NCBI GenBank assembly: GCA_947450325.1
Contig: CANFUT010000027.1
Span: 1-60,488, forward strand
Origin: Flavobacteriia bacterium
GTDB lineage: Bacteria; Bacteroidota; Bacteroidia; Flavobacteriales_D; Crocinitomicaceae
Direction of reading: 5' to 3'
DNA length: 60,488 bases
A program made the position numbers and the translations under genes. A model generated the notes under the pieces. That model was not told where the DNA came from and made no database searches. It saw nothing but the letters and a program-made list of their open reading frames with translations. The number at the start of each line of letters is the position of its first letter. Position 1 is the first letter of the stretch. Of the stretch, positions 1 through 60,488 are shown one piece after another.

Positions 1-1
1 A

Positions 2-1012
2 TCCGATAAACCAATTCCTCACGATAATGCTGGCACAATAGATTACTACATGGCAGACATTCGTGAAGCTCATGATTATTCGCCATTTGGGGTCCTGTTG
101 AATGAAAGGACGAGTACCGTTTTGGGGAGTGAAAAGTTCAGATATGGTTATCAAGGTTCTGAGATGGATAATGAAGTAAAAGGAGAGGGAAATAGTTACA
201 ATACAGAATTTAGACAATACGATCCAAGAATTGGAAGATGGTTGAGTTTGGATCCTCTTGCTTCCAAATACCCTTCTATGACTCCTTATGCTTTTGCGGC
301 TAACAGTCCAATTTATTTTATTGATACAGATGGACAACAAATTAAACCTGCAAACAAGGAAGCAGACGCATTGGTTACTGGTTTATTTAATAAATATGGA
401 GCTGCGTTCGGTGCTCAAGTTACAGGTATTGACCAGAAAGATCCAAATAATTTAAATTTGAGTCAAGTTTTTTCAACTAATTTGGAATTAACCAAGTCCG
501 AACTAAAATCTAATTTAAAAAAATCTAACAATAAAATCACAAATGAAGAAGTAGATGAAGCGTTTGCTTTTTATTTGGGATTGAAAGATAAAAAAGTTAT
601 TGAATTGACAGTGATTACGATAGGTACTTCTACCGAAGCAACCACTCGTAGCCCTGAGCAAACTACTGGTGCATCTAAGGCTGCAGGAAAACCATTACAA
701 ACCGAAAATGCAGAATTTAAAGAATTCTTCGGCATTTTACAAAATACTGGATTTAATCAAGAACTAGGTGATGCTGTATTTAATGGAACGACTACAAGTA
801 GCGGTGCAAAAATTGAAACAGACAATAAAGGTACAAATTGGGTGTATTTCAAGAATGAAAGTCTAAAAACATTTAGCTCAAATGGAAATACAAAAGGGCA
901 TTTAATACTTAATATTACCAATAAATTAGAAGCTGGACAAATTGATATACTGCAAGAGGCATTACCTGAAGTTACAAAAACAATTACGGGTGAAAAAGAA
1001 GGGGGAAAATAA
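2..1012 (+). CDS. RHS repeat-associated core protein, C-terminal part (5' end outside window)
   Basis: The frame is open to the left edge, so this is the end of a longer RHS/YD-repeat protein; the ATG at 50 is probably internal. Visible are the end of the RHS core (YSPFGV, then LLNERTSTVLG, and the hallmark YDPRIGRWLSLDPLA followed by SPIYFIDTDG) and a variable C-terminal domain of about 230 residues that I do not recognise. In the family, the N-terminal shell encloses a C-terminal toxin released after the DPxG-like region. A small exported protein starts 3 bp after the stop. The core segment is almost base-identical to that of the next RHS module at 1868, which implies recent recombination. 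RHS core identity is secure; the toxin activity is unknown. Confidence 0.85.
   Translation, partial: SDKPIPHDNAGTIDYYMADIREAHDYSPFGVLLNERTSTVLGSEKFRYGYQGSEMDNEVKGEGNSYNTEFRQYDPRIGRWLSLDPLASKYPSMTPYAFAANSPIYFIDTDGQQIKPANKEADALVTGLFNKYGAAFGAQVTGIDQKDPNNLNLSQVFSTNLELTKSELKSNLKKSNNKITNEEVDEAFAFYLGLKDKKVIELTVITIGTSTEATTRSPEQTTGASKAAGKPLQTENAEFKEFFGILQNTGFNQELGDAVFNGTTTSSGAKIETDNKGTNWVYFKNESLKTFSSNGNTKGHLILNITNKLEAGQIDILQEALPEVTKTITGEKEGGK
92..128 (+). repeat. 37-bp RHS core block, copy 1
   Basis: A 37-bp block starting GTCCTGTTGAATG and ending CGTTTTGGGGA, encoding VLLNERTSTVLG. It recurs at 1904-1940 (+), 7263-7299 (-, one difference), 9027-9063 (-) and 11011-11047 (-). Upstream of it the full-length and orphan RHS genes have different sequence, so the block marks the left limit of shared homology. 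Confidence 0.9.
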
Positions 1013-1015
1013 ACT

Positions 1016-1588
1016 ATGAAAAAAATTAGCTTAATTATTATTTTTCATTTTTTGTGTTTTAATTTTTTTGGACAAATTACTTTTCTAATTTGCTTAGACG
1101 ATAGCATTAATAGTTATTTCAAACTAAATGAAAGATTTACTAATATTTATGATATTGATTATTTGAAAGATTCATTACCTGATGGTATTTACATTTTTTA
1201 TGATGTAAAACGAAAAAACATTAAAAAAGGAAATATCATGATCAAAGGAGAATACAAAAATGGAGTCAAGGAAGGGCTTTTTGAAAAAAATTTTTTTGTC
1301 GGAAGTGGGAAAAAAAGTATAATAAAAGGTCAACATCTTTGCACATTTAAAAATGGATTAAAACACGGTATTGACCAAGAATATAATTTTGGCAAAGGCT
1401 CAAAATATCAACATACCAAAAATGAATTTCATCTAGCAAATAATATTCAGTTAAATACGTATGCAGAATATCAATTTGGAAAATTGAATGGTTTATTTAT
1501 GTATTTTAGTAATGGCCACCCGATTAGGATTTATATCTATGAAAATGATATTTTAAAAACTAAACTATTAGAAATTTATGCCGATTAA
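1016..1588 (+). CDS. exported MORN-like protein, putative immunity partner of the first RHS tip
   Basis: 190 residues with an N-terminal hydrophobic signal (MKKISLIIIFHFLCFNFFGQ) ending like a signal peptidase I site. Two MORN/YwqK-type repeats are visible: KGEYKNGVKEGLF, and later FKNGLKHGIDQEY. It starts 3 bp after the RHS stop, so it should be translated with it. MORN-variant proteins are common beside toxins in Bacteroidota, and the position is that of an immunity gene, but immunity is inferred from position only. Export would place it in the periplasm. Confidence 0.6.
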   Translation: MKKISLIIIFHFLCFNFFGQITFLICLDDSINSYFKLNERFTNIYDIDYLKDSLPDGIYIFYDVKRKNIKKGNIMIKGEYKNGVKEGLFEKNFFVGSGKKSIIKGQHLCTFKNGLKHGIDQEYNFGKGSKYQHTKNEFHLANNIQLNTYAEYQFGKLNGLFMYFSNGHPIRIYIYENDILKTKLLEIYAD

Positions 1589-1867
1589 AGGCTAATTTTT
1601 CAAATGTGTTGATTCTAAAAACAATTTAAAATAAATAAAACAGAACGGCTACACACTTTAAAAAATGGAGGTAATCCACGATAGTTATCGGGATAATTTA
1701 ATTGGTTTTAGATAGATTGATCAGTTAAGAACCACGCTTTAAAACCGATTCAGATCTTATAGATGCGTTCATAACTGAATATTTTGATTTGTGTTAAAAT
1801 ACGTAAAACAAATTTCACCAATTATTTCATATATTTATACTACGTGTAAACCAAAAACAAAATTTTC
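1589..1867 (+). repeat. inter-cassette spacer repeat, divergent copy
   Basis: No gene. The start shares the segment ATTCTAAAAACAATTTAAA with the stretch after the next partner gene (3350s). The end (about 1735-1867) matches, in inverted orientation, the sequence upstream of the RHS genes at 7335 and 9099, including TATTTTGATTTGTG and the ACGTGTAAACCAAAAACAAA run just before the ATG. This copy has lost the palindrome seen in the others. The promoter of the following RHS gene must lie here, but I see no clear TAnnTTTG box. Confidence 0.6.
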
Positions 1868-3010
1868 ATGCGCCACAGCCCTCAAAATAGCTTCCAAAAC
1901 TTAGTCCTGTTGAATGAAAGGACGAGTACCGTTTTGGGGAATAAAAAGTTCAGATATGGTTATCAAGGCTCTGAAATGGATAATGAAGTAAAAGGAGAGG
2001 GAAATAGTTACAATACAGAATTTAGACAATTAGACCCTCGTTTAGGGCGTTGGTTGACAATAGACCCGAAAGCAAGTAGTATGCCATGGGAAAGTCCATA
2101 TTCTAGTATGGATAACAATCCAATTAGATTAAATGACCCTAAAGGACTTTCAACATCAGGAGATAAATCAAAAAGTAAAAAGTCTTTTAACAATCCTTCA
2201 AAAGCAGCAGATAGATACATAAGAAAAAATGGACTTGAGGGTAAAGTTGAAAAAGTCAGTTGGTCAAGCGGGGTGGTTACATTACAATCAAGCCGAGAAG
2301 AAAGTGATGGAAGTTTCAGTACTGTTGCTATTGCTCGTTTTAATGGGTCTAAGTCTTTTAAAAGAAAACTAAAAAACGCACAAGAGGATGAAGCAAATCG
2401 AAAGTATAACAATGAACACAGTATCATGGGGCAATTTTACAAATCTACATGGGATCCTACTGCAACTATCGGTGTGGTTGGACCAGACAGAATAGCAGAT
2501 CATCCTGAGTGGCAGGCACAGCGAGATAGAATGAATACGTTAAATAGCGCTATGCAAAACTATATGCTAGCAATGGCAAGTTTACCTTTAGGAGGGCTAG
2601 GAAATGGAGGGAAAATTGTGACTGCTTTTGTAAATAGTGGAGCCAACTACCTCAGTCAATTAGGAGCAAATAGAGGGAATAGTGGAGAAGTAGATGTTGT
2701 CAGTGTTGGTGCTTCCGGTCTATCTGCTTTTTTACCTGGAGGCAGTTTTAAAAATATCCTAACTTCGAGTGCAGTTACAGCAACGGTTGATGCCGTTTTT
2801 GACTACAAAGTTAATGGAAACTATAATATACTTGGTATAAATAAAAAAGGTTCAAATGCGTTAAATGACTTAATTTGGGGAACGGCAGGAACTGCGGGAG
2901 GAATGGCATTTGGAAAAAATCCTTTAATAATGGAAATAACAGGAACTGCCGTTACTACAGCTCCAACGGTAATGTTGAACACTGTTACTAATAGTGTAAT
3001 AAATGAATAA
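1868..3010 (+). CDS. orphan RHS tip module with a Gly/Ala-rich C-terminal domain
   Basis: A free-standing RHS core end without the upstream YD repeats. A leader (MRHSPQNSFQNL) is followed by the shared VLLNERTSTVLG block, then FRQLDPRLGRWLTIDP and a DPKG hinge. The remaining 280 residues are a distinct C-terminal domain. Its first part is charged; the last 120 residues alternate glycine/alanine-rich hydrophobic stretches, which might insert into membranes. A small membrane protein gene overlaps the stop. Without an N-terminal shell or secretion signal it may be a silent donor of tip sequence rather than a secreted toxin (inference). Start chosen because the same ATG context is conserved at the modules at 7335 and 9099. 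Confidence 0.75.
   Translation: MRHSPQNSFQNLVLLNERTSTVLGNKKFRYGYQGSEMDNEVKGEGNSYNTEFRQLDPRLGRWLTIDPKASSMPWESPYSSMDNNPIRLNDPKGLSTSGDKSKSKKSFNNPSKAADRYIRKNGLEGKVEKVSWSSGVVTLQSSREESDGSFSTVAIARFNGSKSFKRKLKNAQEDEANRKYNNEHSIMGQFYKSTWDPTATIGVVGPDRIADHPEWQAQRDRMNTLNSAMQNYMLAMASLPLGGLGNGGKIVTAFVNSGANYLSQLGANRGNSGEVDVVSVGASGLSAFLPGGSFKNILTSSAVTATVDAVFDYKVNGNYNILGINKKGSNALNDLIWGTAGTAGGMAFGKNPLIMEITGTAVTTAPTVMLNTVTNSVINE
1904..1940 (+). repeat. 37-bp RHS core block, copy 2
   Basis: Identical to the block at 92-128. Identity with the first RHS gene continues for roughly another 110 bp with few differences, far above what protein-level constraint needs. Confidence 0.9.
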
Positions 3011-3320
3011 TATGAAAAAGAATAAATTGTTGATTATAATCATCTCTTTGACTGTTCTTTTTTTGGCCATATCACAATTTGCTTTCGTTGGAGCAAAGAT
3101 AACATGTGGAAAATTTAAAGCTCTGCATATATCTAAAGGAATTGAGTATATAACGTATGAGTTTAAGGTAAACAATAAAATTATTGTCGGCAACATTCCT
3201 TCTTCAAGTCTAAAAATCAAAAAATTAGATAGTTTAAAGAATATAGATTGTATAAAAATTGAATACTCAAAATTCACAACATTTTTTAATCGAGTAGCCG
3301 ATGAGCGGGTAACGTGGTAA
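3003..3320 (+). CDS. small membrane-anchored protein, putative immunity partner of the second RHS tip
   Basis: 105 residues with one N-terminal transmembrane or signal-anchor segment (LLIIIISLTVLFLAISQFAF) followed by a hydrophilic domain. The first ATG (3003) overlaps the RHS stop by 8 bp; a second ATG at 3012 sits 1 bp after the stop and is equally plausible. No family recognised. The immunity role is inferred from position and tight coupling. The anchor suggests protection at the inner membrane or periplasm. Confidence 0.55.
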   Translation: MNNMKKNKLLIIIISLTVLFLAISQFAFVGAKITCGKFKALHISKGIEYITYEFKVNNKIIVGNIPSSSLKIKKLDSLKNIDCIKIEYSKFTTFFNRVADERVTW

Positions 3321-3524
3321 ATAAAATTGGGTGATAATGTATCAAAAGTATTGATTCTAAAAACAATTTAAACATAATAAAGCAAGAACGGCAAATCACT
3401 CAACAAAGTTAATTAGTAAGTGCTTTAGCGCACAAAACGGGCAAAACTCAAATAGAAGCCTCTAGATAAAAATGGGGATTAGAGGCGTTTACTGACCACG
3501 CATTAGCTCCGTAATTACAAATTA
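3321..3524 (+). repeat. cassette 3' flank, left arm of the inverted repeat around the recombinase
   Basis: Contains the ATTCTAAAAACAATTTAAA segment shared with 1589-1867, then TTAATTAGTAAGTGC, an imperfect palindrome at 3419-3432 (GTGCTTTAGCGCAC), ACAAAACGGGCAAAACTC, and GACCACGC near 3494. The same order, reverse-complemented, is found from about 5860 down to 5760, making an imperfect inverted repeat of about 110 bp on either side of the recombinase gene. Confidence 0.65.
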
Positions 3525-3608
3525 ATGGAAACTTTAATCAAGGGCGACAAAGTTGCTTTAATAAGCTTCGGAACGTTCGATGTGCAAGATGTTCCTTCAA
3601 TTTCATGA
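3525..3608 (+). pseudogene. HU-like gene fragment (middle part)
   Basis: Translation gives METLIKGDKVALISFGTFDV before an early stop. This matches the central HU/IHF strand region (family pattern TLKKGDRVALVGFGSF). The normal N-terminal helices and the C-terminus are missing. The C-terminal part of an HU-like protein is found on the other strand at 5654-5755, so the two look like pieces left by rearrangement around the recombinase. Too short to be functional. Confidence 0.5.
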
Positions 3609-4099
3609 AAACTTACACACGGAAGACCTTGTCTAAGTTAAAACAACTCCACTTTTTAAAACAGTGACTTTTTATTATTGTCTTCTACTTAAAAACATGA
3701 AAATAAGATTATTATATACTGATATTCTTAAGTCAAAAAATATTTGAAAGTCTATATCAATCTTAAAATTTATAAAATGATTTTTAATTCTGCATCAATG
3801 AAACCCACCACAATTCTACTCCCGATTTCCCCACTGAGCAGGTTCTAAATTAGTATCTATTTCATACAATTTTTGATATAGGTTTTTTGTAGAATTCTAT
3901 TTTAAACAATGAAATTTATCAAAAAAATTAAAGTACAAGACTTTGATTTAAAGAAGCTTATTCTGTCTTTTTTTTTAATATGATTTTGAAAACGTAATCC
4001 TTTATCTAAACGCTTAAACAGTATAAAATCTACTCCCGAATTCCCCACCACACTGATTCTATTTTTTCGTTATAACCTTTAACTTTTTGAATCATATTT
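3609..4099. other. gene-less stretch with a pair of short direct repeats
   Basis: AT-rich with no credible ORF. It holds two similar 19-bp copies, TCTACTCCCGATTTCCCCA at 3815-3833 and TCTACTCCCGAATTCCCCA at 4029-4047, 214 bp apart and just beyond the 3' end of the recombinase gene. These could be recombinase-related sites, but nothing else supports that. Confidence 0.4.
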
Positions 4100-5332
4100 T
4101 TAGTTTCTTAATTTCAATTTTTGATTCAATTTCTTTTTGAGTGTCTTCATGTCACTTCCGATTTTTTTATCAAGTACTTTGGCATAGATTTGTGTTGTCC
4201 TGATATTGCGGTGGCCAAGCATCGAACTTACAGTTTCAAGAGGCACATCATTATTTAATGTTACGGTGGTGGCAAATGTATGTCTTGCAACATGAGAGCT
4301 AAGTGTTTTCGTAAATCCACACAAAGCCCCAATCTTTTTCAAATTCAAATTATACTTCGAATTTTTTTGAAGGGGTAATACTTTAGATTTCTGAATTAAA
4401 TCTGCAGACTTTTTGTATTTAGTTACTATTTCTTTTGCTTTTGGTAGCAGTGGAATATGAGATTTGCCATCCGTTTTTTGTCGGTAGATATTGATCCAAT
4501 ATTCACCTCCAGGATATCGTATAATTTGCTGTGGCGATAGATTATAAGCATCTATAAATGAAAGACCAGTGTAACAACAAAACACGAATACATCCCGCAC
4601 TGAATCTAATCGAGCATTGTTAAACTCTTTAGTCTCCAAGGCATAAAGTTCATCTTCATTTAAAAATTCCCGCTTCACTTCTTTCAAATGTTGTTTGTAT
4701 CCATAAAATGGATCGTTGTCTATAATTCTTAATTTCAACCCAAGTCTTGCAATTTTCATGACGATGCGAATGTATTTGATGGATGAATTGTGACTTAATG
4801 ATTTCTCGATTTTAAGAAAATGTTCCAGATTATTTAAAAATTCGATATTTAATTCTTTGATTTCAATGTCAGTCTTTTCAATTGATGTTAGAAATTGTAA
4901 AACATGCTTTTTGATAATTTCAAAACGGAGATATGTACTTTTAGAATAGTCAATGTTTAACAATTCAAAAGCTCTTTGATTATGTTCCTCAAAAAGCTCT
5001 AAAAAATTAAGTCTGTTACCATTTTTATTTACTCCATTATAAACATTAAATAATTGAGAAATAGTGATTTCTCGCTCACTAAATTTTAATTCATTGTATG
5101 AATCGACCAACTTCATTTTAATTTTTCCCAAGCCTCTATTCACAATCTTTGCTTCGGCAGAAAATCCAATGTGGTGTCCATTTAACTGACTCCATTTCGA
5201 TTGCAAAATTTTATAATTTGATGAAAATTCTTTCCTTTCTTTATTTAAAGTTACTCTAATAAAAATGGAGCAATAGTCATTTTCAGATTTTGATTTACGG
5301 GCAAAAAAATTGATTACAAAAGTGTCTTTCAT
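4100..5332 (-). CDS. tyrosine recombinase / integrase inside the RHS cassette array
   Basis: 410 residues in the usual three parts: an arm-binding N-terminus (1-100), a SAM-like core-binding domain (about 105-215) and the catalytic domain (220-390). Catalytic residues visible: HVAR (H347, R350), H374 in MLGHRN and the nucleophile Y383 in QIYAKV. The first catalytic arginine of box I is absent: YTGLSF has Ser at 258, the change known from IntDOT of CTnDOT. The gene lies where the + and - RHS arrays converge and inside an inverted repeat. It is similar in length and layout to the recombinase at 30453. It may mobilise or invert the neighbouring cassettes (inference), or be the remnant of an inserted element. 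Confidence 0.9.
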   Translation of the reverse strand: MKDTFVINFFARKSKSENDYCSIFIRVTLNKERKEFSSNYKILQSKWSQLNGHHIGFSAEAKIVNRGLGKIKMKLVDSYNELKFSEREITISQLFNVYNGVNKNGNRLNFLELFEEHNQRAFELLNIDYSKSTYLRFEIIKKHVLQFLTSIEKTDIEIKELNIEFLNNLEHFLKIEKSLSHNSSIKYIRIVMKIARLGLKLRIIDNDPFYGYKQHLKEVKREFLNEDELYALETKEFNNARLDSVRDVFVFCCYTGLSFIDAYNLSPQQIIRYPGGEYWINIYRQKTDGKSHIPLLPKAKEIVTKYKKSADLIQKSKVLPLQKNSKYNLNLKKIGALCGFTKTLSSHVARHTFATTVTLNNDVPLETVSSMLGHRNIRTTQIYAKVLDKKIGSDMKTLKKKLNQKLKLRN

Positions 5333-5653
5333 TGGGTGAAAATTTAAATTAATATGCTAATGATATTAAATATAAATCTTATACTTTTTCAAAAAATAGC
5401 TAATGGCATAGGAAATTAATGCTAATCGTATAAATTACTGGTGTCGACTACACTTTGAATTGTCTAGTTAAATGAGCTGATTAGTGCGATTTCGATTTTG
5501 CAATACTGGTTCAATTGCCGATGCCGATAGCTATCGTCATTAAGATTCAAGATCTGGGGAAGTATACCAAAATGGGGTTTAATATTTTTCTTTTAATGTT
5601 CTGCAAAAAAAAAGCAATGATTTACGGCGCTTTTTAAATATTTTGTGTTGTTC
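5333..5653. other. gene-less stretch upstream of the recombinase
   Basis: AT-rich, about 320 bp, with no ORF. It should hold the recombinase promoter on the minus strand. I see no clear TAnnTTTG box and no long repeat. Confidence 0.4.
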
Positions 5654-5755
5654 TTAATTTACTGAGTCGGTAAGGTCTGAAGCAGCTTTAAAACGTTGTT
5701 TCTTCTTTCCTTTTATCTGCAACGGTTCGCCCGTGCGTGGGGTTAACTGCGGTGC
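5654..5755 (-). pseudogene. HU-like gene fragment (C-terminal part)
   Basis: The minus strand reads APQLTPRTGEPLQIKG, then KKKQRFKAASDLTDSVN and a stop. This is the HU C-terminal signature (family pattern NPRTGE.IKI then FKAG..LKDAVN). It has no start codon and no N-terminal half. The matching middle piece is at 3525-3608 on the plus strand, and both pieces follow the same flank (GACCACGC...TAGC). I read them as remnants of an HU-family gene broken by an inversion or by separate deletions. Confidence 0.6.
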
Positions 5756-5933
5756 TACTAGCGTGGTCTGTAAAAGCTTATAATCCCGATTTTTATCGGG
5801 ATGCTTCTTTTAGAGTTTTGCCCGTTTTGTGCGCTAACGCACTTACTAATTAACTTCGTTTAGGGCTTCGCAGTTCTGTTTTATTCATTGTTATTTTGAT
5901 TTCTCTTGATACATTACCATAGCGAACCGTTAT
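5756..5933 (-). repeat. cassette 3' flank, right arm of the inverted repeat
   Basis: Reverse complement of the 3405-3520 flank. It has the palindrome GTGCGCTAACGCAC at 5829-5842, TTTTGCCCGTTTTGTG, and a small hairpin CCCGATTTTTATCGGG near 5795-5810 that could end transcription. It lies directly downstream of the partner gene of the third cassette. Confidence 0.65.
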
Positions 5934-6353
5934 TCACTTCTTTTTTACAAATGAATAACTGTGATATGAATTACTACAAGTATCTTTTATTACTACAATT
6001 AATGATTTACTATCTTCTATTGAAGAATTGATCTTTTTGCTTGAAAATATGGGTGATCCCTCGACATACTCATTCAACGATAGAGTATCAGACGTATCCT
6101 TAAAATATAAAGTATAATTAAAACAAGTGCATTGCTTGACTTTACATGAAACAAATAGTGCAATGCTATAATTTTCGCCAATGTATGATCCACCTGCCAA
6201 TTCAACATTTAGGGAATTAATTTCAGACTGCAATTTGTTACTCTTCAATTCATAGTAATATGCTCCTCTATGTGCGACACAGGATGTTAAATAAAAAAGC
6301 AAACATGTAAATACGCCGTACCTAATACTAAAGTTCCAAGTATTATTATTCAT
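5934..6353 (-). CDS. lipoprotein, putative immunity to the phospholipase-like RHS tip
   Basis: About 139 residues from the ATG at 6353, which overlaps the RHS stop by 8 bp; a longer frame up to 6398 exists but would bury the signal. The N-terminus has a hydrophobic stretch ending in lipobox LTSC, predicting an acylated lipoprotein. No known domain. A periplasmic, membrane-attached partner fits a toxin that attacks phospholipids. Immunity is inferred from order and coupling. Confidence 0.6.
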   Translation of the reverse strand: MNNNTWNFSIRYGVFTCLLFYLTSCVAHRGAYYYELKSNKLQSEINSLNVELAGGSYIGENYSIALFVSCKVKQCTCFNYTLYFKDTSDTLSLNEYVEGSPIFSSKKINSSIEDSKSLIVVIKDTCSNSYHSYSFVKKK

Positions 6354-7335
6354 CACTTTCATCATAATCAGCAGCAATTTTAGAGTTCCCCTCTGCACCC
6401 TTTACCATTTTTAATCTCATTTCTGTGTCTTCAATGGCATCATCTAAACCACATTTTTCAACTACACAACATATATTTGGATGTTCATTTTTGTGTCCTA
6501 AATCTTCCGCAGCTTTCTCTACACCTGGCGTAACCCATCTCGCGCCCTCGTGAACCTGTGCATCCTGTATAGTGTGCAGAGCCAATCCTAAATCTTTCAA
6601 TTGGTCTTCTGTCCAATCCTTCTCTTGAAGATTTAAAGATTGTAATCTTTCAATTACATTATATGCACCCTCAATTACAACGTGTTGACCTTCTTTTCCT
6701 GTGAATGTTCCACCATAAAGTGCTCTATCGACCGCTTCTTCATCACTAATATTTTCCCAATATGTCTTCATGGCATGTATGCTTACACTTGAAATCATTG
6801 TTGATGCTTGAGACCATTCCGTCGTTTTGTAGCTACCATATTTGTCACTATTATACTCAAGCTCTTCTTGATCCATTCCTTGTTCTGACATTTCCATCTG
6901 GTTTAATCGATGCATAGCTCCACTCATATAATTCCAATCAGGATGATCAGCATAGACTGAAGCATAATGGGCAATTTTTGTTGCCAACTCATGTGAAAAT
7001 CCAACCTTAATAGCAGCATTATATGTAACAGTAAAATGAGTAGCAACAGAATATTCACCATTTTCGTCTATATAAAAGATAGGGTTATTGCTTGCAAAAA
7101 GATAAGGTGATTGAAATGGAAAATTTTTCGACATTGGATCCAAACTTAAAAACCTTCCAAGTCTTGAATCATAAATTCTAGCCCCAAAATCGTAGCTATT
7201 TCTGCTTCCTTTTATTTCGTCATCAGCTTCCATTTTATTAAACCCATACCTAAACTTCTCACTCCCCAAAACGGTGCTCGTCCTTTCATTCAACAGGACT
7301 AAGTTTTGGAAGCTATTTTGAGGGGTGAGACGCAT
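6346..7335 (-). CDS. orphan RHS tip with zinc phospholipase C-like domain
   Basis: 329 residues. The leader MRLTPQNSFQNL and shared block are followed by the RHS core end (YDSRLGRFLSLDP, NPIFYIDENG). The C-terminal domain (about 93-329) shows spaced His/Asp residues typical of the zinc-dependent phospholipase C / alpha-toxin fold: H100, H123, the pair D130-H131, and the signature LALHTIQDAQVHEG (H254, D258, H262), with H281 and H285 beyond. I infer a metal-dependent lipid hydrolase; residue pairing with the three zinc sites is not proven. Its partner is a lipoprotein, consistent with a periplasmic target. Like its neighbours it lacks the YD-repeat shell. Confidence 0.75.
   Translation of the reverse strand: MRLTPQNSFQNLVLLNERTSTVLGSEKFRYGFNKMEADDEIKGSRNSYDFGARIYDSRLGRFLSLDPMSKNFPFQSPYLFASNNPIFYIDENGEYSVATHFTVTYNAAIKVGFSHELATKIAHYASVYADHPDWNYMSGAMHRLNQMEMSEQGMDQEELEYNSDKYGSYKTTEWSQASTMISSVSIHAMKTYWENISDEEAVDRALYGGTFTGKEGQHVVIEGAYNVIERLQSLNLQEKDWTEDQLKDLGLALHTIQDAQVHEGARWVTPGVEKAAEDLGHKNEHPNICCVVEKCGLDDAIEDTEMRLKMVKGAEGNSKIAADYDESDE
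7263..7299 (-). repeat. 37-bp RHS core block, copy 3
   Basis: Reverse-complement copy of the block at 92-128 with a single difference (GTGCTCG in place of GTACTCG on the plus strand). Confidence 0.9.
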
Positions 7336-7634
7336 GAAAATTTTGTTTTTGGTTTACACGTATCATAAATATATGAAATTACTGGTGAAAATTGTTTTCG
7401 GTATTTTAACACAAATCAAAACATTCAGTGATAAATGCTTCTTTAAGATTTGAATCGATTTTAAAGAACCAAAACCAATTAGATTATCCCGATTTTTATC
7501 GGGATGCTTCTTTTCAAGTTTTGCCCGTTTTGTGCGCTAACGCACTTAATAATTAACTTCGTTGAGGGCTTCGCTGTTCTGTTTTATTCATTTGTTAAAA
7601 GTTGATTTTACTTAAGGCATTTTGATAAGATAAA
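7336..7634 (-). repeat. inter-cassette spacer repeat
   Basis: No gene. Reading on the minus strand from the upstream cassette it contains the palindrome GTGCGCTAACGCAC (7532-7545), the hairpin CCCGATTTTTATCGGG (about 7486-7501) and then the conserved pre-ATG run with TTTACACGTATCATAAATAT. It is closely similar to 9100-9422 and 5756-5933, and more distantly to 1589-1867. Confidence 0.75.
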
Positions 7635-8066
7635 CTATTTTTTAATTCGAATAAGTTTAAATAATGGAATTTTGGATTCAGATTTTTTTAAAATAATTGT
7701 ATTTTCACTTTTAAATTCAGCTTCAATATTTTTTTCCGATGAAATATTGTATGAACTAAATAATTCCGATGCAATTAATTTTTCTTTTACAATAAATTGA
7801 AAGTTTGATTTTCTAGCTATTGAACTTATAATAATTGTATTTGTGTCACAAAAGAGATTTACTAATTTATTTTGATTCAATTTGATTAATCGACCCTTTA
7901 GGCTTTTACTTTTATAACTTATTATAAGCTCACAATTATTTAAAATACTATGATCTTCTACTCTCCAAACACCAATAAATTTTGACATAGGAGTTTGACT
8001 TAATTTTGAAATATCACAACTTGCAATGATAATCGCAATACAAATTAAAAGTTTATATACATTCAT
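7635..8066 (-). CDS. lipoprotein, putative immunity partner of the fourth RHS tip
   Basis: 143 residues from the ATG at 8066, 10 bp after the RHS stop. An upstream in-frame ATG at 8111 would overlap the RHS gene and spoil the signal peptide. The N-terminus MNVYKLLICIAIIIASC carries a lipobox (IASC). The rest is a lipocalin-like hydrophilic sequence beginning KFIGVWRVEDH, with no family I can name firmly. Position suggests immunity. Confidence 0.55.
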   Translation of the reverse strand: MNVYKLLICIAIIIASCDISKLSQTPMSKFIGVWRVEDHSILNNCELIISYKSKSLKGRLIKLNQNKLVNLFCDTNTIIISSIARKSNFQFIVKEKLIASELFSSYNISSEKNIEAEFKSENTIILKKSESKIPLFKLIRIKK

Positions 8067-8076
8067 TTTTAAAATT

Positions 8077-9099
8077 TTAAAGGCCAAGTGCTTTCTTATT
8101 TTCTTCAGCACGTTTTATTTCCAATTGATCTTCAGGAGTCAAATTCATCCTAGGTATACATTTTAGTATTTCTGCATTTTTAATTTGTTTCAACATTTGC
8201 TTTTTTTGTCGTAAATGTCCCGCTGAAAATTCAGTTTCTTTTGTCCCATATGGAAAATAATATTTCCATTTTGTTTTAGATGATACAAATTTATCAAAAT
8301 TTGCGTTTGCACCAGTTGGATTGTCTCCATCTCCTCCTTGTTTTTGAAACGATTCTATTATTATTTGATTTCCAACAGAATTCCATTCTTCGTCATTCGA
8401 CAAAAAGATTTCATCAAATTGAGCAATTGTACCATCATCATTTTTAAATAAATGTTGATTATAATACCACCAATAAAAATTTTCAGGTATCTGATGCGTT
8501 CCAGATCCATCAATAGTACCACCTACAGAAAAACGAAATACCTTTCCTTTATAAGTTACATTTATTTTAAAATCCTTCCGTTCCTTATCCAAAACGCTTG
8601 AACATTTATAAGTTCTTTTTGTTGGGTTTGCAGCAATTTGACTTTGATCTTCTAATTTATAGTTTAAAATTACCCCCCTTTTTTCTTTTAATTTTAAAGC
8701 CTGTTTCTCAGTTAATTTTGGCTTAACTGTAACTTCATCTAAAACAACTCTATCATTGTCCGAACCAATTACACTTCCCTTACTATTTGTTGGCGGATCT
8801 GAAGGATTTGTTCCTTCCAGCCCCGATGGATCGATAAAATATATAGGATTATTATTCAATCCCACATAGGGAGATTGATCAGGATATTTTGACATAAGCG
8901 GATCAATCGACAACCATCTTCCAAGCCTTGGGTCGTATTGCCTAAATTCGGTAGTGTATGAGTTTCCATAGCCTTTCACTTCTTTATCAAGCTCCATTCC
9001 GTTGTACCCATACCTGAACCTCTCACTCCCCAAAACGGTACTCGTCCTTTCATTCAACAGGACTAAGTTTTGGAAGCTATTTTGAGGAGTGCGCTGCAT
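8077..9099 (-). CDS. orphan RHS tip, unknown C-terminal domain
   Basis: 340 residues from the ATG at 9099 (MQRTPQNSFQNL). The frame extends to 9177, but that stretch is the conserved non-coding spacer of the other cassettes. Core markers are VLLNERTSTVLG, YDPRLGRWLSIDPLMS and NPIYFIDPSG. The variable domain (about 95-340) is lysine-rich, includes a short aromatic patch (ENFYWWYYNQH) and ends KKALGL; I do not recognise it. A lipoprotein gene follows after 10 bp. Confidence 0.75.
   Translation of the reverse strand: MQRTPQNSFQNLVLLNERTSTVLGSERFRYGYNGMELDKEVKGYGNSYTTEFRQYDPRLGRWLSIDPLMSKYPDQSPYVGLNNNPIYFIDPSGLEGTNPSDPPTNSKGSVIGSDNDRVVLDEVTVKPKLTEKQALKLKEKRGVILNYKLEDQSQIAANPTKRTYKCSSVLDKERKDFKINVTYKGKVFRFSVGGTIDGSGTHQIPENFYWWYYNQHLFKNDDGTIAQFDEIFLSNDEEWNSVGNQIIIESFQKQGGDGDNPTGANANFDKFVSSKTKWKYYFPYGTKETEFSAGHLRQKKQMLKQIKNAEILKCIPRMNLTPEDQLEIKRAEENKKALGL
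9027..9063 (-). repeat. 37-bp RHS core block, copy 4
   Basis: Exact reverse-complement copy of the block at 92-128 and 1904-1940. Confidence 0.9.
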
Positions 9100-9422
9100 G
9101 AAAATTTTGTTTTTTGGTTTACACGTAGTATAAATATATGAAATAACTGGTGAAATTTTTTTTAGGTATTTTAACACAAATCAAAACATTCCGTGAGTGA
9201 ATGCTTCTTTAAGATCTGAATCGATTTTAAAGCGGGGATTTTAACTTATCAATCTATCGAAAACCAATTAGATTATCCCGATTTTTATCGGGAAGCTTCT
9301 TTTTTTTGTTTTGCCCGTTTTGTGGGCTAACGAACTTACTAATTAACTTCGTTGAGAGCACTTAGACGTTCTACTTCAAACATTTTAAATTGTTTTTATA
9401 ATTAACACTTTTGAAATAAAAC
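9100..9422 (-). repeat. inter-cassette spacer repeat
   Basis: No gene. It shows the same order as 7336-7634: a degraded palindrome GTGGGCTAACGAAC (9322-9335), the hairpin CCCGATTTTTATCGGG (about 9278-9293), AATCGATTTTAAAGC, and the pre-ATG run TTTACACGTAGTATAAATAT. The outer end (near 9390) keeps a trace of the AAAACAATTTAAA segment found on the left. Confidence 0.75.
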
Positions 9423-10136
9423 CTAACATTTACACCAATAACCTATACATTTTAATATTTCTTTATAAAATTGTTTTTTTTGCAGGTTACTTTGAAAAAA
9501 AAGAATATCACTTTTATAAAATCCCTTTCTTACTTCTTTGTTCCAAATTATTGAGCTTGAATCTAATTTTAGTTCTTCAAGTTTGAATGGTAATGATTCT
9601 TTAGTTGGAAATTTTTTAAATAATAATGAGTCGGAAAGTGGAAAATCTAATTCATAAACCGCAAATGAATCTACTTTGGTTTTATTAATCTGAAAAGTTA
9701 CTTTTCTTGTTTTTTTACTTATTTGAGAATTAGTAATAATTTTATTCTCGATTCTTTCTCCACCAACATATTTGGATTTAATGAATTTTTCAAAATAAAA
9801 TCCTTTGGGGAAATTTGAAATGTCTAATTCATTTATTGCTCCAAAAAAAGTCACTTTATTGCCATTAATTGATTCAAAATCAATTGGAAATGACTTATTT
9901 GTAAGTGTTAGTTTTTTATTGTAAAAAAATAAAGCATGATAATTTGCGAAATCTCCTTTTTCTTTAAAATCAATGTAAAGAACTAAGTAATTTTTAGTGA
10001 AATAAATTGATTTTGATCTTTGGAGAATATTCAGATTCAACTTATTTCCAATTAAAAATTTATCTGCATCACTATCTCTTCCACAACTTACCAGAATTAT
10101 ACAGAAAATAAATAATCCTAATTTATATATTTTCAT
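9423..10136 (-). CDS. lipoprotein, putative immunity partner of the fifth RHS tip
   Basis: 237 residues. Signal MKIYKLGLFIFCIILVSC with lipobox LVSC, then a long hydrophilic, lysine-rich domain of no known family. The ATG overlaps the RHS stop codon by one base (TGATG), a classic coupling arrangement. It is the longest of the five partner proteins. Immunity is inferred from position. Confidence 0.6.
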   Translation of the reverse strand: MKIYKLGLFIFCIILVSCGRDSDADKFLIGNKLNLNILQRSKSIYFTKNYLVLYIDFKEKGDFANYHALFFYNKKLTLTNKSFPIDFESINGNKVTFFGAINELDISNFPKGFYFEKFIKSKYVGGERIENKIITNSQISKKTRKVTFQINKTKVDSFAVYELDFPLSDSLLFKKFPTKESLPFKLEELKLDSSSIIWNKEVRKGFYKSDILFFQSNLQKKQFYKEILKCIGYWCKC

Positions 10137-11083
10137 CAGTCGTATTTTTTAGTTCCATGCTGCATCATCAATGTTTGTTTTGGCAGTGTTCTAGGATTAT
10201 CCTTATGCGTAGTATTGTAAAATACGACTCTACCCATCACAAATCCAAGAGCTTCTGCATTTACAGTTGATTCTGTTTCATGCGCTATTTTTCCCTGTTG
10301 CTTACTTTCCAAAAGGTCAAACGCTATTCGAGAATTTTTCCAAGATTGACCAGTTGCACCTGCCATAAGCCCTGCACAAAAATTTCCTATATCTCTTGCA
10401 GAAGCATAAACCGTTTGATTATCTGCTTTTTCTCCAAACGGCATTCCTCTGTAATAATCTTCATTTTCACTGTAAACCCTTTTGTTAGTTCCGTTAGTAG
10501 CTTTAAAATCATACTTTTTACCGCCAGTTGCATTAGTGCCATACTCTCCTAATGTATGTTTCCCTTTAACGAAACTTTTGAAAAAATTATTGCCAGTTTG
10601 ATCATTTGGATCAATAGTTCCTGCCCATTTTTTATCTGGATCAGTTTCATCAGAATTGTAAAAAGAATAGGGTGTAAGCGAGTAGCCAATCATTCCAACA
10701 ATCTTTCCATCTTTTTTTTCGAAAATACCATTATGATTGCCTGCCAAATTTCCATCTATTACTTTAAATTTATTATCACTTGTCCTTTCTACAAATGTTG
10801 AATCACCAAAAGGATCCATCAAAAAAACAGGATTGTTGTCCATTGATATATATGGACTTTGACCAGGAAAACTTGACATTTTTGGGTCTAAACTCAACCA
10901 TCTTCCGAGTCTTGGATCTAATTGTCTGAAAAAAGTTGTGTAGCTATTTCCTTCGCCTTTCACTTCATCATCAGCTTCCATTTTGTTAAACCAATACCTA
11001 AACTTTTCACTCCCCAAAACGGTACTCGTCCTTTCATTCAACAGGACCCATTTTGGATAGATATTTAAGCGTGCTATGGACAT
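10136..11083 (-). CDS. orphan RHS tip with toxin domain resembling polymorphic toxin type 44
   Basis: 315 residues. The leader (MSIARLNIYPKW) differs from the other orphan modules, but the shared VLLNERTSTVLG block follows. Core: LDPRLGRWLSLDPKMS, NPVFLMDPFG. The variable domain begins near 95. Near the end, ARDIGNFCAGLMAGATGQSW followed by R.AFD resembles the DxGN..aG..aG motif of Ntox44-type domains; the assignment is tentative. A lipoprotein gene overlaps its stop. Upstream sequence differs from the other spacers, so this is the outer end of the right-hand array. Confidence 0.7.
   Translation of the reverse strand: MSIARLNIYPKWVLLNERTSTVLGSEKFRYWFNKMEADDEVKGEGNSYTTFFRQLDPRLGRWLSLDPKMSSFPGQSPYISMDNNPVFLMDPFGDSTFVERTSDNKFKVIDGNLAGNHNGIFEKKDGKIVGMIGYSLTPYSFYNSDETDPDKKWAGTIDPNDQTGNNFFKSFVKGKHTLGEYGTNATGGKKYDFKATNGTNKRVYSENEDYYRGMPFGEKADNQTVYASARDIGNFCAGLMAGATGQSWKNSRIAFDLLESKQQGKIAHETESTVNAEALGFVMGRVVFYNTTHKDNPRTLPKQTLMMQHGTKKYD
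11011..11047 (-). repeat. 37-bp RHS core block, copy 5
   Basis: Exact reverse-complement copy of the block at 92-128, although the leader sequence beyond it is unlike that of copies 2-4. Confidence 0.9.
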
Positions 11084-11487
11084 GGATTATTTTGAAGTTT
11101 TTTGATTGGAATAAATTTAATGAAATTTATTTGAAGGAATAATAGAATAACAATTTAATCAACCGTCATTTTATGTGGTTTTTTGAATTCTAATTAATTC
11201 AATTATTTCATTTTTATCTGTTTGTAAACTAAGAAGTGGAACGCTAGCCTTTCTCTTTATTTATTAAAAATGATCAAGTGTTCCAAATACAAATGAATCC
11301 ATTTGATTTTTTGAATTTTTCAGATTAACAAAGAGTATAGATACTGTTGTTTTTAGTATATGTACTAAAATATTATTTCCATCTAATTTTTAACTAGTTG
11401 ATTTTAATTAACGGAGCATTTATCTGCCATTTCTGCAAAAAAAAGTAGCACCTGATGCAACTAACTTTGAGAAAAACAATTAATATT
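11084..11487. other. gene-less AT-rich stretch between the RHS array and the sensor operon
   Basis: About 400 bp without an ORF. It must hold the promoter of the fifth RHS module (minus) and of the following operon (plus). No recognisable promoter box, repeat or RNA gene found. Confidence 0.4.
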
Positions 11488-11802
11488 ATGGGATTTAATG
11501 GAAAAGAGGGGTCAGAGGTAACCCTAAAAGAAGCGTCAAAATGGACTGCAAGTTATAGATCAACCATAGAAGAGGGTGATGTAATCGCACTTTTTGTTGG
11601 TAAAGATAATTTGCAAAAAATTCTAGATCAGGAAGAATGTATGGGGATTCGTTTTTATTTCGGTATTGGAGATGATGGTGTGAAAAATTTGATCGCAGTT
11701 GGTGCAACTCGCGATGAGAATGATATGGTAGATGGGGTAATTATGGATAGAATGTTACCATGCCCTCCTTTGTGTTCTTCAAAAAATGAATTAAACTCAT
11801 AA
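11488..11802 (+). CDS. conserved small protein, first gene of the sensor operon
   Basis: 104 residues from the ATG at 11488 (MGFNGKEG); the frame reaches back to 11455. Short motifs TASYRSTIEEGDVIALF, GIRFYFGI and NDMVDG, and a Cys/Pro tail (LPCPPLCSS). I know similar proteins in Bacteroidota but no function. No signal peptide. It stops 1 bp before the next gene and so probably belongs to the operon with the kinase and regulator. Confidence 0.65.
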   Translation: MGFNGKEGSEVTLKEASKWTASYRSTIEEGDVIALFVGKDNLQKILDQEECMGIRFYFGIGDDGVKNLIAVGATRDENDMVDGVIMDRMLPCPPLCSSKNELNS

Positions 11803-11803
11803 A

Positions 11804-12451
11804 TTGCAAGAAATTACTAAACTGATTGGATTTATAGGAATCGGATGCTCAAGTTTTCCGATTCTTTTTTGTATTTTCAATTCGCTTTATAAAACAACAT
11901 CAGTATCAAAAAAACTCATACTATTCGTTTCTGCAACTTACTTTATATCAAATTTCACAAATCTTTTTCTGTATCTTTTTACGTCTGTAAATCAAAATTT
12001 CTTGATTAATATTTTTACATCCATTGAATTCTTTTTGTTACTCTTTTTTTATATTAAAAACTTAGCTGACTTTATTTCCAGACGTATTTTGAACCGAATA
12101 CTTCTCTTTTTTGTAGGTTTTTCTCTTTTTACATTATTCACACATTCGATTAACGAAAACTACACCTTGTTGAATATTATACAAAAATTAGGATTGCTTT
12201 TTTGTTCTCTATTGTTTTTATATTTTGCATATACATCAAATAAGCACGACAAATTAACCAACGCTCCATTTTTTTGGATTAATACATCTATTTTAATTTT
12301 TAATGCAAGTTCATTGTATATTTCAATTTTTGAAAATGTTTTAAGGGCAGAAAATATTGAAATTTTTTATAACCTTTGGCCAATAATTCAAACACTTGGC
12401 ATTGCTCATTATTTACTATTATCTATTGGTATATGGAAACTGAAAAACTAA
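11804..12451 (+). CDS. multi-spanning membrane protein upstream of the histidine kinase
   Basis: 215 residues, almost entirely hydrophobic with six or seven membrane segments. The reading frame starts with TTG at 11804, 1 bp after the previous stop; there is no in-frame ATG near it, so the TTG is the best start. Its end overlaps the kinase gene by 19 bp. Given the context it may be the sensing or membrane partner of the kinase (inference). No family recognised. Confidence 0.65.
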   Translation: MQEITKLIGFIGIGCSSFPILFCIFNSLYKTTSVSKKLILFVSATYFISNFTNLFLYLFTSVNQNFLINIFTSIEFFLLLFFYIKNLADFISRRILNRILLFFVGFSLFTLFTHSINENYTLLNIIQKLGLLFCSLLFLYFAYTSNKHDKLTNAPFFWINTSILIFNASSLYISIFENVLRAENIEIFYNLWPIIQTLGIAHYLLLSIGIWKLKN

Positions 12452-13251
12452 TTACTATTTCAGTACTAGCATCCACTGTTTTCATTACTGGATTAATTCT
12501 CGTAATCATTGGACTTATCAACGGATTCAACAAAAATCGAGTTCAACAAAGACAAAAATTTGAGATGCAACTAAAAAATAAAGAATTAGAACTCATGAAT
12601 GCGGTTGTGATTGCTCAAGAACAGGAGCGCGCTAAGATTGCCCGTGGTTTACACGATGAAGTTGGTTCCTTATTGTCGATGGTTCAAAGAAATTTATCGG
12701 CAACTGCACAGGATGTGCCAAAAGAAACTTTACTTGCCGAAGATATACAGTTTGCGATTGAAATTTTAGACCAATCAGTCGAAAAATTACGATCCATTTC
12801 ACAAGGAATGTTACCCCATTTTTTAATCAAATTTGGATTACAAAAAGCTTTGTTACGACTGATGGAACAAACGCAAAAAACCTTAGGTTATCCTTGCAAC
12901 TTCACTACCACATTTGAAGAGCGAATTTTTTTAGAAGAGCAGCAAGAAATTCATTTTTATACGATTATCATTGAATTAGTTAACAATCTGCGGAAGCACG
13001 CACATCCTCAATTTATCCATCTACATTTATATTCAAAAGGTCAATTTCTCTTTGTAGACATAGAACACGATGGCATTGCACTTAGTCAAGCAGACTATGA
13101 TTATTTATTGCTTCATGGAGAAGGTATGGGATTAGAATCGATCACCCATCGGCTCAATTTAATTCAGGGAGAAATTTTATTCCAACGCCTTAATGTTGGC
13201 GGAAAAGTAGAACTTGCGATGCCTTTTATCAAAAAAACAATTGAGAAATGA
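12433..13251 (+). CDS. sensor histidine kinase, NarL/DegS type
   Basis: 272 residues from the ATG at 12433 (METEKL). One transmembrane helix (about 8-30), a coiled-coil linker, then a HisKA_3 dimerisation domain with phospho-acceptor H74 in ARGLHDEVGS, and a HATPase domain with N-box ELVNNLRKHAH and a G-rich GEGMGLESI. It phosphorylates a NarL-family regulator, here surely the next gene, whose ATG overlaps its stop by 4 bp. There is no extracellular sensor domain, so input may come from the membrane protein encoded before it. Confidence 0.9.
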   Translation: METEKLITISVLASTVFITGLILVIIGLINGFNKNRVQQRQKFEMQLKNKELELMNAVVIAQEQERAKIARGLHDEVGSLLSMVQRNLSATAQDVPKETLLAEDIQFAIEILDQSVEKLRSISQGMLPHFLIKFGLQKALLRLMEQTQKTLGYPCNFTTTFEERIFLEEQQEIHFYTIIIELVNNLRKHAHPQFIHLHLYSKGQFLFVDIEHDGIALSQADYDYLLLHGEGMGLESITHRLNLIQGEILFQRLNVGGKVELAMPFIKKTIEK

Positions 13252-14042
13252 AAAAAACAAATTATCGTAAAATTGATCAAACAATTCGGGTAGCAATAGT
13301 AGAAGACCACACTGTGGTTAGACAGGGACTCGTGCTTCTTCTGAAAAGAGAACCTCAAGTTGTAGTTTCTTTTCATGCTGAAAATGGATTTGATTTTTTT
13401 CAAAAGCTTGAAGGTCGTTTGATTGATATAGTGTTACTGGACCTTGATATGCCTGTAATGAATGGAATAGAAACACTTCGCGTATTACGCAGAGATTTTC
13501 CAGATATTCAAGTAATCATGTTAAGTATGCATCAAGATCCTTTGATTGTAGCCGAATTGATTAAAGAAGGAGCTAAAAGTTTTTTGAAAAAAAATTGCTC
13601 GTTTGATGAATTAATGGATGCCCTCTTTGAAGTAAAATTCAGAGGAAAACACACAAATGAATTAGTTGAAAATGCTCTTTTCACAAGTTATTCTAGTCCT
13701 GCCATTTATCAAGATAGTCTAATACGATTTAATTTAAATGCACGCGAACTAGTCATTTTAAAAATGATTTGTGATGGAAAAACGAGTGATTTTATAGCCA
13801 ACAAATTAAACCTATCTAAAAAATCCATTGATGGAATACGTTCAGAACTACTAAAGAAATGCGGCGCCAAAAATCCAACTGAACTTTTACGTAAAAGTAT
13901 ACTAAATGGATTATATCAAGCACGAACAGATGATCAAATTCTAGCGGAGGAGAAATTGGATGAGTTGAACAAAATAGAACGCAAAAAAACTCGTTTAAAA
14001 GAAATTAATCATGAAAATAATTATAAGAATGAGGTGGATTAA
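13248..14042 (+). CDS. response regulator, LuxR/NarL family
   Basis: 264 residues. Receiver domain 12-130 with acidic pair E19-D20, phospho-acceptor D65 in LLDLDMP and the conserved lysine in SFLKK. A LuxR-type HTH follows at about 165-225 (LNARELVILKMICDGKTSDFIANKLNL). The C-terminal 35 residues are a charged extension beyond the HTH that is unusual for the family. It overlaps the kinase gene (ATGA). A DNA-binding transcription factor; targets unknown. Confidence 0.9.
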   Translation: MKKTNYRKIDQTIRVAIVEDHTVVRQGLVLLLKREPQVVVSFHAENGFDFFQKLEGRLIDIVLLDLDMPVMNGIETLRVLRRDFPDIQVIMLSMHQDPLIVAELIKEGAKSFLKKNCSFDELMDALFEVKFRGKHTNELVENALFTSYSSPAIYQDSLIRFNLNARELVILKMICDGKTSDFIANKLNLSKKSIDGIRSELLKKCGAKNPTELLRKSILNGLYQARTDDQILAEEKLDELNKIERKKTRLKEINHENNYKNEVD

Positions 14043-14184
14043 TAAAAGTATTAATTCTATATTATTTAGTATAAATACTAGTTCAATCTTTTAAATTTCC
14101 CGAATGATTATAGGTTTCAAATTTGAATTTTTTTTTTCATAAATTTAAGTACGTTGTATCTTCTTATTTTTAAAGAAAAATAGG

Positions 14185-14397
14185 ATGGCAAAATTTAGAC
14201 TTAATAAGCGAAAATTAAACCCAAATCATAATCATGAGGTGCACAAAGAAACGTGCAGTCATTATAACAAACTTACCCAATTTGTAGAATTGGGCAAGTT
14301 TGTATTTTGCTCAACAGCAATCCAACGTGCCAGAAATATAGGATACACAAATGTTGACGGCTGCAAAGAGTGCTGCATAGAATGCCATAGAGGTTAG
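14185..14397 (+). CDS. small Cys/His-rich conserved protein
   Basis: 70 residues, basic N-terminus (MAKFRLNKRKLNPNHNHEV) followed by HKETCSHY, FCSTAIQRARNIGY and DGCKECCIECH. The spacing of seven cysteines and several histidines suggests a zinc-binding fold. I recognise the pattern as recurrent in Bacteroidota accessory regions, but without a known role. It sits alone at the left side of the mobile island. Confidence 0.6.
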   Translation: MAKFRLNKRKLNPNHNHEVHKETCSHYNKLTQFVELGKFVFCSTAIQRARNIGYTNVDGCKECCIECHRG

Positions 14398-14527
14398 TAC
14401 TCTATTTTAGTTGCCTTATCTAAGGAAATAAAATGCTCAGATATTTTTGATTGATAATCATCTTACTACAAAATGATACAAAATAGTAGGATATAATCTT
14501 GATTTTTTACTTAAAGTCTAATTTGAC

Positions 14528-14728
14528 TTAATCTATTATAAATTGTTGAACAATTTCAATATCTATCCCCACATATTGAGCGAATTCATAAGTCGTAACA
14601 AATTGATTTGATTGTTTATTCAAATTTTGTCTGATCATTAGTAACAATCTCCTAGCATATTTTTCACTTCTTCCAGTTATCCGCTGTATATCTTTTGGAT
14701 AGATACAGACTCTTTTAGGCATTTCCAT
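14528..14728 (-). CDS. small helix-turn-helix-like protein
   Basis: 66 residues; a second ATG at 14722 gives MPKRVCIYPKDIQ, perhaps the true start. The sequence (IYPKDIQRITGRSEKYARRL, then a second helical half ending QFIID) looks like a small DNA-binding HTH protein conserved in Bacteroidota. A truncated paralogue lies just upstream at 14913-15041. Confidence 0.6.
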   Translation of the reverse strand: MEMPKRVCIYPKDIQRITGRSEKYARRLLLMIRQNLNKQSNQFVTTYEFAQYVGIDIEIVQQFIID

Positions 14729-14912
14729 ACACTATATCTATACACCATCTATTCCTCCTCCGAAATTTAGCTAAATTTATTCTATTTGGTTCTAAATAAA
14801 TCGAAATGATTTGTTTAGAATCAGAACAAAGTGATAATAAACTTTGAGGCAATTAAAATAGTTTAAATAATATAATTTTAACTAGTTGCCGATTAAAAAG
14901 ATAAAGGCTTTA

Positions 14913-15041
14913 TTAATTTAGATGCTTTTCTTTTCCATTTGCACTCTTTATTCGCTGCAATAAAAGCCTGCCAAACCTTTCTGATTTTCCTGTTATCCGT
15001 TGCACATCCCTGGGATAAATACACAATCGTTTGCTTAACAT
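14913..15041 (-). pseudogene. truncated paralogue of the small HTH protein
   Basis: 42 codons: MLSKRLCIYPRDVQRITGK, then a continuing helix and a stop after KEKHLN. It aligns with the first two-thirds of the protein at 14528-14728 (CIYP.D.QRITG.SE...R.LL) but ends before the second helical half. Either a decaying duplicate or a short functional variant; I favour decay. Confidence 0.6.
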
Positions 15042-15096
15042 AGATAGTTGTAAAGATAATGAATTTAGATTAAATCAACTTGTTAAATAGTTAACA

Positions 15097-15147
15097 ACAC
15101 ATGGCTTATCTATGGGTTATCTATGGACGATGTGTGACTTTTCCACA
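15097..15147. promoter_or_regulatory. possible replication or operator site: tandem repeats and DnaA-like box
   Basis: Two copies of TTATCTATGG (15106-15115 and 15117-15126) lie 11 bp apart, enclosed by the inverted pair ACACAT (15097-15102) and ATGTGT (15130-15135). TTTTCCACA (15139-15147) follows, one base from a consensus DnaA box. The 11-bp phase suits side-by-side protein binding. It could be an origin for the element's DnaC-like replication genes or an operator; no further proof. Confidence 0.35.
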
Positions 15148-15247
15148 GGTAAAAGTTCCCATTTCGGCAAAAAGAGATGCTTTCAGAATTGGTTTGTAAA
15201 ATGACTTTCATTGGTCAATAACTTTGATAACATGAGTTACAATTTTG

Positions 15248-15255
15248 GTCGCGAC
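15248..15255. promoter_or_regulatory. palindromic site GTCGCGAC upstream of the 249-residue protein gene
   Basis: A perfect 8-bp palindrome flanked by T- and A-runs (TTTTG before, AAAAT after), 57 bp upstream of the start at 15313. Possible repressor site; GC-rich in an AT-rich setting. Confidence 0.3.
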
Positions 15256-15312
15256 AAAATGTAAATTTTCTTTTGGGAAGGTCCTGAAAGATTAATTTTA
15301 AAAAGTTGAAAA

Positions 15313-16062
15313 ATGGCTAAGCAAACAGGCATTATCAAACTGAAAGGTAAAATCGGAGATTTATCTTTCTACAAATCAAAAGATGGTCACCTCGCCAGAG
15401 AAAAAGGAGGAGTTGAAGCTGAAAGAATCAAAAATGATCCAGCTTTCGTCAGAACGCGTGAGAACAATGCGGAATTTGGTAGTTCTGCCTCTGCAGGGAA
15501 GTTTTCCCGCGATTCTTTGCGTCCAATTGCATTGACGGCTTCTGACAACCGAGTGGTTGCGCGAATGACCAAATTGATGACTCAAATCAAGAATTTGGAT
15601 GGAACATCCGTTCGTGGTTTGAGAAATGTGGGTGTTGCAATGGCTTTGGCAACTGCAAAAGCAAAGTTGAAAGGTTTTGAGTTCAACAAGAATGCTTTGA
15701 TTGGAAGTATTTTGTATAAACCATGGGCAGTGAATACCACGACAGGAGTAATTACCATTCCAGGATTAATTCCGGTGAATGACATTACCTTTCCTGCAGG
15801 TGCAACGCACATCAGTTTTACTGGGTGCTATGGAAATTTGAACTATGGTACGAACATCGCGGATGTGAAGTTGACCAACGTTGTCAATTTACCAATTGAT
15901 GGAGCGACTACCGCGGTAACTTTGACACCTACTGCCCTACCAACGGGAACAGGTGTAAAAGTGTTCTTGTTGAAAATCGAGTTCTTCCAAATCGTGAATG
16001 GTGTGCAATATTCATTGAAAAATGGAGCGTACAATGCATTGCGAATCATTGAAGTGATTTAA
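15313..16062 (+). CDS. conserved Bacteroidota protein of unknown function, element-borne
   Basis: 249 residues. The N-terminal third is basic and well defined (GIIKLKGKIGDLSFYKSKDG, AREKGGV, then RIKNDPAFVRTRENNAEFG), followed by a helical stretch to about 125 and a beta-rich, hydrophobic C-terminus with no signal peptide. I have seen this N-terminal pattern in Bacteroidota accessory regions but know no function. Base composition and codon choice are visibly less AT-rich than in flanking genes, which suggests strong expression or recent transfer. The following small genes run in the same direction with short gaps. A structural or coat-like role is only a guess from its fold-like composition. 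Confidence 0.7.
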   Translation: MAKQTGIIKLKGKIGDLSFYKSKDGHLAREKGGVEAERIKNDPAFVRTRENNAEFGSSASAGKFSRDSLRPIALTASDNRVVARMTKLMTQIKNLDGTSVRGLRNVGVAMALATAKAKLKGFEFNKNALIGSILYKPWAVNTTTGVITIPGLIPVNDITFPAGATHISFTGCYGNLNYGTNIADVKLTNVVNLPIDGATTAVTLTPTALPTGTGVKVFLLKIEFFQIVNGVQYSLKNGAYNALRIIEVI

Positions 16063-16073
16063 TTTTTGTTGCC

Positions 16074-16280
16074 ATGAAATTAAAGGATCGCTTCAAAAGT
16101 CCTACACCGAAATTTTTCAAAAGATTGAGAAATTTTGGATTAGGCTTGGCGGCAGCTGGAGGAGCTATTTTAGCTTCTCCAATTGTTTTGCCAACAGCAA
16201 TAATCAGCTTGGGTACCTATCTCATCGTAGCCGGAACGGTTGCAGGAGCTGTGGCACAAAGTGTAACAGCTGATAGATAA
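16074..16280 (+). CDS. small hydrophobic membrane protein
   Basis: 68 residues: a basic start (MKLKDRFKSPTPKFFKRLRN), then one long hydrophobic glycine/alanine-rich segment (about 22-62), perhaps a helical hairpin. It starts 11 bp after the previous gene, so it is probably cotranscribed. Holin-like or phage-tail-membrane-like in composition; function not known. Confidence 0.6.
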   Translation: MKLKDRFKSPTPKFFKRLRNFGLGLAAAGGAILASPIVLPTAIISLGTYLIVAGTVAGAVAQSVTADR

Positions 16281-16341
16281 TAAAGTATTTTTTCTATTTC
16301 GAAAAAGTTACAAATTCGTCAAACTATTAATTCAAATAAAA

Positions 16342-16881
16342 ATGAATAAGGTAAGTAAATCAAGTGATTGGAAAGTAAAAGTAAAGTCAAAAAAGAAACC
16401 ACGCTTCAAGCCTGGTTCTGAATTGACTGACTCAGTGAACATAATGAACGTCGAAATCATCGAGGACAATGATGATCAAAAGGATAGTAAATCCTTCCAA
16501 ATGAATTTGGAAAAAGAAAGCAAAGAGCAGCTTGCGATTTCTTACAAAGAAACAACAATGCCAAGTGCTATTTCAGGAACTGAATCCATTGAAAAAGTGA
16601 ATGTGATGGAAATTGAGTTGACAGATGAGGTGAATGACGATTCTGAAATTTCTGAAGTCAAAATGACTACTAGCTCAAATCAAAATGCAAATCGTTTGAT
16701 CAATGTTCGCCGAAAATCAAAACCTCGTTTTAAACCAGGTGCCGATTTGACGGACAAAGTAAATTTGGTTGCAGTTGAAGTGTTTGAGCAAGTGGAAAAT
16801 GATGTTGAAGTTTGTGAAATCACCATCAATATCACTTCTAAAGTGAGTGCATGGGTTGAAACTGCTGCAGAACTAAACTAA
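16342..16881 (+). CDS. acidic protein with two HU-tail-like motifs
   Basis: 179 residues. Two copies of one motif: KKKPRFKPGSELTDSVN (about 13-29) and KSKPRFKPGADLTDKVN (about 130-146), each followed by a short beta-like stretch (NVEI / AVEV) and an acidic segment. The motif resembles the last strand and helix of HU-family proteins (FKAG..LKDAVN) but the rest of the HU fold is absent. No signal or membrane segment. Unknown function; possibly nucleic-acid-associated. Confidence 0.6.
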   Translation: MNKVSKSSDWKVKVKSKKKPRFKPGSELTDSVNIMNVEIIEDNDDQKDSKSFQMNLEKESKEQLAISYKETTMPSAISGTESIEKVNVMEIELTDEVNDDSEISEVKMTTSSNQNANRLINVRRKSKPRFKPGADLTDKVNLVAVEVFEQVENDVEVCEITINITSKVSAWVETAAELN

Positions 16882-16906
16882 ACTTCGACAAGCTCAGTTT
16901 ATCGAA
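16881..16906. repeat. REP-like hairpin, copy 1
   Basis: CTTCGA...TCGAAG hairpin containing TTCGACAAGCTCAGT, a short element scattered in many Bacteroidota genomes. A second, more diverged copy is at 17104-17128, on the other side of the small holin-like gene. Confidence 0.5.
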
Positions 16907-16925
16907 GAAATTAAAAATTTGGATT

Positions 16926-17105
16926 ATGTTACCTCATCACGACCACAGCACAGCAATAGGAACAACGACAGGAACGGCTTTATCCGTATTTGCGACATTG
17001 GACCCGCAAGATTACATCAAAACGATTGTTTTAGCTTGTGTCGGTGCGATTGTGAGTTTTACGGTAACGTTGTTTTTGAAGTGGGTTTGGAAGAAAATAA
17101 AATAA
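16926..17105 (+). CDS. holin-like small membrane protein
   Basis: 59 residues, shorter than most ORF cut-offs. It begins MLPHHDHSTAIG and has one strong transmembrane segment (TIVLACVGAIVSFTVTLFL) and a positively charged end (KWVWKKIK). Size, single or double hydrophobic span and basic tail resemble small phage holins or mobile-element membrane peptides. It lies between the 15.3-16.9 kb genes and a strong terminator. The overlapping frame from 16919 is a shadow. An amidase in the same island (26787) would be a possible partner, but they are 10 kb apart. Confidence 0.6.
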   Translation: MLPHHDHSTAIGTTTGTALSVFATLDPQDYIKTIVLACVGAIVSFTVTLFLKWVWKKIK

Positions 17106-17153
17106 CACTCGACAGGCTTAGTGTTACAAGTTCCTTGAAATAAAAAAGTTAAG

Positions 17154-17184
17154 AAACGCCATTCGAGAGAGTGGCGTTTTTTTT
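17154..17184 (+). terminator. intrinsic terminator
   Basis: Stem AAACGCCA (17154-17161) pairs with TGGCGTTT (17172-17179) followed by a T-run. It ends the 15313-17105 gene group. A similar but weaker unit recurs at 17803-17867. Confidence 0.85.
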
Positions 17185-17232
17185 ATTTGGTTAGGTTTGA
17201 ATATATTTGTTGTACTAAAGAGCCTTAACTAT

Positions 17233-17712
17233 ATGCTCAAAATTTCATTTCTCATTCTTATTGCGGGTTTAGTGCTTATTTTGATTGGATTAATCAAAAC
17301 TAAACCATGGAAGAATAATGAACAAAAATCATGGAGTAATCAAAACGAAACATCAGAAATAGATAGCTACGCCTTGTATTTAGGGATGTGTAAAAACGAA
17401 AATGAAGAGCCAATTGATAGGGATTTATTTCAGAACTTGGCAAATGAAGTTGGTGAAATTAATCTCTCTGACTTAATGGAGGTACACGGTAAAATAAACG
17501 CAAAACTAAATCGGAAATTTATAGACGATGAGATTACAACTAAAGAAGAACTCTCTTCAGAAACCAATCAAGAAAAAAATAAAAACGAAAAATTTGTTAA
17601 TTCAGCCATCGCTGGATATGCAACAAATTCTGCTGCGCTGGGAACCATCTTTGGTGGAAGTTTATTTGGTGCAGTGGTTGGTGATAAATTGCAAAAAAAG
17701 GGAGAGTCCTAA
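17233..17712 (+). CDS. membrane-anchored protein of unknown function
   Basis: 159 residues from the ATG at 17233 (MLKISFLIL); the frame extends to 17197. An N-terminal transmembrane helix (about 3-22), then a charged region, then a glycine/alanine-rich segment (about 120-150, AIAGYATNSAALGTIFGGS) that may be a second membrane hairpin. No family recognised. It lies between two copies of a terminator-like repeat. Confidence 0.55.
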   Translation: MLKISFLILIAGLVLILIGLIKTKPWKNNEQKSWSNQNETSEIDSYALYLGMCKNENEEPIDRDLFQNLANEVGEINLSDLMEVHGKINAKLNRKFIDDEITTKEELSSETNQEKNKNEKFVNSAIAGYATNSAALGTIFGGSLFGAVVGDKLQKKGES

Positions 17713-17802
17713 ACGATCACACTTGAAGGTAGAACCTATTCTCACTGATAAATACAAGGACTTTGTGGGTCTAGAAATTTTGATTTTCTGAACTTGGACT
17801 TT

Positions 17803-17867
17803 GTAAGTCCATTGAAATATAAAAAGTTATGAAAACGACATTCGAGATTGAATGTCCCATTTTATGA
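17803..17867. repeat. second copy of the terminator-region repeat
   Basis: About 60 bp similar to 17128-17185: both run AGTCC/AGTTCC, TTGAAATA, AAAAAGTTA, GAAA.CG.CATTCGAGA. This copy has a hairpin GACATTC (17837-17843) with GAATGTC (17850-17856) but a weak T-run. The gene at 17233 sits between the two copies. Confidence 0.55.
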
Positions 17868-18104
17868 GATATATAATACCTTGTAGGTAATTTTATAAGA
17901 ACTGTAGACTATCACTTTTCGCAATATATTTATATCTAACTTCTTTGACATGAATTCATGCTAATCAAATGTCTTTGATAATCATTTTTCTTAGAATATG
18001 AATGACAAACAATTTTGATGTTATTATATGTACATTAACTGACTTTGAGTATTAAAAAAGATTTTTTATTAACGACAAACCATCTTAATGTAAATATTTA
18101 TACA
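17868..18104. other. gene-less stretch before the fic gene
   Basis: AT-rich, no ORF and no obvious repeat. The only signal is the promoter box at its right end, described separately. Confidence 0.4.
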
Positions 18105-18112
18105 TATATTTG
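18105..18112 (+). promoter_or_regulatory. promoter -7 box (TATATTTG) of the fic gene
   Basis: Matches the Bacteroidota -7 consensus TAnnTTTG, 17 bp before the fic ATG, implying a leader of about 10 nt. No good -33 TTTG is visible at the usual distance. Confidence 0.5.
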
Positions 18113-18129
18113 CGTCAAAATATAGCGCT

Positions 18130-19245
18130 ATGGATTTTACCAATTCAGTACAATATCATTATGAACAATTTCCACCCAAAAATTTGGATTATGGAAAAAT
18201 TGTAAATTCCTTATTAAAAGCAACCGACGCATTGGCACGTTATGACCAAATGCTTAAAAATATGCATAATAGTGAAATTTTACTAGCACCATTGAGAAAT
18301 CAGGAAGCGGTAATTTCATCAAGAATGGAAGGGACTATAAGTACAATGGATGAAATACTAAAGTTCGAAGCTGATAGTGAGAATGATTCAGAAGAAGCAA
18401 ATAAAGTTCGCACTGAGGTGTTTGAAACGATTTTATATCAACGTGCACTTATTAATGCACAAAAAGCAATGAAAGATGGCTATCCACTCTCTCAACACTT
18501 AGTTAAAACTCTACATCAACAATTATTGTCATTTGGAAGAGGAGCTCAAAAATCCCCAGGGAAATATAAAATTGAACAAAACTATTTAGCTGATAAAATT
18601 AAACAAAAGGTTTTGTTTACACCAATTAGCCCAGAAAAATTAAATGACGGATTAGAAAATTTATTTACATATATTAATGAAAGTGCAGATCCGATTTTAA
18701 TCAAAACAGCTTTAATGCATCTCGAGTTTGAAGCACTCCATCCTTTTCAAGATGGAAATGGAAGAATTGGACGTATGCTTATTACACTACTTTTGTGGTC
18801 ATCTGGGGCAATCACTGAACCTCACTTCTATGTTAGTGGATATATGGAAGAGCATAAAGACGAATATATTGATACTATGAGGGAAGTGTCAAAAAATAAC
18901 AATTGGGAATCTTGGTGTATTTTCTTTTTAAATGCAATTGAAAAACAAGCAATAAAAAACTTAGAGATTGCAGAAAAAATAAAAGGATTATATGAAGAGA
19001 TGAAACCTATATTTTCGGATACATTATCATCAAAATGGAGTGTTAATGCTTTAGATTATATTTTTACCAATCCTATTTTTAGAAACAATCGATTTACTTC
19101 GAAGAGTGGTATACCCGCACCAACTGCTGCCAGATTTACGAGAATATTACTAGATAAAGAATTATTAAGAACTTTAGAAGAATCATCCGGCAGAAGACCA
19201 GCACTATATGCCTTTGAACCACTATTAAAACTAGTTCGAGTATAA
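18130..19245 (+). CDS. Fic family protein (class II), probable AMP-transferase
   Basis: 371 residues. Fic_N-like N-terminus, Fic core with motif HPFQDGNGRIGR (catalytic H204) and a C-terminal winged-helix-like region. The auto-inhibitory motif S-x-x-x-E-G is at 63-68 (SSRMEG), before the core, so it is a class II self-inhibited enzyme. Fic proteins transfer AMP or other phosphate groups to target hydroxyls. This type is usually chromosomal and free-standing, and no antitoxin gene is next to it. Its lone position in a mobile island leaves a defence or regulatory role open. Confidence 0.9.
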   Translation: MDFTNSVQYHYEQFPPKNLDYGKIVNSLLKATDALARYDQMLKNMHNSEILLAPLRNQEAVISSRMEGTISTMDEILKFEADSENDSEEANKVRTEVFETILYQRALINAQKAMKDGYPLSQHLVKTLHQQLLSFGRGAQKSPGKYKIEQNYLADKIKQKVLFTPISPEKLNDGLENLFTYINESADPILIKTALMHLEFEALHPFQDGNGRIGRMLITLLLWSSGAITEPHFYVSGYMEEHKDEYIDTMREVSKNNNWESWCIFFLNAIEKQAIKNLEIAEKIKGLYEEMKPIFSDTLSSKWSVNALDYIFTNPIFRNNRFTSKSGIPAPTAARFTRILLDKELLRTLEESSGRRPALYAFEPLLKLVRV

Positions 19246-19558
19246 AAAACTTACTGCAACACTTGCTAAAGCTCATGGCTAGATCATAGGTGAATTGTTC
19301 GTTTACTTTTCATAATTTTGTTAGTTGTAGTTTATGAAAAAATCTTTCTATAAATCGTCACGAGCTCTAGCAAGGAAACATTACCAGCAAACATAAACGA
19401 CAATTCTAACCAACATAAACTAAGATTAAAATGGCCGACAATAATCTAGTAGTTCTATTTGACACAAATTTGTACAGATAATTTGTAACAGGCAAAACAA
19501 GAGAGAAAGCTTTGGAAGACACGAGAGCCATCTCATCACTAATCTTCAAATTATTAGA
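19246..19558. other. gene-less stretch between fic and the DUF6943-like gene
   Basis: About 310 bp without a credible ORF or RNA gene. It appears to be a junction between two gene groups of opposite direction. Confidence 0.4.
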
Positions 19559-19590
19559 AAAAACCCTAGTCATTCTACCAGGGCTTTTCT
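19559..19590 (-). terminator. intrinsic terminator of the DUF6943-like gene
   Basis: On the minus strand AGCCCT pairs with AGGG across a 12-nt loop and is followed by a T-run (TTTTTT). It lies directly after the stop at 19592. Confidence 0.7.
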
Positions 19591-19591
19591 T

Positions 19592-20023
19592 TTACCTTAC
19601 TAGATCTCGCGCAACCTCACGTTTTATCTTTTTCAATGTTGCAGCCAAATCCTCAAATTGATGATCTTTTTCGTCAACAGTTTTCAGCAAAACCAAGGCT
19701 TTTTCAAAAAGTTCTGGTTTTGATTGTGCCTTTACAAACGCATCGCGGACCAAATTAAACATGTCTTTTTTGCGAATAAATAGGATAACCGATCCGATAA
19801 GATACTGCTTGAATTGGCAGCTCTGCCACAATGCGAAGCAGATCCAGTACAATGATTCCTTATCCTGAATGGTTGCGCATTCGCATACATAACAATTTGC
19901 ACAAGGTTTTTCAAGCGGTTTCCCGCTGTTTAATCCTTTGTTCAACACAAAGAAATGCACGCCCGAGTATTCAATACCCGGGCGATGCGTTTTGAAGCTA
20001 AAATTGAAACTCATAATTTTCAT
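19592..20023 (-). CDS. DUF6943-like conserved mobile-element protein
   Basis: 143 residues; a second ATG at 20014 is an alternative start. Recognisable pattern: FSFKTHRPG, HFFVLNKGLNSGKP, CANCYVCE, then YWICFALWQSCQFKQYLIGSV and PFIR-like FIRKKDM. I recall this family from Bacteroidota conjugative and mobilisable elements; its function is unknown. A small partner gene lies immediately upstream and overlaps its start by a few codons. Confidence 0.65.
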   Translation of the reverse strand: MKIMSFNFSFKTHRPGIEYSGVHFFVLNKGLNSGKPLEKPCANCYVCECATIQDKESLYWICFALWQSCQFKQYLIGSVILFIRKKDMFNLVRDAFVKAQSKPELFEKALVLLKTVDEKDHQFEDLAATLKKIKREVARDLVR

Positions 20024-20237
20024 ATTTAGCGTTTAATGACTTCAATCTTCTTTGTGCAAATGCTCTCAAATTGAGATACATTTTTCGAAGATTACCAGGT
20101 TTTAAATCCTGCAATTCCTTTTCAAAAAAGGCGATTTCTGTTTGTAGTTGAAATTGGTCCATTCTGTTCATGACCGACTTTGCAACTGCTGGGTTAATTG
20201 AATTGTACATATTATGGGCATTAAAAATTATGCTCAC
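19998..20237 (-). CDS. small helical protein upstream of the DUF6943-like gene
   Basis: 79 residues, mostly alpha-helical and charged (QLQTEIAFFEKELQDLKPGN), no membrane segment. Its end overlaps the start of the next gene by 26 bp (or 17 bp if that gene begins at 20014), indicating an operon. Function unknown. Confidence 0.5.
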   Translation of the reverse strand: MSIIFNAHNMYNSINPAVAKSVMNRMDQFQLQTEIAFFEKELQDLKPGNLRKMYLNLRAFAQRRLKSLNAKYENYEFQF

Positions 20238-20600
20238 CTGCGCTTCGCGCCTACAATTAATTCAAAAGAAAAGATAGAAAAAAAACGACTCAAAAAGCCG
20301 AAAAAAAAGAAAAAAAGAAAGCCGATTTAACAGGGGGTGAATGAAGGAAATGCAAGCTTTTTTCAAAAAAAATACTACCCGACTTTGCGAGAAAATTTTA
20401 TTTGTAAAGAGGAATTTAAAAATCAAAAAAAGTTTCAGTCCTAAAAAAAATGGAGGGTGGAGATTATTTTTGGAAAACCCGCAGGGCTTGAACTTGTATG
20501 TACTGAATGAATGCCCCTAAATTTGCTTTCATTTTTTTATTTTTGTCCACGGGCGACACATCTTAGTGATGATGAAAATTTAAAAATCGAACAATGATTT
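20238..20600. other. gene-less A-rich stretch upstream of the small operon
   Basis: Begins with a purine-rich run of A/G tracts (20275-20330), then TACCCGACTTTGCGAG and a GGAGGGTGGAG run near 20452, and GCCCCTAAATTTGC near 20514. No ORF. It looks like the conserved non-coding leader seen beside DUF6943 genes, but I cannot verify that. Confidence 0.35.
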
Positions 20601-20639
20601 CAATGTTTTGAACTGAAAAGTTTTCAATCTAAATATAAT

Positions 20640-21298
20640 TAAGTCAACTAAATTAAAGAGGTAAAACAGCCTTGAGCCAGCGGTGGAAAAGTGAAATGAA
20701 GCAATGGAAGTCCGATTTTTCATCGGAATGGAATTGCGGAATGGAACGTGCGCGCGAGCCGACTGCGAGTTGAGCGAAGGGGGAAGAGAAGAGCAGTGAC
20801 GATTGAGGAACTGCGGGAACGACCTCTGCTGGTAAGCACAAGGGTTTGGCGGATTTTTTGATTTCTATAGAAAATATTCAAACAAGTGTGTGATTGAATG
20901 CAATGTAGCCCGATTTTTCGTCGGGTGGAATGTAATGAAAGAACACTCTTGACAGTGAGAAATTATTTTGACGAGAAAAGTTAAATTGCTCTGCTTTTTT
21001 AGCAGTGCAAACTCTTTAAGAAATACTCTCAAAAAATGTGACAAACCCGCAGCCTGAGCGATTTTGCAGGCGAGCTTAACCCAAGGGGCGATGGACACCC
21101 AACAAACACGCGCTTTAGCACCTTTTAAGGGTTTGGGTGGACAAAGTAGCCCCGACTGACGACGTATGAGGACGTTACAAAAAAAGCTAGTGGAGAGCCG
21201 TAATTGAGGAATTCTGACGAATAGGCTTGGAGCAGTGTTTGCAAGGGCTGAGACGATAGGAACAGCTATGTATTACCCTTGCAAACAAGCTTTTTTTT
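20640..21298 (+). ncRNA. candidate structured non-coding region ending in a strong terminator
   Basis: Much higher GC than the surroundings and no believable ORF on either strand. It contains repeated CCCGATTTTTC.TCGG hairpins (near 20710 and 20908), an inverted pair GGGTTTGGCGG (about 20844) with ACAAACCCGC (about 21040), another pair ACACCCAAC / GTTTGGGTGG (about 21095 and 21130), and ends in an 11-bp perfect stem GTTTGCAAGGG (21237-21247) with CCCTTGCAAAC (21276-21286) followed by eight T. Could be an RNA, a transfer origin or both; the class is unknown. Confidence 0.35.
21237..21298 (+). terminator. strong intrinsic terminator without an upstream gene
   Basis: An 11-bp perfect stem with a 28-nt loop and a T-run on the plus strand, yet no plus-strand gene lies before it for 2 kb. 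This is the main reason to suspect a transcript from the region to its left. Confidence 0.7.
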
Positions 21299-21716
21299 GT
21301 AAAAGGACGAAAAGGAGGAAGACCGCTTTACCATTCAATTTATTGTTCAAAGAGATTTTATCTTCAACAAAAAATATATCTTCTTATTTGGTCTCAAATT
21401 CAAAGCGATTATTAAAATCATCTATTTCTTGTTGAAGTAGAAAAATACCAGGCTCTCTCTCATCTCTATAGTGACATCCTTGTCTTGAGATCCCTGCTTC
21501 TCAATATCAATATTGATTTAGTTGATCAATACTTTCAAGAAATCAAATAAATCTTTGTCTTTCAGGAAAAAAAATGCAATTGTGAATCTGAATCTAAGCA
21601 GGCTTTTAGATTTTCAGATGTATTTGTTTGCCTGAATTGAAAAAATTCAAATGAAAATTTTGGCTTGAGATTCTGCGATTGTAATTTGGATAATCTAAAG
21701 TCTATTTGTCATCGAT
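21299..21716. other. gene-less stretch downstream of the defence operon
   Basis: About 420 bp of AT-rich sequence with only small spurious frames. No clear terminator for the minus-strand operon was found. Confidence 0.35.
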
Positions 21717-24362
21717 TTAGAACTTCCCTCCCTTTTCTAATTTATCTAAACGATTGATCAATGCTAGACTTGGATTATTGTCGTTTAGGTAATGTTTGGC
21801 TCTACATTTTTTGGATAATTGCTTCAAAATAAGCACATCTTGCACTTCTGTTGCCTTAAAATCAATGTTGAAATCTATTGTTTGTAAAACGTCTGCGAGA
21901 TAGAAAGAATTTTTATCAAGTGACACAATGTAATTATCAATTGTTTCTCTCCATTTTTTTGGTCGTTCAGCAATTAATAATAACATCAATTCATGTTTTA
22001 ACAAGGAGTTACTTTCTGATTGTGCAGCATGAATGAGTAATGGACCCATTTTAGTTGAAAACAAATCGTCCTTGAATATTCTTACAACATTTGTAGGTAA
22101 TGCTTGTAAAACGGCAAATCTTTTTTCTATTGGGTCTTGAATTTCCAAATACTCTTCATCCAACCTGAAATTCGCTCCCTCAAATCCTATTTTACCCTTA
22201 TCGGCTAGTAGCGGAGAGAGAACAATTAATAGCTTGTTTAACTCATTCCATCCATTTGTGATATTTTTAAGTAATTCCTCTTTTAGCTCTGGATCATTGA
22301 CAAAGTCACTATTTCTCAACGCTCTACTCGCGGCAGCCACCTGGCGCATTAGAATAAGAAAAGAGTAATCTCTCATTACAGTATTAATAACCTGATTGTA
22401 TGGGCGTTTTTGATTGTACTGTTTATCGTCATATTTATCTTTAATCTCATCAGGCAATCCAGATGTAATAACATTTTCGCTGATTTTCGCCTCTTCTTTC
22501 ATTAATTCATTCACATTGGGATTCCATGTTATTGACTTAAAAGGGTTAAGGGTATCTGGAATATTTACTTTTGCACTTACAATTTGAATCGTTTCATGTA
22601 AATCATAATTTAGAACTTTTAAAGCATCAGATTTATTTCTATCAATTCCAGTATAAAATTCAATAATCTCGGGATAATCAACATATTTCTTTCCTTTATA
22701 AATTGCTTCTCGAAAATTTTCGTTCATATTCATTCTTTGCGCTATGAAGTAGAAAACCCAGTATGAATTTTTAAAATAATTATTCGACGAATTCTTGACT
22801 CCAATTATTGAGTTGTCTCTCAAGACAGTAATTAAATATTTAAGATCAAGGTCAATGTGATTTATTTTACAAAATTCCGTAAGGCTTGAATTGAAATATT
22901 CGTTGGAAAATTCGAAATCATCTCTCAAAACAAGTAATTCACTGAAATAACCTAAAACGAAACTACAATCTTTCACATCCGGTTTTTTATCATGGTATGT
23001 TGGCAATTCATAATTCTGAAAAATTGATGATAATATCGTTTCTAATAACTTTGTACGATTAACGACATTGTATTCATTCCCAATTTTTGCACCTGCACGT
23101 AAAATTGAAATACAATTTTTTACAGTTCGATGCATGTTTAGTGTTTCCAAATCTTTTGTCACTTTGGACAAAATTTTGTCATTATCTTCATCTATTTCTT
23201 TTATGTTGGAATAAGAAGAAACGATCTTTCTCAATTCCGCTTGAGGAAGAGGAAGCAAAAAGTAATTTGTGAATGTTCTTCTAATCTCAATTTTGTCATC
23301 TTCATCAGATTTAAGAAAAAAGTTATTGTCAATTGTGTTTAGAATAATTAGTGGTATTGCTTTGAACTCATCGCATATTGTTTTGATAATTTGCATCATT
23401 CCATTTTCCTCAAAACAAACTGAATCAAGTAAAATACAATCGATGTTTTTCAATTCCCTATGAAAAACGTTTTGAGTGATATTATTAATTTCTTTTAAAA
23501 CCTTATGTTTTTTAGTTGTTTTTGAGTCGAGAAATACGAAAGTTTTTCCATGCTTCCATGCTTCCAATTTTAAAAAATGCCCTAAAGAAGTTAAGCCAAA
23601 CTCAGATGGTGCACTTATAATTAAATCTGTAGGATTGTCAATTAGTAATTTTACATCAATTCTATTTTCATCATTTTTTGTTGGATTAATCGGAATTGAT
23701 CTTTTAGTACTGATTATCGGATCAATCCACAAAGGGCTATCTTCATTATAAGTTCTAAGCGCATTTTTCAAGTCTTCTTCGAATTGCTTTAGTAAATTGT
23801 CGATTTCTTTAAATTTCTCTTTGGGCTCGTTCATTAGGGAATTTTCTTGAACAAAAAGTTCTAGTTTTGATTTTAAAGCACTTTCAAAATTGGTTTCATC
23901 ATAGTCAATATAAAGACCTTCTGAACTGATTGATTTTTTAAAATTTTTAACTTTTTGAAATTGTTCAAAATCTAGTGTCTCAGGATCAACTTTTTCCTTC
24001 CCAAAAAAGAACAAAATTTGGGGTAATTTATCAATAGAACTCTTTTTTCGATTCAAGGCATCAAAGAATTCATGTTCTGTTCCACTTCCAGCTTTTTTAG
24101 TAGGGTGGCCAAATCGATGTTTCATAATACCAATAAAAATATCATAGTTTGATTTTTCAATATGCTCATCAATTATTTCTTGTCCATTTAATCCCATATC
24201 TGGTAATACATCACTCTCCCACTTGAAAGTTTCAAAATTGATACCAAAATGATTCGCTAAACCCGAATTGACTTCATCAATTACTTTTTGACATGTTTCT
24301 CTTTCAGGATTACAATCTCCTGGGGAGGATATAAAACATTTGTAAATTTTTCTTGTTTCCAT
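21717..24362 (-). CDS. DUF4062 / STAND-like protein, third gene of a Kiwa-like operon
   Basis: 881 residues. The N-terminal DUF4062 domain (about 5-170) has the typical start YKCFISSPGD and the stretch YDIFIGIMKHRFGHPT with TEHEF; this domain is TIR/SLOG-like and found in STAND-type proteins. The centre (235-480) looks like a P-loop NTPase, but the Walker A site is degenerate: APSEFGLTSL (251-260) has Leu where Lys is expected, while a Walker B-like IDCILLDS (307-314) remains. The last 400 residues are helical with no family I can name, and may form the sensor. It starts 35 bp after the KwaB-like gene, so it is probably cotranscribed. By analogy with DUF4062/STAND proteins a phage-sensing effector role is plausible (inference). 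Confidence 0.75.
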   Translation of the reverse strand: METRKIYKCFISSPGDCNPERETCQKVIDEVNSGLANHFGINFETFKWESDVLPDMGLNGQEIIDEHIEKSNYDIFIGIMKHRFGHPTKKAGSGTEHEFFDALNRKKSSIDKLPQILFFFGKEKVDPETLDFEQFQKVKNFKKSISSEGLYIDYDETNFESALKSKLELFVQENSLMNEPKEKFKEIDNLLKQFEEDLKNALRTYNEDSPLWIDPIISTKRSIPINPTKNDENRIDVKLLIDNPTDLIISAPSEFGLTSLGHFLKLEAWKHGKTFVFLDSKTTKKHKVLKEINNITQNVFHRELKNIDCILLDSVCFEENGMMQIIKTICDEFKAIPLIILNTIDNNFFLKSDEDDKIEIRRTFTNYFLLPLPQAELRKIVSSYSNIKEIDEDNDKILSKVTKDLETLNMHRTVKNCISILRAGAKIGNEYNVVNRTKLLETILSSIFQNYELPTYHDKKPDVKDCSFVLGYFSELLVLRDDFEFSNEYFNSSLTEFCKINHIDLDLKYLITVLRDNSIIGVKNSSNNYFKNSYWVFYFIAQRMNMNENFREAIYKGKKYVDYPEIIEFYTGIDRNKSDALKVLNYDLHETIQIVSAKVNIPDTLNPFKSITWNPNVNELMKEEAKISENVITSGLPDEIKDKYDDKQYNQKRPYNQVINTVMRDYSFLILMRQVAAASRALRNSDFVNDPELKEELLKNITNGWNELNKLLIVLSPLLADKGKIGFEGANFRLDEEYLEIQDPIEKRFAVLQALPTNVVRIFKDDLFSTKMGPLLIHAAQSESNSLLKHELMLLLIAERPKKWRETIDNYIVSLDKNSFYLADVLQTIDFNIDFKATEVQDVLILKQLSKKCRAKHYLNDNNPSLALINRLDKLEKGGKF

Positions 24363-24397
24363 ATTTAAGACTTCGATGTATATAATTTGGTAATACG

Positions 24398-25210
24398 TTA
24401 AACTATTTTAATTGAATTGGCCAACCTATCCTCCTCGTAAATATCAGATCTGTAGTAACGTTCATCCATTGCATAAAGTAGGTTTTTTAATTTATCCTCA
24501 GAATCAAGTATAAAATTACCTTCATCGTTTAAATCAATACCTGCTTTCAACTTTGCGTAGTGAATCAACAAATCTTTTTTTACTTGAGGTAAAGCATTGT
24601 ATTTTATGCCAATATCCGCAATTCTTTTCCGATTTGCACTTCCAACTTTATTTTTATCAATACTTTCACAATTGACAAAACTATTATTGAGAAATGAATC
24701 AACTTCATATTGAGTTGCCTCTCGGTGTAATTCTTCTATGCCAGGGAAAATACTTTTGATTTTTGAAAGATTCTTAAAATACAATGTGTCAGCTGATGAG
24801 GTATAAATTGCATCTGATTCTGACATTAACTCTAAATGACGTCTATGTTCAACAATTTTGGGAGTACCGGATGCATCAATAAATCTTTTTCTCCTTACGA
24901 ATAAAATTGAGGTTATTTTCTGAAAAAACTTAGTGTCAGATTGAATTATACAAAGTGCTTTTATTTTTTCAAAGTTCTCGTTTGATATTTGATTAATGCT
25001 TGTGGTATTGTAACCAGAATCACATTGATCTATGAAGAATGGTTGTTGAGAAAAAGTTTCAATCTTATACCATTCGCCTTCATCCAATTTATAATTTGGT
25101 GAAAATTCAACAGAAACTATTTGAGTATTGTCAAATGAAGAAAGTATGTTTTCTCTTTGGCTAAGTACTTTGTGATATTGTCTGCCACTTTTTGCAATTA
25201 GGTAATTCAT
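24398..25210 (-). CDS. kwaB: KwaB-like (DUF4868) protein of a Kiwa anti-phage system
   Basis: 270 residues from the ATG at 25210, 4 bp after the kwaA stop; an upstream in-frame ATG at 25255 would overlap kwaA by 41 bp and I rejected it. No signal or membrane segment. The layout fits DUF4868: a beta-rich first half (LFVRRKRFIDASGTPK, TLYFKN), a helical middle (RKRIADI, KKDLLIHYAKLK) and an end DSEDKLKNLLYAMDERYYRS resembling the family's terminal LL..LDD.Y..S pattern. KwaB is the cytoplasmic partner of KwaA. Assignment rests on pattern plus the adjacent KwaA-like gene. Confidence 0.6.
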   Translation of the reverse strand: MNYLIAKSGRQYHKVLSQRENILSSFDNTQIVSVEFSPNYKLDEGEWYKIETFSQQPFFIDQCDSGYNTTSINQISNENFEKIKALCIIQSDTKFFQKITSILFVRRKRFIDASGTPKIVEHRRHLELMSESDAIYTSSADTLYFKNLSKIKSIFPGIEELHREATQYEVDSFLNNSFVNCESIDKNKVGSANRKRIADIGIKYNALPQVKKDLLIHYAKLKAGIDLNDEGNFILDSEDKLKNLLYAMDERYYRSDIYEEDRLANSIKIV

Positions 25211-25214
25211 AATT

Positions 25215-25739
25215 TTAAATTTCAATAAATGTATAGTCGTTAATTCGTTTAACATGTGATATAATTAAATCTTTTGGATTTTTCAGTTTTTTCTTTGTTA
25301 TTAGCATAACCTTAACATTATCTATTGTTTGAACATAATAGAAATTAAATCCAAATATTAAAAAGGTGGGATTAAAATATGAAACTCTTGAAAAGAATGT
25401 AAACAATACCGTCATACCAAATACAACATAAAATAATATCATGTTTTCTGATTTTACACTCATTGCCACGAAGAAAAACGATAAATAGTTAGCTAGAAAA
25501 TCATTGTTTGATGTTTCAATATTTTTTGCATTTGAAAGTTTATCTGCTGATAGGACTCTGCAACACAACAATGTAATGAATGCTAAAACAAAAGGAATTG
25601 ATATGTAAATGAAAATTATTATCCACCAAAAAACTCCTAATTGAGATTTGAAAAAGTATATTTGATTGAACAGTAAAAAGACAATGCAAAAAAAAGAGAC
25701 TGAACTAATTGTCATAAGAAGTCGTATTATAAAATTCAT
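25215..25739 (-). CDS. kwaA: KwaA-like membrane protein of a Kiwa anti-phage system
   Basis: 174 residues with about four membrane segments (5-25, 35-60, 86-100, 103-122), as in KwaA. Characteristic stretches are NDFLANYLSFFFVAMSV, YFNPTFLIFGFNFYYV and a cytoplasmic tail VMLITKKK...RINDYTFIEI. In Kiwa, KwaA is the inner-membrane sensor and KwaB the responding partner. First gene of a three-gene minus-strand operon. The upstream region shows TTTG and TAnn-like boxes only weakly. Confidence 0.65.
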   Translation of the reverse strand: MNFIIRLLMTISSVSFFCIVFLLFNQIYFFKSQLGVFWWIIIFIYISIPFVLAFITLLCCRVLSADKLSNAKNIETSNNDFLANYLSFFFVAMSVKSENMILFYVVFGMTVLFTFFSRVSYFNPTFLIFGFNFYYVQTIDNVKVMLITKKKLKNPKDLIISHVKRINDYTFIEI

Positions 25740-26366
25740 AGATATTTTTTTAAACTTGTTTTTCTTTATGCTCTATTTCTTAATGATATATTTTAAAAAT
25801 AACAGTATACTAGTTAATTAATCTGTTTTTTTTTCAAACATTAGAATTCAACTTTTCCTTTCAATTATATTTTAAATGCAACTTCAACTAAGTTACCCAA
25901 AATACAAAGTGTGATTTTTGCAGGAAATAGTCAAAACAATGAAAATTAAAACAATGAAAATTGCCTAAAGCTTGTAAGATATTGCTTGTGATGTGTTTTG
26001 GATAGTTTTCAAGAAAGCGAAAAAATAGTATATGTACTATAAAAATAATGGGGTAATATCTAATTTTATTCCATGAACTGTAATCAAAGATCTTCAGGAT
26101 GGTAATATTTCTCCGATTTAAAAGAGGGTGTTAAATTAACTGATAAACATTACTTGGTGGTAAAAAATATTCAAAGTACTTGGTTTAATTTTAAAGATAG
26201 TACCTTTTTCTACAATTCAACCAGTTTTTTTTTGTTAAATGATCCAATGTTATTTCCTTTGGTAAATCAATTTATCAAATTGAGAAATGATAGGTTTTTT
26301 AGTGTGTTCTATTTTTTTGCACTCAAAATATTCATTTTCATTTATTTAAAAAGATTCAGCTGCAAT
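25740..26366. other. gene-less stretch upstream of the Kiwa-like operon
   Basis: AT-rich. The only sizeable frame (26154-26417, plus) codes for a low-complexity Phe-rich peptide and overlaps a decayed minus-strand frame, so I do not call it. The operon promoter should lie at 25740-25830. Confidence 0.4.
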
Positions 26367-26640
26367 CTAAAAAGTTATAATGAGTTTTTTCAGAAGTCTA
26401 TTATGCCACGTTTTTAATTGCCAAGCAATAAAGTCGAATGCACTTATTTCATTCTCAAACAGCTTTTGTTCATGGCTATCAAATCGAATCAAAGGAGTCC
26501 GTGAGTTTCTAACTTTTGCAGAAGCAGTATAATAAAGTTTGAAGTCAGCACCTAAGCTGCAACCGAATGAATATTATATCTCAAAGGAACTTTTGAATTT
26601 TCTAATTTGCCAATCAGTTACTTGGGCAAATAGTTTTTAC
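26367..26640 (-). pseudogene. possible decayed gene
   Basis: The minus strand reads FKLYYTASAKVRNSRTPL, then FDSHEQKLFENEISAFDFIA and LKTWHN, before a stop at 26367. It is open only from 26573 and has no start. A short preceding piece in another frame (LIGKLENSKVPLRYNIHSVA) could be the frameshifted upstream part. Looks gene-like but I recognise no family; might be chance. Confidence 0.25.
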
Positions 26641-26786
26641 GTTTCCATCTTTTGAATTGATGATTGGGATAATTTTACCGTTGATTTTAATTTAAAAATG
26701 AATAACAAAAATTGTGTCAACAGAGCTGATACAATTTATTAATGACTTCTAAAATCAGTACAACTTTACTTTTAAACATTATTTTT

Positions 26787-27419
26787 TCATCTTTCCTCAC
26801 TCAATCCTTTCAACAACTTAATTAAACTCAATTGAGGATGGCAATCCGATTTATCGGCACGGAAAGAGACGTGTGACCAGATACCAGGGGTTCCTTTTAG
26901 TGCTTTGTTACTCAGATCCCACATTTCTGTTTGATAGGTGGTTGGAATGGTATATTTTTCAGACAAGTACTGGATAAGATTATTTAATGATATAAGTTGG
27001 ACGTCTTTGTATTTATGAAAATAACGGTATCCGCGCCATTTCATGCCGTAATCAATGACTTCTTCCTTGGGTACTTCACGGTCATAAATCGTAAAATACT
27101 TTCCATTCTTTTCAGTTAATGCCCCCCAGTTACAAATCTCGATACCAATCGATTGTTTGTTCAACTGCATATTATTGCTGTTGCGAGTACCAAGGTGATT
27201 CGCCCAGTGTGCAGAACTAAAACATTGGTAAATGACTCCTTCTCCGTCGATCACAAAAGCTGTAGCTATCCGGACTGGGGTAAGCCCCCAACTGGTAATG
27301 ACATTTTTAGCATTGGGACCACTTACAGTATGATGTAAAACAATCTGTTTTTTAGGAAAAATTTCCGCGTAATATTGAGTTTTAGTTAATGGAAATTGAC
27401 AAAGGTTTTTAATTTTCAT
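26787..27419 (-). CDS. N-acetylmuramoyl-L-alanine amidase (Amidase_2 type)
   Basis: 210 residues. It cuts the amide bond between N-acetylmuramic acid and L-alanine in peptidoglycan. Amidase_2/PGRP zinc site: His in VLHHTVSG (28-35), a second His and Cys in SDCHPQLS near residue 190, plus IGIEICNWG. No signal peptide, as in phage endolysins, so release would need a holin. It lies between the Kiwa-like genes and the replication genes of the element. The same island encodes a holin-like peptide at 16926, but not next to it. Confidence 0.85.
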   Translation of the reverse strand: MKIKNLCQFPLTKTQYYAEIFPKKQIVLHHTVSGPNAKNVITSWGLTPVRIATAFVIDGEGVIYQCFSSAHWANHLGTRNSNNMQLNKQSIGIEICNWGALTEKNGKYFTIYDREVPKEEVIDYGMKWRGYRYFHKYKDVQLISLNNLIQYLSEKYTIPTTYQTEMWDLSNKALKGTPGIWSHVSFRADKSDCHPQLSLIKLLKGLSEER

Positions 27420-27688
27420 ACTTTATTTATTTAGTTAATTTTTATTTCTTCTTTTAAGAATAATACTTCCCTTTTTCATCTGTATTAATTGATTTTGAAA
27501 GTAATATGTCATGTGGATTCATTTGGCACTTGTTAATATTATGAGTGACAAAAAACAATTAGGAGTTTTTAAATGAATAAGGAAAAAAGCAATCCTTTTT
27601 TAGTTAGATTTTAATAGTTTGCTCACATATATTAGTATTGGTACTATTGAATTATAGTATTTGTACTAATGATTTATAAAAAAGACCT

Positions 27689-28339
27689 TCATTTTCTTTT
27701 GTCAGGGGAATCATTGGGAAACGTGATGAGGTTAAACATTTCTCGCATTCTGGAGCGTAATCGATTTCCATAAATAGCTTCAAGTGCAGATGCGCTAAGA
27801 TTGGTTGTTGCATGTGTTACATATCCTTGACTTACCATCAGCTCATATCTGTTTAATAGAATTTCTGCAATGGTATTACATTCATTGCCGAAATACTTCA
27901 TATTTTGTTCCACACCTAAATCATCAAAGCAGTAAATCTTTTGATTATTAGAAAATTTATTTATGGTTTGGTATCCTTCCTGATGAAATTCTGAAGCAAT
28001 TGAACGGGTAGAGCGAATAAAAAAATGGTTGACATCGAAGGTAAAATCATTCATCAAAGACATCAGAGACGTTTTGCCACATCCAATTGGGCCAGCTAAA
28101 AGAATCCCTTTGTTTGGATCTAAACCATATTCACGATACAATTTTTCTGTCTTTGTAAAATAAATCAACAGTTTTGAAATAATAGTAAGATCTTCTTTGT
28201 ATAAGCGAAAATGATTCCCAAATTTTTGATTTCCTCTGTATTGCAAGAAAGTTAGCGTATTTACATAATCGTAATTTCGAGCTCCTTCTTCATCAATGAA
28301 ATAAGGCTTTTCTAATGCTGGATTATAACGTTTCTTCAT
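27689..28339 (-). CDS. DnaC/IstB-like ATPase, probable helicase loader
   Basis: 216 residues. Walker A GPIGCGKTSLM (about 73-83), Walker B IYCFDDLG (about 129-136), sensor residues in THATTNLS and an arginine-rich GNRLRSRMREM. This is the DnaC type of AAA+ protein that loads the replicative helicase. It overlaps the previous gene by 17 bp, forming a replication pair. It implies the element can replicate at least transiently. Confidence 0.85.
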   Translation of the reverse strand: MKKRYNPALEKPYFIDEEGARNYDYVNTLTFLQYRGNQKFGNHFRLYKEDLTIISKLLIYFTKTEKLYREYGLDPNKGILLAGPIGCGKTSLMSLMNDFTFDVNHFFIRSTRSIASEFHQEGYQTINKFSNNQKIYCFDDLGVEQNMKYFGNECNTIAEILLNRYELMVSQGYVTHATTNLSASALEAIYGNRLRSRMREMFNLITFPNDSPDKRK

Positions 28340-28991
28340 AATTTGAATGTTGTGAATGTAATTGATGTGGGGCGAGTTTTACATTTTTTTCGGACTGAAA
28401 CTTTTTGCTTCTAAGAATCCAATTGCGAGCTGCTGCTTGCCAGTTTTTCATCTTGGTTTTTCCAACAATCCATCCATTAGCTTGGTAATACAAATGAAAA
28501 GGTTCAGCTTCATCTTTGGATAATCGTTGCTCATTAAAAAAAAACAAAACTTCCTCAAATGTTGGCGGAATAAAAAATGTATTTCTTTCATTTTTGTTTA
28601 TCATTTTATGATGTTTAAGAGTGTTTGAATTGTTTATAGAAGATACCTCCACTTGACCCGAAACTTGTTTATTGCTTGACTCACTACTTGTTCTACTACT
28701 TGTATCAAAATCGTACATCTTTACTATACTTCCTTTCAATGGGTTATGAGAAGGGCAATACAAAAAAAATCCCCAGTTACTTAGCTCAGTAATACACTTA
28801 TGATAGGTGTTTTTTGAACCAATTTTAGACAATCTCATGGTGTCCTCCCTATGAATAGAAATTGGATTTTTAAAGCGATTCATATTCCAAAATTGAAAGA
28901 GTGCCAAATACAAGCTCACATGGCTTGAATTTAATCTATCGTCATCTATTATACGTTGCATAACAGCAGTTAAATGAGCAATGTAATTCAT
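28323..28991 (-). CDS. replication initiation-like protein, partner of the DnaC-like ATPase
   Basis: 222 residues. N-terminal winged-helix-like region (about 1-95: SSHVSLYLALFQFWNMNRF, then SKNTYHKCITELSNWGF), a Ser/Asn-rich linker, and a C-terminal part FHLYYQANGWIVGKTKMKNW like the DnaD/DnaT end that binds ssDNA and helicase loader. It overlaps both neighbours (4 bp upstream, 17 bp downstream). Function inferred from layout and context. Confidence 0.6.
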   Translation of the reverse strand: MNYIAHLTAVMQRIIDDDRLNSSHVSLYLALFQFWNMNRFKNPISIHREDTMRLSKIGSKNTYHKCITELSNWGFFLYCPSHNPLKGSIVKMYDFDTSSRTSSESSNKQVSGQVEVSSINNSNTLKHHKMINKNERNTFFIPPTFEEVLFFFNEQRLSKDEAEPFHLYYQANGWIVGKTKMKNWQAAARNWILRSKKFQSEKNVKLAPHQLHSQHSNYEETL

Positions 28992-29281
28992 GATCTGTAT
29001 CTTCCATTTTGAATTTTTTTGGATTGTATAATTTTCATGATTTCTTCATAATCATAAAGAATAATTCCTCCGACTTTTGAATAAGGCAATGTTCCATTCA
29101 CTCTCAGATTAAGGATTGTTCCGGCAGATAATCCTAACAGTTTTTTAACCTCAGTTGATTTAATCCATTTTTTCTGACGTGGATTTTCTGTTTGCTGCTT
29201 GTTTAAAAGCACTTTGAACTCTAGAATTAATTCTTGCTTGAAATCTAGCAAGTCTTCCTTCGTTAATAAATTGATTTGCAT
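28988..29281 (-). CDS. helix-turn-helix (HTH_17 / excisionase-like) protein
   Basis: 97 residues. A coiled N-terminal helix, then the MerR/excisionase-type HTH: KWIKSTEVKKLLGLSAGTIL, NLRVNGTLPYSKVGGIILYD. Such proteins in Bacteroidota mobile elements act as excision factors or regulators. Its stop overlaps the start of the replication gene by 4 bp, and the recombinase lies 1.2 kb upstream. Confidence 0.8.
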   Translation of the reverse strand: MQINLLTKEDLLDFKQELILEFKVLLNKQQTENPRQKKWIKSTEVKKLLGLSAGTILNLRVNGTLPYSKVGGIILYDYEEIMKIIQSKKIQNGRYRS

Positions 29282-29595
29282 AACTTGTACTGTTTTAATG
29301 TTCGTTATGCAAAATTGAGCTTCATTCCATTTTCAATTTACCATGTTCAAATAGGTTACATCAAAAAAAGCAATAAAAAATCTTGTTATTAATTTTAAAA
29401 TTTTGAAAGTGAGCAATTAGCATGCTATCACTATTCACAAAATCAAATTAATCGTCTAAAAAAAATGTATCTCCAGGTCAAAAGAAAGTCTTTACAAAGT
29501 ACAAACACACCTCATCTTTACGAATAAAAGCCTTAATAATTAGCTTTTTAAGTGATGATGAATTCGGATACATGTAAGGTTACATCTTTTAATGT
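29282..29595. other. gene-less stretch between the HTH operon and the RteC gene
   Basis: About 310 bp, AT-rich, likely holding the promoter of the HTH-replication operon. No clear TAnnTTTG box and no terminator seen. Confidence 0.35.
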
Positions 29596-30405
29596 TTATT
29601 TATGTGCATCGGAAAGCATTTCTTGAAAAACAAAAATCATTCTGCTTAGGAATGATTTATTTTCTTTTTTTCGATCTTTAATGGCTGAAACAGTTCGATA
29701 TACATCCTTAACTTCAAAATTTACAATTTTTGAAAAAGTAATCACAAATCGTTTAAACTCATTTTCTCCATTATTAAAAACATTCGTTCGATGCAATGTA
29801 GCCAATAGTTCAACCAAATCTGTCTTGTTACCAGTCCATTGTAGCTCTGGATAAGTAATCTGTTTTTTTGTTGGAACTTCTTCTTCGAAATAATCTTTCA
29901 TAAATTCAATTGCTTTTGAATAAGCCAACAGGATATCGTACCCAGTAGAAAATCCCTTTTCAACCTCAGGAATAAATCGAAGAATGTAATCGTCTTTCAT
30001 CCCGCCGATTGTAAAATATTGTTCATCGCGATTAGTTGATGATCCGCATAGGTAATAACGAAAGTCTTTAAAAGAGTTAAATTTTTCCTGAAGTCTATTC
30101 AAGCAAATTTGTTGTATATCTGCAACTAGCTTATCCTGATTGATTGCTTTCTCAAATTCAAATTCCATCAATCCACGGCAGGCAAACTTAACTGATAATA
30201 TTTGTGGTTTTAAGTCTTTAAAAAAAAGAATTTCATCACTAACATTCTCAAATTCTTTATCAAGAACGAGTGCTTTCAGCTTTTGTAAAGTATCATCACA
30301 TAGATCCATAACTGTAATACATTTTTTTTGAAAGCACCCGTTTTTTTCCCAATGATTGATGAAGCGTTCATGGAACTCAATTGCAATTTTTTGATATATT
30401 TTCAT
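29596..30405 (-). CDS. RteC domain protein
   Basis: 269 residues. The C-terminal half carries the RteC pattern: LQWTGNKTDLVELLATLH, FNNGENEFKRFVITFSKI, VKDVYRTVSAIKDRKKENKS. RteC in CTnDOT-type conjugative transposons activates excision genes. Here it stands 47 bp after the recombinase gene, in the same direction, with the excisionase-like gene beyond. It indicates that the element derives from the CTnDOT lineage of regulators, though no Tra or Mob genes are visible. Confidence 0.8.
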   Translation of the reverse strand: MKIYQKIAIEFHERFINHWEKNGCFQKKCITVMDLCDDTLQKLKALVLDKEFENVSDEILFFKDLKPQILSVKFACRGLMEFEFEKAINQDKLVADIQQICLNRLQEKFNSFKDFRYYLCGSSTNRDEQYFTIGGMKDDYILRFIPEVEKGFSTGYDILLAYSKAIEFMKDYFEEEVPTKKQITYPELQWTGNKTDLVELLATLHRTNVFNNGENEFKRFVITFSKIVNFEVKDVYRTVSAIKDRKKENKSFLSRMIFVFQEMLSDAHK

Positions 30406-30452
30406 CAGAATGTTCTTTAAATTTAAAGAACATACGGTATCAAAACTAAGAA

Positions 30453-31685
30453 TTAAGTTCCCGAAATTTGCAATTTTTTCAATGTGAATTTTCTTTTAAG
30501 CTGCTGCATATCCTCACTAACTTTATGTTCTAATACTTTTGCGTAAATTTGAGTAGTTACCATTTTTTTATGGCCAAGCATTTTGGAAACTGTTTCAATA
30601 GGAACCCCATTTGATAATGTTACTGTTGTGGCAAATGTATGCCGTGCAATATGCATTGTAAGCTCTTTTTTGATGCCGCAAATTGATGCGATTTCTTTTA
30701 AATATGCATTCATCTTTTGGTTTGAGTTTACAGGCAATAATTTACCTGTTTGAATGCATTTAGGATGATTTTTATATTTGAGCACTATTTCTTCTGCTTG
30801 AGGAAGAAGTGGGACATTAGAAACTGTATTCGTTTTGGTTCTTTGAGTAAAAATCCAACTATCACCATCAATTCCTTTCGAAACATCATTACGATGCAAC
30901 TTGAAAACATCAATGAATGCATACCCTGTAAAGCAACAGAATAAAAAGATATCACGAACTTCAGTTAGTCGTTGATGCTTGAAATCTTTGTTATACAAAG
31001 CAGTTAATTCATCTTGATCAAGAATTTCTCTCCTAACTTCATGTGTACTACATTTAAATTGCGCAAAAGGATTTTGTTGCAACCATCCATTTAAAACTGT
31101 TTGATTGACCACTTTTTTGATGTTACGAATGTATTTCATGGCTGTATTATGAGCAATGCCATGTGTTTTTAAAAAGTGTTCAAATTCTGTAATAAATTTG
31201 TAATCCAATTCTTTTAGGTAGATGTCGGATTTTTTAAACCTAATGTTTAAAAAATCAGAACACTTTTTATAAACTGTTTCAAATTTAGTATGGGTAGATT
31301 TTACTACATCTGTTCCAACTAACTCTTTCATTTGGTCGTTATGGTACCGAAATGCTTCCAGAAATGTTTTCTCCTTTTCTGTATTTCCGATCAATTGATT
31401 TTTAAGTAAATCGGAGGTAATAAATTTTTCTAGTGAAGTTTGTTCAACATAAATCTTATAAACAGCTGTTCGAATAAAATCTAACTGATTATTTATGGTT
31501 CGAGCTTCTTCTGAAGAACCTTTTACCATCCCAGCTTTCTTAATCCATTTATCTGGATCTACAAATTTCTTGACTGATAGTTCTGCTCGTTTTCCATTTA
31601 CTGTAATTCTACAATAAATAGCTGCTTTACCTAATTGCATCCTAGAGGTGTTCAACCAAAAGAGAAGTGAATAGTTTTGTTTCAT
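30453..31685 (-). CDS. tyrosine recombinase / integrase next to tRNA-Asp
   Basis: 410 residues: arm-binding N-terminus, SAM-like domain (about 105-215), catalytic domain. HIAR (H345, R348), H372 in MLGHKK and Y381 in QIYAKV are present. The box I arginine is missing here too (FTGYAF). It lies 276 bp from the 3' end of tRNA-Asp, a common integration target, and upstream of RteC, HTH and replication genes. It most likely integrates the island. Its similarity in length and layout to the recombinase at 4100 suggests common descent. Confidence 0.9.
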   Translation of the reverse strand: MKQNYSLLFWLNTSRMQLGKAAIYCRITVNGKRAELSVKKFVDPDKWIKKAGMVKGSSEEARTINNQLDFIRTAVYKIYVEQTSLEKFITSDLLKNQLIGNTEKEKTFLEAFRYHNDQMKELVGTDVVKSTHTKFETVYKKCSDFLNIRFKKSDIYLKELDYKFITEFEHFLKTHGIAHNTAMKYIRNIKKVVNQTVLNGWLQQNPFAQFKCSTHEVRREILDQDELTALYNKDFKHQRLTEVRDIFLFCCFTGYAFIDVFKLHRNDVSKGIDGDSWIFTQRTKTNTVSNVPLLPQAEEIVLKYKNHPKCIQTGKLLPVNSNQKMNAYLKEIASICGIKKELTMHIARHTFATTVTLSNGVPIETVSKMLGHKKMVTTQIYAKVLEHKVSEDMQQLKRKFTLKKLQISGT

Positions 31686-31805
31686 CTTATTTAATTTGTT
31701 TGATTTTGTTCACCCATTCGCTCTGAATAGATGATTAACGAACATCAAAACCGTACAAACTAAAACAACTTAATTAATTAACAATCAGAAAACTAAATCT
31801 AAAAA

Positions 31806-31839
31806 GGTTAACAAAAATGCAAGTATACAATTGTTAACC
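31806..31839. promoter_or_regulatory. inverted repeat between integrase and tRNA
   Basis: GGTTAACAA (31806-31814) and TTGTTAACC (31831-31839) form a 9-bp perfect inverted repeat with a 16-bp spacer. Position fits a recombinase or excisionase binding site, or an operator of the integrase gene. Confidence 0.45.
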
Positions 31840-31896
31840 GACTTGTTCACTTTTTTTTTATATTATTATGACTAAAATGAAATAGTCCTAAAATAA

Positions 31897-31930
31897 AAAA
31901 CCCTTTAAATCGTATGATTTAAAGGGTTTT
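31897..31930. terminator. intrinsic terminator after tRNA-Asp
   Basis: A 15-bp perfect stem, AAAACCCTTTAAATC with GATTTAAAGGGTTTT, loop GTAT. T-runs on both strands make it work in both directions. It ends the tRNA transcript 32 bp after the CCA. Confidence 0.9.
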
Positions 31931-31961
31931 ATGCGCTTTTGAGTATTTTTTAGGATACTTT

Positions 31962-32038
31962 TGGCGGTCTGGACGGGACTCGAACCCGCGACCCCATGCG
32001 TGACAGGCATGTATTCTAACCAACTGAACTACCAAACC
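31962..32038 (-). tRNA. tRNA-Asp (GTC)
   Basis: A 77-nt cloverleaf on the minus strand: acceptor GGTTTGG pairs with CCAGACC, anticodon stem CATGC/GCATG with loop CTGTCAC giving anticodon GTC, T-arm GGTTCGAGTCC, and CCA encoded. Its 3' end faces the integrase gene, so it is the likely attachment target of the island. Confidence 0.95.
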
Positions 32039-32125
32039 AATATTTGAAAACATTTTCTAAAAAACGTCCTGACAACAGTCAGATTGTACTTTCAAAATTG
32101 TGTATGCTTTTCGCTTAAAGCGTTG

Positions 32126-32155
32126 CAAAGGTACACATATATTTCCTTTGTGCAA
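32126..32155 (-). promoter_or_regulatory. promoter of tRNA-Asp
   Basis: Minus-strand -7 box TACCTTTG (32126-32133), a 19-bp spacer and TTG (32153-32155) give a good match to the Bacteroidota TTTG-N19-TAnnTTTG promoter, about 90 bp before the tRNA. Confidence 0.75.
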
Positions 32156-32373
32156 GTTTTTTGAATGAAAAAAAATAATGTTTTTCATAGTAGATTATAT
32201 AATGCGCTATAAATAAATCACTTTTGAAGTTAATTGAACATTAAAAAACCATGAAGTATTGTCGATTTCGGGGTAAAAATTGATTTATATGCGAATAATT
32301 TCAAATAGTCTGCGAATAATAAATCAACTTTTCTTTTGGCGGAAAATAAAGCAAAGCATTGTATTCGACACTA

Positions 32374-32381
32374 TACATTTG
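32374..32381 (+). promoter_or_regulatory. promoter -7 box (TACATTTG) of the lipoprotein gene
   Basis: TAnnTTTG match 19 bp upstream of the ATG at 32401. It lies inside the longer reading frame starting at 32359 and so supports the later start. Confidence 0.5.
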
Positions 32382-32400
32382 TTCAAATAAATTAAAAGTC

Positions 32401-33585
32401 ATGCGACGTATTCTCATTTTTCTCGTAATGGTATCTTACTGTTTTTCTTGTGCCAATCAATCTTCTAAAAACAAAAAGTTAATTCCAAAATTTCGCGCTG
32501 AACATGGTTTTTATGCTTGGAAAACGAATTGGAGAAATCCAGCAGATGACCCCAATTTCGCTCAATTCAAAACGAATCACTTGTACGTACGCATGTTTGA
32601 TGTTGAATGGTCTGATGAACTCGATTGTGTTGTACCAGTATCACCTTTGAATTTTGAAAATACAGTGGATGACTTTAATGGAATTCAAAATTTCGTTCCA
32701 GTCATTTACATCACTAACGAGACTTTCAAGCACCTATCTGACTCTGCAGCAAAACAACTGCCACAGCAGATTTACCAAAAATTGAGGATTTTGTTTTATC
32801 AAATGAATGATCAAAATCAATATGAAGATTATGTCTATAAAGAAGGTGAAGATCCATACCAAATTCTTTATCCTGAACTTGAAGTCAAAAAGTTCAAAAA
32901 TTTGGATTCATTGGTCGACAATTACATGAGTTGCTTTAATGAAATTCAATTTGATTGTGATTGGACACCTTCTACCAAGGAAAAATATTTCACTTTTCTG
33001 CGCTCTTGTAAAAAGCGTTTCAACGATAAAACAATTTCTGCGACTATTCGACTTTATCCTTTCAAATACCGCAAAGAAATGGGTGTTCCGCCAGTGGACA
33101 AAGGCATGTTAATGTGCTATAATGTTGGTAATATTCAACACAATGATGGCATCAATTCGATTTTTGATCTGAAAGAGATTCAAAAATACCTTCCAGCGAA
33201 ATTCAATTATCCGTTGCCATTAGATTATGCGCTGCCGATTTTTTCTTGGGGTGCATCTTATCGAAATGGCCAATTAAATGCACTTTTTGATGCCTCTATT
33301 TTGGAAGATTATGCTTTCAACTTTGAAAAAAATAAGCAGCAAGATTCAGATGAGAGCGTGATGAAATTTACTGTGCTAAGCAATTATTCATTTACCAATT
33401 TGACCTTGAAGGAAGGGGATCAAGTTCGAAAAGAAACTGTTGACTTAAAATCAGTCGAAAAGTTGACGAAGATTTTAGGTCAAAAAAATACCAATCCAAA
33501 TCCACGCGTGATATTATATCAATTAGATCATTCAAAAATAGAAATCAATGCAAAAGAAATTAAATCCATTTTCGCCACTTTTTAA
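32401..33585 (+). CDS. lipoprotein of unknown function
   Basis: 394 residues from the ATG at 32401. Signal MRRILIFLVMVSYCFSC with lipobox CFSC. The mature part begins with an aspartate/tryptophan-rich segment (YAWKTNWRNP, MFDVEWSDELD) and has no family I recognise. The last 38 bp overlap the next gene, so the two are translated together and probably work together at the envelope. Confidence 0.75.
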   Translation: MRRILIFLVMVSYCFSCANQSSKNKKLIPKFRAEHGFYAWKTNWRNPADDPNFAQFKTNHLYVRMFDVEWSDELDCVVPVSPLNFENTVDDFNGIQNFVPVIYITNETFKHLSDSAAKQLPQQIYQKLRILFYQMNDQNQYEDYVYKEGEDPYQILYPELEVKKFKNLDSLVDNYMSCFNEIQFDCDWTPSTKEKYFTFLRSCKKRFNDKTISATIRLYPFKYRKEMGVPPVDKGMLMCYNVGNIQHNDGINSIFDLKEIQKYLPAKFNYPLPLDYALPIFSWGASYRNGQLNALFDASILEDYAFNFEKNKQQDSDESVMKFTVLSNYSFTNLTLKEGDQVRKETVDLKSVEKLTKILGQKNTNPNPRVILYQLDHSKIEINAKEIKSIFATF

Positions 33586-35791
33586 GGCTTCAATTTCGCT
33601 GCTATTTGTTTTTCAAGCAAATGCATGCGGTTGGTATTATCCTGCAGAAAATATGCGTTTTTCGCTTTTTAATGCTGATTTGTTTCAACAAAAATCGCTG
33701 CGACCGATGTATTACAGCATCAACCTGCAAAGTTACTCAGGTGTGCCTAATAACGCAGATGAAATCGCACTAGCCAAAGAATGGAAGAATAAATTGAAAC
33801 TCAAAAGTAGCATTGCCGAAATTCAAGATTATTTTTTTGGTGGACATGCGGAATCGGAAATCAAAAGTTTGGCTTTTTGGAAAGAAATTCAACAAAATTC
33901 AGAATCGAAACGCTTTGTAAACTTTGCCAAGTCTTGTGAATTCAATATCACAGCACTGGATCCTTGGGATGAAAAAAGTTACATAGAACGTCAAAAGACC
34001 TTGCCAAAATTGATGGTTGAAGGTGAAAAAATCATTAAAGAAAAACACAATCGCTTCTGGAAAAAGAAGTACGCTTTTCAGTTGTTGAGATTGGCTTTTT
34101 ACAATGAAAACAAGGCGCAATTTCACCGAATTTATCAACAGTATTTTGGCGTTGGAAAAGAGAAAACCGTATTAGATTGGTGGGCAACACATTATTATTC
34201 AGAACGCCAAGCAGATTTCAAACCGATGAAGTTTTACCATGACGATGAATATCGAGCGTGGGATGAAGCGCGCAAGGCAAATACAAATCCTTACGCAAAT
34301 TATTTACACGCGCTGGTTTTCCGTCATTCGAGCAATAAACAAGCGATTTCCAAAAAGTTGTATCGTTCCGTTTATTTCAAGTCGCAACTTAAATACGCTA
34401 AAAACCCAGAAGAAATTGCTGATTTATATGTAATCAAACAATTCAATAATTATTTTATTGATCTCAATTCCATCGATTCAATTGTGAAATATTCGCCCAA
34501 TCATCCACACTTGAAATTGATTTTGATACGAGAATTTAACAAGTTTGAAGAAGAACAAGGAGATCGTGCATTTGACGTTTATGCCAATGAATTCAATCCT
34601 TATTATGCTGCGGATTACTATGTCGAAAAACCTTCAAAGGTCAAATTTGAATATATACACCCTCAGTTAGAAAGATTCAAGAACTTAATAGAATCATTAA
34701 ATAATTGGAAACAGGAAAATCCTGCGCAATATCACTTGATGTTGACACAATTGAATTTGTTTTTACATAGGGTTGAAGATGCCAAAATGCACTTGGATTT
34801 AGTTAAAAGTTCAAATAATGAAGTTTTGTTTCAGAAACACATTTTAAAAACTTGCATCATTGCGACAAGTGAAGATTTAAGTGCTCAACAAATCCAAAAT
34901 GACGTTGCGAAAGAAATGAAATACCTCCTTAAAAAGCGAAACGGCGTTTTTGAATCAGATCGAGCAATGTATTCCTTATGTAGTTATTTATCAAAGGCTT
35001 TTGAAAGTCAGCAACTAAATCATTTTGCAGGAATTTTTAGCTATTATGCCAAAACCAAGTTCAATGAAAAAATTTCATTTTACAGTCCTTTCGATTATTA
35101 TGACAACAAAACAGATATCCGAAGTGTAGAAAAATTAGTGCATATTTTTCAGAAAAAACGTAAATCAGCATTGGAAGAATTTTGTTATCAGCCATTTCAA
35201 AATGACTATGAATTCAGAATTTTGCTTTCACGGATGTATTTGCGAACGGGAAAGACAAATCAAGCCAGCGAGGTAATGTCTACTATTCCAGATATTTATT
35301 GGGACATAGAATACAGCAGGGCAGAGACACTTGAAACTTCACCTTTTAAAATCGTGAAAGAAATTCACGACTATGAAAATTTGACACCCATGAATAGGAA
35401 GCAAATTATGACCAAAATGGTCGAACTGGAAAAATTTGCAAAAATTGGTGATCGCACTGCCATGATTGCTTTGGGCAATGCCTGGTACAACTTTTCATCT
35501 GAAGGAAAAAATTGGCATGTAATGACCTATTTTTGGAACGCTGACCGAGGTGCTTTTTTGAGAAAAACGAACCACATTTGTATGTCGAGAGCAAGTCAAT
35601 ATTATTTGAAAGCTTTGAAAAAAAATCAAAATAAAGAAGAAATTGCTTTTCTAAAATACATGTTGGCATTGACGGCTAGGGGAGATGAGAATTTGAAGTT
35701 GTACCGAAAACGCGCTGCTGAATATGAGAAATGCAAGGACACCTATTTTTACGAAGGCGTTGGTTGCAATTGGACCAAGAAACAAGGATAA
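33548..35791 (+). CDS. large exported protein with TPR-like helical repeats, unknown function
   Basis: 747 residues. Signal peptide about 1-27 ending in NACGWYYP, possibly a lipobox (QANAC). The body is alpha-helical, rich in Tyr, Phe and Lys, with helix pairs that look TPR- or Sel1-like (for example YASYYLKALKK-like SRASQYYLKALKKNQNKEE). It overlaps the upstream lipoprotein gene by 38 bp. No catalytic motif found. The pair may form an outer-membrane-associated complex; this is inference only. Confidence 0.7.
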   Translation: MQKKLNPFSPLFKASISLLFVFQANACGWYYPAENMRFSLFNADLFQQKSLRPMYYSINLQSYSGVPNNADEIALAKEWKNKLKLKSSIAEIQDYFFGGHAESEIKSLAFWKEIQQNSESKRFVNFAKSCEFNITALDPWDEKSYIERQKTLPKLMVEGEKIIKEKHNRFWKKKYAFQLLRLAFYNENKAQFHRIYQQYFGVGKEKTVLDWWATHYYSERQADFKPMKFYHDDEYRAWDEARKANTNPYANYLHALVFRHSSNKQAISKKLYRSVYFKSQLKYAKNPEEIADLYVIKQFNNYFIDLNSIDSIVKYSPNHPHLKLILIREFNKFEEEQGDRAFDVYANEFNPYYAADYYVEKPSKVKFEYIHPQLERFKNLIESLNNWKQENPAQYHLMLTQLNLFLHRVEDAKMHLDLVKSSNNEVLFQKHILKTCIIATSEDLSAQQIQNDVAKEMKYLLKKRNGVFESDRAMYSLCSYLSKAFESQQLNHFAGIFSYYAKTKFNEKISFYSPFDYYDNKTDIRSVEKLVHIFQKKRKSALEEFCYQPFQNDYEFRILLSRMYLRTGKTNQASEVMSTIPDIYWDIEYSRAETLETSPFKIVKEIHDYENLTPMNRKQIMTKMVELEKFAKIGDRTAMIALGNAWYNFSSEGKNWHVMTYFWNADRGAFLRKTNHICMSRASQYYLKALKKNQNKEEIAFLKYMLALTARGDENLKLYRKRAAEYEKCKDTYFYEGVGCNWTKKQG

Positions 35792-35847
35792 ACGCTTTTT
35801 AAAGTGAAACAAAAAGAATCGGAAGCGCTAATTCTTTTTCTTTCCAT

Positions 35848-35855
35848 TACCTTTG
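35848..35855 (+). promoter_or_regulatory. promoter -7 box (TACCTTTG) of mnmD
   Basis: Ends only 4 bp before the ATG at 35860. In Bacteroidota the start of transcription lies about 5-7 nt after this box, so the mRNA would be leaderless or nearly so. Confidence 0.5.
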
Positions 35856-35859
35856 CTTT

Positions 35860-36537
35860 ATGCAAGTGAAGAGAGAAATTATTGTAACTGCAGATGGATC
35901 CAAAACGATTCATATGCCTGATTGGAATGAAAATTATCATTCTTCTCACGGCGCGTTGCAAGAAGCAAAACATGTGTTTTTAAAATACGGATTGGAATGT
36001 TTCAAAGATCAAAAGGAAGTTTCAATTTTTGAAGTTGGTTTTGGTACAGGTTTGAATGCTATTTTGACTTGCGAAGCAGCTGAAATCAATCAGCAAAATA
36101 TTCATTATGATGGGCTAGAAGCTTATCCCGTGAGTGCCGAAGAAATTGAAGCCTTGGATTATGTTTCACTTTTTGAAAACGAAGAAAGCAAAGCCAATTA
36201 TCTCAAAATTCACGCGGTTAGTTGGGATTCAGATGAGGTTATTTCTCCTAATTTCACTTTGCGCAAAATCTTACAAAAATTAGAAGAATTCACCTTCGAA
36301 ACCAAACAATACGATTTGATTTATTTTGATGCTTTTGGTCCTCGTACGCAAGACGATATGTGGCAATTGTCGCATTTTGAAAAGCTATTTTATTCACTTA
36401 AACCCAACGGAATTTTGGTTACCTATTGCGCCAAAGGACAAGTCAAAAGAGATTTAAAATCAGCTGGATTTACGATTGAAGCGTTGCCTGGTCCTCCGGG
36501 AAAAAGAGAAATGACAAGGGCTTGGAAGAAAGCTTAG
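35860..36537 (+). CDS. mnmD: MnmD, tRNA 5-methylaminomethyl-2-thiouridine-forming methyltransferase
   Basis: 225 residues. It uses S-adenosylmethionine to methylate the wobble uridine U34 of certain tRNAs (last step of mnm5s2U). Opening REIIVTADGSKTIHMPDWNE and YHSSHGALQE is typical, as are the SAM motif EVGFGTGLNAILT (about 57-69) and YFDAFGPRTQDDMW. It corresponds to the methyltransferase half of E. coli MnmC; the oxidase half is absent, as usual in this phylum. It ends directly against the convergent DUF4442 gene with no bases between the stops. Confidence 0.9.
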   Translation: MQVKREIIVTADGSKTIHMPDWNENYHSSHGALQEAKHVFLKYGLECFKDQKEVSIFEVGFGTGLNAILTCEAAEINQQNIHYDGLEAYPVSAEEIEALDYVSLFENEESKANYLKIHAVSWDSDEVISPNFTLRKILQKLEEFTFETKQYDLIYFDAFGPRTQDDMWQLSHFEKLFYSLKPNGILVTYCAKGQVKRDLKSAGFTIEALPGPPGKREMTRAWKKA

Positions 36538-37017
36538 CTATTTTACTTTCACAGAAATTACCATGTCGAAAGTGGCGACAATTTCGTTCGACAAATTTTT
36601 CGCATCTACGCGCACAAGCTGATTGATGCGGATTTGTTTTTCGAAACTTTCAGCAATGATTGATTCAATTTTCGCGCCTTCGTTGCATTCAAAAATGACA
36701 TCTGATTCAGCACGTTTTAAAAATTCGGCATCCATGCTTTTGAAAGCGAACGACACTTTTTTATTCATTTTTTCTGCAAAGTAAAAAGCATGAATTCCAC
36801 CAGCAACATCTGCGCCAACGGCCAATGCGCCAAAGTACATGGAGTTTAAATGATTTTTGGTGCGTCGTCGAAACTTGATCTTAACAGCTACTTTTTCGTC
36901 AGAAAGTTCAATCAATCGCGGTCTAACAAATCCAATCAAGGGAATTTTGACCAATCCAAGTAGGAAAATCATCCATTGCATTTTCCGCATGCTAATTTGT
37001 GGTTTCGCTTCAGTCAT
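36538..37017 (-). CDS. DUF4442 hotdog-fold protein
   Basis: 159 residues. A YbgC/PaaI-related hotdog protein judged by IKFRRRTKNHLNSMYFGALAVGADVAGG. DUF4442 members are thioesterase-like but substrates are unknown. Its start overlaps the end of the upstream nitronate monooxygenase gene by 8 bp, so the two form an operon. Confidence 0.8.
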   Translation of the reverse strand: MTEAKPQISMRKMQWMIFLLGLVKIPLIGFVRPRLIELSDEKVAVKIKFRRRTKNHLNSMYFGALAVGADVAGGIHAFYFAEKMNKKVSFAFKSMDAEFLKRAESDVIFECNEGAKIESIIAESFEKQIRINQLVRVDAKNLSNEIVATFDMVISVKVK

Positions 37018-37975
37018 TTTTCACCAATTCTTGTACGATTTCTTTCACAGGACGAATAGAATGAATGTAGTCAATTGTCGGACCAGCGCACCACACTGTT
37101 TTGTAAGTGGCACCAAAAGCCGCATTTTGCAATTTTTTCATGCCTTTGTAAAACGTGAACGCTTTGAACCACTTTTTCAAGCGCTTGTTTTTATTCAAGA
37201 TTTTTTCCAGCCAATTTTGTTGCGTTCCAATTTCTTTGACATAAGGCGTATTGATCACCGTGCAAGGCGAACCAGAAAGTTTGGTTGTCATCACGATGTC
37301 TTTTGCGCTGTAATCAACGCAAGCTTTTTTGTATTCAGGTGTTACGCCAGATTCTTCCGAAGCAATGAATATTGTACCAACTGAAACGCCAGCAATTCCA
37401 AGCGACATCATTTTTTGTAAACTTGCCGAATCACCCACACCACCAGCAGAAATCACGGGAATTTTAACCGCTTTTTGAAGGGCAGGAATCAATTCGTGGT
37501 AAGAAATATTTCCTGCATGTCCGCCAGCTTCTTTGTTTACCGCAATGACCGCATCAGCGCCTAATGATTCTACTTTTTGTGCATAGCGAACGTCAGTCAC
37601 ATCGCAAAAAACTTTCACTCCAGCTGCGTGTGCAGCGAGAATGGTTTCTTCAGGCGAACCGAGTGATGTAATGATGAAATCCACTTTTTCTTCGCAGATA
37701 ATTTGCAGTTGTTCTTTGTATAGAAAATTTGATTTATTGACAATTAAATTGATTCCAAAAGGTCCATCAGCTTTCGAACGAATAAATCGAATGGCAGTGC
37801 GTAATTCTTCCGTAGTTCGGTAGTTCAACGCAGGAATCGCACCCGTAATTCCAGATTGAATTCCAGCAATAATCATCTCCGCATTTGAAACCAAAAACAT
37901 CGGTGCCATGATTATCGGGTATTTGATTCCCAACAAGGAGCACAACGGCGCATTTTCTAATTGTACATTTTCCAT
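37010..37975 (-). CDS. nitronate monooxygenase family flavoprotein
   Basis: 321 residues, an FMN-binding TIM barrel. Motifs are the N-terminal YPIIMAPM, catalytic-type EAGGHAG with a His (about 150-156), and phosphate-binding SAGGVGDSASLQ and GVSVGTIFIAS. Such enzymes oxidise alkyl nitronates or related compounds; the true substrate here is unknown. Upstream gene of the DUF4442 operon. Confidence 0.85.
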   Translation of the reverse strand: MENVQLENAPLCSLLGIKYPIIMAPMFLVSNAEMIIAGIQSGITGAIPALNYRTTEELRTAIRFIRSKADGPFGINLIVNKSNFLYKEQLQIICEEKVDFIITSLGSPEETILAAHAAGVKVFCDVTDVRYAQKVESLGADAVIAVNKEAGGHAGNISYHELIPALQKAVKIPVISAGGVGDSASLQKMMSLGIAGVSVGTIFIASEESGVTPEYKKACVDYSAKDIVMTTKLSGSPCTVINTPYVKEIGTQQNWLEKILNKNKRLKKWFKAFTFYKGMKKLQNAAFGATYKTVWCAGPTIDYIHSIRPVKEIVQELVKND

Positions 37976-37989
37976 AATTGTAAATGTAG

Positions 37990-38225
37990 AAAAATTTTAT
38001 GTACGCACAGCTTTTTTTGAGATTTTTTAAGTTTTTTGTGGGCGCGTAATCGGTCTTCGGGCTAAAGTTTTTTCAGATCCAGCACGGAAACACTGTGGTT
38101 TTGCGTGTGCTTCATTCGTCGCAGCCGCAAAACACGTGTTCGCGGCTGTTTCTTTCAAAAAGCTACCGCCCTTCGCCCGCGCGTAGGATCAATCTGCATT
38201 TGTACGATTGAATAATTTTAGTTCA
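37990..38225. repeat. GC-rich intergenic repeat-like element
   Basis: Gene-less and clearly richer in GC than its surroundings. It contains GGTCTTCGGGCTAAAG and an inverted pair GTGGTTTTGCG (about 38095) with CGCAAAACAC (about 38127) that would fold into a hairpin, then CGCCCTTCGCCCGCGCG. Such blocks recur between genes in many Bacteroidota; other copies cannot be checked in this window. Confidence 0.45.
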
Positions 38226-38229
38226 AAAA

Positions 38230-38259
38230 AAATCCGCTACAAATTAATGCAGCGGATTT
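38230..38259 (-). terminator. intrinsic terminator of the S46 peptidase gene
   Basis: Stem AAATCCGCT (38230-38238) with AGCGGATTT (38251-38259); on the minus strand it is followed by a T-run. It lies 22 bp after the stop. Confidence 0.85.
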
Positions 38260-38281
38260 AAGATTTAAGAAATAATCTAGT

Positions 38282-40417
38282 TTATTTCATCAATTTCATT
38301 TCTTTCACTAAGTGGGTTGCACCTGCGTATTTGTCCATTACCCACATCACGTAGCGAATATCGACTACCACATTTCTGCATCTTGTAGGGTCAAACATGT
38401 AATCGCTCATGGTACTTTCCCAAGTTCTATCAAAATTCAATCCCATTAAATAGCCATTGGCGTTCAAAACTGGCGAACCAGAATTTCCTCCAGTAGTGTG
38501 ATTTGAACCTGAAAAACAAACCCACAACTCGCCATTTTGCGCATAGTCTCCAAAATCTTTTTTCTGGTAAATATCCAACATTCCAGGAAGCAATTCAAAA
38601 TCAGGATTTCCTGTTTTGTACTTTTCGATAATTCCTGCGGTTGTTGTATGTTCGGTGTAAGTCATTCCATCTCTAGGTGCTGAACCTTCTAATTTTCCGT
38701 AGGTAATTCTCAGGGTGCTATTTGCATCTGGCCAATGTTTGCCTTCAGGGTACATTTTTTGTTTTCCTTCCACATAAACCTTCAATAAATCGTCCATTTG
38801 CGTGTACAAACTTCTTACACCAGGTAAAATTTTTGATTGGTAAACTGTTGTGATTTCAAAATACAACAAGTAACCAGGATCTTTCATGATTGATGTAACT
38901 GATTTCTCTTTGAAATTATCGTAGAAAGCCAACAATCGATCTTTGTTTGTCAGTACTGATTTGCTGTAAATTGCTTTCGACCAAGCCGCTGTATTTTGTT
39001 TTTTTACAATGGCAGATACATTCGCAGGATCCATTTGTTTGATGTATTCCTCGTGCAATAAATTAAAGATTTGTTGGTCGATATTTGCGTCGTAGTCTTT
39101 GAAGAATTTCTCTACGCCATCTCGGTATTTAGCAATTTTTGCTGTCAATTCTCCACTTTCCTTATACTTTGCGTAGTTTTTAACGATGTCATCCACGCCA
39201 CGTGCAACTTTGAAAAATTCAGGTCCAATATTCAAATATTCCGAAGTCATTGCATATCCGAAATCGTATTGCACATTGTCGCTGATTAATTTCTTCATTT
39301 TTTCAACAACAGTTCCATAAGTATCTTTCCACAATGGATTTGACAATGCTTTTTCAGTATACTCTTTTTCTGAAGCTTCTTTCATGGCAACGGCGCCTAA
39401 TCTTTCCAAACCATCCACTTGACCAATCCATTTTTTATATGCATTCGCAATACTCGCTTGTTTGGCGCTGTATTGAATTCGAATTTGATCTGAAGAACGC
39501 ATTCCTGCATCAATTACAGAAAGTGATTTCTCACGCATTTTGATTCTAGCAGGTCTTTCCTTTTCGATAATGTGTTTGATTTGCGTAGAAACTAAATGTT
39601 GCTCAGTTGTAGCTGGGAAACCGTAAACCATCGTAAATTCTCCAGGAATTCTATCGCCTGCAGCAATTGGCAAGAAGTGTAGAGGAGTGTAAGGCACATT
39701 TTCTTTGGAGTAAGGAGCTGGTTTGTTGTCTTTTCCAACATAAATTCTGAAAACAGAAAAATCTCCCGTATGACGCGGCCAAACCCAATTGTCAGTATCA
39801 CCACCAAATTTTCCAATGGCATTTGGAGGCGTTCCAACCAAACGAACATCTAAGAAAATCTCAGTCACCATGCAGTAATAACTATTTCCATAATCAAAGG
39901 CTTTGATATCGGCTTGATAGTTTGTCCCTTCAACCATTTTCTTTTTCAACGCTTCAATATTTTTTGCTATAATCGCTTGACGTTGCGCCAAATCTTGAAT
40001 GCCTTCAGTTCCTTTCAAAACTTCTTTGGTTAAATCTTCAATTCGTACAATTCGTGTTGCAGTCAAACCCGGATTAGTCAACTCTTCATCGTAATTTTTT
40101 GCCCAAAAACCATTTTTTAAGTAATCGTGTTCCAATGATGAGTGTGATTGAATCTGTGAATAACCACAATGGTGATTGGTTAAAATTAAACCTTTATCAG
40201 ATACGATTTCAGCTGTACATCCGCCACCAAATTGCAAAATTGCATCTTTGATACTCGCCTTGTTCACACTGTAAATGTCTTCAGCAGTCAGTTTCATACC
40301 CATCGCCTGCATGTCGTCTTGAAAAGCGGCAATAAGTGATGGAATCAACATTCCTTCTTCCGCCTGAGACAAGAAAAAAGTGAAGGCAAAACTGATCGAA
40401 AGCAATATTCTTTTCAT
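38282..40417 (-). CDS. S46 family dipeptidyl-peptidase, DPP11 type
   Basis: 711 residues with a signal peptide (about 1-19). Chymotrypsin-like S46 peptidase: catalytic His in LTNHHCGYSQIQ (about 76-87), Asp in the GGDTDNWVWPRHTGD region, and Ser in GGNSGSPVLNANG (near 650). The residue that separates DPP11 from DPP7 lies in GLNFDRTWE: Arg, as in DPP11, predicting removal of dipeptides with Asp or Glu in second position, whereas DPP7 has Gly there. A periplasmic enzyme for peptide nutrition. Confidence 0.92.
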   Translation of the reverse strand: MKRILLSISFAFTFFLSQAEEGMLIPSLIAAFQDDMQAMGMKLTAEDIYSVNKASIKDAILQFGGGCTAEIVSDKGLILTNHHCGYSQIQSHSSLEHDYLKNGFWAKNYDEELTNPGLTATRIVRIEDLTKEVLKGTEGIQDLAQRQAIIAKNIEALKKKMVEGTNYQADIKAFDYGNSYYCMVTEIFLDVRLVGTPPNAIGKFGGDTDNWVWPRHTGDFSVFRIYVGKDNKPAPYSKENVPYTPLHFLPIAAGDRIPGEFTMVYGFPATTEQHLVSTQIKHIIEKERPARIKMREKSLSVIDAGMRSSDQIRIQYSAKQASIANAYKKWIGQVDGLERLGAVAMKEASEKEYTEKALSNPLWKDTYGTVVEKMKKLISDNVQYDFGYAMTSEYLNIGPEFFKVARGVDDIVKNYAKYKESGELTAKIAKYRDGVEKFFKDYDANIDQQIFNLLHEEYIKQMDPANVSAIVKKQNTAAWSKAIYSKSVLTNKDRLLAFYDNFKEKSVTSIMKDPGYLLYFEITTVYQSKILPGVRSLYTQMDDLLKVYVEGKQKMYPEGKHWPDANSTLRITYGKLEGSAPRDGMTYTEHTTTAGIIEKYKTGNPDFELLPGMLDIYQKKDFGDYAQNGELWVCFSGSNHTTGGNSGSPVLNANGYLMGLNFDRTWESTMSDYMFDPTRCRNVVVDIRYVMWVMDKYAGATHLVKEMKLMK

Positions 40418-40436
40418 AAAAATTTATTTAGTGGCT

Positions 40437-40444
40437 CAAATATA
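40437..40444 (-). promoter_or_regulatory. promoter -7 box (TATATTTG) of the S46 peptidase
   Basis: TAnnTTTG match on the minus strand 19 bp before the ATG at 40417. The -33 region shows only a weak match (ACTTTAG). Confidence 0.5.
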
Positions 40445-40509
40445 TCACTTAAAGCGCTAAAGTTTCGTAAATTTTGGTTTAGAACATTTATTTTTTGCAA
40501 ATTTGTGGT

Positions 40510-41166
40510 GTGAAATTTATTGATTTAGCATTTCGGTTAGGCGTAGTTTTTGCCATTTTTGGATTCATTTGGGGAATCTTAAATATGCTTTTAACCTTAT
40601 TGCGAGGAGGTAGAACAAAAACCGTTTTTGAAGAGTATTTATTGAAATCAGTTCAATATTTTTTCTTGGTCAATGTCACTTTTTTATTTTGTGTACAAAA
40701 GGAGGATTCCAGTATTTTGATGCCCAATGAGTTGATTCTTGCTGGCTTGATTTTGATTATTTATTTCACAGGAAAATTGCAAAACAGACAAAACCGTTCA
40801 GCTATTTTCAAGATGGCAGGAAATCCAATGCCAGCGATTTCCACCATGTTTAATTTAAAAGCAGAAATTTCTATCATTACGTTATCAATTTTATTTTTCA
40901 CAGCTTTTGTTTTCTTTCCTGAATATGCTCAAAATCCAATAAGTACATGGTTCTATGATAGTATTTTGGATATTGAAAGTACACCCATTTTCGGATTCAT
41001 CTTTAAAATAGTAGGATTTTTTGTTCTGATGAGCATTTTGTTCAAACTGTTGAATGGATTTTCATATTTACTTTCTGGAGCACCGCTAGTTACAGTAAAT
41101 CGTCAGTTTCAATCGCGGAACAAAAATGATGATAATAAGTTTGATGATTTTGAGGAGATTGATTAG
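40510..41166 (+). CDS. conserved membrane protein of unknown function
   Basis: 218 residues from GTG at 40510 (VKFIDLAFRLG); a TTG at 40495 is a less likely start. About five membrane segments. The C-terminus is charged (KFDDFEEID). Short polar stretch GNPMPAISTMFN in a loop. I know similar hydrophobic proteins from Bacteroidota but no function. Divergent from the S46 gene. Confidence 0.65.
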   Translation: MKFIDLAFRLGVVFAIFGFIWGILNMLLTLLRGGRTKTVFEEYLLKSVQYFFLVNVTFLFCVQKEDSSILMPNELILAGLILIIYFTGKLQNRQNRSAIFKMAGNPMPAISTMFNLKAEISIITLSILFFTAFVFFPEYAQNPISTWFYDSILDIESTPIFGFIFKIVGFFVLMSILFKLLNGFSYLLSGAPLVTVNRQFQSRNKNDDNKFDDFEEID

Positions 41167-41201
41167 AATTTTTTATCTACTGTGTATATCCTTTTGTTTT
41201 C

Positions 41202-41777
41202 TTAGTGAATCTTGACTTTGGCAAGAACATCATCTACCAAAGTTCTATTAAGCGTGTCTGAATACGAGAAGGTCAAAGAATAAAAGTAGCTATTTTTTTC
41301 GGTTGCATATTCATCCATAAATAACGCTTGAGAATCTACTAATAAAACAACTCGATTTCTATAAAAGTCTTTTTTGGCAATTTTGATTTCTTTTATAAAT
41401 TCTCTGTGTTCATCTTTTTCATACAAAATTCCTAAATTTTTATTCGAATCTTCTATATACTGAAGTAATGTCTCGTCACTAGAAAAGGGATTTTTTTTGT
41501 GACCGACAATATTTAAAGAAATAATTGCATTTTGATTTTCATCAAATAGATCTGCTTCTAAAAAATGAGGACTAAATGGGGATTCATATTTCTTACTGGT
41601 ATCTACTGTCCAAGTTTCAGGAAGTGAAACTTCCAAACCTAAAAATGAATTGGAATAGGTGTTGTTGGCTATTTTTCCATATTCAAATTTTGGTTTCTTT
41701 TTAAATAGTGAGTTTCCTCCTAGGCATGAACTAAGGAAAAAAATAATTGAAAGTGTGAAGGGAATAAAAATTTTCAT
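41202..41777 (-). CDS. lipoprotein of unknown function
   Basis: 191 residues. Signal MKIFIPFTLSIIFFLSSC with lipobox LSSC. The mature part has FLGLEVSLPETWTVD, a pattern of PsbP/DUF1795-like proteins that bind or sense at the envelope, but the match is weak. Single gene, convergent with the membrane protein gene. Confidence 0.7.
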   Translation of the reverse strand: MKIFIPFTLSIIFFLSSCLGGNSLFKKKPKFEYGKIANNTYSNSFLGLEVSLPETWTVDTSKKYESPFSPHFLEADLFDENQNAIISLNIVGHKKNPFSSDETLLQYIEDSNKNLGILYEKDEHREFIKEIKIAKKDFYRNRVVLLVDSQALFMDEYATEKNSYFYSLTFSYSDTLNRTLVDDVLAKVKIH

Positions 41778-41878
41778 AAATGTATTTTACAATCTCAAAT
41801 CTAAAATATTTTTTTTAGTATTCTCAATTTATTTCAAAAGATAACCTTATTATTTAACTTTAGCCAAAAAAAGTAGCT

Positions 41879-42640
41879 ATGAAGATTATTTCTTTTAATG
41901 TCAACGGAATAAGAGCAATTGCTCAAAAAACATTTTTTCAAGACATGCTGTCAATAAATGCAGATATTATTTGCCTTCAAGAAACAAAAGCCTCAGTTGA
42001 GCAAGTAGTAGAAACTTTGAAACCACTCACAGGATTTCATGTTTATGCGAATGAATCTGTCAAAAAAGGTTATTCAGGTACAGCTATTATAACTAAAACT
42101 GAACCTCTTTCAATCACGTTTGATATGGGTTTAGAGGAACATGACCAAGAGGGAAGAGTTAGTTGTGCTGAATTTGCTGATTTCTTTTTGATTACTGTTT
42201 ATGTACCGAATTCAGGAAGTGAATTGTTAAGATTGGGTTACAGACAAAAATGGGATGCTGATTTTTTAAATTACTTAAAAGAATTGGAGATAAAAAAACC
42301 TGTAGTTGTTTGTGGCGATTTTAATGTTGCGCACAAAGAAATTGATTTAGCTAGACCAAAAGCGAATTACAATAAGTCTGCTGGTTTTATGCAAGAAGAA
42401 ATTGATGGAATGGATGCTTACCACGAAGCTGGATTAATTGATACTTTCAGAAAATTGAATCATGCGGAAGTAAAATATTCTTGGTGGTCATACAGAGGTG
42501 GAGCTCGAGAGAAGAATGTTGGCTGGAGAATAGATTACTTTTTGGTGACTGAAAATTTTCTGCCAAATGTAAAATCTTCTTTTATTTTGAATGAGGTATT
42601 TGGTTCTGACCACTGTCCTGTGGGAATCGAAGTAATTTAG
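41879..42640 (+). CDS. xth: exodeoxyribonuclease III (AP endonuclease)
   Basis: 253 residues. Exonuclease/endonuclease/phosphatase fold with MKIISFNVNGIRA (metal Asn), CLQETKA (catalytic Glu), GDFNVAHKEIDL (Asp/Asn), and GSDHCPV (Asp-His pair) at the end. It repairs abasic sites and removes 3' blocks in base excision repair. Length is normal for the family. Confidence 0.95.
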   Translation: MKIISFNVNGIRAIAQKTFFQDMLSINADIICLQETKASVEQVVETLKPLTGFHVYANESVKKGYSGTAIITKTEPLSITFDMGLEEHDQEGRVSCAEFADFFLITVYVPNSGSELLRLGYRQKWDADFLNYLKELEIKKPVVVCGDFNVAHKEIDLARPKANYNKSAGFMQEEIDGMDAYHEAGLIDTFRKLNHAEVKYSWWSYRGGAREKNVGWRIDYFLVTENFLPNVKSSFILNEVFGSDHCPVGIEVI

Positions 42641-42730
42641 TTAAAGTGCAATCAACATAAACTTAATCGAAATAGTGTAATATCTCAGAGGCTCTAAAAA
42701 TGCTTCTTTTTATCGATTTTCTCAAAACAA

Positions 42731-42766
42731 AAAAAAGCTGTAATCTTTGAATGTTACAGCTTTTTT
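42731..42766. terminator. bidirectional terminator between xth and frr
   Basis: A 13-bp perfect stem AAAAAAGCTGTAA with TTACAGCTTTTTT, loop of 10. It serves both convergent genes. Confidence 0.9.
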
Positions 42767-42791
42767 AAATCTTATTTTAAATAAAAAGAAA

Positions 42792-43355
42792 TTAGATAGT
42801 CATAATGTCTTTCTCCTTGGCATCAATAATATCTTCAGCTTTTTTGATGTAACTATTGGTAATATTTTGCACTTCGATTTCTGCACTTTTTGCTAAATCT
42901 TCAGACATTCCTTCATTTTTCAAATCTTTGATCATGTCGATGCCATCTTTTCTGTTGTTTCTAATTCCAACTTTAGCATGTTCTCCTTCTGCTTTGGCCT
43001 TTTTTACCATTTCTCTTCTACGTTCTTCTGTCAATGGTGGTACATTAATCAAAATCACTTCTCCGTTGTTTTGTGGAGCAAATCCTAGATTTGAATTGAT
43101 AATTCCTTTAGCGATTTCTGGCAACATAGCTCTTTCCCATGGTTGAACAGTAATTGTTCTTGCGTCTAATGTCGAAATATTAGCAACTTGAGTGATTGGA
43201 GTAGGGGAGCCATAATAATCGACCATTACACTTTGTATCATGGATGGCGTCGCTTTTCCTGCGCGTACTTTTTGTAGTTCATTTTCTAAATGAACTAGTG
43301 TTTTGGCGTTTGAGCTTTTCAACTCATCATAAATCATTTGAATCTCTTCAGTCAT
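42792..43355 (-). CDS. frr: ribosome recycling factor
   Basis: 187 residues from the ATG at 43355 (MTEEIQ); a start two codons earlier is possible. It splits the post-termination ribosome together with EF-G. Family signatures are KVRAGKATPSMI, LDARTITVQPWE and PPLTEERRREMVK. It lies downstream of pyrH as in most bacteria. Confidence 0.95.
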   Translation of the reverse strand: MTEEIQMIYDELKSSNAKTLVHLENELQKVRAGKATPSMIQSVMVDYYGSPTPITQVANISTLDARTITVQPWERAMLPEIAKGIINSNLGFAPQNNGEVILINVPPLTEERRREMVKKAKAEGEHAKVGIRNNRKDGIDMIKDLKNEGMSEDLAKSAEIEVQNITNSYIKKAEDIIDAKEKDIMTI

Positions 43356-43398
43356 AATCAATTTGTAATTGAAATTGGAAATATATTATTTTTCAATC

Positions 43399-44106
43399 TT
43401 AGTTTTGAACGATTGTACCAACTTTTTCACCGTCTAATAATTTTTTCAAATTACCAGGTGTGTCCATATCGAAAACAATAATTGACAAGTCATTCTCTTT
43501 ACACAATGTGAATGCTGTCATATCCATCACTTGCAAGCCTTTGCTGTAAACATCATCAAAAGTGATTGTTTCATATTTGGTTGCAGTTGGATCTTTGAAT
43601 GGATCTGCAGTGTAAATTCCGTCAACTCTTGTTCCTTTCAAAATTACATCAGCATTGATTTCAATAGCTCTCAATGAAGCGGCTGAATCAGTTGTGAAGT
43701 ATGGATTTCCTGTTCCTGCGCCGAAGATTACAACACGACCTTTTTCTAAATGGCGAACAGCGCGTCGTCTAACATAAGGTTCAGCGATTTCTTTCATTTC
43801 GATGGCAGATTGTAATCTTGTTTTCAATCCCACAGATTCTAAAGCAGCTTGTAAAGCCATGCTATTGATCATTGTTGCTAACATTCCCATATAATCTCCA
43901 TGGGTTCTATCCATTCCACCTTCTTCAGCTTGAACTCCTCTGAAAATGTTTCCTCCACCAATTACAATTGCTACTTCTATGCCTTTTTCACAAATTTCTT
44001 TGATTTGTAATGCATAAGAATTGATTCTATTGTTATCAATTCCAAATTGTTTGTCGCCCATTAATGACTCACCACTTAATTTTAGAAGGATGCGTTTGTA
44101 TTTCAT
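43399..44106 (-). CDS. pyrH: UMP kinase
   Basis: 235 residues from the ATG at 44106 ([15 protein letters not shown]). An upstream in-frame ATG at 44136 lies within the promoter box and is rejected. It phosphorylates UMP to UDP. Motifs: [20 protein letters not shown] and [12 protein letters not shown]. Followed by frr with 43 bp between. Confidence 0.95.
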
Positions 44107-44133
44107 GAAATTCAAGTTTTTGAAAGATGCAGA

Positions 44134-44141
44134 CAAATATA
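44134..44141 (-). promoter_or_regulatory. promoter -7 box (TATATTTG) of pyrH-frr
   Basis: TAnnTTTG match 28 bp before the ATG at 44106. It decides that the pyrH start is the later ATG. Confidence 0.6.
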
Positions 44142-44211
44142 GTTAAAAAAGGGAAAAAATGAGGTACAAAGTGAAATGCTTCTTTTTCAAAAGTTAGAAT
44201 TGGGCATAAAA

Positions 44212-44238
44212 AAAGGGTTGGAAAAAATCCAACCCTTT
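44212..44238 (-). terminator. intrinsic terminator of the rplM-rpsI-rpsB-tsf cluster
   Basis: An 11-bp stem AAAGGGTTGGA with TCCAACCCTTT, loop AAAAA. On the minus strand it is followed by T-rich sequence. It lies 20 bp after the tsf stop. Confidence 0.9.
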
Positions 44239-44258
44239 CAAAAAAATATTTCAATTAC

Positions 44259-45089
44259 TTATTTCATTGCGAAACGCTCGAAAGAAGTTACTGTTAAACC
44301 TTTTTCAGCTGAGTTCAAGAATTCCTCAACAGTTACTTTGTTGTCGCGAACAAATTGTTGGCTTAACAAAGTGTTTTCTTGGAAAAATTTATTCAAACGT
44401 CCTTGAGAGATTTTTTCAGCCATTTCAGCTGGTTTTCCTTCTTGGATAGCCAATTCTTTTCCAATTTCCAATTCACGGTCAATTGTGTTTTGGTCGATAC
44501 CTTCTTTATTCAATGCCAACGGATTCATAGCAGCAATTTGCATTGCAACTTGTTTTCCAGCGTCTTCAGCAGCAGCAGAATTAACTGTCAAACCAACCAA
44601 AGTAGCCAATTGGTTACCTGGGTGATTGTAGGCAGAAACTTGCTCCGCGCTGATTTTTGCATATTTAGAAAGATCTAATTTCTCACCAATCACACCTACG
44701 TGTTCAGTGATTTTTTCTTTGATAGACAATTTATCATCGTAAGGAAGTGCTTTCAATTCTTCAATTGTATTTGGCAAATGTTTCAAAGCAACATCAACCA
44801 AAGATTGCATAAAAGCACGGAAGTTATCGTTCATTGCTACGAAATCTGTTTCGCAGTTCAATGCCATGATTACTCCTGTTTTTCCGTCTGCTGAAGCTTG
44901 AGAGAAGATTAAACCTTCTTTAGCTTCATTTTCACCGCGTTTTGCAGCGATTTTTTGTCCTTTTTTACGAAGGATATCGATTGCAGCTTCAAAATCTCCA
45001 TTAGATTCTGTCAATGCATTCTTGCAATCCATCATTCCAGCACCAGTTTGTTGGCGCAATTTATTTACATCTGCAGCTGTAATTGCCAT
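44259..45089 (-). CDS. tsf: elongation factor Ts
   Basis: 276 residues. Nucleotide exchange factor of EF-Tu. The N-terminal UBA-like domain has VNKLRQQTGAGMMDCKNAL and the EF-Tu contact motif is CETDFVAMND. Follows rpsB with 24 bp between. Confidence 0.96.
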   Translation of the reverse strand: MAITAADVNKLRQQTGAGMMDCKNALTESNGDFEAAIDILRKKGQKIAAKRGENEAKEGLIFSQASADGKTGVIMALNCETDFVAMNDNFRAFMQSLVDVALKHLPNTIEELKALPYDDKLSIKEKITEHVGVIGEKLDLSKYAKISAEQVSAYNHPGNQLATLVGLTVNSAAAEDAGKQVAMQIAAMNPLALNKEGIDQNTIDRELEIGKELAIQEGKPAEMAEKISQGRLNKFFQENTLLSQQFVRDNKVTVEEFLNSAEKGLTVTSFERFAMK

Positions 45090-45113
45090 GATAGTAAAAT
45101 TTTTATTGTTTGA

Positions 45114-45905
45114 TTAATCTTCTTTTGTTTCTTCTTTCGCTTCAGTAACTTCTGGAGCAGCTGCAACAGCTACTTCTTCTGCAACTTCAGTTTTATCCGC
45201 ACCTTTATCTTTGGTGTTTTTGCGATCTTCCAAACCTACTTTGATAGCGTCACAAATCGCATCCAAAATAATTGAAATTGATTTTGTAGCATCATCATTT
45301 GCTGGAATTGGGAAATCAACAAATTTTGGATTTGAATTGGTATCTACCATTGCAAAGATTGGAATGTTCAATCTTTTTGCTTCGTGCATAGCGATATTTT
45401 CTTTTAAGATATCTACCAAGAAAATAGCTGCTGGTTGACGAGTCATATCAGCAATAGAACCAAAGTTTTTTTCCAACTTCTCACGTTGGCGAGTTTTGAA
45501 TAAACGCTCTCTTTTAGAAAGTGTATCCCACGTTCCATCTGTCTTCATTTTATCAATTGAAGCCATTTTACGAATCGATTTACGAGTCGTTTGGAAATTG
45601 GTCAACATACCACCTGACCAACGTTCAGTTACGAACGGCATGTTTACAGCTTTTACGCGTTCAGATACGATTTCTTTCGCTTGTTTCTTTGTAGCTACGA
45701 AAAGAACTTTTTTACCTGATTTTGCGATTTGTGTCATCGCTGCACATGCTTGATCAAGATGAGCAATTGTCTTATTTAGATCGATAATGTGGATACCTTT
45801 CTTCTCATCGAAGATGTATGGTGCCATTGCTGGATTCCACTTTCTTTTTTGGTGACCGAAGTGTACACCTGCGTCTAATAACTCTTGAAAACCTACTTTT
45901 GACAT
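45114..45905 (-). CDS. rpsB: 30S ribosomal protein S2
   Basis: 263 residues. Opens with LLDAGVHFGHQKRKWNP and has VDTNSNPKFVDFPIPANDDA. The last 35 residues are an acidic Ala/Glu-rich tail, common in Bacteroidota S2. Its gene follows rpsI, so S2 and EF-Ts may share the transcript of rplM-rpsI. Confidence 0.96.
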   Translation of the reverse strand: MSKVGFQELLDAGVHFGHQKRKWNPAMAPYIFDEKKGIHIIDLNKTIAHLDQACAAMTQIAKSGKKVLFVATKKQAKEIVSERVKAVNMPFVTERWSGGMLTNFQTTRKSIRKMASIDKMKTDGTWDTLSKRERLFKTRQREKLEKNFGSIADMTRQPAAIFLVDILKENIAMHEAKRLNIPIFAMVDTNSNPKFVDFPIPANDDATKSISIILDAICDAIKVGLEDRKNTKDKGADKTEVAEEVAVAAAPEVTEAKEETKED

Positions 45906-46017
45906 TTTAGTATTGTTTTTTAATTGTTTACGTTCCTTTAGTAATCAGCGTAACGAGGGAGCCAGAGGCATATACTCAATCGCTTGGATACTAAACAACC
46001 GCCAAAATATTTTAATA

Positions 46018-46404
46018 TTAACGTTTTGAGAATTGGAATTTCTTACGTGCTTTCGGCTGTCCTGGTTTTTTACGCTCAACCATTCTTGGGTCACGCGTCA
46101 TCAAACCTTCAGCTTTCAATGCTGGTTTCAAATCCTCAGATACTTTTACAAGTGCTCTTGAAATACCTAAACGAATAGCCTCAGCTTGTCCGTTGATACC
46201 TCCACCCATAACGTTTACAGTTACATCATATTGATCAACAGTATCCGTCAATTGGAAAGGGTGTTGAATTTTTGATTGTAACATCGCAACAGGAAAGAAC
46301 TCTTTGTATTCTTTTTTATTTACGATAACTTTACCAGTACCTTTTTTCATGTAAACTCTGGCAACAGAAGTTTTTCTTCTTCCTAATGTGTTGATAATTT
46401 CCAT
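46018..46404 (-). CDS. rpsI: 30S ribosomal protein S9
   Basis: 128 residues. LGRRKTSVARVYMKKGTGK at the start, GGGINGQAEAIRLGISRAL in the middle, and the conserved C-terminal tail KKFQFSKR that reaches the P-site tRNA. It starts 2 bp after the rplM stop. Confidence 0.97.
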   Translation of the reverse strand: MEIINTLGRRKTSVARVYMKKGTGKVIVNKKEYKEFFPVAMLQSKIQHPFQLTDTVDQYDVTVNVMGGGINGQAEAIRLGISRALVKVSEDLKPALKAEGLMTRDPRMVERKKPGQPKARKKFQFSKR

Positions 46405-46406
46405 AA

Positions 46407-46865
46407 TTATTTTTTAGATGAGCTAAAAGTAATTACTTCAGGTTTTTGAGCTTCTTGCTTGTGCTCAGGACCTACGTAAACTTTCAAGTTAGTAAATAAA
46501 TTACGTCCCAAAGTATTTTTTGGCAACATTCCTTTTACAGCTTTCTCAATCAAACGTTGAGGGTGTTTTTGTAAAATTTCTTGTGCAGTCAAAATTCTTT
46601 GCCCACCTGGGTAACCCGTGTAGCGAACATACTCTTTGTTCACCAATTTAGTACCAGAAAATGATACTTTCTCTGCATTAATAACAATTACGTTATCTCC
46701 GCAGTCTGCGTGTGGTGTGAAGTTTGGTTTGTGTTTTCCACGTATCAACTTCGCTACCTCACTCGCCAAGCGACCAACTGTTTGGCCTTCGGCATCTACC
46801 AACAACCACTTCTTTCCAGAGGTTTCTGTGTTAGCAGACTTCGTTTTGTAACTTAATGTATCCAC
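46407..46865 (-). CDS. rplM: 50S ribosomal protein L13
   Basis: 152 residues. [19 protein letters not shown] and [14 protein letters not shown], then the GYPGG motif and MLPKNTLGR. First gene of the cluster behind a strong promoter. Confidence 0.97.
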
Positions 46866-46891
46866 AATAAATATTAATTAAATAAGACAAT

Positions 46892-46941
46892 TCCCCTAAT
46901 TTGGGGGTGCAAAGATACAACTTAAAGATTTTATTAACAAA
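46892..46941 (-). promoter_or_regulatory. promoter and leader hairpin of rplM-rpsI
   Basis: Minus-strand -33 TTTG (46938-46941), a 20-bp spacer and -7 TATCTTTG (46910-46917). Right at the transcription start lies a small hairpin CCCC (46892-46895) with GGGG in the CCCCTAATTTGGGGG run. It might take part in autoregulation by a ribosomal protein, but that is unproven. Confidence 0.7.
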
Positions 46942-47029
46942 CGAAATTTGAAATATATTCAATTTCGTACTCATTACAAGGTGAATTTGCAGATTTACTG
47001 TCTTTTAAGATTGAAATTTGCAAAAATAA

Positions 47030-47064
47030 AAATGCGTCACAAATTTAAATTTTATGACGCATTT
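47030..47064 (-). terminator. intrinsic terminator of the enoyl-CoA hydratase gene
   Basis: A 10-bp stem AAATGCGTCA (47030-47039) with TGACGCATTT (47055-47064), 20 bp after the stop, T-rich on the minus strand. Confidence 0.8.
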
Positions 47065-47083
47065 CAATGTGTATTATTTTAAC

Positions 47084-47881
47084 CTATTTTGCTTTGAAAG
47101 AATTAATCGCGTTAACAGTGAAATCTGACAACACCAATTTCCCACTCATTCCTGCTCGTTCATGCAATAATTCATCCCAATTTTCTGCCCCTTCCCAAAA
47201 AATGCTTTTTAGCATCGACATGGCTTCTGGATTAGACTTGGTTAAATTTTCTGCTAATTTATCAATAGCAATATCCATTTCTTCGATTGTATCAAATAAC
47301 TCAGCATACAAACCTTTTTCTCTCGCCCATTCAGCACTTTTCCATGAAGTTGCGTCAATGGCTAACTGACTCATCGCGGATGTTCCAATCTTACGAGTAA
47401 CAGCTGGTCCGACAACAAAAGGTCCGATTCCAACAGCTAGTTCTGATAGTTTAACGTCTGCATTTTTTGTAGCATAGCAATAATCAACTGCTGAAGCCAT
47501 TCCAACACCACCTCCAACTGCTTTTCCTTGAACACGTCCAATAATGAATTTTGGACATTTTCTACAAGCATTGATCACATTCGCAAATCCAGAGAAGAAT
47601 TTTTGCCCTGTTTCTAAATCTCTGATTGAAATTAATTCATCAAAACTAGCTCCTGCACAAAATGATTTTTCCCCAAATGATTTTAATACAATTACTTTAA
47701 CAATACTGTTATTTCCAAGTTCTGTAATTGTATCAGCTATTTTCTGTAAGATTTTACCTGGTAATGAGTTGCTTAATGGATGTCCAAATTCGATAGTTGC
47801 AATGCCTAGGTTGTCTATTTCGTAACTTACGTGTCCTAAATTGATAGCTTCTAACATTTCTTTCTCTAGTTTTTTCAGCAA
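47084..47881 (-). CDS. enoyl-CoA hydratase/isomerase family protein
   Basis: 265 residues; a second ATG at 47857 is a possible start. Crotonase fold: oxyanion hole stretches FCAGASFDEL (about 102-111) and GKAVGGGVGMA, with the catalytic-type Glu in KLSELAVGIG. It could hydrate enoyl-CoA in fatty-acid or branched-chain amino-acid breakdown; the precise substrate cannot be told. Confidence 0.85.
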   Translation of the reverse strand: MLKKLEKEMLEAINLGHVSYEIDNLGIATIEFGHPLSNSLPGKILQKIADTITELGNNSIVKVIVLKSFGEKSFCAGASFDELISIRDLETGQKFFSGFANVINACRKCPKFIIGRVQGKAVGGGVGMASAVDYCYATKNADVKLSELAVGIGPFVVGPAVTRKIGTSAMSQLAIDATSWKSAEWAREKGLYAELFDTIEEMDIAIDKLAENLTKSNPEAMSMLKSIFWEGAENWDELLHERAGMSGKLVLSDFTVNAINSFKAK

Positions 47882-47930
47882 AAATAATTAAATACTGATA
47901 AGTTTAGCATTTTTTAAAGGGGGAGAAATA

Positions 47931-47966
47931 AAAAAAACCTGTATTTTTTTCAAAACACAGGCTTTT
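47931..47966 (-). terminator. intrinsic terminator of the M16 pair
   Basis: Stem CCTGT with ACAGG inside AAAACC...GGCTTTT; on the minus strand it ends in a long T-run. It lies 22 bp after the 695-residue gene. Confidence 0.7.
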
Positions 47967-47987
47967 AAAAGGGGGTGTGGGAGATAT

Positions 47988-50075
47988 TTATTTAAAAGTA
48001 GTTTCGTCAACCGTTCCGTTAACTTCAATTGAAATAACTTTACCTTCTAAACCTAAATCACCCATCATTAAACTCATTTTATGAGGGAATTGTAGTCCAT
48101 TTACAATTTTGAAATCACTGAACGACCTTGAAGCTTCAACTACTTGGTCACCTTCTTTTTGAATTGAAACAGATTTGATTTTCATAAACGATTTTGTGTC
48201 ATAATAGTCAAATGATTGTTTGTCTCCATCAACAATTTTTAAGACATAAGCCTCAGTATTGTTGACTTCTTCAATTCCTACCATTTCAACTTTCAATCCA
48301 GAAGTCGCATAAGTCAATTCTGGGAAAAGCCCTGCAGATTTTTGTTTGCTTGCTATTTCTTCCGCAGTCAAGTCTTTCTTTCCAGTTTGCATGTTTGATG
48401 ATGCACCTGCTTTTCCATCAAAATATTCTTTTTGAATCATCATTCCTTGCATCTCAATTTTCATTGCCTCTTTGTTTGGTGCAACGAAATAAGTTGTCAT
48501 CGTCAATGGTGCAGGAATTTGTTGTGCTGACATTTCCATCACCTGCTTTACAGATTTGATTTTTTTGATCGCTTTGTTCGCAGCTTTCATTGAAGTCGTT
48601 CCAGTAGTTGCAAAAACATATTTTTCAATTAATTGCTCCTTGGTAATATCAGCTGGTTTTACTTCTTTAGCAACGTTTCCGAATGCGTCAAACATTTCGA
48701 TTTTTCCGTCAGCATCAAATACTTTTAATTTCTCAATAATTTCCTCGTTTCCTACAACGATGATGTTGCAGTTTTTTGAAGTGAAATATGTTTGAGCCAT
48801 TTCCAATACATTTTCAGTATTAACCGCATCCAATCTTTTCAAATAAGTTTGGTAGTAATCTTTTGGTAAATTATTTTGAATAATGTTCAATGCAAATCTT
48901 GCGATCGTTTGAGGGTTTTCTAAAGAGCGAGCAAAACCGCCAGCCATTGCTGATTTAGTCAAATTGATTTCAGACTCTTTTACATAACTGTTTCCAATAT
49001 TGTCAAGTTCTTTTAAGATTTGAACAATCGCACTGTCAGTTACATCATTTCTGAAGTTTCCAGATGCTGAGAACCAACTTCCGTTGTCTGTAATATCAAT
49101 TCCTGAATAACAACCATAAGTGTATGCTTTGTCTTCACGTAAGTTTTGCATCAAACGTGTTCCAAAACCTCCACCACCTAAAATGCCGTTAGTAACAGTT
49201 AATGGCAATTGATTTGGTTGTCCTGGTTTCATTTTTACTGGAAAAGAAATAGAAACTTTCGACTGAACTGCACCTGGTTTTTTAACAAAAATCACACGAT
49301 TTCCTTTGTTAAATTGACCTTCTCCTAATTCAGCTTTGTATACTGGTCCACCTTTCCAAGTACTGAAATATTTGTTTACCATTTCAGTTGCTTGCGCTTT
49401 GTTTACATCTCCAACAATCACTAAATAGCTTCCTCTTGGTGTAAATACTCTTTTGAAATAGCTTTCAATATCGGTTTTGTTAATCGCAGCTAAGGTAGCT
49501 TCCGTCATGATTTCTCCGTAAGGATGTCCATTTGGAAAATTTGCTTTTCTTTCTGCGTTGTCAGACATTTCATCTGGACTTGATTTTGCAGATAATAATG
49601 CAGATTCGTTTTGTTTTTTGATTCTTTCAAATTCTGAATCTGGGAAATTTGCGTTAAACAAAACGTCTGTCATCAATGTCAAACCTTTTTCAACATGTTT
49701 TGTCAAACAAGATAAATACATAGATTCTCCATCTGCATTTAAAGTTGCTCCAATGTAATCAACTTCTGCATCTAATTTGTCTTTTGAACGATTGGTTGTT
49801 CCAGACATAATTAATTGTCCTGCTATTTTAGATAAACCTGCTTTTGAACCTTCATTCATTGGATCTGAGCCAGTTACCAATCGAATGGAAACTTTAGGTA
49901 ATTTGTGGTTTTCAGAAAGAATAACAGTGATGCCGTTTTCAGTTGTGAAAACCTCTGAATCTTTGATATTTATTGTTGGTGGTGTTCCTGCTTTAGGACG
50001 CACAGATCGATCTAATTGGCTAAAACTTGTAGCAGCAACTAAAATCAATGCACCGGATAAAATTATTTTTTTCAT
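47988..50075 (-). CDS. M16 family protein, inactive-type subunit with C-terminal LolA-like domain
   Basis: 695 residues with a signal peptide (1-19). Two M16 domains cover about 40-460. The zinc motif HxxEH is replaced by GLSKIAGQLIMSG (80-92), but the substrate-binding Arg/Tyr region (LREDKAYTYGCYSG) remains, as in the non-catalytic partner of M16B pairs. The last 220 residues resemble an outer-membrane lipoprotein-sorting (LolA/DUF-type) fold, an uncommon addition. It follows the catalytic gene by 70 bp, and the two presumably form a periplasmic heterodimeric protease. Confidence 0.88.
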   Translation of the reverse strand: MKKIILSGALILVAATSFSQLDRSVRPKAGTPPTINIKDSEVFTTENGITVILSENHKLPKVSIRLVTGSDPMNEGSKAGLSKIAGQLIMSGTTNRSKDKLDAEVDYIGATLNADGESMYLSCLTKHVEKGLTLMTDVLFNANFPDSEFERIKKQNESALLSAKSSPDEMSDNAERKANFPNGHPYGEIMTEATLAAINKTDIESYFKRVFTPRGSYLVIVGDVNKAQATEMVNKYFSTWKGGPVYKAELGEGQFNKGNRVIFVKKPGAVQSKVSISFPVKMKPGQPNQLPLTVTNGILGGGGFGTRLMQNLREDKAYTYGCYSGIDITDNGSWFSASGNFRNDVTDSAIVQILKELDNIGNSYVKESEINLTKSAMAGGFARSLENPQTIARFALNIIQNNLPKDYYQTYLKRLDAVNTENVLEMAQTYFTSKNCNIIVVGNEEIIEKLKVFDADGKIEMFDAFGNVAKEVKPADITKEQLIEKYVFATTGTTSMKAANKAIKKIKSVKQVMEMSAQQIPAPLTMTTYFVAPNKEAMKIEMQGMMIQKEYFDGKAGASSNMQTGKKDLTAEEIASKQKSAGLFPELTYATSGLKVEMVGIEEVNNTEAYVLKIVDGDKQSFDYYDTKSFMKIKSVSIQKEGDQVVEASRSFSDFKIVNGLQFPHKMSLMMGDLGLEGKVISIEVNGTVDETTFK

Positions 50076-50145
50076 TTGAATATCTATTTATATGAAATCT
50101 AATATTGGATTTGAATCTTTTGATTCTTCTAATTTTGATTCCGTA

Positions 50146-51615
50146 TTAATTTTTTGGTTTCGGTAAATAATATAAAATCACACGATTTTCAGGAGTGAAA
50201 TACTTTTTTGCAACTCTTTGAATGTCTTCTCTAGTCACAGCCATGTATTTCGTTAATTCACTATTTATTAATGCCGTACTTCCCATGTACATGTAATTTT
50301 GAGCTAAATTCTCAGCGATTCCAGCAACTGAACTGTAGGCTGAAATGATGTCATTTTCTTTACCGTTTCTCAATTTTTCAAATTCCTCTTGTGAAATCAA
50401 AGCGTCTTGAACTGATTTTACTTCCTCATCTAAAGCATTTTGCAAAGTAATTAAATCTACATTAGCAGAACCAATTGCAGCAACCAATCCCAATCCTGGA
50501 TCTTCTAACGGGAATGCAAAAGAAAATGCAGCCATTGCCAATTGTTTTTTCTCAACGATATTTTTATTCATTCTAGAACTTGTTCCTCCTGAAAGTACAG
50601 TATTTAGCATATCCAAAGCATAAGCGTCAGGATTTGTTTGTTCAGGAAGTCTATATCCCATAAAAACAGCTGGTAGTTCGATGTTATCGTAAACTGTATC
50701 AATGACAACGCCTTTGAAAGGTGGTTCATTTCTCTCTGGTCTTGGAATAACAGTTGGCATTGCACTGTATTTTTTGATGATTTTTTGTGCTTCAGCGTCT
50801 TTTGAGCCCAAAAAGTTTTTTGCATCAAATTTATTTTTTGCAATACCATAAGTTTTCAAGAAAGCATCATCACTTTGATTTTCAAAATCACGAAACAAAT
50901 TGATTGCTTGTCCTGAAGGAATTGATCCATAGTAGGTTGCAATCCATTTTTTTGTTTCTTCAATATTGATGTCACCAGCAATCGAAAGTACAGAATTTGA
51001 AGGAACATAAAATGTTCTGTAAAAATTCACATAATCTTCTTCTTGCGCAGCATCCAAGTGTTCCATGCTACCAATTGGTTGCCATTTATATGGATGTTTT
51101 TGATACATTCTCGCGAACATTTCTGTTAAGAAAGAAGCGTAAGGTTGATTGTCAACTCTTTGTCTTTTTTCTTCTTTTACAACTTGTCGTTGTGTTTCGA
51201 TACCAGTATTGTCAACTTTCGCATGTAAAAGTCTTTCACTTTCTAGCCAAAGACCTAATTCCAATTGATTAGAAGGTAATAATTCGTAGTAATAAGTTCT
51301 ATCTTGTGAAGTGTTTGCATTCAACGCTCCACCATTTTTTTCTACCAATTCACTGTATTCTCCTCGTCCAATATTCGTTGAACCTTCAAATAACAAATGC
51401 TCAAAAAAGTGAGCAAATCCAGTTCTTGTTGGGATTTCATTTTTAGAACCAACGTGGTACATTATGGATACGGCAACAATAGGGGTAGCATGTTCCTCGT
51501 GTAAGATTACATGAATACCGTTAGGTAAATCATATTCTACATACTCGATTTTGCGCTGAGACCAAACATTACCAACTAGGGTAAGGGCTGCAATGGCAAA
51601 AAGATGTTTTTTCAT
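50146..51615 (-). CDS. M16 family zinc protease, catalytic subunit
   Basis: 489 residues with a signal peptide (about 1-19). Zinc site HFFEH (H69, E72, H73) with the downstream Glu in LWLESERL. A single-chain insulinase/pitrilysin-like M16B protease. It lies directly upstream of its inactive partner in one operon. Confidence 0.93.
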   Translation of the reverse strand: MKKHLFAIAALTLVGNVWSQRKIEYVEYDLPNGIHVILHEEHATPIVAVSIMYHVGSKNEIPTRTGFAHFFEHLLFEGSTNIGRGEYSELVEKNGGALNANTSQDRTYYYELLPSNQLELGLWLESERLLHAKVDNTGIETQRQVVKEEKRQRVDNQPYASFLTEMFARMYQKHPYKWQPIGSMEHLDAAQEEDYVNFYRTFYVPSNSVLSIAGDINIEETKKWIATYYGSIPSGQAINLFRDFENQSDDAFLKTYGIAKNKFDAKNFLGSKDAEAQKIIKKYSAMPTVIPRPERNEPPFKGVVIDTVYDNIELPAVFMGYRLPEQTNPDAYALDMLNTVLSGGTSSRMNKNIVEKKQLAMAAFSFAFPLEDPGLGLVAAIGSANVDLITLQNALDEEVKSVQDALISQEEFEKLRNGKENDIISAYSSVAGIAENLAQNYMYMGSTALINSELTKYMAVTREDIQRVAKKYFTPENRVILYYLPKPKN

Positions 51616-51669
51616 GTTTAATCGATTGATTTGTTTAATTTATTTCAAATATCCTTTTTTTAGGAATGC

Positions 51670-51677
51670 CAAATATA
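51670..51677 (-). promoter_or_regulatory. promoter -7 box (TATATTTG) of the M16 operon
   Basis: TAnnTTTG match 54 bp before the ATG at 51615. A TTG lies upstream at a slightly long spacing (about 23 bp). Confidence 0.5.
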
Positions 51678-52113
51678 GATAAAATGATTATTGGAAAATT
51701 CAATGGATGAATTAATTCTATTTCATGATGAATAGATGTAACACTTCTAATTTTGAGCCTATGATTGAGGTTATTTTGAACGCTGAATTTGAGAAAAAAT
51801 TATTACCATTTAATTAAATTACGTGACAAACTAAAATATTAGATCGAATGAGTTTTATTCGACGGTTAAACATTTAATTTTTTGAAATACAGTACTTTAA
51901 TATTACGTAAAAGTTAAAATATTCATTTATCAAAAAAATCTATTCAGAAAGTGCAACGAAAATTGGTTTTGTAACGTATGAATTCTTGGACAAATAGATT
52001 GAGGTATAAATTTTTTAGACTAATTTCGTTGATTAATTTGGTGTTATGGAAAAGTTGTTTTAAATTTTCCCAAAATATTAGATTGAAAGTTGACTTCAGA
52101 ATAATTTTAAATT
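51678..52113. other. gene-less stretch between the M16 operon and the giant surface protein gene
   Basis: AT-rich, about 430 bp, no ORF, no RNA gene. It should hold the promoter of the giant gene; no clear box was found. Confidence 0.4.
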
Positions 52114-55100
52114 ATGATAAAAAGATATTCAAGTAAGATTAAAGTATTGATTTTGTTCAATTTTTTAATTGTATATTTAAACTTTGTCAATGCTCAATGT
52201 GCAACTTTTGATCAAATCCCTCCTGTTTGTACTCAAGATGTTGCTCCGTCGTTGCCTTCATCGTCGAATGAAGGACTAACTGGTACCTGGTTTCCTTCAA
52301 CGATTGATAATAGCGTAGCTGGAACTCAGACATACGTTTTTACCCCTGATGATCCAACTTGTACCGATTTTATTTCTATGGATATTGTTGTAAACCAAAA
52401 TCCAACAGTATTTATTAACACACTTTCTAGTTTCACCGGAAGCGTTTGTGTAAATGGAATTCTACCTTTGTTTGCCACGTCTCCAGACGATCCCGGAATA
52501 AATTATATTTGGTTATCCACTGGCGTAACAGCTGGCCCTATAGTTAACTACAATCCAACAAGTGTTCCGGCAATTAATCCGGTGACTTTTACATTAATTG
52601 GTTCCTATCCGATTGCTTCGAATAATTCTTGTGCTGGTCAAGCATCAGCTCAGATAACCGTTAATCCTTTACCAGCTGCTTCGATAACTATTCCTACTCC
52701 TACTTCTGCAACATTTTGTGCAGGAGGCTCAGTATTACTTACTGCAAATGCAGGTGTAGGTTTAACTTATCAATGGCAAGTAGGTGGGGTGAATATTCCG
52801 TCTGCAACAAATCAAACGTATACTGCAACGACGGCTGGTTCTTACACTGTCGTAGTTACAAATGCAACAGGTTGTTCAAGAACTTCTGCATTTAGGATTG
52901 TGACGGTAAATCCTTTGCCAACCGCATCAATTAGTTATGCGGGTTCACCTTTTTGTGGAAGTGGTTCAGTAAGTGTTACACAAACGGGACAAGGTGGTGG
53001 AACTTATGCAGCCTTGCCTGCAGGTTTATCATTAACTGCTGGAACGGGCGCCATTAATTTGGCAACAAGTACTGTAGGAACATATACTGTAACTTATTCT
53101 TTTACGAATGGTACATGTCCAAATACTACCACTACAACTGTTGATGTAAACCCTCCACCAGCAGCTACTATCAGTTATATCGGATCTCCTTTTTGTCAAA
53201 CAGGAACAGCTTCAGTCAACAATACAGGTACTACTGGTGGAACTTATTCGTCAACTTCAGGCTTGACTATTGATGCAACCACTGGACAAATTGACTTGGC
53301 AACAAGTACGCCGGGAACTTATACAATTACCTATACAATTGCAGCCTCTGGTAGCTGTGCATTATTTACGACAACTGCTTCAATCACCATAAATCCCCTA
53401 CCGGTAGCAACAATTTCTTATGCAGGTTCACCTTTTTGTCAAACAGGATTAGGTTCTGTAACTCAAACTGGAACTGCAGGTGGAACCTACTCCTCAACAG
53501 TGGGATTAAACATAACTGCTGGTACAGGGCAAATCAATTTATTGACTAGTACTGCAGGTACCTATACGGTTAACTATACATTTACTGCTGCTGGATGTAC
53601 AAATACGACTACAACAAGTGTCACAATTAATGCACTTCCAATTGCCACAATTTCATATACTGGTTCTCCATTTTGTGCCACTGGCACAGCAAGTGTGACA
53701 CAAACAGGTGTCCCAGGAGGAACTTATACATCCACAGCTGGTCTGTCAATAGATGCAGTAACAGGTACAATAAATTTAGCTACAAGTACTGCTGGAACGT
53801 ATACAATTACCTATACATTCACAGCGGGTGGATGTACGAATACCGCTACCGCTACCGCTACCATAAATGCACTTCCTGTAGCTTCGGTTTCATACACTGG
53901 TTCTCCATTTTGCGCTTCTGCAACGGCATCTGTAACTCAGACTGGGACAGCTGGAGGTACATATGCTTCAACTGCAGGACTTACAATTTCTTCCACTACA
54001 GGACTTATAGACTTGGCGACAAGTACACCAGGAACTTATACAGTAACGTATAACTTTACAAGCGCTGGTGGTTGCACAAATACAGCTAGTACATCAATCA
54101 CTATAAATGCCTTACCAACTTCTACAATATCTTATGCTGGCTCACCATTTTGTGCAATTGGAACAGCATCAGTAACTCAAACAGGAACTGCTGGTGGAAC
54201 TTACACATCTACTGCAGGTTTGACAATAGCAGCTGCAACTGGACTTGTAAATTTAGCAACGAGTACTGCTGGAACTTACACTGTAACCTATACTTTTACT
54301 AGTGCTGGTTGTACAAATACTGCAACTACTTCAATAACGATTCAAGCTGCACCTTCAGCAACAATAAGTTATGCCGGATCACCATTTTGTGCAACTGGAA
54401 CAGCTGCAGTAACTAGAACTGGAACAGCAGGAGGAACATACTCTTCAACTGCCGGACTTTCATTAGATGCAACAACTGGAGCAATTAATTTAGCTACAAG
54501 TACGCCTGGTACATACACAATTACTTATACAATTGCAGCATCAGGAAGTTGTTTAGTGTTTACAACTACTGCGTCAATCACCATTAATTCATTGCCAACC
54601 GCAACAATTTCATACGCAGGCTCACCCTTTTGTAGTATTGGGACAGCTTCAGTAACTCAAACTGGAACTGCCGGTGGAACTTACACATCTACTGCCGGTT
54701 TGACAATAGCTGCAGCTACGGGACAAATAAATTTAGCTACGAGCACAGCCGGGACATATGTTGTGACATATACTTTTACAAGTGCTGGTTGTACGAATAC
54801 AGCAACAGCAAGTGTTACAATAAGTGCAGGTCCGTTAGCTACTGTGACTGCAAGTGGTCCATTGTCTTTTTGTAGCGGAAGCTCGGTAACTTTAACAGCA
54901 AATGCTGGAGTTGGTTTAACTTATCAATGGCAAATTGGAGGAGTGAATATACCTGGTGAAACGAATTCAACATTAGTAGTTTCTGCTGCTGGAAGTTATA
55001 CCGTGGTAGTTACCAATCTTGGTGGGTGTTCAACGACTTCTTCTGCTTCAATTGTTACAATAACACCAAGTACTACGCCAACATTTACGCAAATTGCACC

Positions 55101-58100
55101 AATTTGCTCTGGAGGAACATTTACTTTAAATGCAATTTCAATCGAAGGTATTTTTGGAGGTTGGTTGCCAATAACAAATACTACTGCAACAACTTTATAT
55201 ACATTCACACCATTGGCTGGTCAGTGTGCTTCAACTGCAACAATGACAGTTACCGTAAACGCAGCGGTTACTCCTGATTTTGTCCAAGTAGGACCGATTT
55301 GTAGCGGTGGCGTGATTTCACTTCCAACTATCTCACCAAACGGTGTAACAGGAACTTGGTTGCCAGCAGTTAATAATACTGCAACCACCACTTATACATT
55401 TACGCCTGCGGCTGGACAATGCGCTACCACAACAACGATGACTGTGGTTGTTAATTCTAATTTGACGCCAAACTTTGTACAAATTGCACCTATTTGTGCA
55501 GGAGGGGTTTTAAACTTTTTGTCTACATCTCCAAATGGAGTAACGGGCTCATGGTTGCCACTTCCAAACAATGCGGTAACGACTGTTTACACCTTCACTC
55601 CAGATGCTGGACAATGTGCAACCAATGCGTCAATGACGGTAGTTGTAAATCCAAATGTAACTCCAAGTTTTACACCAATTGCGCCAGTATGTTTTGGAAC
55701 AGTAGTAACGCTTCCAACAACTGATAACGGCGGTATTACAGGAAGTTGGACTCCAGTATTTAATAGTACTGCTTCCTCATCCTATTTGTTTACACCTTCT
55801 GCTGGTCAATGTGCAACGACTGCTTTTATCGCTGTAAATATTATTCCTGTCTCGACCACCACCTTCAATCAAGTTGGACCAATTTGTTCAGGTGCAATTG
55901 TGGCTGCGTTACCAACCACATCAACCAATGGTATTATAGGTACATGGCTACCAGCAACTGTTAGTAATACTGCAACAGCCACTTATACATTTACACCAAG
56001 TGCAACTTCTTGTGGTACCACAACTACAATGACGATTACTGTAAATCCAAATATTACTCCAACATTCACCCAATTAGGGCCAATTTGTTCTGGAGCTACA
56101 TTGACGTTTCCACCTTCTTCGAATGAAGGAATTCCCGGGATATGGTCACCAGCACCAAATAACTTACTAACCACCACATATACATTTACACCTTCTGCAG
56201 GTCAATGTGCAACAACAGCTACAATGACAGTGGTAGTAAATCCTAATTTAACACCATCTTTTGCTCCGGTTGGGACAATCTGTTCAGGTGCAAGTGTAGG
56301 TTCTTTGCCAACTACATCATTGAATGGTGTTGCTGGTACATGGGCTCCTCCAGTAATTAACAATACTGCTTCGACTTCTTATTTATTTACGCCATCAGTT
56401 GGTCAATGTGCATCATTTGCAGTTCTAACCATCAATGTGCAGCCTAATGTTGTTCCCACATTCACGCAAATTTTGCCAATTTGTTCAGGTGGAACAATTG
56501 CTTTACCTCCGACAGATGGAACAGGAATATTTGGATCTTGGACACCTGCAGTCAATAATATCGCAACGACAACTTATACTTTCACACCAATAGGAACTCA
56601 GTGTGCAACTACAACCACTATGACAGTGACCGTAAATCCAATTGTTACTCCAACTTTTTTAACAGTTGGTCCGATTTGTTCAGGTGCAACAGGTAGTTCT
56701 TTGCAAGTGCCTTCAAATGAAGGTATCAATGGAACTTGGAGTCCATCTTCCATTAATAGCACTGTTACTACTACTTATGTTTTCGCTCCGTCTGCAGGAC
56801 AATGTGCTACAGGAACAACGTTCACCGTGGTAGTAAATCCAAATATCACACCGACGTTTACACAAGTGCCTCCAATTTGTTCGGGTGCAACTCTAGCTCC
56901 TTTGCCGAATCCATCCAATAATGGAATCACTGGAACTTGGTCACCATCTTTGAATAATACTACGACTACGACGTATACATTTACACCAGATGCTGGTCAA
57001 TGTGCGACTACAACTACCATGACAATTGTAGTAAATCCAAACGTTACGCCAACTTTTACGCCGATTTCAACCATTTGTTTTGGAGCTTCGATGACATTGC
57101 CAACAACTTCTTTAAATTTAATTACAGGTACATGGACTCCAAGTGTTGTAAATAGTACAGCTTCAACTTCTTATTTGTTTACACCAACACTCGGACAATG
57201 TGCGACCTTCGCTTTCATGGGAATTTCAGTTGTTCCAAATGCAATTCCAACTTTCAATGCCATTGCTCCAATTTGTTCAGGAGCTAGTTTGATATTGCCA
57301 ACAGTTTCTACAAATAATATCACTGGAACTTGGAGTCCTACAGCGAATAATACCGCAACTACAACATACACATTTACACCAGATGCTGGTCAATGTGCAG
57401 TGACTGCAACAATGACTGTGACAGTTAATCCAAACGTAACGCCATTGTTTACTGCTGTAGCACCAATCTGTGCTGGGGCTACATTGGCTCAGTTACCAAA
57501 TCCTTCAGACAATGGAGTTTTAGGATCATGGTCACCAATATTAAATAATGTAATAACTACAAATTATACGTTTACTCCTGATCCAGGAGTTTGTGCAACC
57601 AGTCAAACTTTGACAATTACAGTTAATCCAAATATTACCCCAACTTTTGCAGCTGTGGGTCCAATTTGTGCTGGTGCAACTGTTGGTTCGTTGCAGGTAC
57701 CATCCAATGAAGGAATCAATGGAACTTGGTCTCCATCGACAATTAACAATACTACGACAACAACTTATACTTTTACGCCGGCGCTTGGTGAATGTGCGGT
57801 TCCAACAACTTTGACAATTGTTGTTAATCCAGTTTTAACGCCAACATTCACTACAACTACGACAATTTGTTCTGGAGCAACTTATGCTTTACCTTTGATT
57901 TCTGATGAAACTATTTCTGGAACTTGGAGTCCTGCTTTTGATAACACATCATCAGCAACATATACTTTTACCCCAAATACAGGTCAATGTGGAACGGTTA
58001 CCACGCTTGCAATTACTGTTACACCAAACGTAACACCAACATTTGCAGCAGTGGCGCCAATTTGTTCAGGTGCTCCTTTGGCTCCACTTCCAGTGCCATC

Positions 58101-60488
58101 AGACAATGGTGTACCAGGAACATGGGGTCCTGCATTGAACAATACTGCAACAACAACTTACACATTCACACCGTCCACAGGAGTTTGTGCTATCCCCGTA
58201 ACTTTAACAATCGTTGTAAATCCAAACATTACTCCAACTTTTGCTGCTGTTGGGCCAATTTGCACGGGAACGGTTTTAAGTCCCTTGCTTACTACTTCCA
58301 ATAATGGCATTACTGGAACTTGGGACTTACCCCTGAATAATACAGCAACAACTACGTATACTTTTACGCCTGATGCTCCTCAGTGTGCAGTTCAAGCAAC
58401 ATTGACAATAGTAGTAAATCAGTTGACTGTGCCAACATTCACACAAGTGGCTCCAATTTGTGCGGGTGCTACATTGGCTTCGTTGCCAAATCTGTCAAAT
58501 AATGGAATAACTGGATTTTGGACTCCTGCATTGAATAATACTTCAACAACAACTTATACATTTACTCCAGTAGCTAATCAATGTGCTGATTTAGCCACAA
58601 TGACAATTGTTGTTAATCCAATAGTGACCCCGACATTCACTACAACAACAACAACAATTTGTTCTGGTGCAGCCTATACGTTGCCTCCAATTTCTGATGA
58701 GTTAATAGGTGGTACTTGGTCACCAACCTTTAGTAATACAACTTCTGGAACGTATACATTTACCCCAAGCGCAGGTCAATGTGCAGTAAGTCCAACGTTA
58801 ACAATAACTGTTACTCCAAACGTAACGCCAACATTCACACAAGTTACTCCTATTTGCGCTGGTGCTATTTTGGCTCCATTGCCTTCACCTTCTTTAAATG
58901 GGATTCCAGGAATTTGGACACCAGTAGTTAACAATACTGCCACAACGACATATACATTTACACCGACAGCTGGTCAGTGTGCTATTTCAACGACGATGAC
59001 AATTGTTGTGAATCCAATCTTGACGCCAACATTTACGACAGTAGGTCCTATTTGTTTTGGAGATCCTCTTGTGGCTTTGCCAACTGCTAATCCTGAAAAT
59101 ATAACTGGTATATGGTCACCCGCTTTGGATAACACGACTACAACCACTTATACATTTACACCAGATTTTGGTCAATGTGCAGTTTCAACAACGATGACAG
59201 TTGCGGTAAATCCTATCCCTTCAATTTCAATCACACCAACAAGTGATGATATATGTTCAGGTCAGGCTACTATAGTTTCAATCGCTACTTCACCAGTAGG
59301 AGCAAGTGTAGATTGGACAGTTTTTGAAAATGGGACTTCTGGCGCTTCTGCAGGTTCAGGAAATACAATCAATCAAACCTTGAGTACAACTGCTCAAATT
59401 GATGGAACTACAACTTATACCATTGTGCCATCATTAAATGGTTGTGCTGGTTCATCTATCGATTTGATTGTTACTGTTCACCCAATTGCAGATGCATCAT
59501 TTACAGTTTCAAATTATTGTGATGGCATTGGTACTGCTCCAGTAATTACAGGAACAGCAGGAGGTACATTTAGCTTCACTCCAGTACCTTCTGATGGCGC
59601 TGCAATTGACGCTGCAACTGGTTTGATCTCAAACGGAGTTCTAGGAACTACTTATATTATTCAATATGCAGTTTCAGGAATTTGTCCTGCAGCTACTCAG
59701 CAAGCTGTATCGTTTAACGCAGTGCCTGCAAGTCCTAATACTGGAAATGATACTTCATATTGTACGAATGCGATTTTTGTCAGTATGACTGCAAGTTCTA
59801 ACAACGGTGGAAACTTGAATTGGTTTGATGATGCTGCATTGACAAATAATATCGGTTCAGGAACTAATGCGGTACCTTCGAATATTATCGGAGTATCTGC
59901 TTATTATGTGACTGAAACAGTTAACGGATGTCAAAGTTTACCTGCGACAGTTAATGTAACAGTTTATGATTTACCAGCCGCTCCAGTCTTGAGTTCTAAT
60001 GTGACATACTGTAAAGGAGATTCCTTACAAAAAGTGTTTGCAACAGGAAGTATTGGAAGTTCATTCAATTGGTATGATGATGCATCATTGACAAACTTGA
60101 TTGGATCAACAGATTCTATTTTACCAAACAATGTTTTAGGTGTAACAACTTATTATTCAACCGAAACTTCAGCTCAAGGTTGCGTGAGTTTGGCTTCATC
60201 TGTTTCGGTCACAATCAATGATTGTTTTGTACTTGATGTTCCTTCAGCCTTCACTCCAGATGACGATGGCGTAAACGACAGTTGGTTGATTTCAGAGTTG
60301 AACATTCGTTATCCAAATAACAATGTAACGATATTTAACCGTTGGGGTCAAGTGTTGTATAATTCTGATGGTTATTTGATACCATGGGATGGAAGATTTG
60401 ACAACAAAGATTTGCCAGTAGGATCATATTACTACATCATCGACTTCAATGATGCCTTGGATACACCAAATGCAACAGGAATAGTAAC
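52114..60488 (+). CDS. giant secreted repeat protein with gliding-motility C-terminal domain (3' end outside window)
   Basis: The frame starts at the ATG 52114 (MIKRYSSKIKVLILF, signal peptide to about NAQC) and checks at several points as one uninterrupted frame to the right edge: at least 2,791 codons. Order: one copy of the 65-residue repeat, Ig-like sheets, eight copies of an 80-residue repeat (ISYAGSPFC...), an Ig-like domain, about 21 copies of the 65-residue repeat (PTFTQIAPICSG...GTWSP...TYTFTP..GQCA), two further Ig-like domains, then the CHU_C domain (FTPDDDGVNDSW, NRWGQVLYNS, WDGRFDN). CHU_C marks cargo of type IX secretion. Likely a SprB-type adhesin. The short frames on both strands here are shadows. 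Confidence 0.93.
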   Translation, partial: MIKRYSSKIKVLILFNFLIVYLNFVNAQCATFDQIPPVCTQDVAPSLPSSSNEGLTGTWFPSTIDNSVAGTQTYVFTPDDPTCTDFISMDIVVNQNPTVFINTLSSFTGSVCVNGILPLFATSPDDPGINYIWLSTGVTAGPIVNYNPTSVPAINPVTFTLIGSYPIASNNSCAGQASAQITVNPLPAASITIPTPTSATFCAGGSVLLTANAGVGLTYQWQVGGVNIPSATNQTYTATTAGSYTVVVTNATGCSRTSAFRIVTVNPLPTASISYAGSPFCGSGSVSVTQTGQGGGTYAALPAGLSLTAGTGAINLATSTVGTYTVTYSFTNGTCPNTTTTTVDVNPPPAATISYIGSPFCQTGTASVNNTGTTGGTYSSTSGLTIDATTGQIDLATSTPGTYTITYTIAASGSCALFTTTASITINPLPVATISYAGSPFCQTGLGSVTQTGTAGGTYSSTVGLNITAGTGQINLLTSTAGTYTVNYTFTAAGCTNTTTTSVTINALPIATISYTGSPFCATGTASVTQTGVPGGTYTSTAGLSIDAVTGTINLATSTAGTYTITYTFTAGGCTNTATATATINALPVASVSYTGSPFCASATASVTQTGTAGGTYASTAGLTISSTTGLIDLATSTPGTYTVTYNFTSAGGCTNTASTSITINALPTSTISYAGSPFCAIGTASVTQTGTAGGTYTSTAGLTIAAATGLVNLATSTAGTYTVTYTFTSAGCTNTATTSITIQAAPSATISYAGSPFCATGTAAVTRTGTAGGTYSSTAGLSLDATTGAINLATSTPGTYTITYTIAASGSCLVFTTTASITINSLPTATISYAGSPFCSIGTASVTQTGTAGGTYTSTAGLTIAAATGQINLATSTAGTYVVTYTFTSAGCTNTATASVTISAGPLATVTASGPLSFCSGSSVTLTANAGVGLTYQWQIGGVNIPGETNSTLVVSAAGSYTVVVTNLGGCSTTSSASIVTITPSTTPTFTQIAPICSGGTFTLNAISIEGIFGGWLPITNTTATTLYTFTPLAGQCASTATMTVTVNAAVTPDFVQVGPICSGGVISLPTISPNGVTGTWLPAVNNTATTTYTFTPAAGQCATTTTMTVVVNSNLTPNFVQIAPICAGGVLNFLSTSPNGVTGSWLPLPNNAVTTVYTFTPDAGQCATNASMTVVVNPNVTPSFTPIAPVCFGTVVTLPTTDNGGITGSWTPVFNSTASSSYLFTPSAGQCATTAFIAVNIIPVSTTTFNQVGPICSGAIVAALPTTSTNGIIGTWLPATVSNTATATYTFTPSATSCGTTTTMTITVNPNITPTFTQLGPICSGATLTFPPSSNEGIPGIWSPAPNNLLTTTYTFTPSAGQCATTATMTVVVNPNLTPSFAPVGTICSGASVGSLPTTSLNGVAGTWAPPVINNTASTSYLFTPSVGQCASFAVLTINVQPNVVPTFTQILPICSGGTIALPPTDGTGIFGSWTPAVNNIATTTYTFTPIGTQCATTTTMTVTVNPIVTPTFLTVGPICSGATGSSLQVPSNEGINGTWSPSSINSTVTTTYVFAPSAGQCATGTTFTVVVNPNITPTFTQVPPICSGATLAPLPNPSNNGITGTWSPSLNNTTTTTYTFTPDAGQCATTTTMTIVVNPNVTPTFTPISTICFGASMTLPTTSLNLITGTWTPSVVNSTASTSYLFTPTLGQCATFAFMGISVVPNAIPTFNAIAPICSGASLILPTVSTNNITGTWSPTANNTATTTYTFTPDAGQCAVTATMTVTVNPNVTPLFTAVAPICAGATLAQLPNPSDNGVLGSWSPILNNVITTNYTFTPDPGVCATSQTLTITVNPNITPTFAAVGPICAGATVGSLQVPSNEGINGTWSPSTINNTTTTTYTFTPALGECAVPTTLTIVVNPVLTPTFTTTTTICSGATYALPLISDETISGTWSPAFDNTSSATYTFTPNTGQCGTVTTLAITVTPNVTPTFAAVAPICSGAPLAPLPVPSDNGVPGTWGPALNNTATTTYTFTPSTGVCAIPVTLTIVVNPNITPTFAAVGPICTGTVLSPLLTTSNNGITGTWDLPLNNTATTTYTFTPDAPQCAVQATLTIVVNQLTVPTFTQVAPICAGATLASLPNLSNNGITGFWTPALNNTSTTTYTFTPVANQCADLATMTIVVNPIVTPTFTTTTTTICSGAAYTLPPISDELIGGTWSPTFSNTTSGTYTFTPSAGQCAVSPTLTITVTPNVTPTFTQVTPICAGAILAPLPSPSLNGIPGIWTPVVNNTATTTYTFTPTAGQCAISTTMTIVVNPILTPTFTTVGPICFGDPLVALPTANPENITGIWSPALDNTTTTTYTFTPDFGQCAVSTTMTVAVNPIPSISITPTSDDICSGQATIVSIATSPVGASVDWTVFENGTSGASAGSGNTINQTLSTTAQIDGTTTYTIVPSLNGCAGSSIDLIVTVHPIADASFTVSNYCDGIGTAPVITGTAGGTFSFTPVPSDGAAIDAATGLISNGVLGTTYIIQYAVSGICPAATQQAVSFNAVPASPNTGNDTSYCTNAIFVSMTASSNNGGNLNWFDDAALTNNIGSGTNAVPSNIIGVSAYYVTETVNGCQSLPATVNVTVYDLPAAPVLSSNVTYCKGDSLQKVFATGSIGSSFNWYDDASLTNLIGSTDSILPNNVLGVTTYYSTETSAQGCVSLASSVSVTINDCFVLDVPSAFTPDDDGVNDSWLISELNIRYPNNNVTIFNRWGQVLYNSDGYLIPWDGRFDNKDLPVGSYYYIIDFNDALDTPNATGIV
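52921..54830 (+). repeat. eight tandem 80-residue coding repeats
   Basis: Units begin at the codons for ISYAGSPFC or variants: 52930, 53170, 53413, 53650, 53887, 54127, 54364 and 54607, period 237-243 bp. Each contains GTAGGTY, TAGT..INLATSTAGTY and a Cys near the end (GCTNT). One Cys at each end suggests a disulfide-linked domain. Confidence 0.9.
55076..59215 (+). repeat. about 21 tandem 65-residue coding repeats
   Basis: Period about 195-201 bp, units starting near 55076, 55269, 55465, 55660, 55855, 56053, 56248, 56450, 56642, 56843, 57044, 57243, 57437, 57634, 57835, 58031, 58228, 58426, 58624, 58820 and 59019. Consensus parts: TPTFTQVAPICSG, GTWSPALNNTATTTYTFTP, GQCA, TMTIVVNPN. Two Cys per unit. 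Confidence 0.9.

Follow-up and report, generated by a model that had tools for sequence, protein, structure and literature searches.

GOLLD and ROOL are large structured RNAs from phages and prophages; a ROOL example measures 659 nt, many GOLLD RNAs exceed 800 nt, such RNAs assemble into multimeric cages made of RNA only, and their function is given as not known (PMC12286853). Transfer of Salmonella genomic island 1, which has no classical relaxase, needs the self-encoded sgm-sRNA, a small RNA that is described as coming from a longer, mRNA-capable transcript, of which it is the 3' end, and as being encoded beside oriT and mpsA (PMC9299015). Integrative elements and defence islands targeted to tRNA genes have a tyrosine integrase beside the tRNA, form tandem arrays and carry defence cargo. 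The phage satellite PLE presumably carries a long non-coding RNA.

We studied a window of 60,488 nt, i.e., the whole stretch of DNA analysed here (contig CANFUT010000027.1 of a Flavobacteriia bacterium), and found in it a gene of 677 nt for a probable structured RNA that belongs to an integrative element. The RNA resembles GOLLD and ROOL in its large size, elaborate covarying structure and mobile-element setting but is linked to elements carrying the gene P249 (see below), not to phage genes, and had no Rfam match; these two (PMC12286853) appear to be its nearest structural analogues. With sgm-sRNA it shares an integrative element with an RNA of its own and no classical relaxase found (PF03432 searched), whereas it is 0.56-0.99 kb long and no oriT/mpsA-like neighbours were identified; sgm-sRNA (PMC9299015) would be the nearest working precedent. 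The likeness to PLE (PMC7567579) is that each would be a mobile island bringing a long RNA of its own, but P249 showed no phage link in the viral contigs and phage records searched. All three traits of tRNA-targeted elements named above are shared, and the difference lies in the conserved P249-TM68-R179-DUF6943-RNA set. The open-access literature searched yielded no description of the RNA or of the element. The gene names HTH66, P249, TM68, R179, p79 and DnaD222 are labels coined in this analysis.

Table 1 Features of the RNA gene and of the surrounding element in the window (helix strands are those of the RNA)
Feature	Position	Strand	Basis
HTH66, small conserved protein, module left	14528..14728	-	33/74 loci; 55% identical in Marivirga p1
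P249, conserved protein	15313..16062	+	45/74 loci, in each case upstream of the RNA and in its orientation
TM68, small hydrophobic protein	16074..16280	+	40/74 loci; 55% identical in Marivirga p1
R179, repeated motif like HU/IHF tail	16342..16881	+	33/74 loci; PF00216 over 23 residues, E 7.5e-6
Fic protein, PADLOC SoFic (cargo)	18130..19245	+	E 2.2e-106
DUF6943 protein	19592..20023	-	PF22105 E 1.5e-41; 33/74 loci
p79, small conserved protein divergent from RNA	19998..20237	-	24/74 loci
Structured RNA	20658..21334	+	conserved between non-conserved flanks; covariation; core model matches
P1, closing stem, 5' strand	20660..20665	+	partner 21327-21332
P2, long-range helix, 5' strand	20842..20848	+	partner 21042-21048
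P2, 3' strand	21042..21048	+	covariation
P6, 5' strand	21085..21089	+	partner 21149-21153
P7, 5' strand	21096..21102	+	partner 21133-21139
P7, 3' strand	21133..21139	+	covariation
P6, 3' strand	21149..21153	+	covariation
P8, A-run strand	21175..21188	+	partner is T-run 21288-21302
P9, 5' strand	21196..21199	+	partner 21224-21227
P9, 3' strand	21224..21227	+	covariation
P10, 12-bp hairpin	21236..21287	+	covariation
P8, T-run strand	21288..21302	+	covariation
P1, 3' strand, end of conserved element	21327..21332	+	alignment and covariation
DUF4062 protein (cargo)	21717..24362	-	PF13271 E 1.8e-6; partial PADLOC PDC-S60, residues 4-179, E 2.6e-43
Kiwa KwaB (cargo)	24398..25255	-	PADLOC E 2.1e-19
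Kiwa KwaA (cargo)	25215..25739	-	PADLOC E 2.5e-15
Amidase_2 protein	26787..27419	-	PF01510 E 2.5e-14
DnaC-like helicase loader	27689..28339	-	phrog_50 E 1.3e-16
DnaD222, replication-type protein	28323..28991	-	phrog_15768 (function unassigned in PHROG) E 6.9e-20; 45% identical in Marivirga p1
HTH_17 protein (HTH97)	28988..29281	-	PF12728; 52% identical in Marivirga p1
RteC-family protein	29596..30405	-	PF09357 E 4.6e-34
Tyrosine integrase	30453..31685	-	PF00589 and PF13102; 51% over 265 aa vs Marivirga p1 integrase
tRNA-Asp, probable right attachment site	31962..32038	-	ARAGORN

The first-pass annotation had singled out positions 20640-21298 as a GC-rich, gene-less region with inverted pairs. 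The composition and the lack of genes were confirmed: the G+C content of the RNA gene was 0.452, against 0.342 in the whole window and 0.309 and 0.288 in the two flanks, and none of 2991 sliding segments of the window (677 nt, step 20) equalled it; none of the ORFs >=80 aa overlapped the region, and the inverted pairs are present in the sequence. The place was right but the limits were not, as the conserved element starts near 20658 and ends near 21334, beyond the supposed terminator (see below). A coding role was rejected, given the absence of ORFs of at least 80 aa and the non-triplet length differences of block B; this block has a 62-aa antisense ORF, which is unlikely to be coding because block lengths in 25 sequences differ by non-multiples of three. 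The folding energy of the plus strand was better than that of 20/20 shuffled sequences (z -3.56) and so was that of the minus strand (z -3.53); therefore energy alone cannot tell the strand, and comparison with relatives does.

In an alignment of 29 loci the stretch corresponding to 20655-21336 varied in length from 563 to 988 nt and had sharp ends. The 5' edge is at GGUAAA (near 20660) and the 3' edge at UUUACC (near 21332), and these two sequences form base pairs; conservation dropped outside both edges. A search of 48 upstream regions for the promoter motif TTG-N17-23-TAnnTTTG gave four occurrences vs 1.5 expected, i.e., no enrichment, and the longest exact matches to the RNA within the window, inspected for antisense targets, were 12-13 nt, about chance level. 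A hammerhead-like CUGANGA core spotted by eye was dropped, being lost in the aligned relatives. Locus L149 has a shortened variant of about 445 nt (read by eye), and some 70 nt beyond its 3' edge lies a tRNA gene (9654-9735, minus strand) whose variable arm is long; it was called tRNA-Phe GAA by ARAGORN and scored 39.9 bits with Rfam.

The helices of the RNA were evaluated in several alignments. The two larger ones were reduced, one from 29 to 25 rows and the other from 51 to 46, the latter by leaving out L141, L142, L144, L160, L173 and near-identical rows. Alignment A2 used 24 of 29 sequences (excluded were L047, L048, L051 and L052, with long inserts, and L063), and A4 and A5 used 20 and 21 of 25 references. 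An alignment-free test was run on the 44 sequences that remained when L143, L149 and then near-identical rows were also removed. In the 46-sequence alignment the closing stem P1 was paired in 0.84 of cells, with double changes in 7/8 tested pairs, and P2 in 0.92, with double changes in 5/7 pairs. P6 showed double changes in 5/5 pairs with 99.2% of cells paired (24 sequences), and P7, which closes an arm of differing length among relatives, in 7/9 pairs. The inner three pairs of P9 were 96.7% paired and all three had double changes, while its outermost pair was 50% paired; in P10, 97.5% of cells were paired and seven of the 12 pairs had double changes, the other five being invariant. Taken together, the two helices of A2 had 97.6% of cells paired vs 80.2% when shuffled, with double changes in 12/14 pairs, and the T-run helix, P9 and hairpin of A4 had 93.9% vs 76.4%, with double changes in 17/22 pairs.

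In both the 25- and the 46-sequence alignments P1, P2, P6, P7, P9 and P10 outscored every one of 300 shuffles and every slid version. The alignment-free test of P1, P2, P6+P7, P8, P9 and P10 gave the same picture: a strand paired better with its own partner in 35/42 (P1) to 44/44 (P2) sequences, none of 5000 permutations was as good, and two control pairings had no signal. The case of P8 was less direct. Judged from the window sequence, it has 14 pairs and a single bulged U; 92.5% of its cells were paired, with double changes in 6/6 tested pairs, and it surpassed 300 shuffles, yet in the 46-sequence set a slide of one column did as well or better, since the A and T runs contain gaps that blur the register. 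P8 was settled by the test that needs no pair register, in which the A side paired better with its own T side than with the T sides of other sequences in 40/44 sequences (0/5000 permutations as good). P4 was weak (19/300 shuffles reached the observed value in the 25-sequence set) and the block C hairpin was almost invariant. P5 as first placed was in the wrong register, paired 0.67 and better when slid, and was left out; with it excluded, G.U cells outnumbered A.C cells 35:18 and 78:47 in two alignments, which modestly favours the plus strand.

These compensatory changes, which go beyond the controls, make a conserved structure close to certain; it is most likely that of a non-coding RNA, structured single-stranded DNA being less likely. 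A structured plus-strand RNA in a mobile element was among the suggestions of the first-pass annotation, with compensatory changes in stems named as support for it; such changes are abundant across several helices, and the neighbouring genes are those of an element (see below).

A perfect 11-bp hairpin followed by a T-run had also been proposed as the 3' end of a transcript. The hairpin and T-run are real, although the stem has 12 bp (21236-21247 / 21276-21287); its arms are 28 nt apart and are followed by T8 at 21291-21298. Note that our terminator scan, with a loop limit of 8 nt, omits this hairpin. As the T-run is a strand of P8, pairing with the A-run upstream across about 105 nt, and the element continues for about 35 nt, to ~21334, the hairpin is not the end of the gene. 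In some relatives (L048, L055, also L047, L052 and L057) the place of the T-run is A-rich and the partner strand T-rich. An intrinsic terminator as end of the element was thus rejected, on the upstream pairing of the T-run, its absence from some relatives and the conservation further on. The hairpin with T-run at 21236-21298 is what would speak for a role in cis on an adjacent gene, as its leader, attenuator or terminator; with the T-run a helix strand that some relatives lack, and the first gene downstream of the RNA on the opposite strand in 51/65 loci (L144-L147 and L171 excluded), we regard such a function as extremely improbable, and the RNA is unlikely to be the leader of the next gene. 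Upstream of the RNA, DUF6943 and p79 were also on the opposite strand, in 33/33 and 24/24 cases.

Searches with the DNA sequence found matches at E <=1e-5 in 38 of 200 genomes of the family, as blocks 80-90% identical with variable arms between them; phage and plasmid records had no DNA-level match to the RNA stretch. A covariance model of the core (R1) matched 42/299 genomes of the order and 9/395 of the phylum (own genome included). Around 40 loci fetched by R1 alone, flanking-domain matches were accepted in the right place and on the right strand: an independent 3' model was in place in 31, a 5' model in 34 and both in 28. L141 and L142 were without the 3' domain, and L144, L147 and L171, with neither flanking domain, are doubtful members. 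The exact core pattern occurred in 36 stretches of named genome contigs, mostly metagenome-assembled genomes of Flavobacteriia, including Fluviicola and Crocinitomicaceae, with a few under other taxon labels; viral contigs had none. Against Rfam 15, the window gave only a tRNA (at gathering score), the search of seven related loci likewise only a tRNA, and region 20450-21400 searched at E up to 10 gave ten matches, all below gathering, the best with E 0.7; no known Rfam family, GOLLD, ROOL, OLE, introns, ribozymes and riboswitches among them, matched at gathering score.

Clustering of ORFs at 74 RNA loci revealed a common backbone of constant order (strands in brackets): HTH66(-), P249(+), TM68(+), R179(+), often TM92(+), DUF6943(-), p79(-), the RNA(+), cargo, DnaC-like(-), DnaD222(-), HTH97(-) and integrase(-). 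Individual loci can miss backbone genes, and many contigs are short. P249 lay within 30 kb on the same contig at 45/74 RNA hits, and in 45/45 of these the RNA was downstream of P249 and shared its orientation; the remaining 29 hits had no P249 within that distance on their contig. Among 299 genomes, which are related to each other so that a Fisher value should not be read as a true probability, 36 had RNA and P249, six RNA only, eight P249 only and 249 neither, the P249 search of the set giving 44 positives. Conversely, at least 45 of 65 strong P249 genes had the RNA downstream within 30 kb, and contig ends may explain part of those lacking it. The single contig of G059 carried six RNAs and six P249 genes in one-to-one pairs. 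At L161 (G109:C12) each of the three RNA domains occurs two times, near ORFs that by eye look RHS-like or, in two cases, integrase-like, and P249 was absent from the stretch examined, so that the RNA also occurs outside P249 elements. The RNA of this locus lies in two direct 2.5-kb copies, 99.5% identical and at a distance of 8 kb; each copy is followed downstream by two integrase-like ORFs.

P249 had no Pfam match above cut-off, no NCBIfam match and no PHROG match, and searches of viral contigs and of phage records did not detect it. Its AlphaFold model (pLDDT 70.3; residues 1-77 below 50 except one residue) had no Foldseek match at E <=0.001 in BFVD or PDB. Three aerolysin-type chains in a PDB sequence search (E 0.08-0.1) were taken as chance. 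In R179 the motif resembling the HU/IHF C-terminal tail occurs twice and the rest of that fold is absent.

Cargo varies between P249 and the RNA, and also after the RNA, and the RNA stays. Local DNA matches between loci ended within 10 nt of the RNA 3' edge in 13/19 compared pairs and continued past, or stopped inside, the RNA in the other six. In two pairs of loci, each from one genome (L045/L178 and L043/L063), the RNA was the only local match, at 94.1% and 90.2% identity, and on either side this match ended within 10 nt of the edge of the RNA. These RNA-only islands might be expected of an RNA that is itself mobile between elements, e.g., intron-like or retro-element RNA, which we consider very unlikely: a free mover would not keep its position and strand relative to P249 constant (all 45 cases above), no Rfam intron model matched, and exchange of cargo around a conserved backbone explains the islands. 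The same edge, where cargo begins, and the defence genes adjoining the RNA in the window would suit an RNA that serves the cargo as an RNA-based immunity or addiction part, such as an RNA antitoxin or the ncRNA of a defence system. This is also unlikely, since the cargo changes while the RNA stays, the neighbours at L150/L151 look by eye like metal efflux genes, and the clusters common to most loci (22 largest) included neither a reverse transcriptase nor any other single family of cargo genes. Reverse transcriptases, as would adjoin a retron, DGR or DRT RNA, were looked for in the 17 Pfam-scanned ORFs of 14528-31685 and by eye in the 22 largest neighbour clusters, and none was found.

The element has the features of tRNA-targeted integrative elements: it encodes a tyrosine integrase, and a repeat of a tRNA 3' end is seen at junctions. 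At five loci an integrase lies 459-690 bp before HTH66 with tRNA 3'-end sequence between them, and four of the five junctions contain a common 12-mer that L044 has in an intact tRNA-Lys and a second time beyond this gene; such junctions are what tandem copies with a common attachment site would be expected to show. The window shows the tRNA-Asp side only. A 16-nt piece of the tRNA-Asp 3' end, single in the window, is present at the L058 tandem junction, and no repeat of 10 nt or more was shared between 14043-14527 and 31686-32040. As the window has no left attachment copy, the left edge of the element here is not fixed. Between the integrase and tRNA-Asp there is a strong inverted repeat (31897-31930; 34 nt, 94%).

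A P249 search of plasmids gave one match, p1 of Marivirga sp. BKB1-2 (NZ_CP129969.1, L187), typed as non-mobilizable and deposited as a circular record of 25,320 bp. It encodes relatives of HTH66, TM68, HTH97, DnaD222 and the integrase (Table 1), and HTH66 adjoins the integrase as at the tandem junctions. The RNA core (35.0 bits, E 1.4e-9) adjoins the 5' domain of the RNA (26.6 bits, E 1.6e-7), and the two are in order on the P249 strand; model search did not find the 3' domain on p1. By its anatomy, rather than by experiment, p1 shows that the element family can exist as a circle. P249 itself is unannotated on p1 and split into two ORFs (19124-19969). The plasmid also has an annotated DUF5675 gene, and DUF5675 occurs beside P249 in L140 and L143.

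The circular form bears on another explanation, namely that the fold is used by single-stranded DNA as an oriT, a single-strand replication origin or an integron attC-like recombination site. Such DNA would also keep compensatory changes and wobble pairs, and the cargo junctions at the 3' edge would suit it as well. oriT and attC hairpins, however, are far smaller than this structure of 0.56-0.99 kb with several domains. A transfer origin had been suspected from the start. This gained no support from a search for PF03432 relaxases, which detected none in four complete genomes (G000, G059, G077 and G201) or on the Marivirga plasmid, and whose control was detected in 1/14 known genomes. We rate the single-stranded DNA explanation as rather unlikely.

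A trans-acting large RNA of integrative elements, with a role in their mobile phase, is on balance the best explanation of the whole, and we hold it with moderate confidence. Comparison of relatives shows a structure whose two ends form a closing stem, in an RNA that would be read from the plus strand. By anatomy, it is part of the backbone of a family of elements that insert at tRNA genes of Flavobacteriia and relatives and carry variable cargo, often defence genes. The RNA would be made as its own transcription unit and may act in trans, alone or as a ribonucleoprotein scaffold, perhaps with P249, and it would serve excision, replication or transfer of the element. Rather improbable, and offered as speculation, is that it could be the founding member of a new ornate class, RNA-only or P249-bound, for relaxase-independent replication and exit of defence-carrying circles. 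Few bacterial RNAs of this size show as much conserved structure, and for the best known of them no function is settled; the present one also marks an element family that spreads defence systems among Flavobacteriia. Its gene neighbours form a small, constant set, its natural variants are many, and one circular carrier is from a strain that has a name and is apparently an isolate, so that its role is genetically testable.

Elsewhere in the window, positions 1-11083 contain several ORFs with their own start codons, a common stretch (LNERTSTVLGSEKFRYGYQG and similar), which we take to be RHS-like, and differing tails; the set looks like a cassette array. A second tyrosine integrase lies beside these ORFs, at 4100-5332 on the minus strand.
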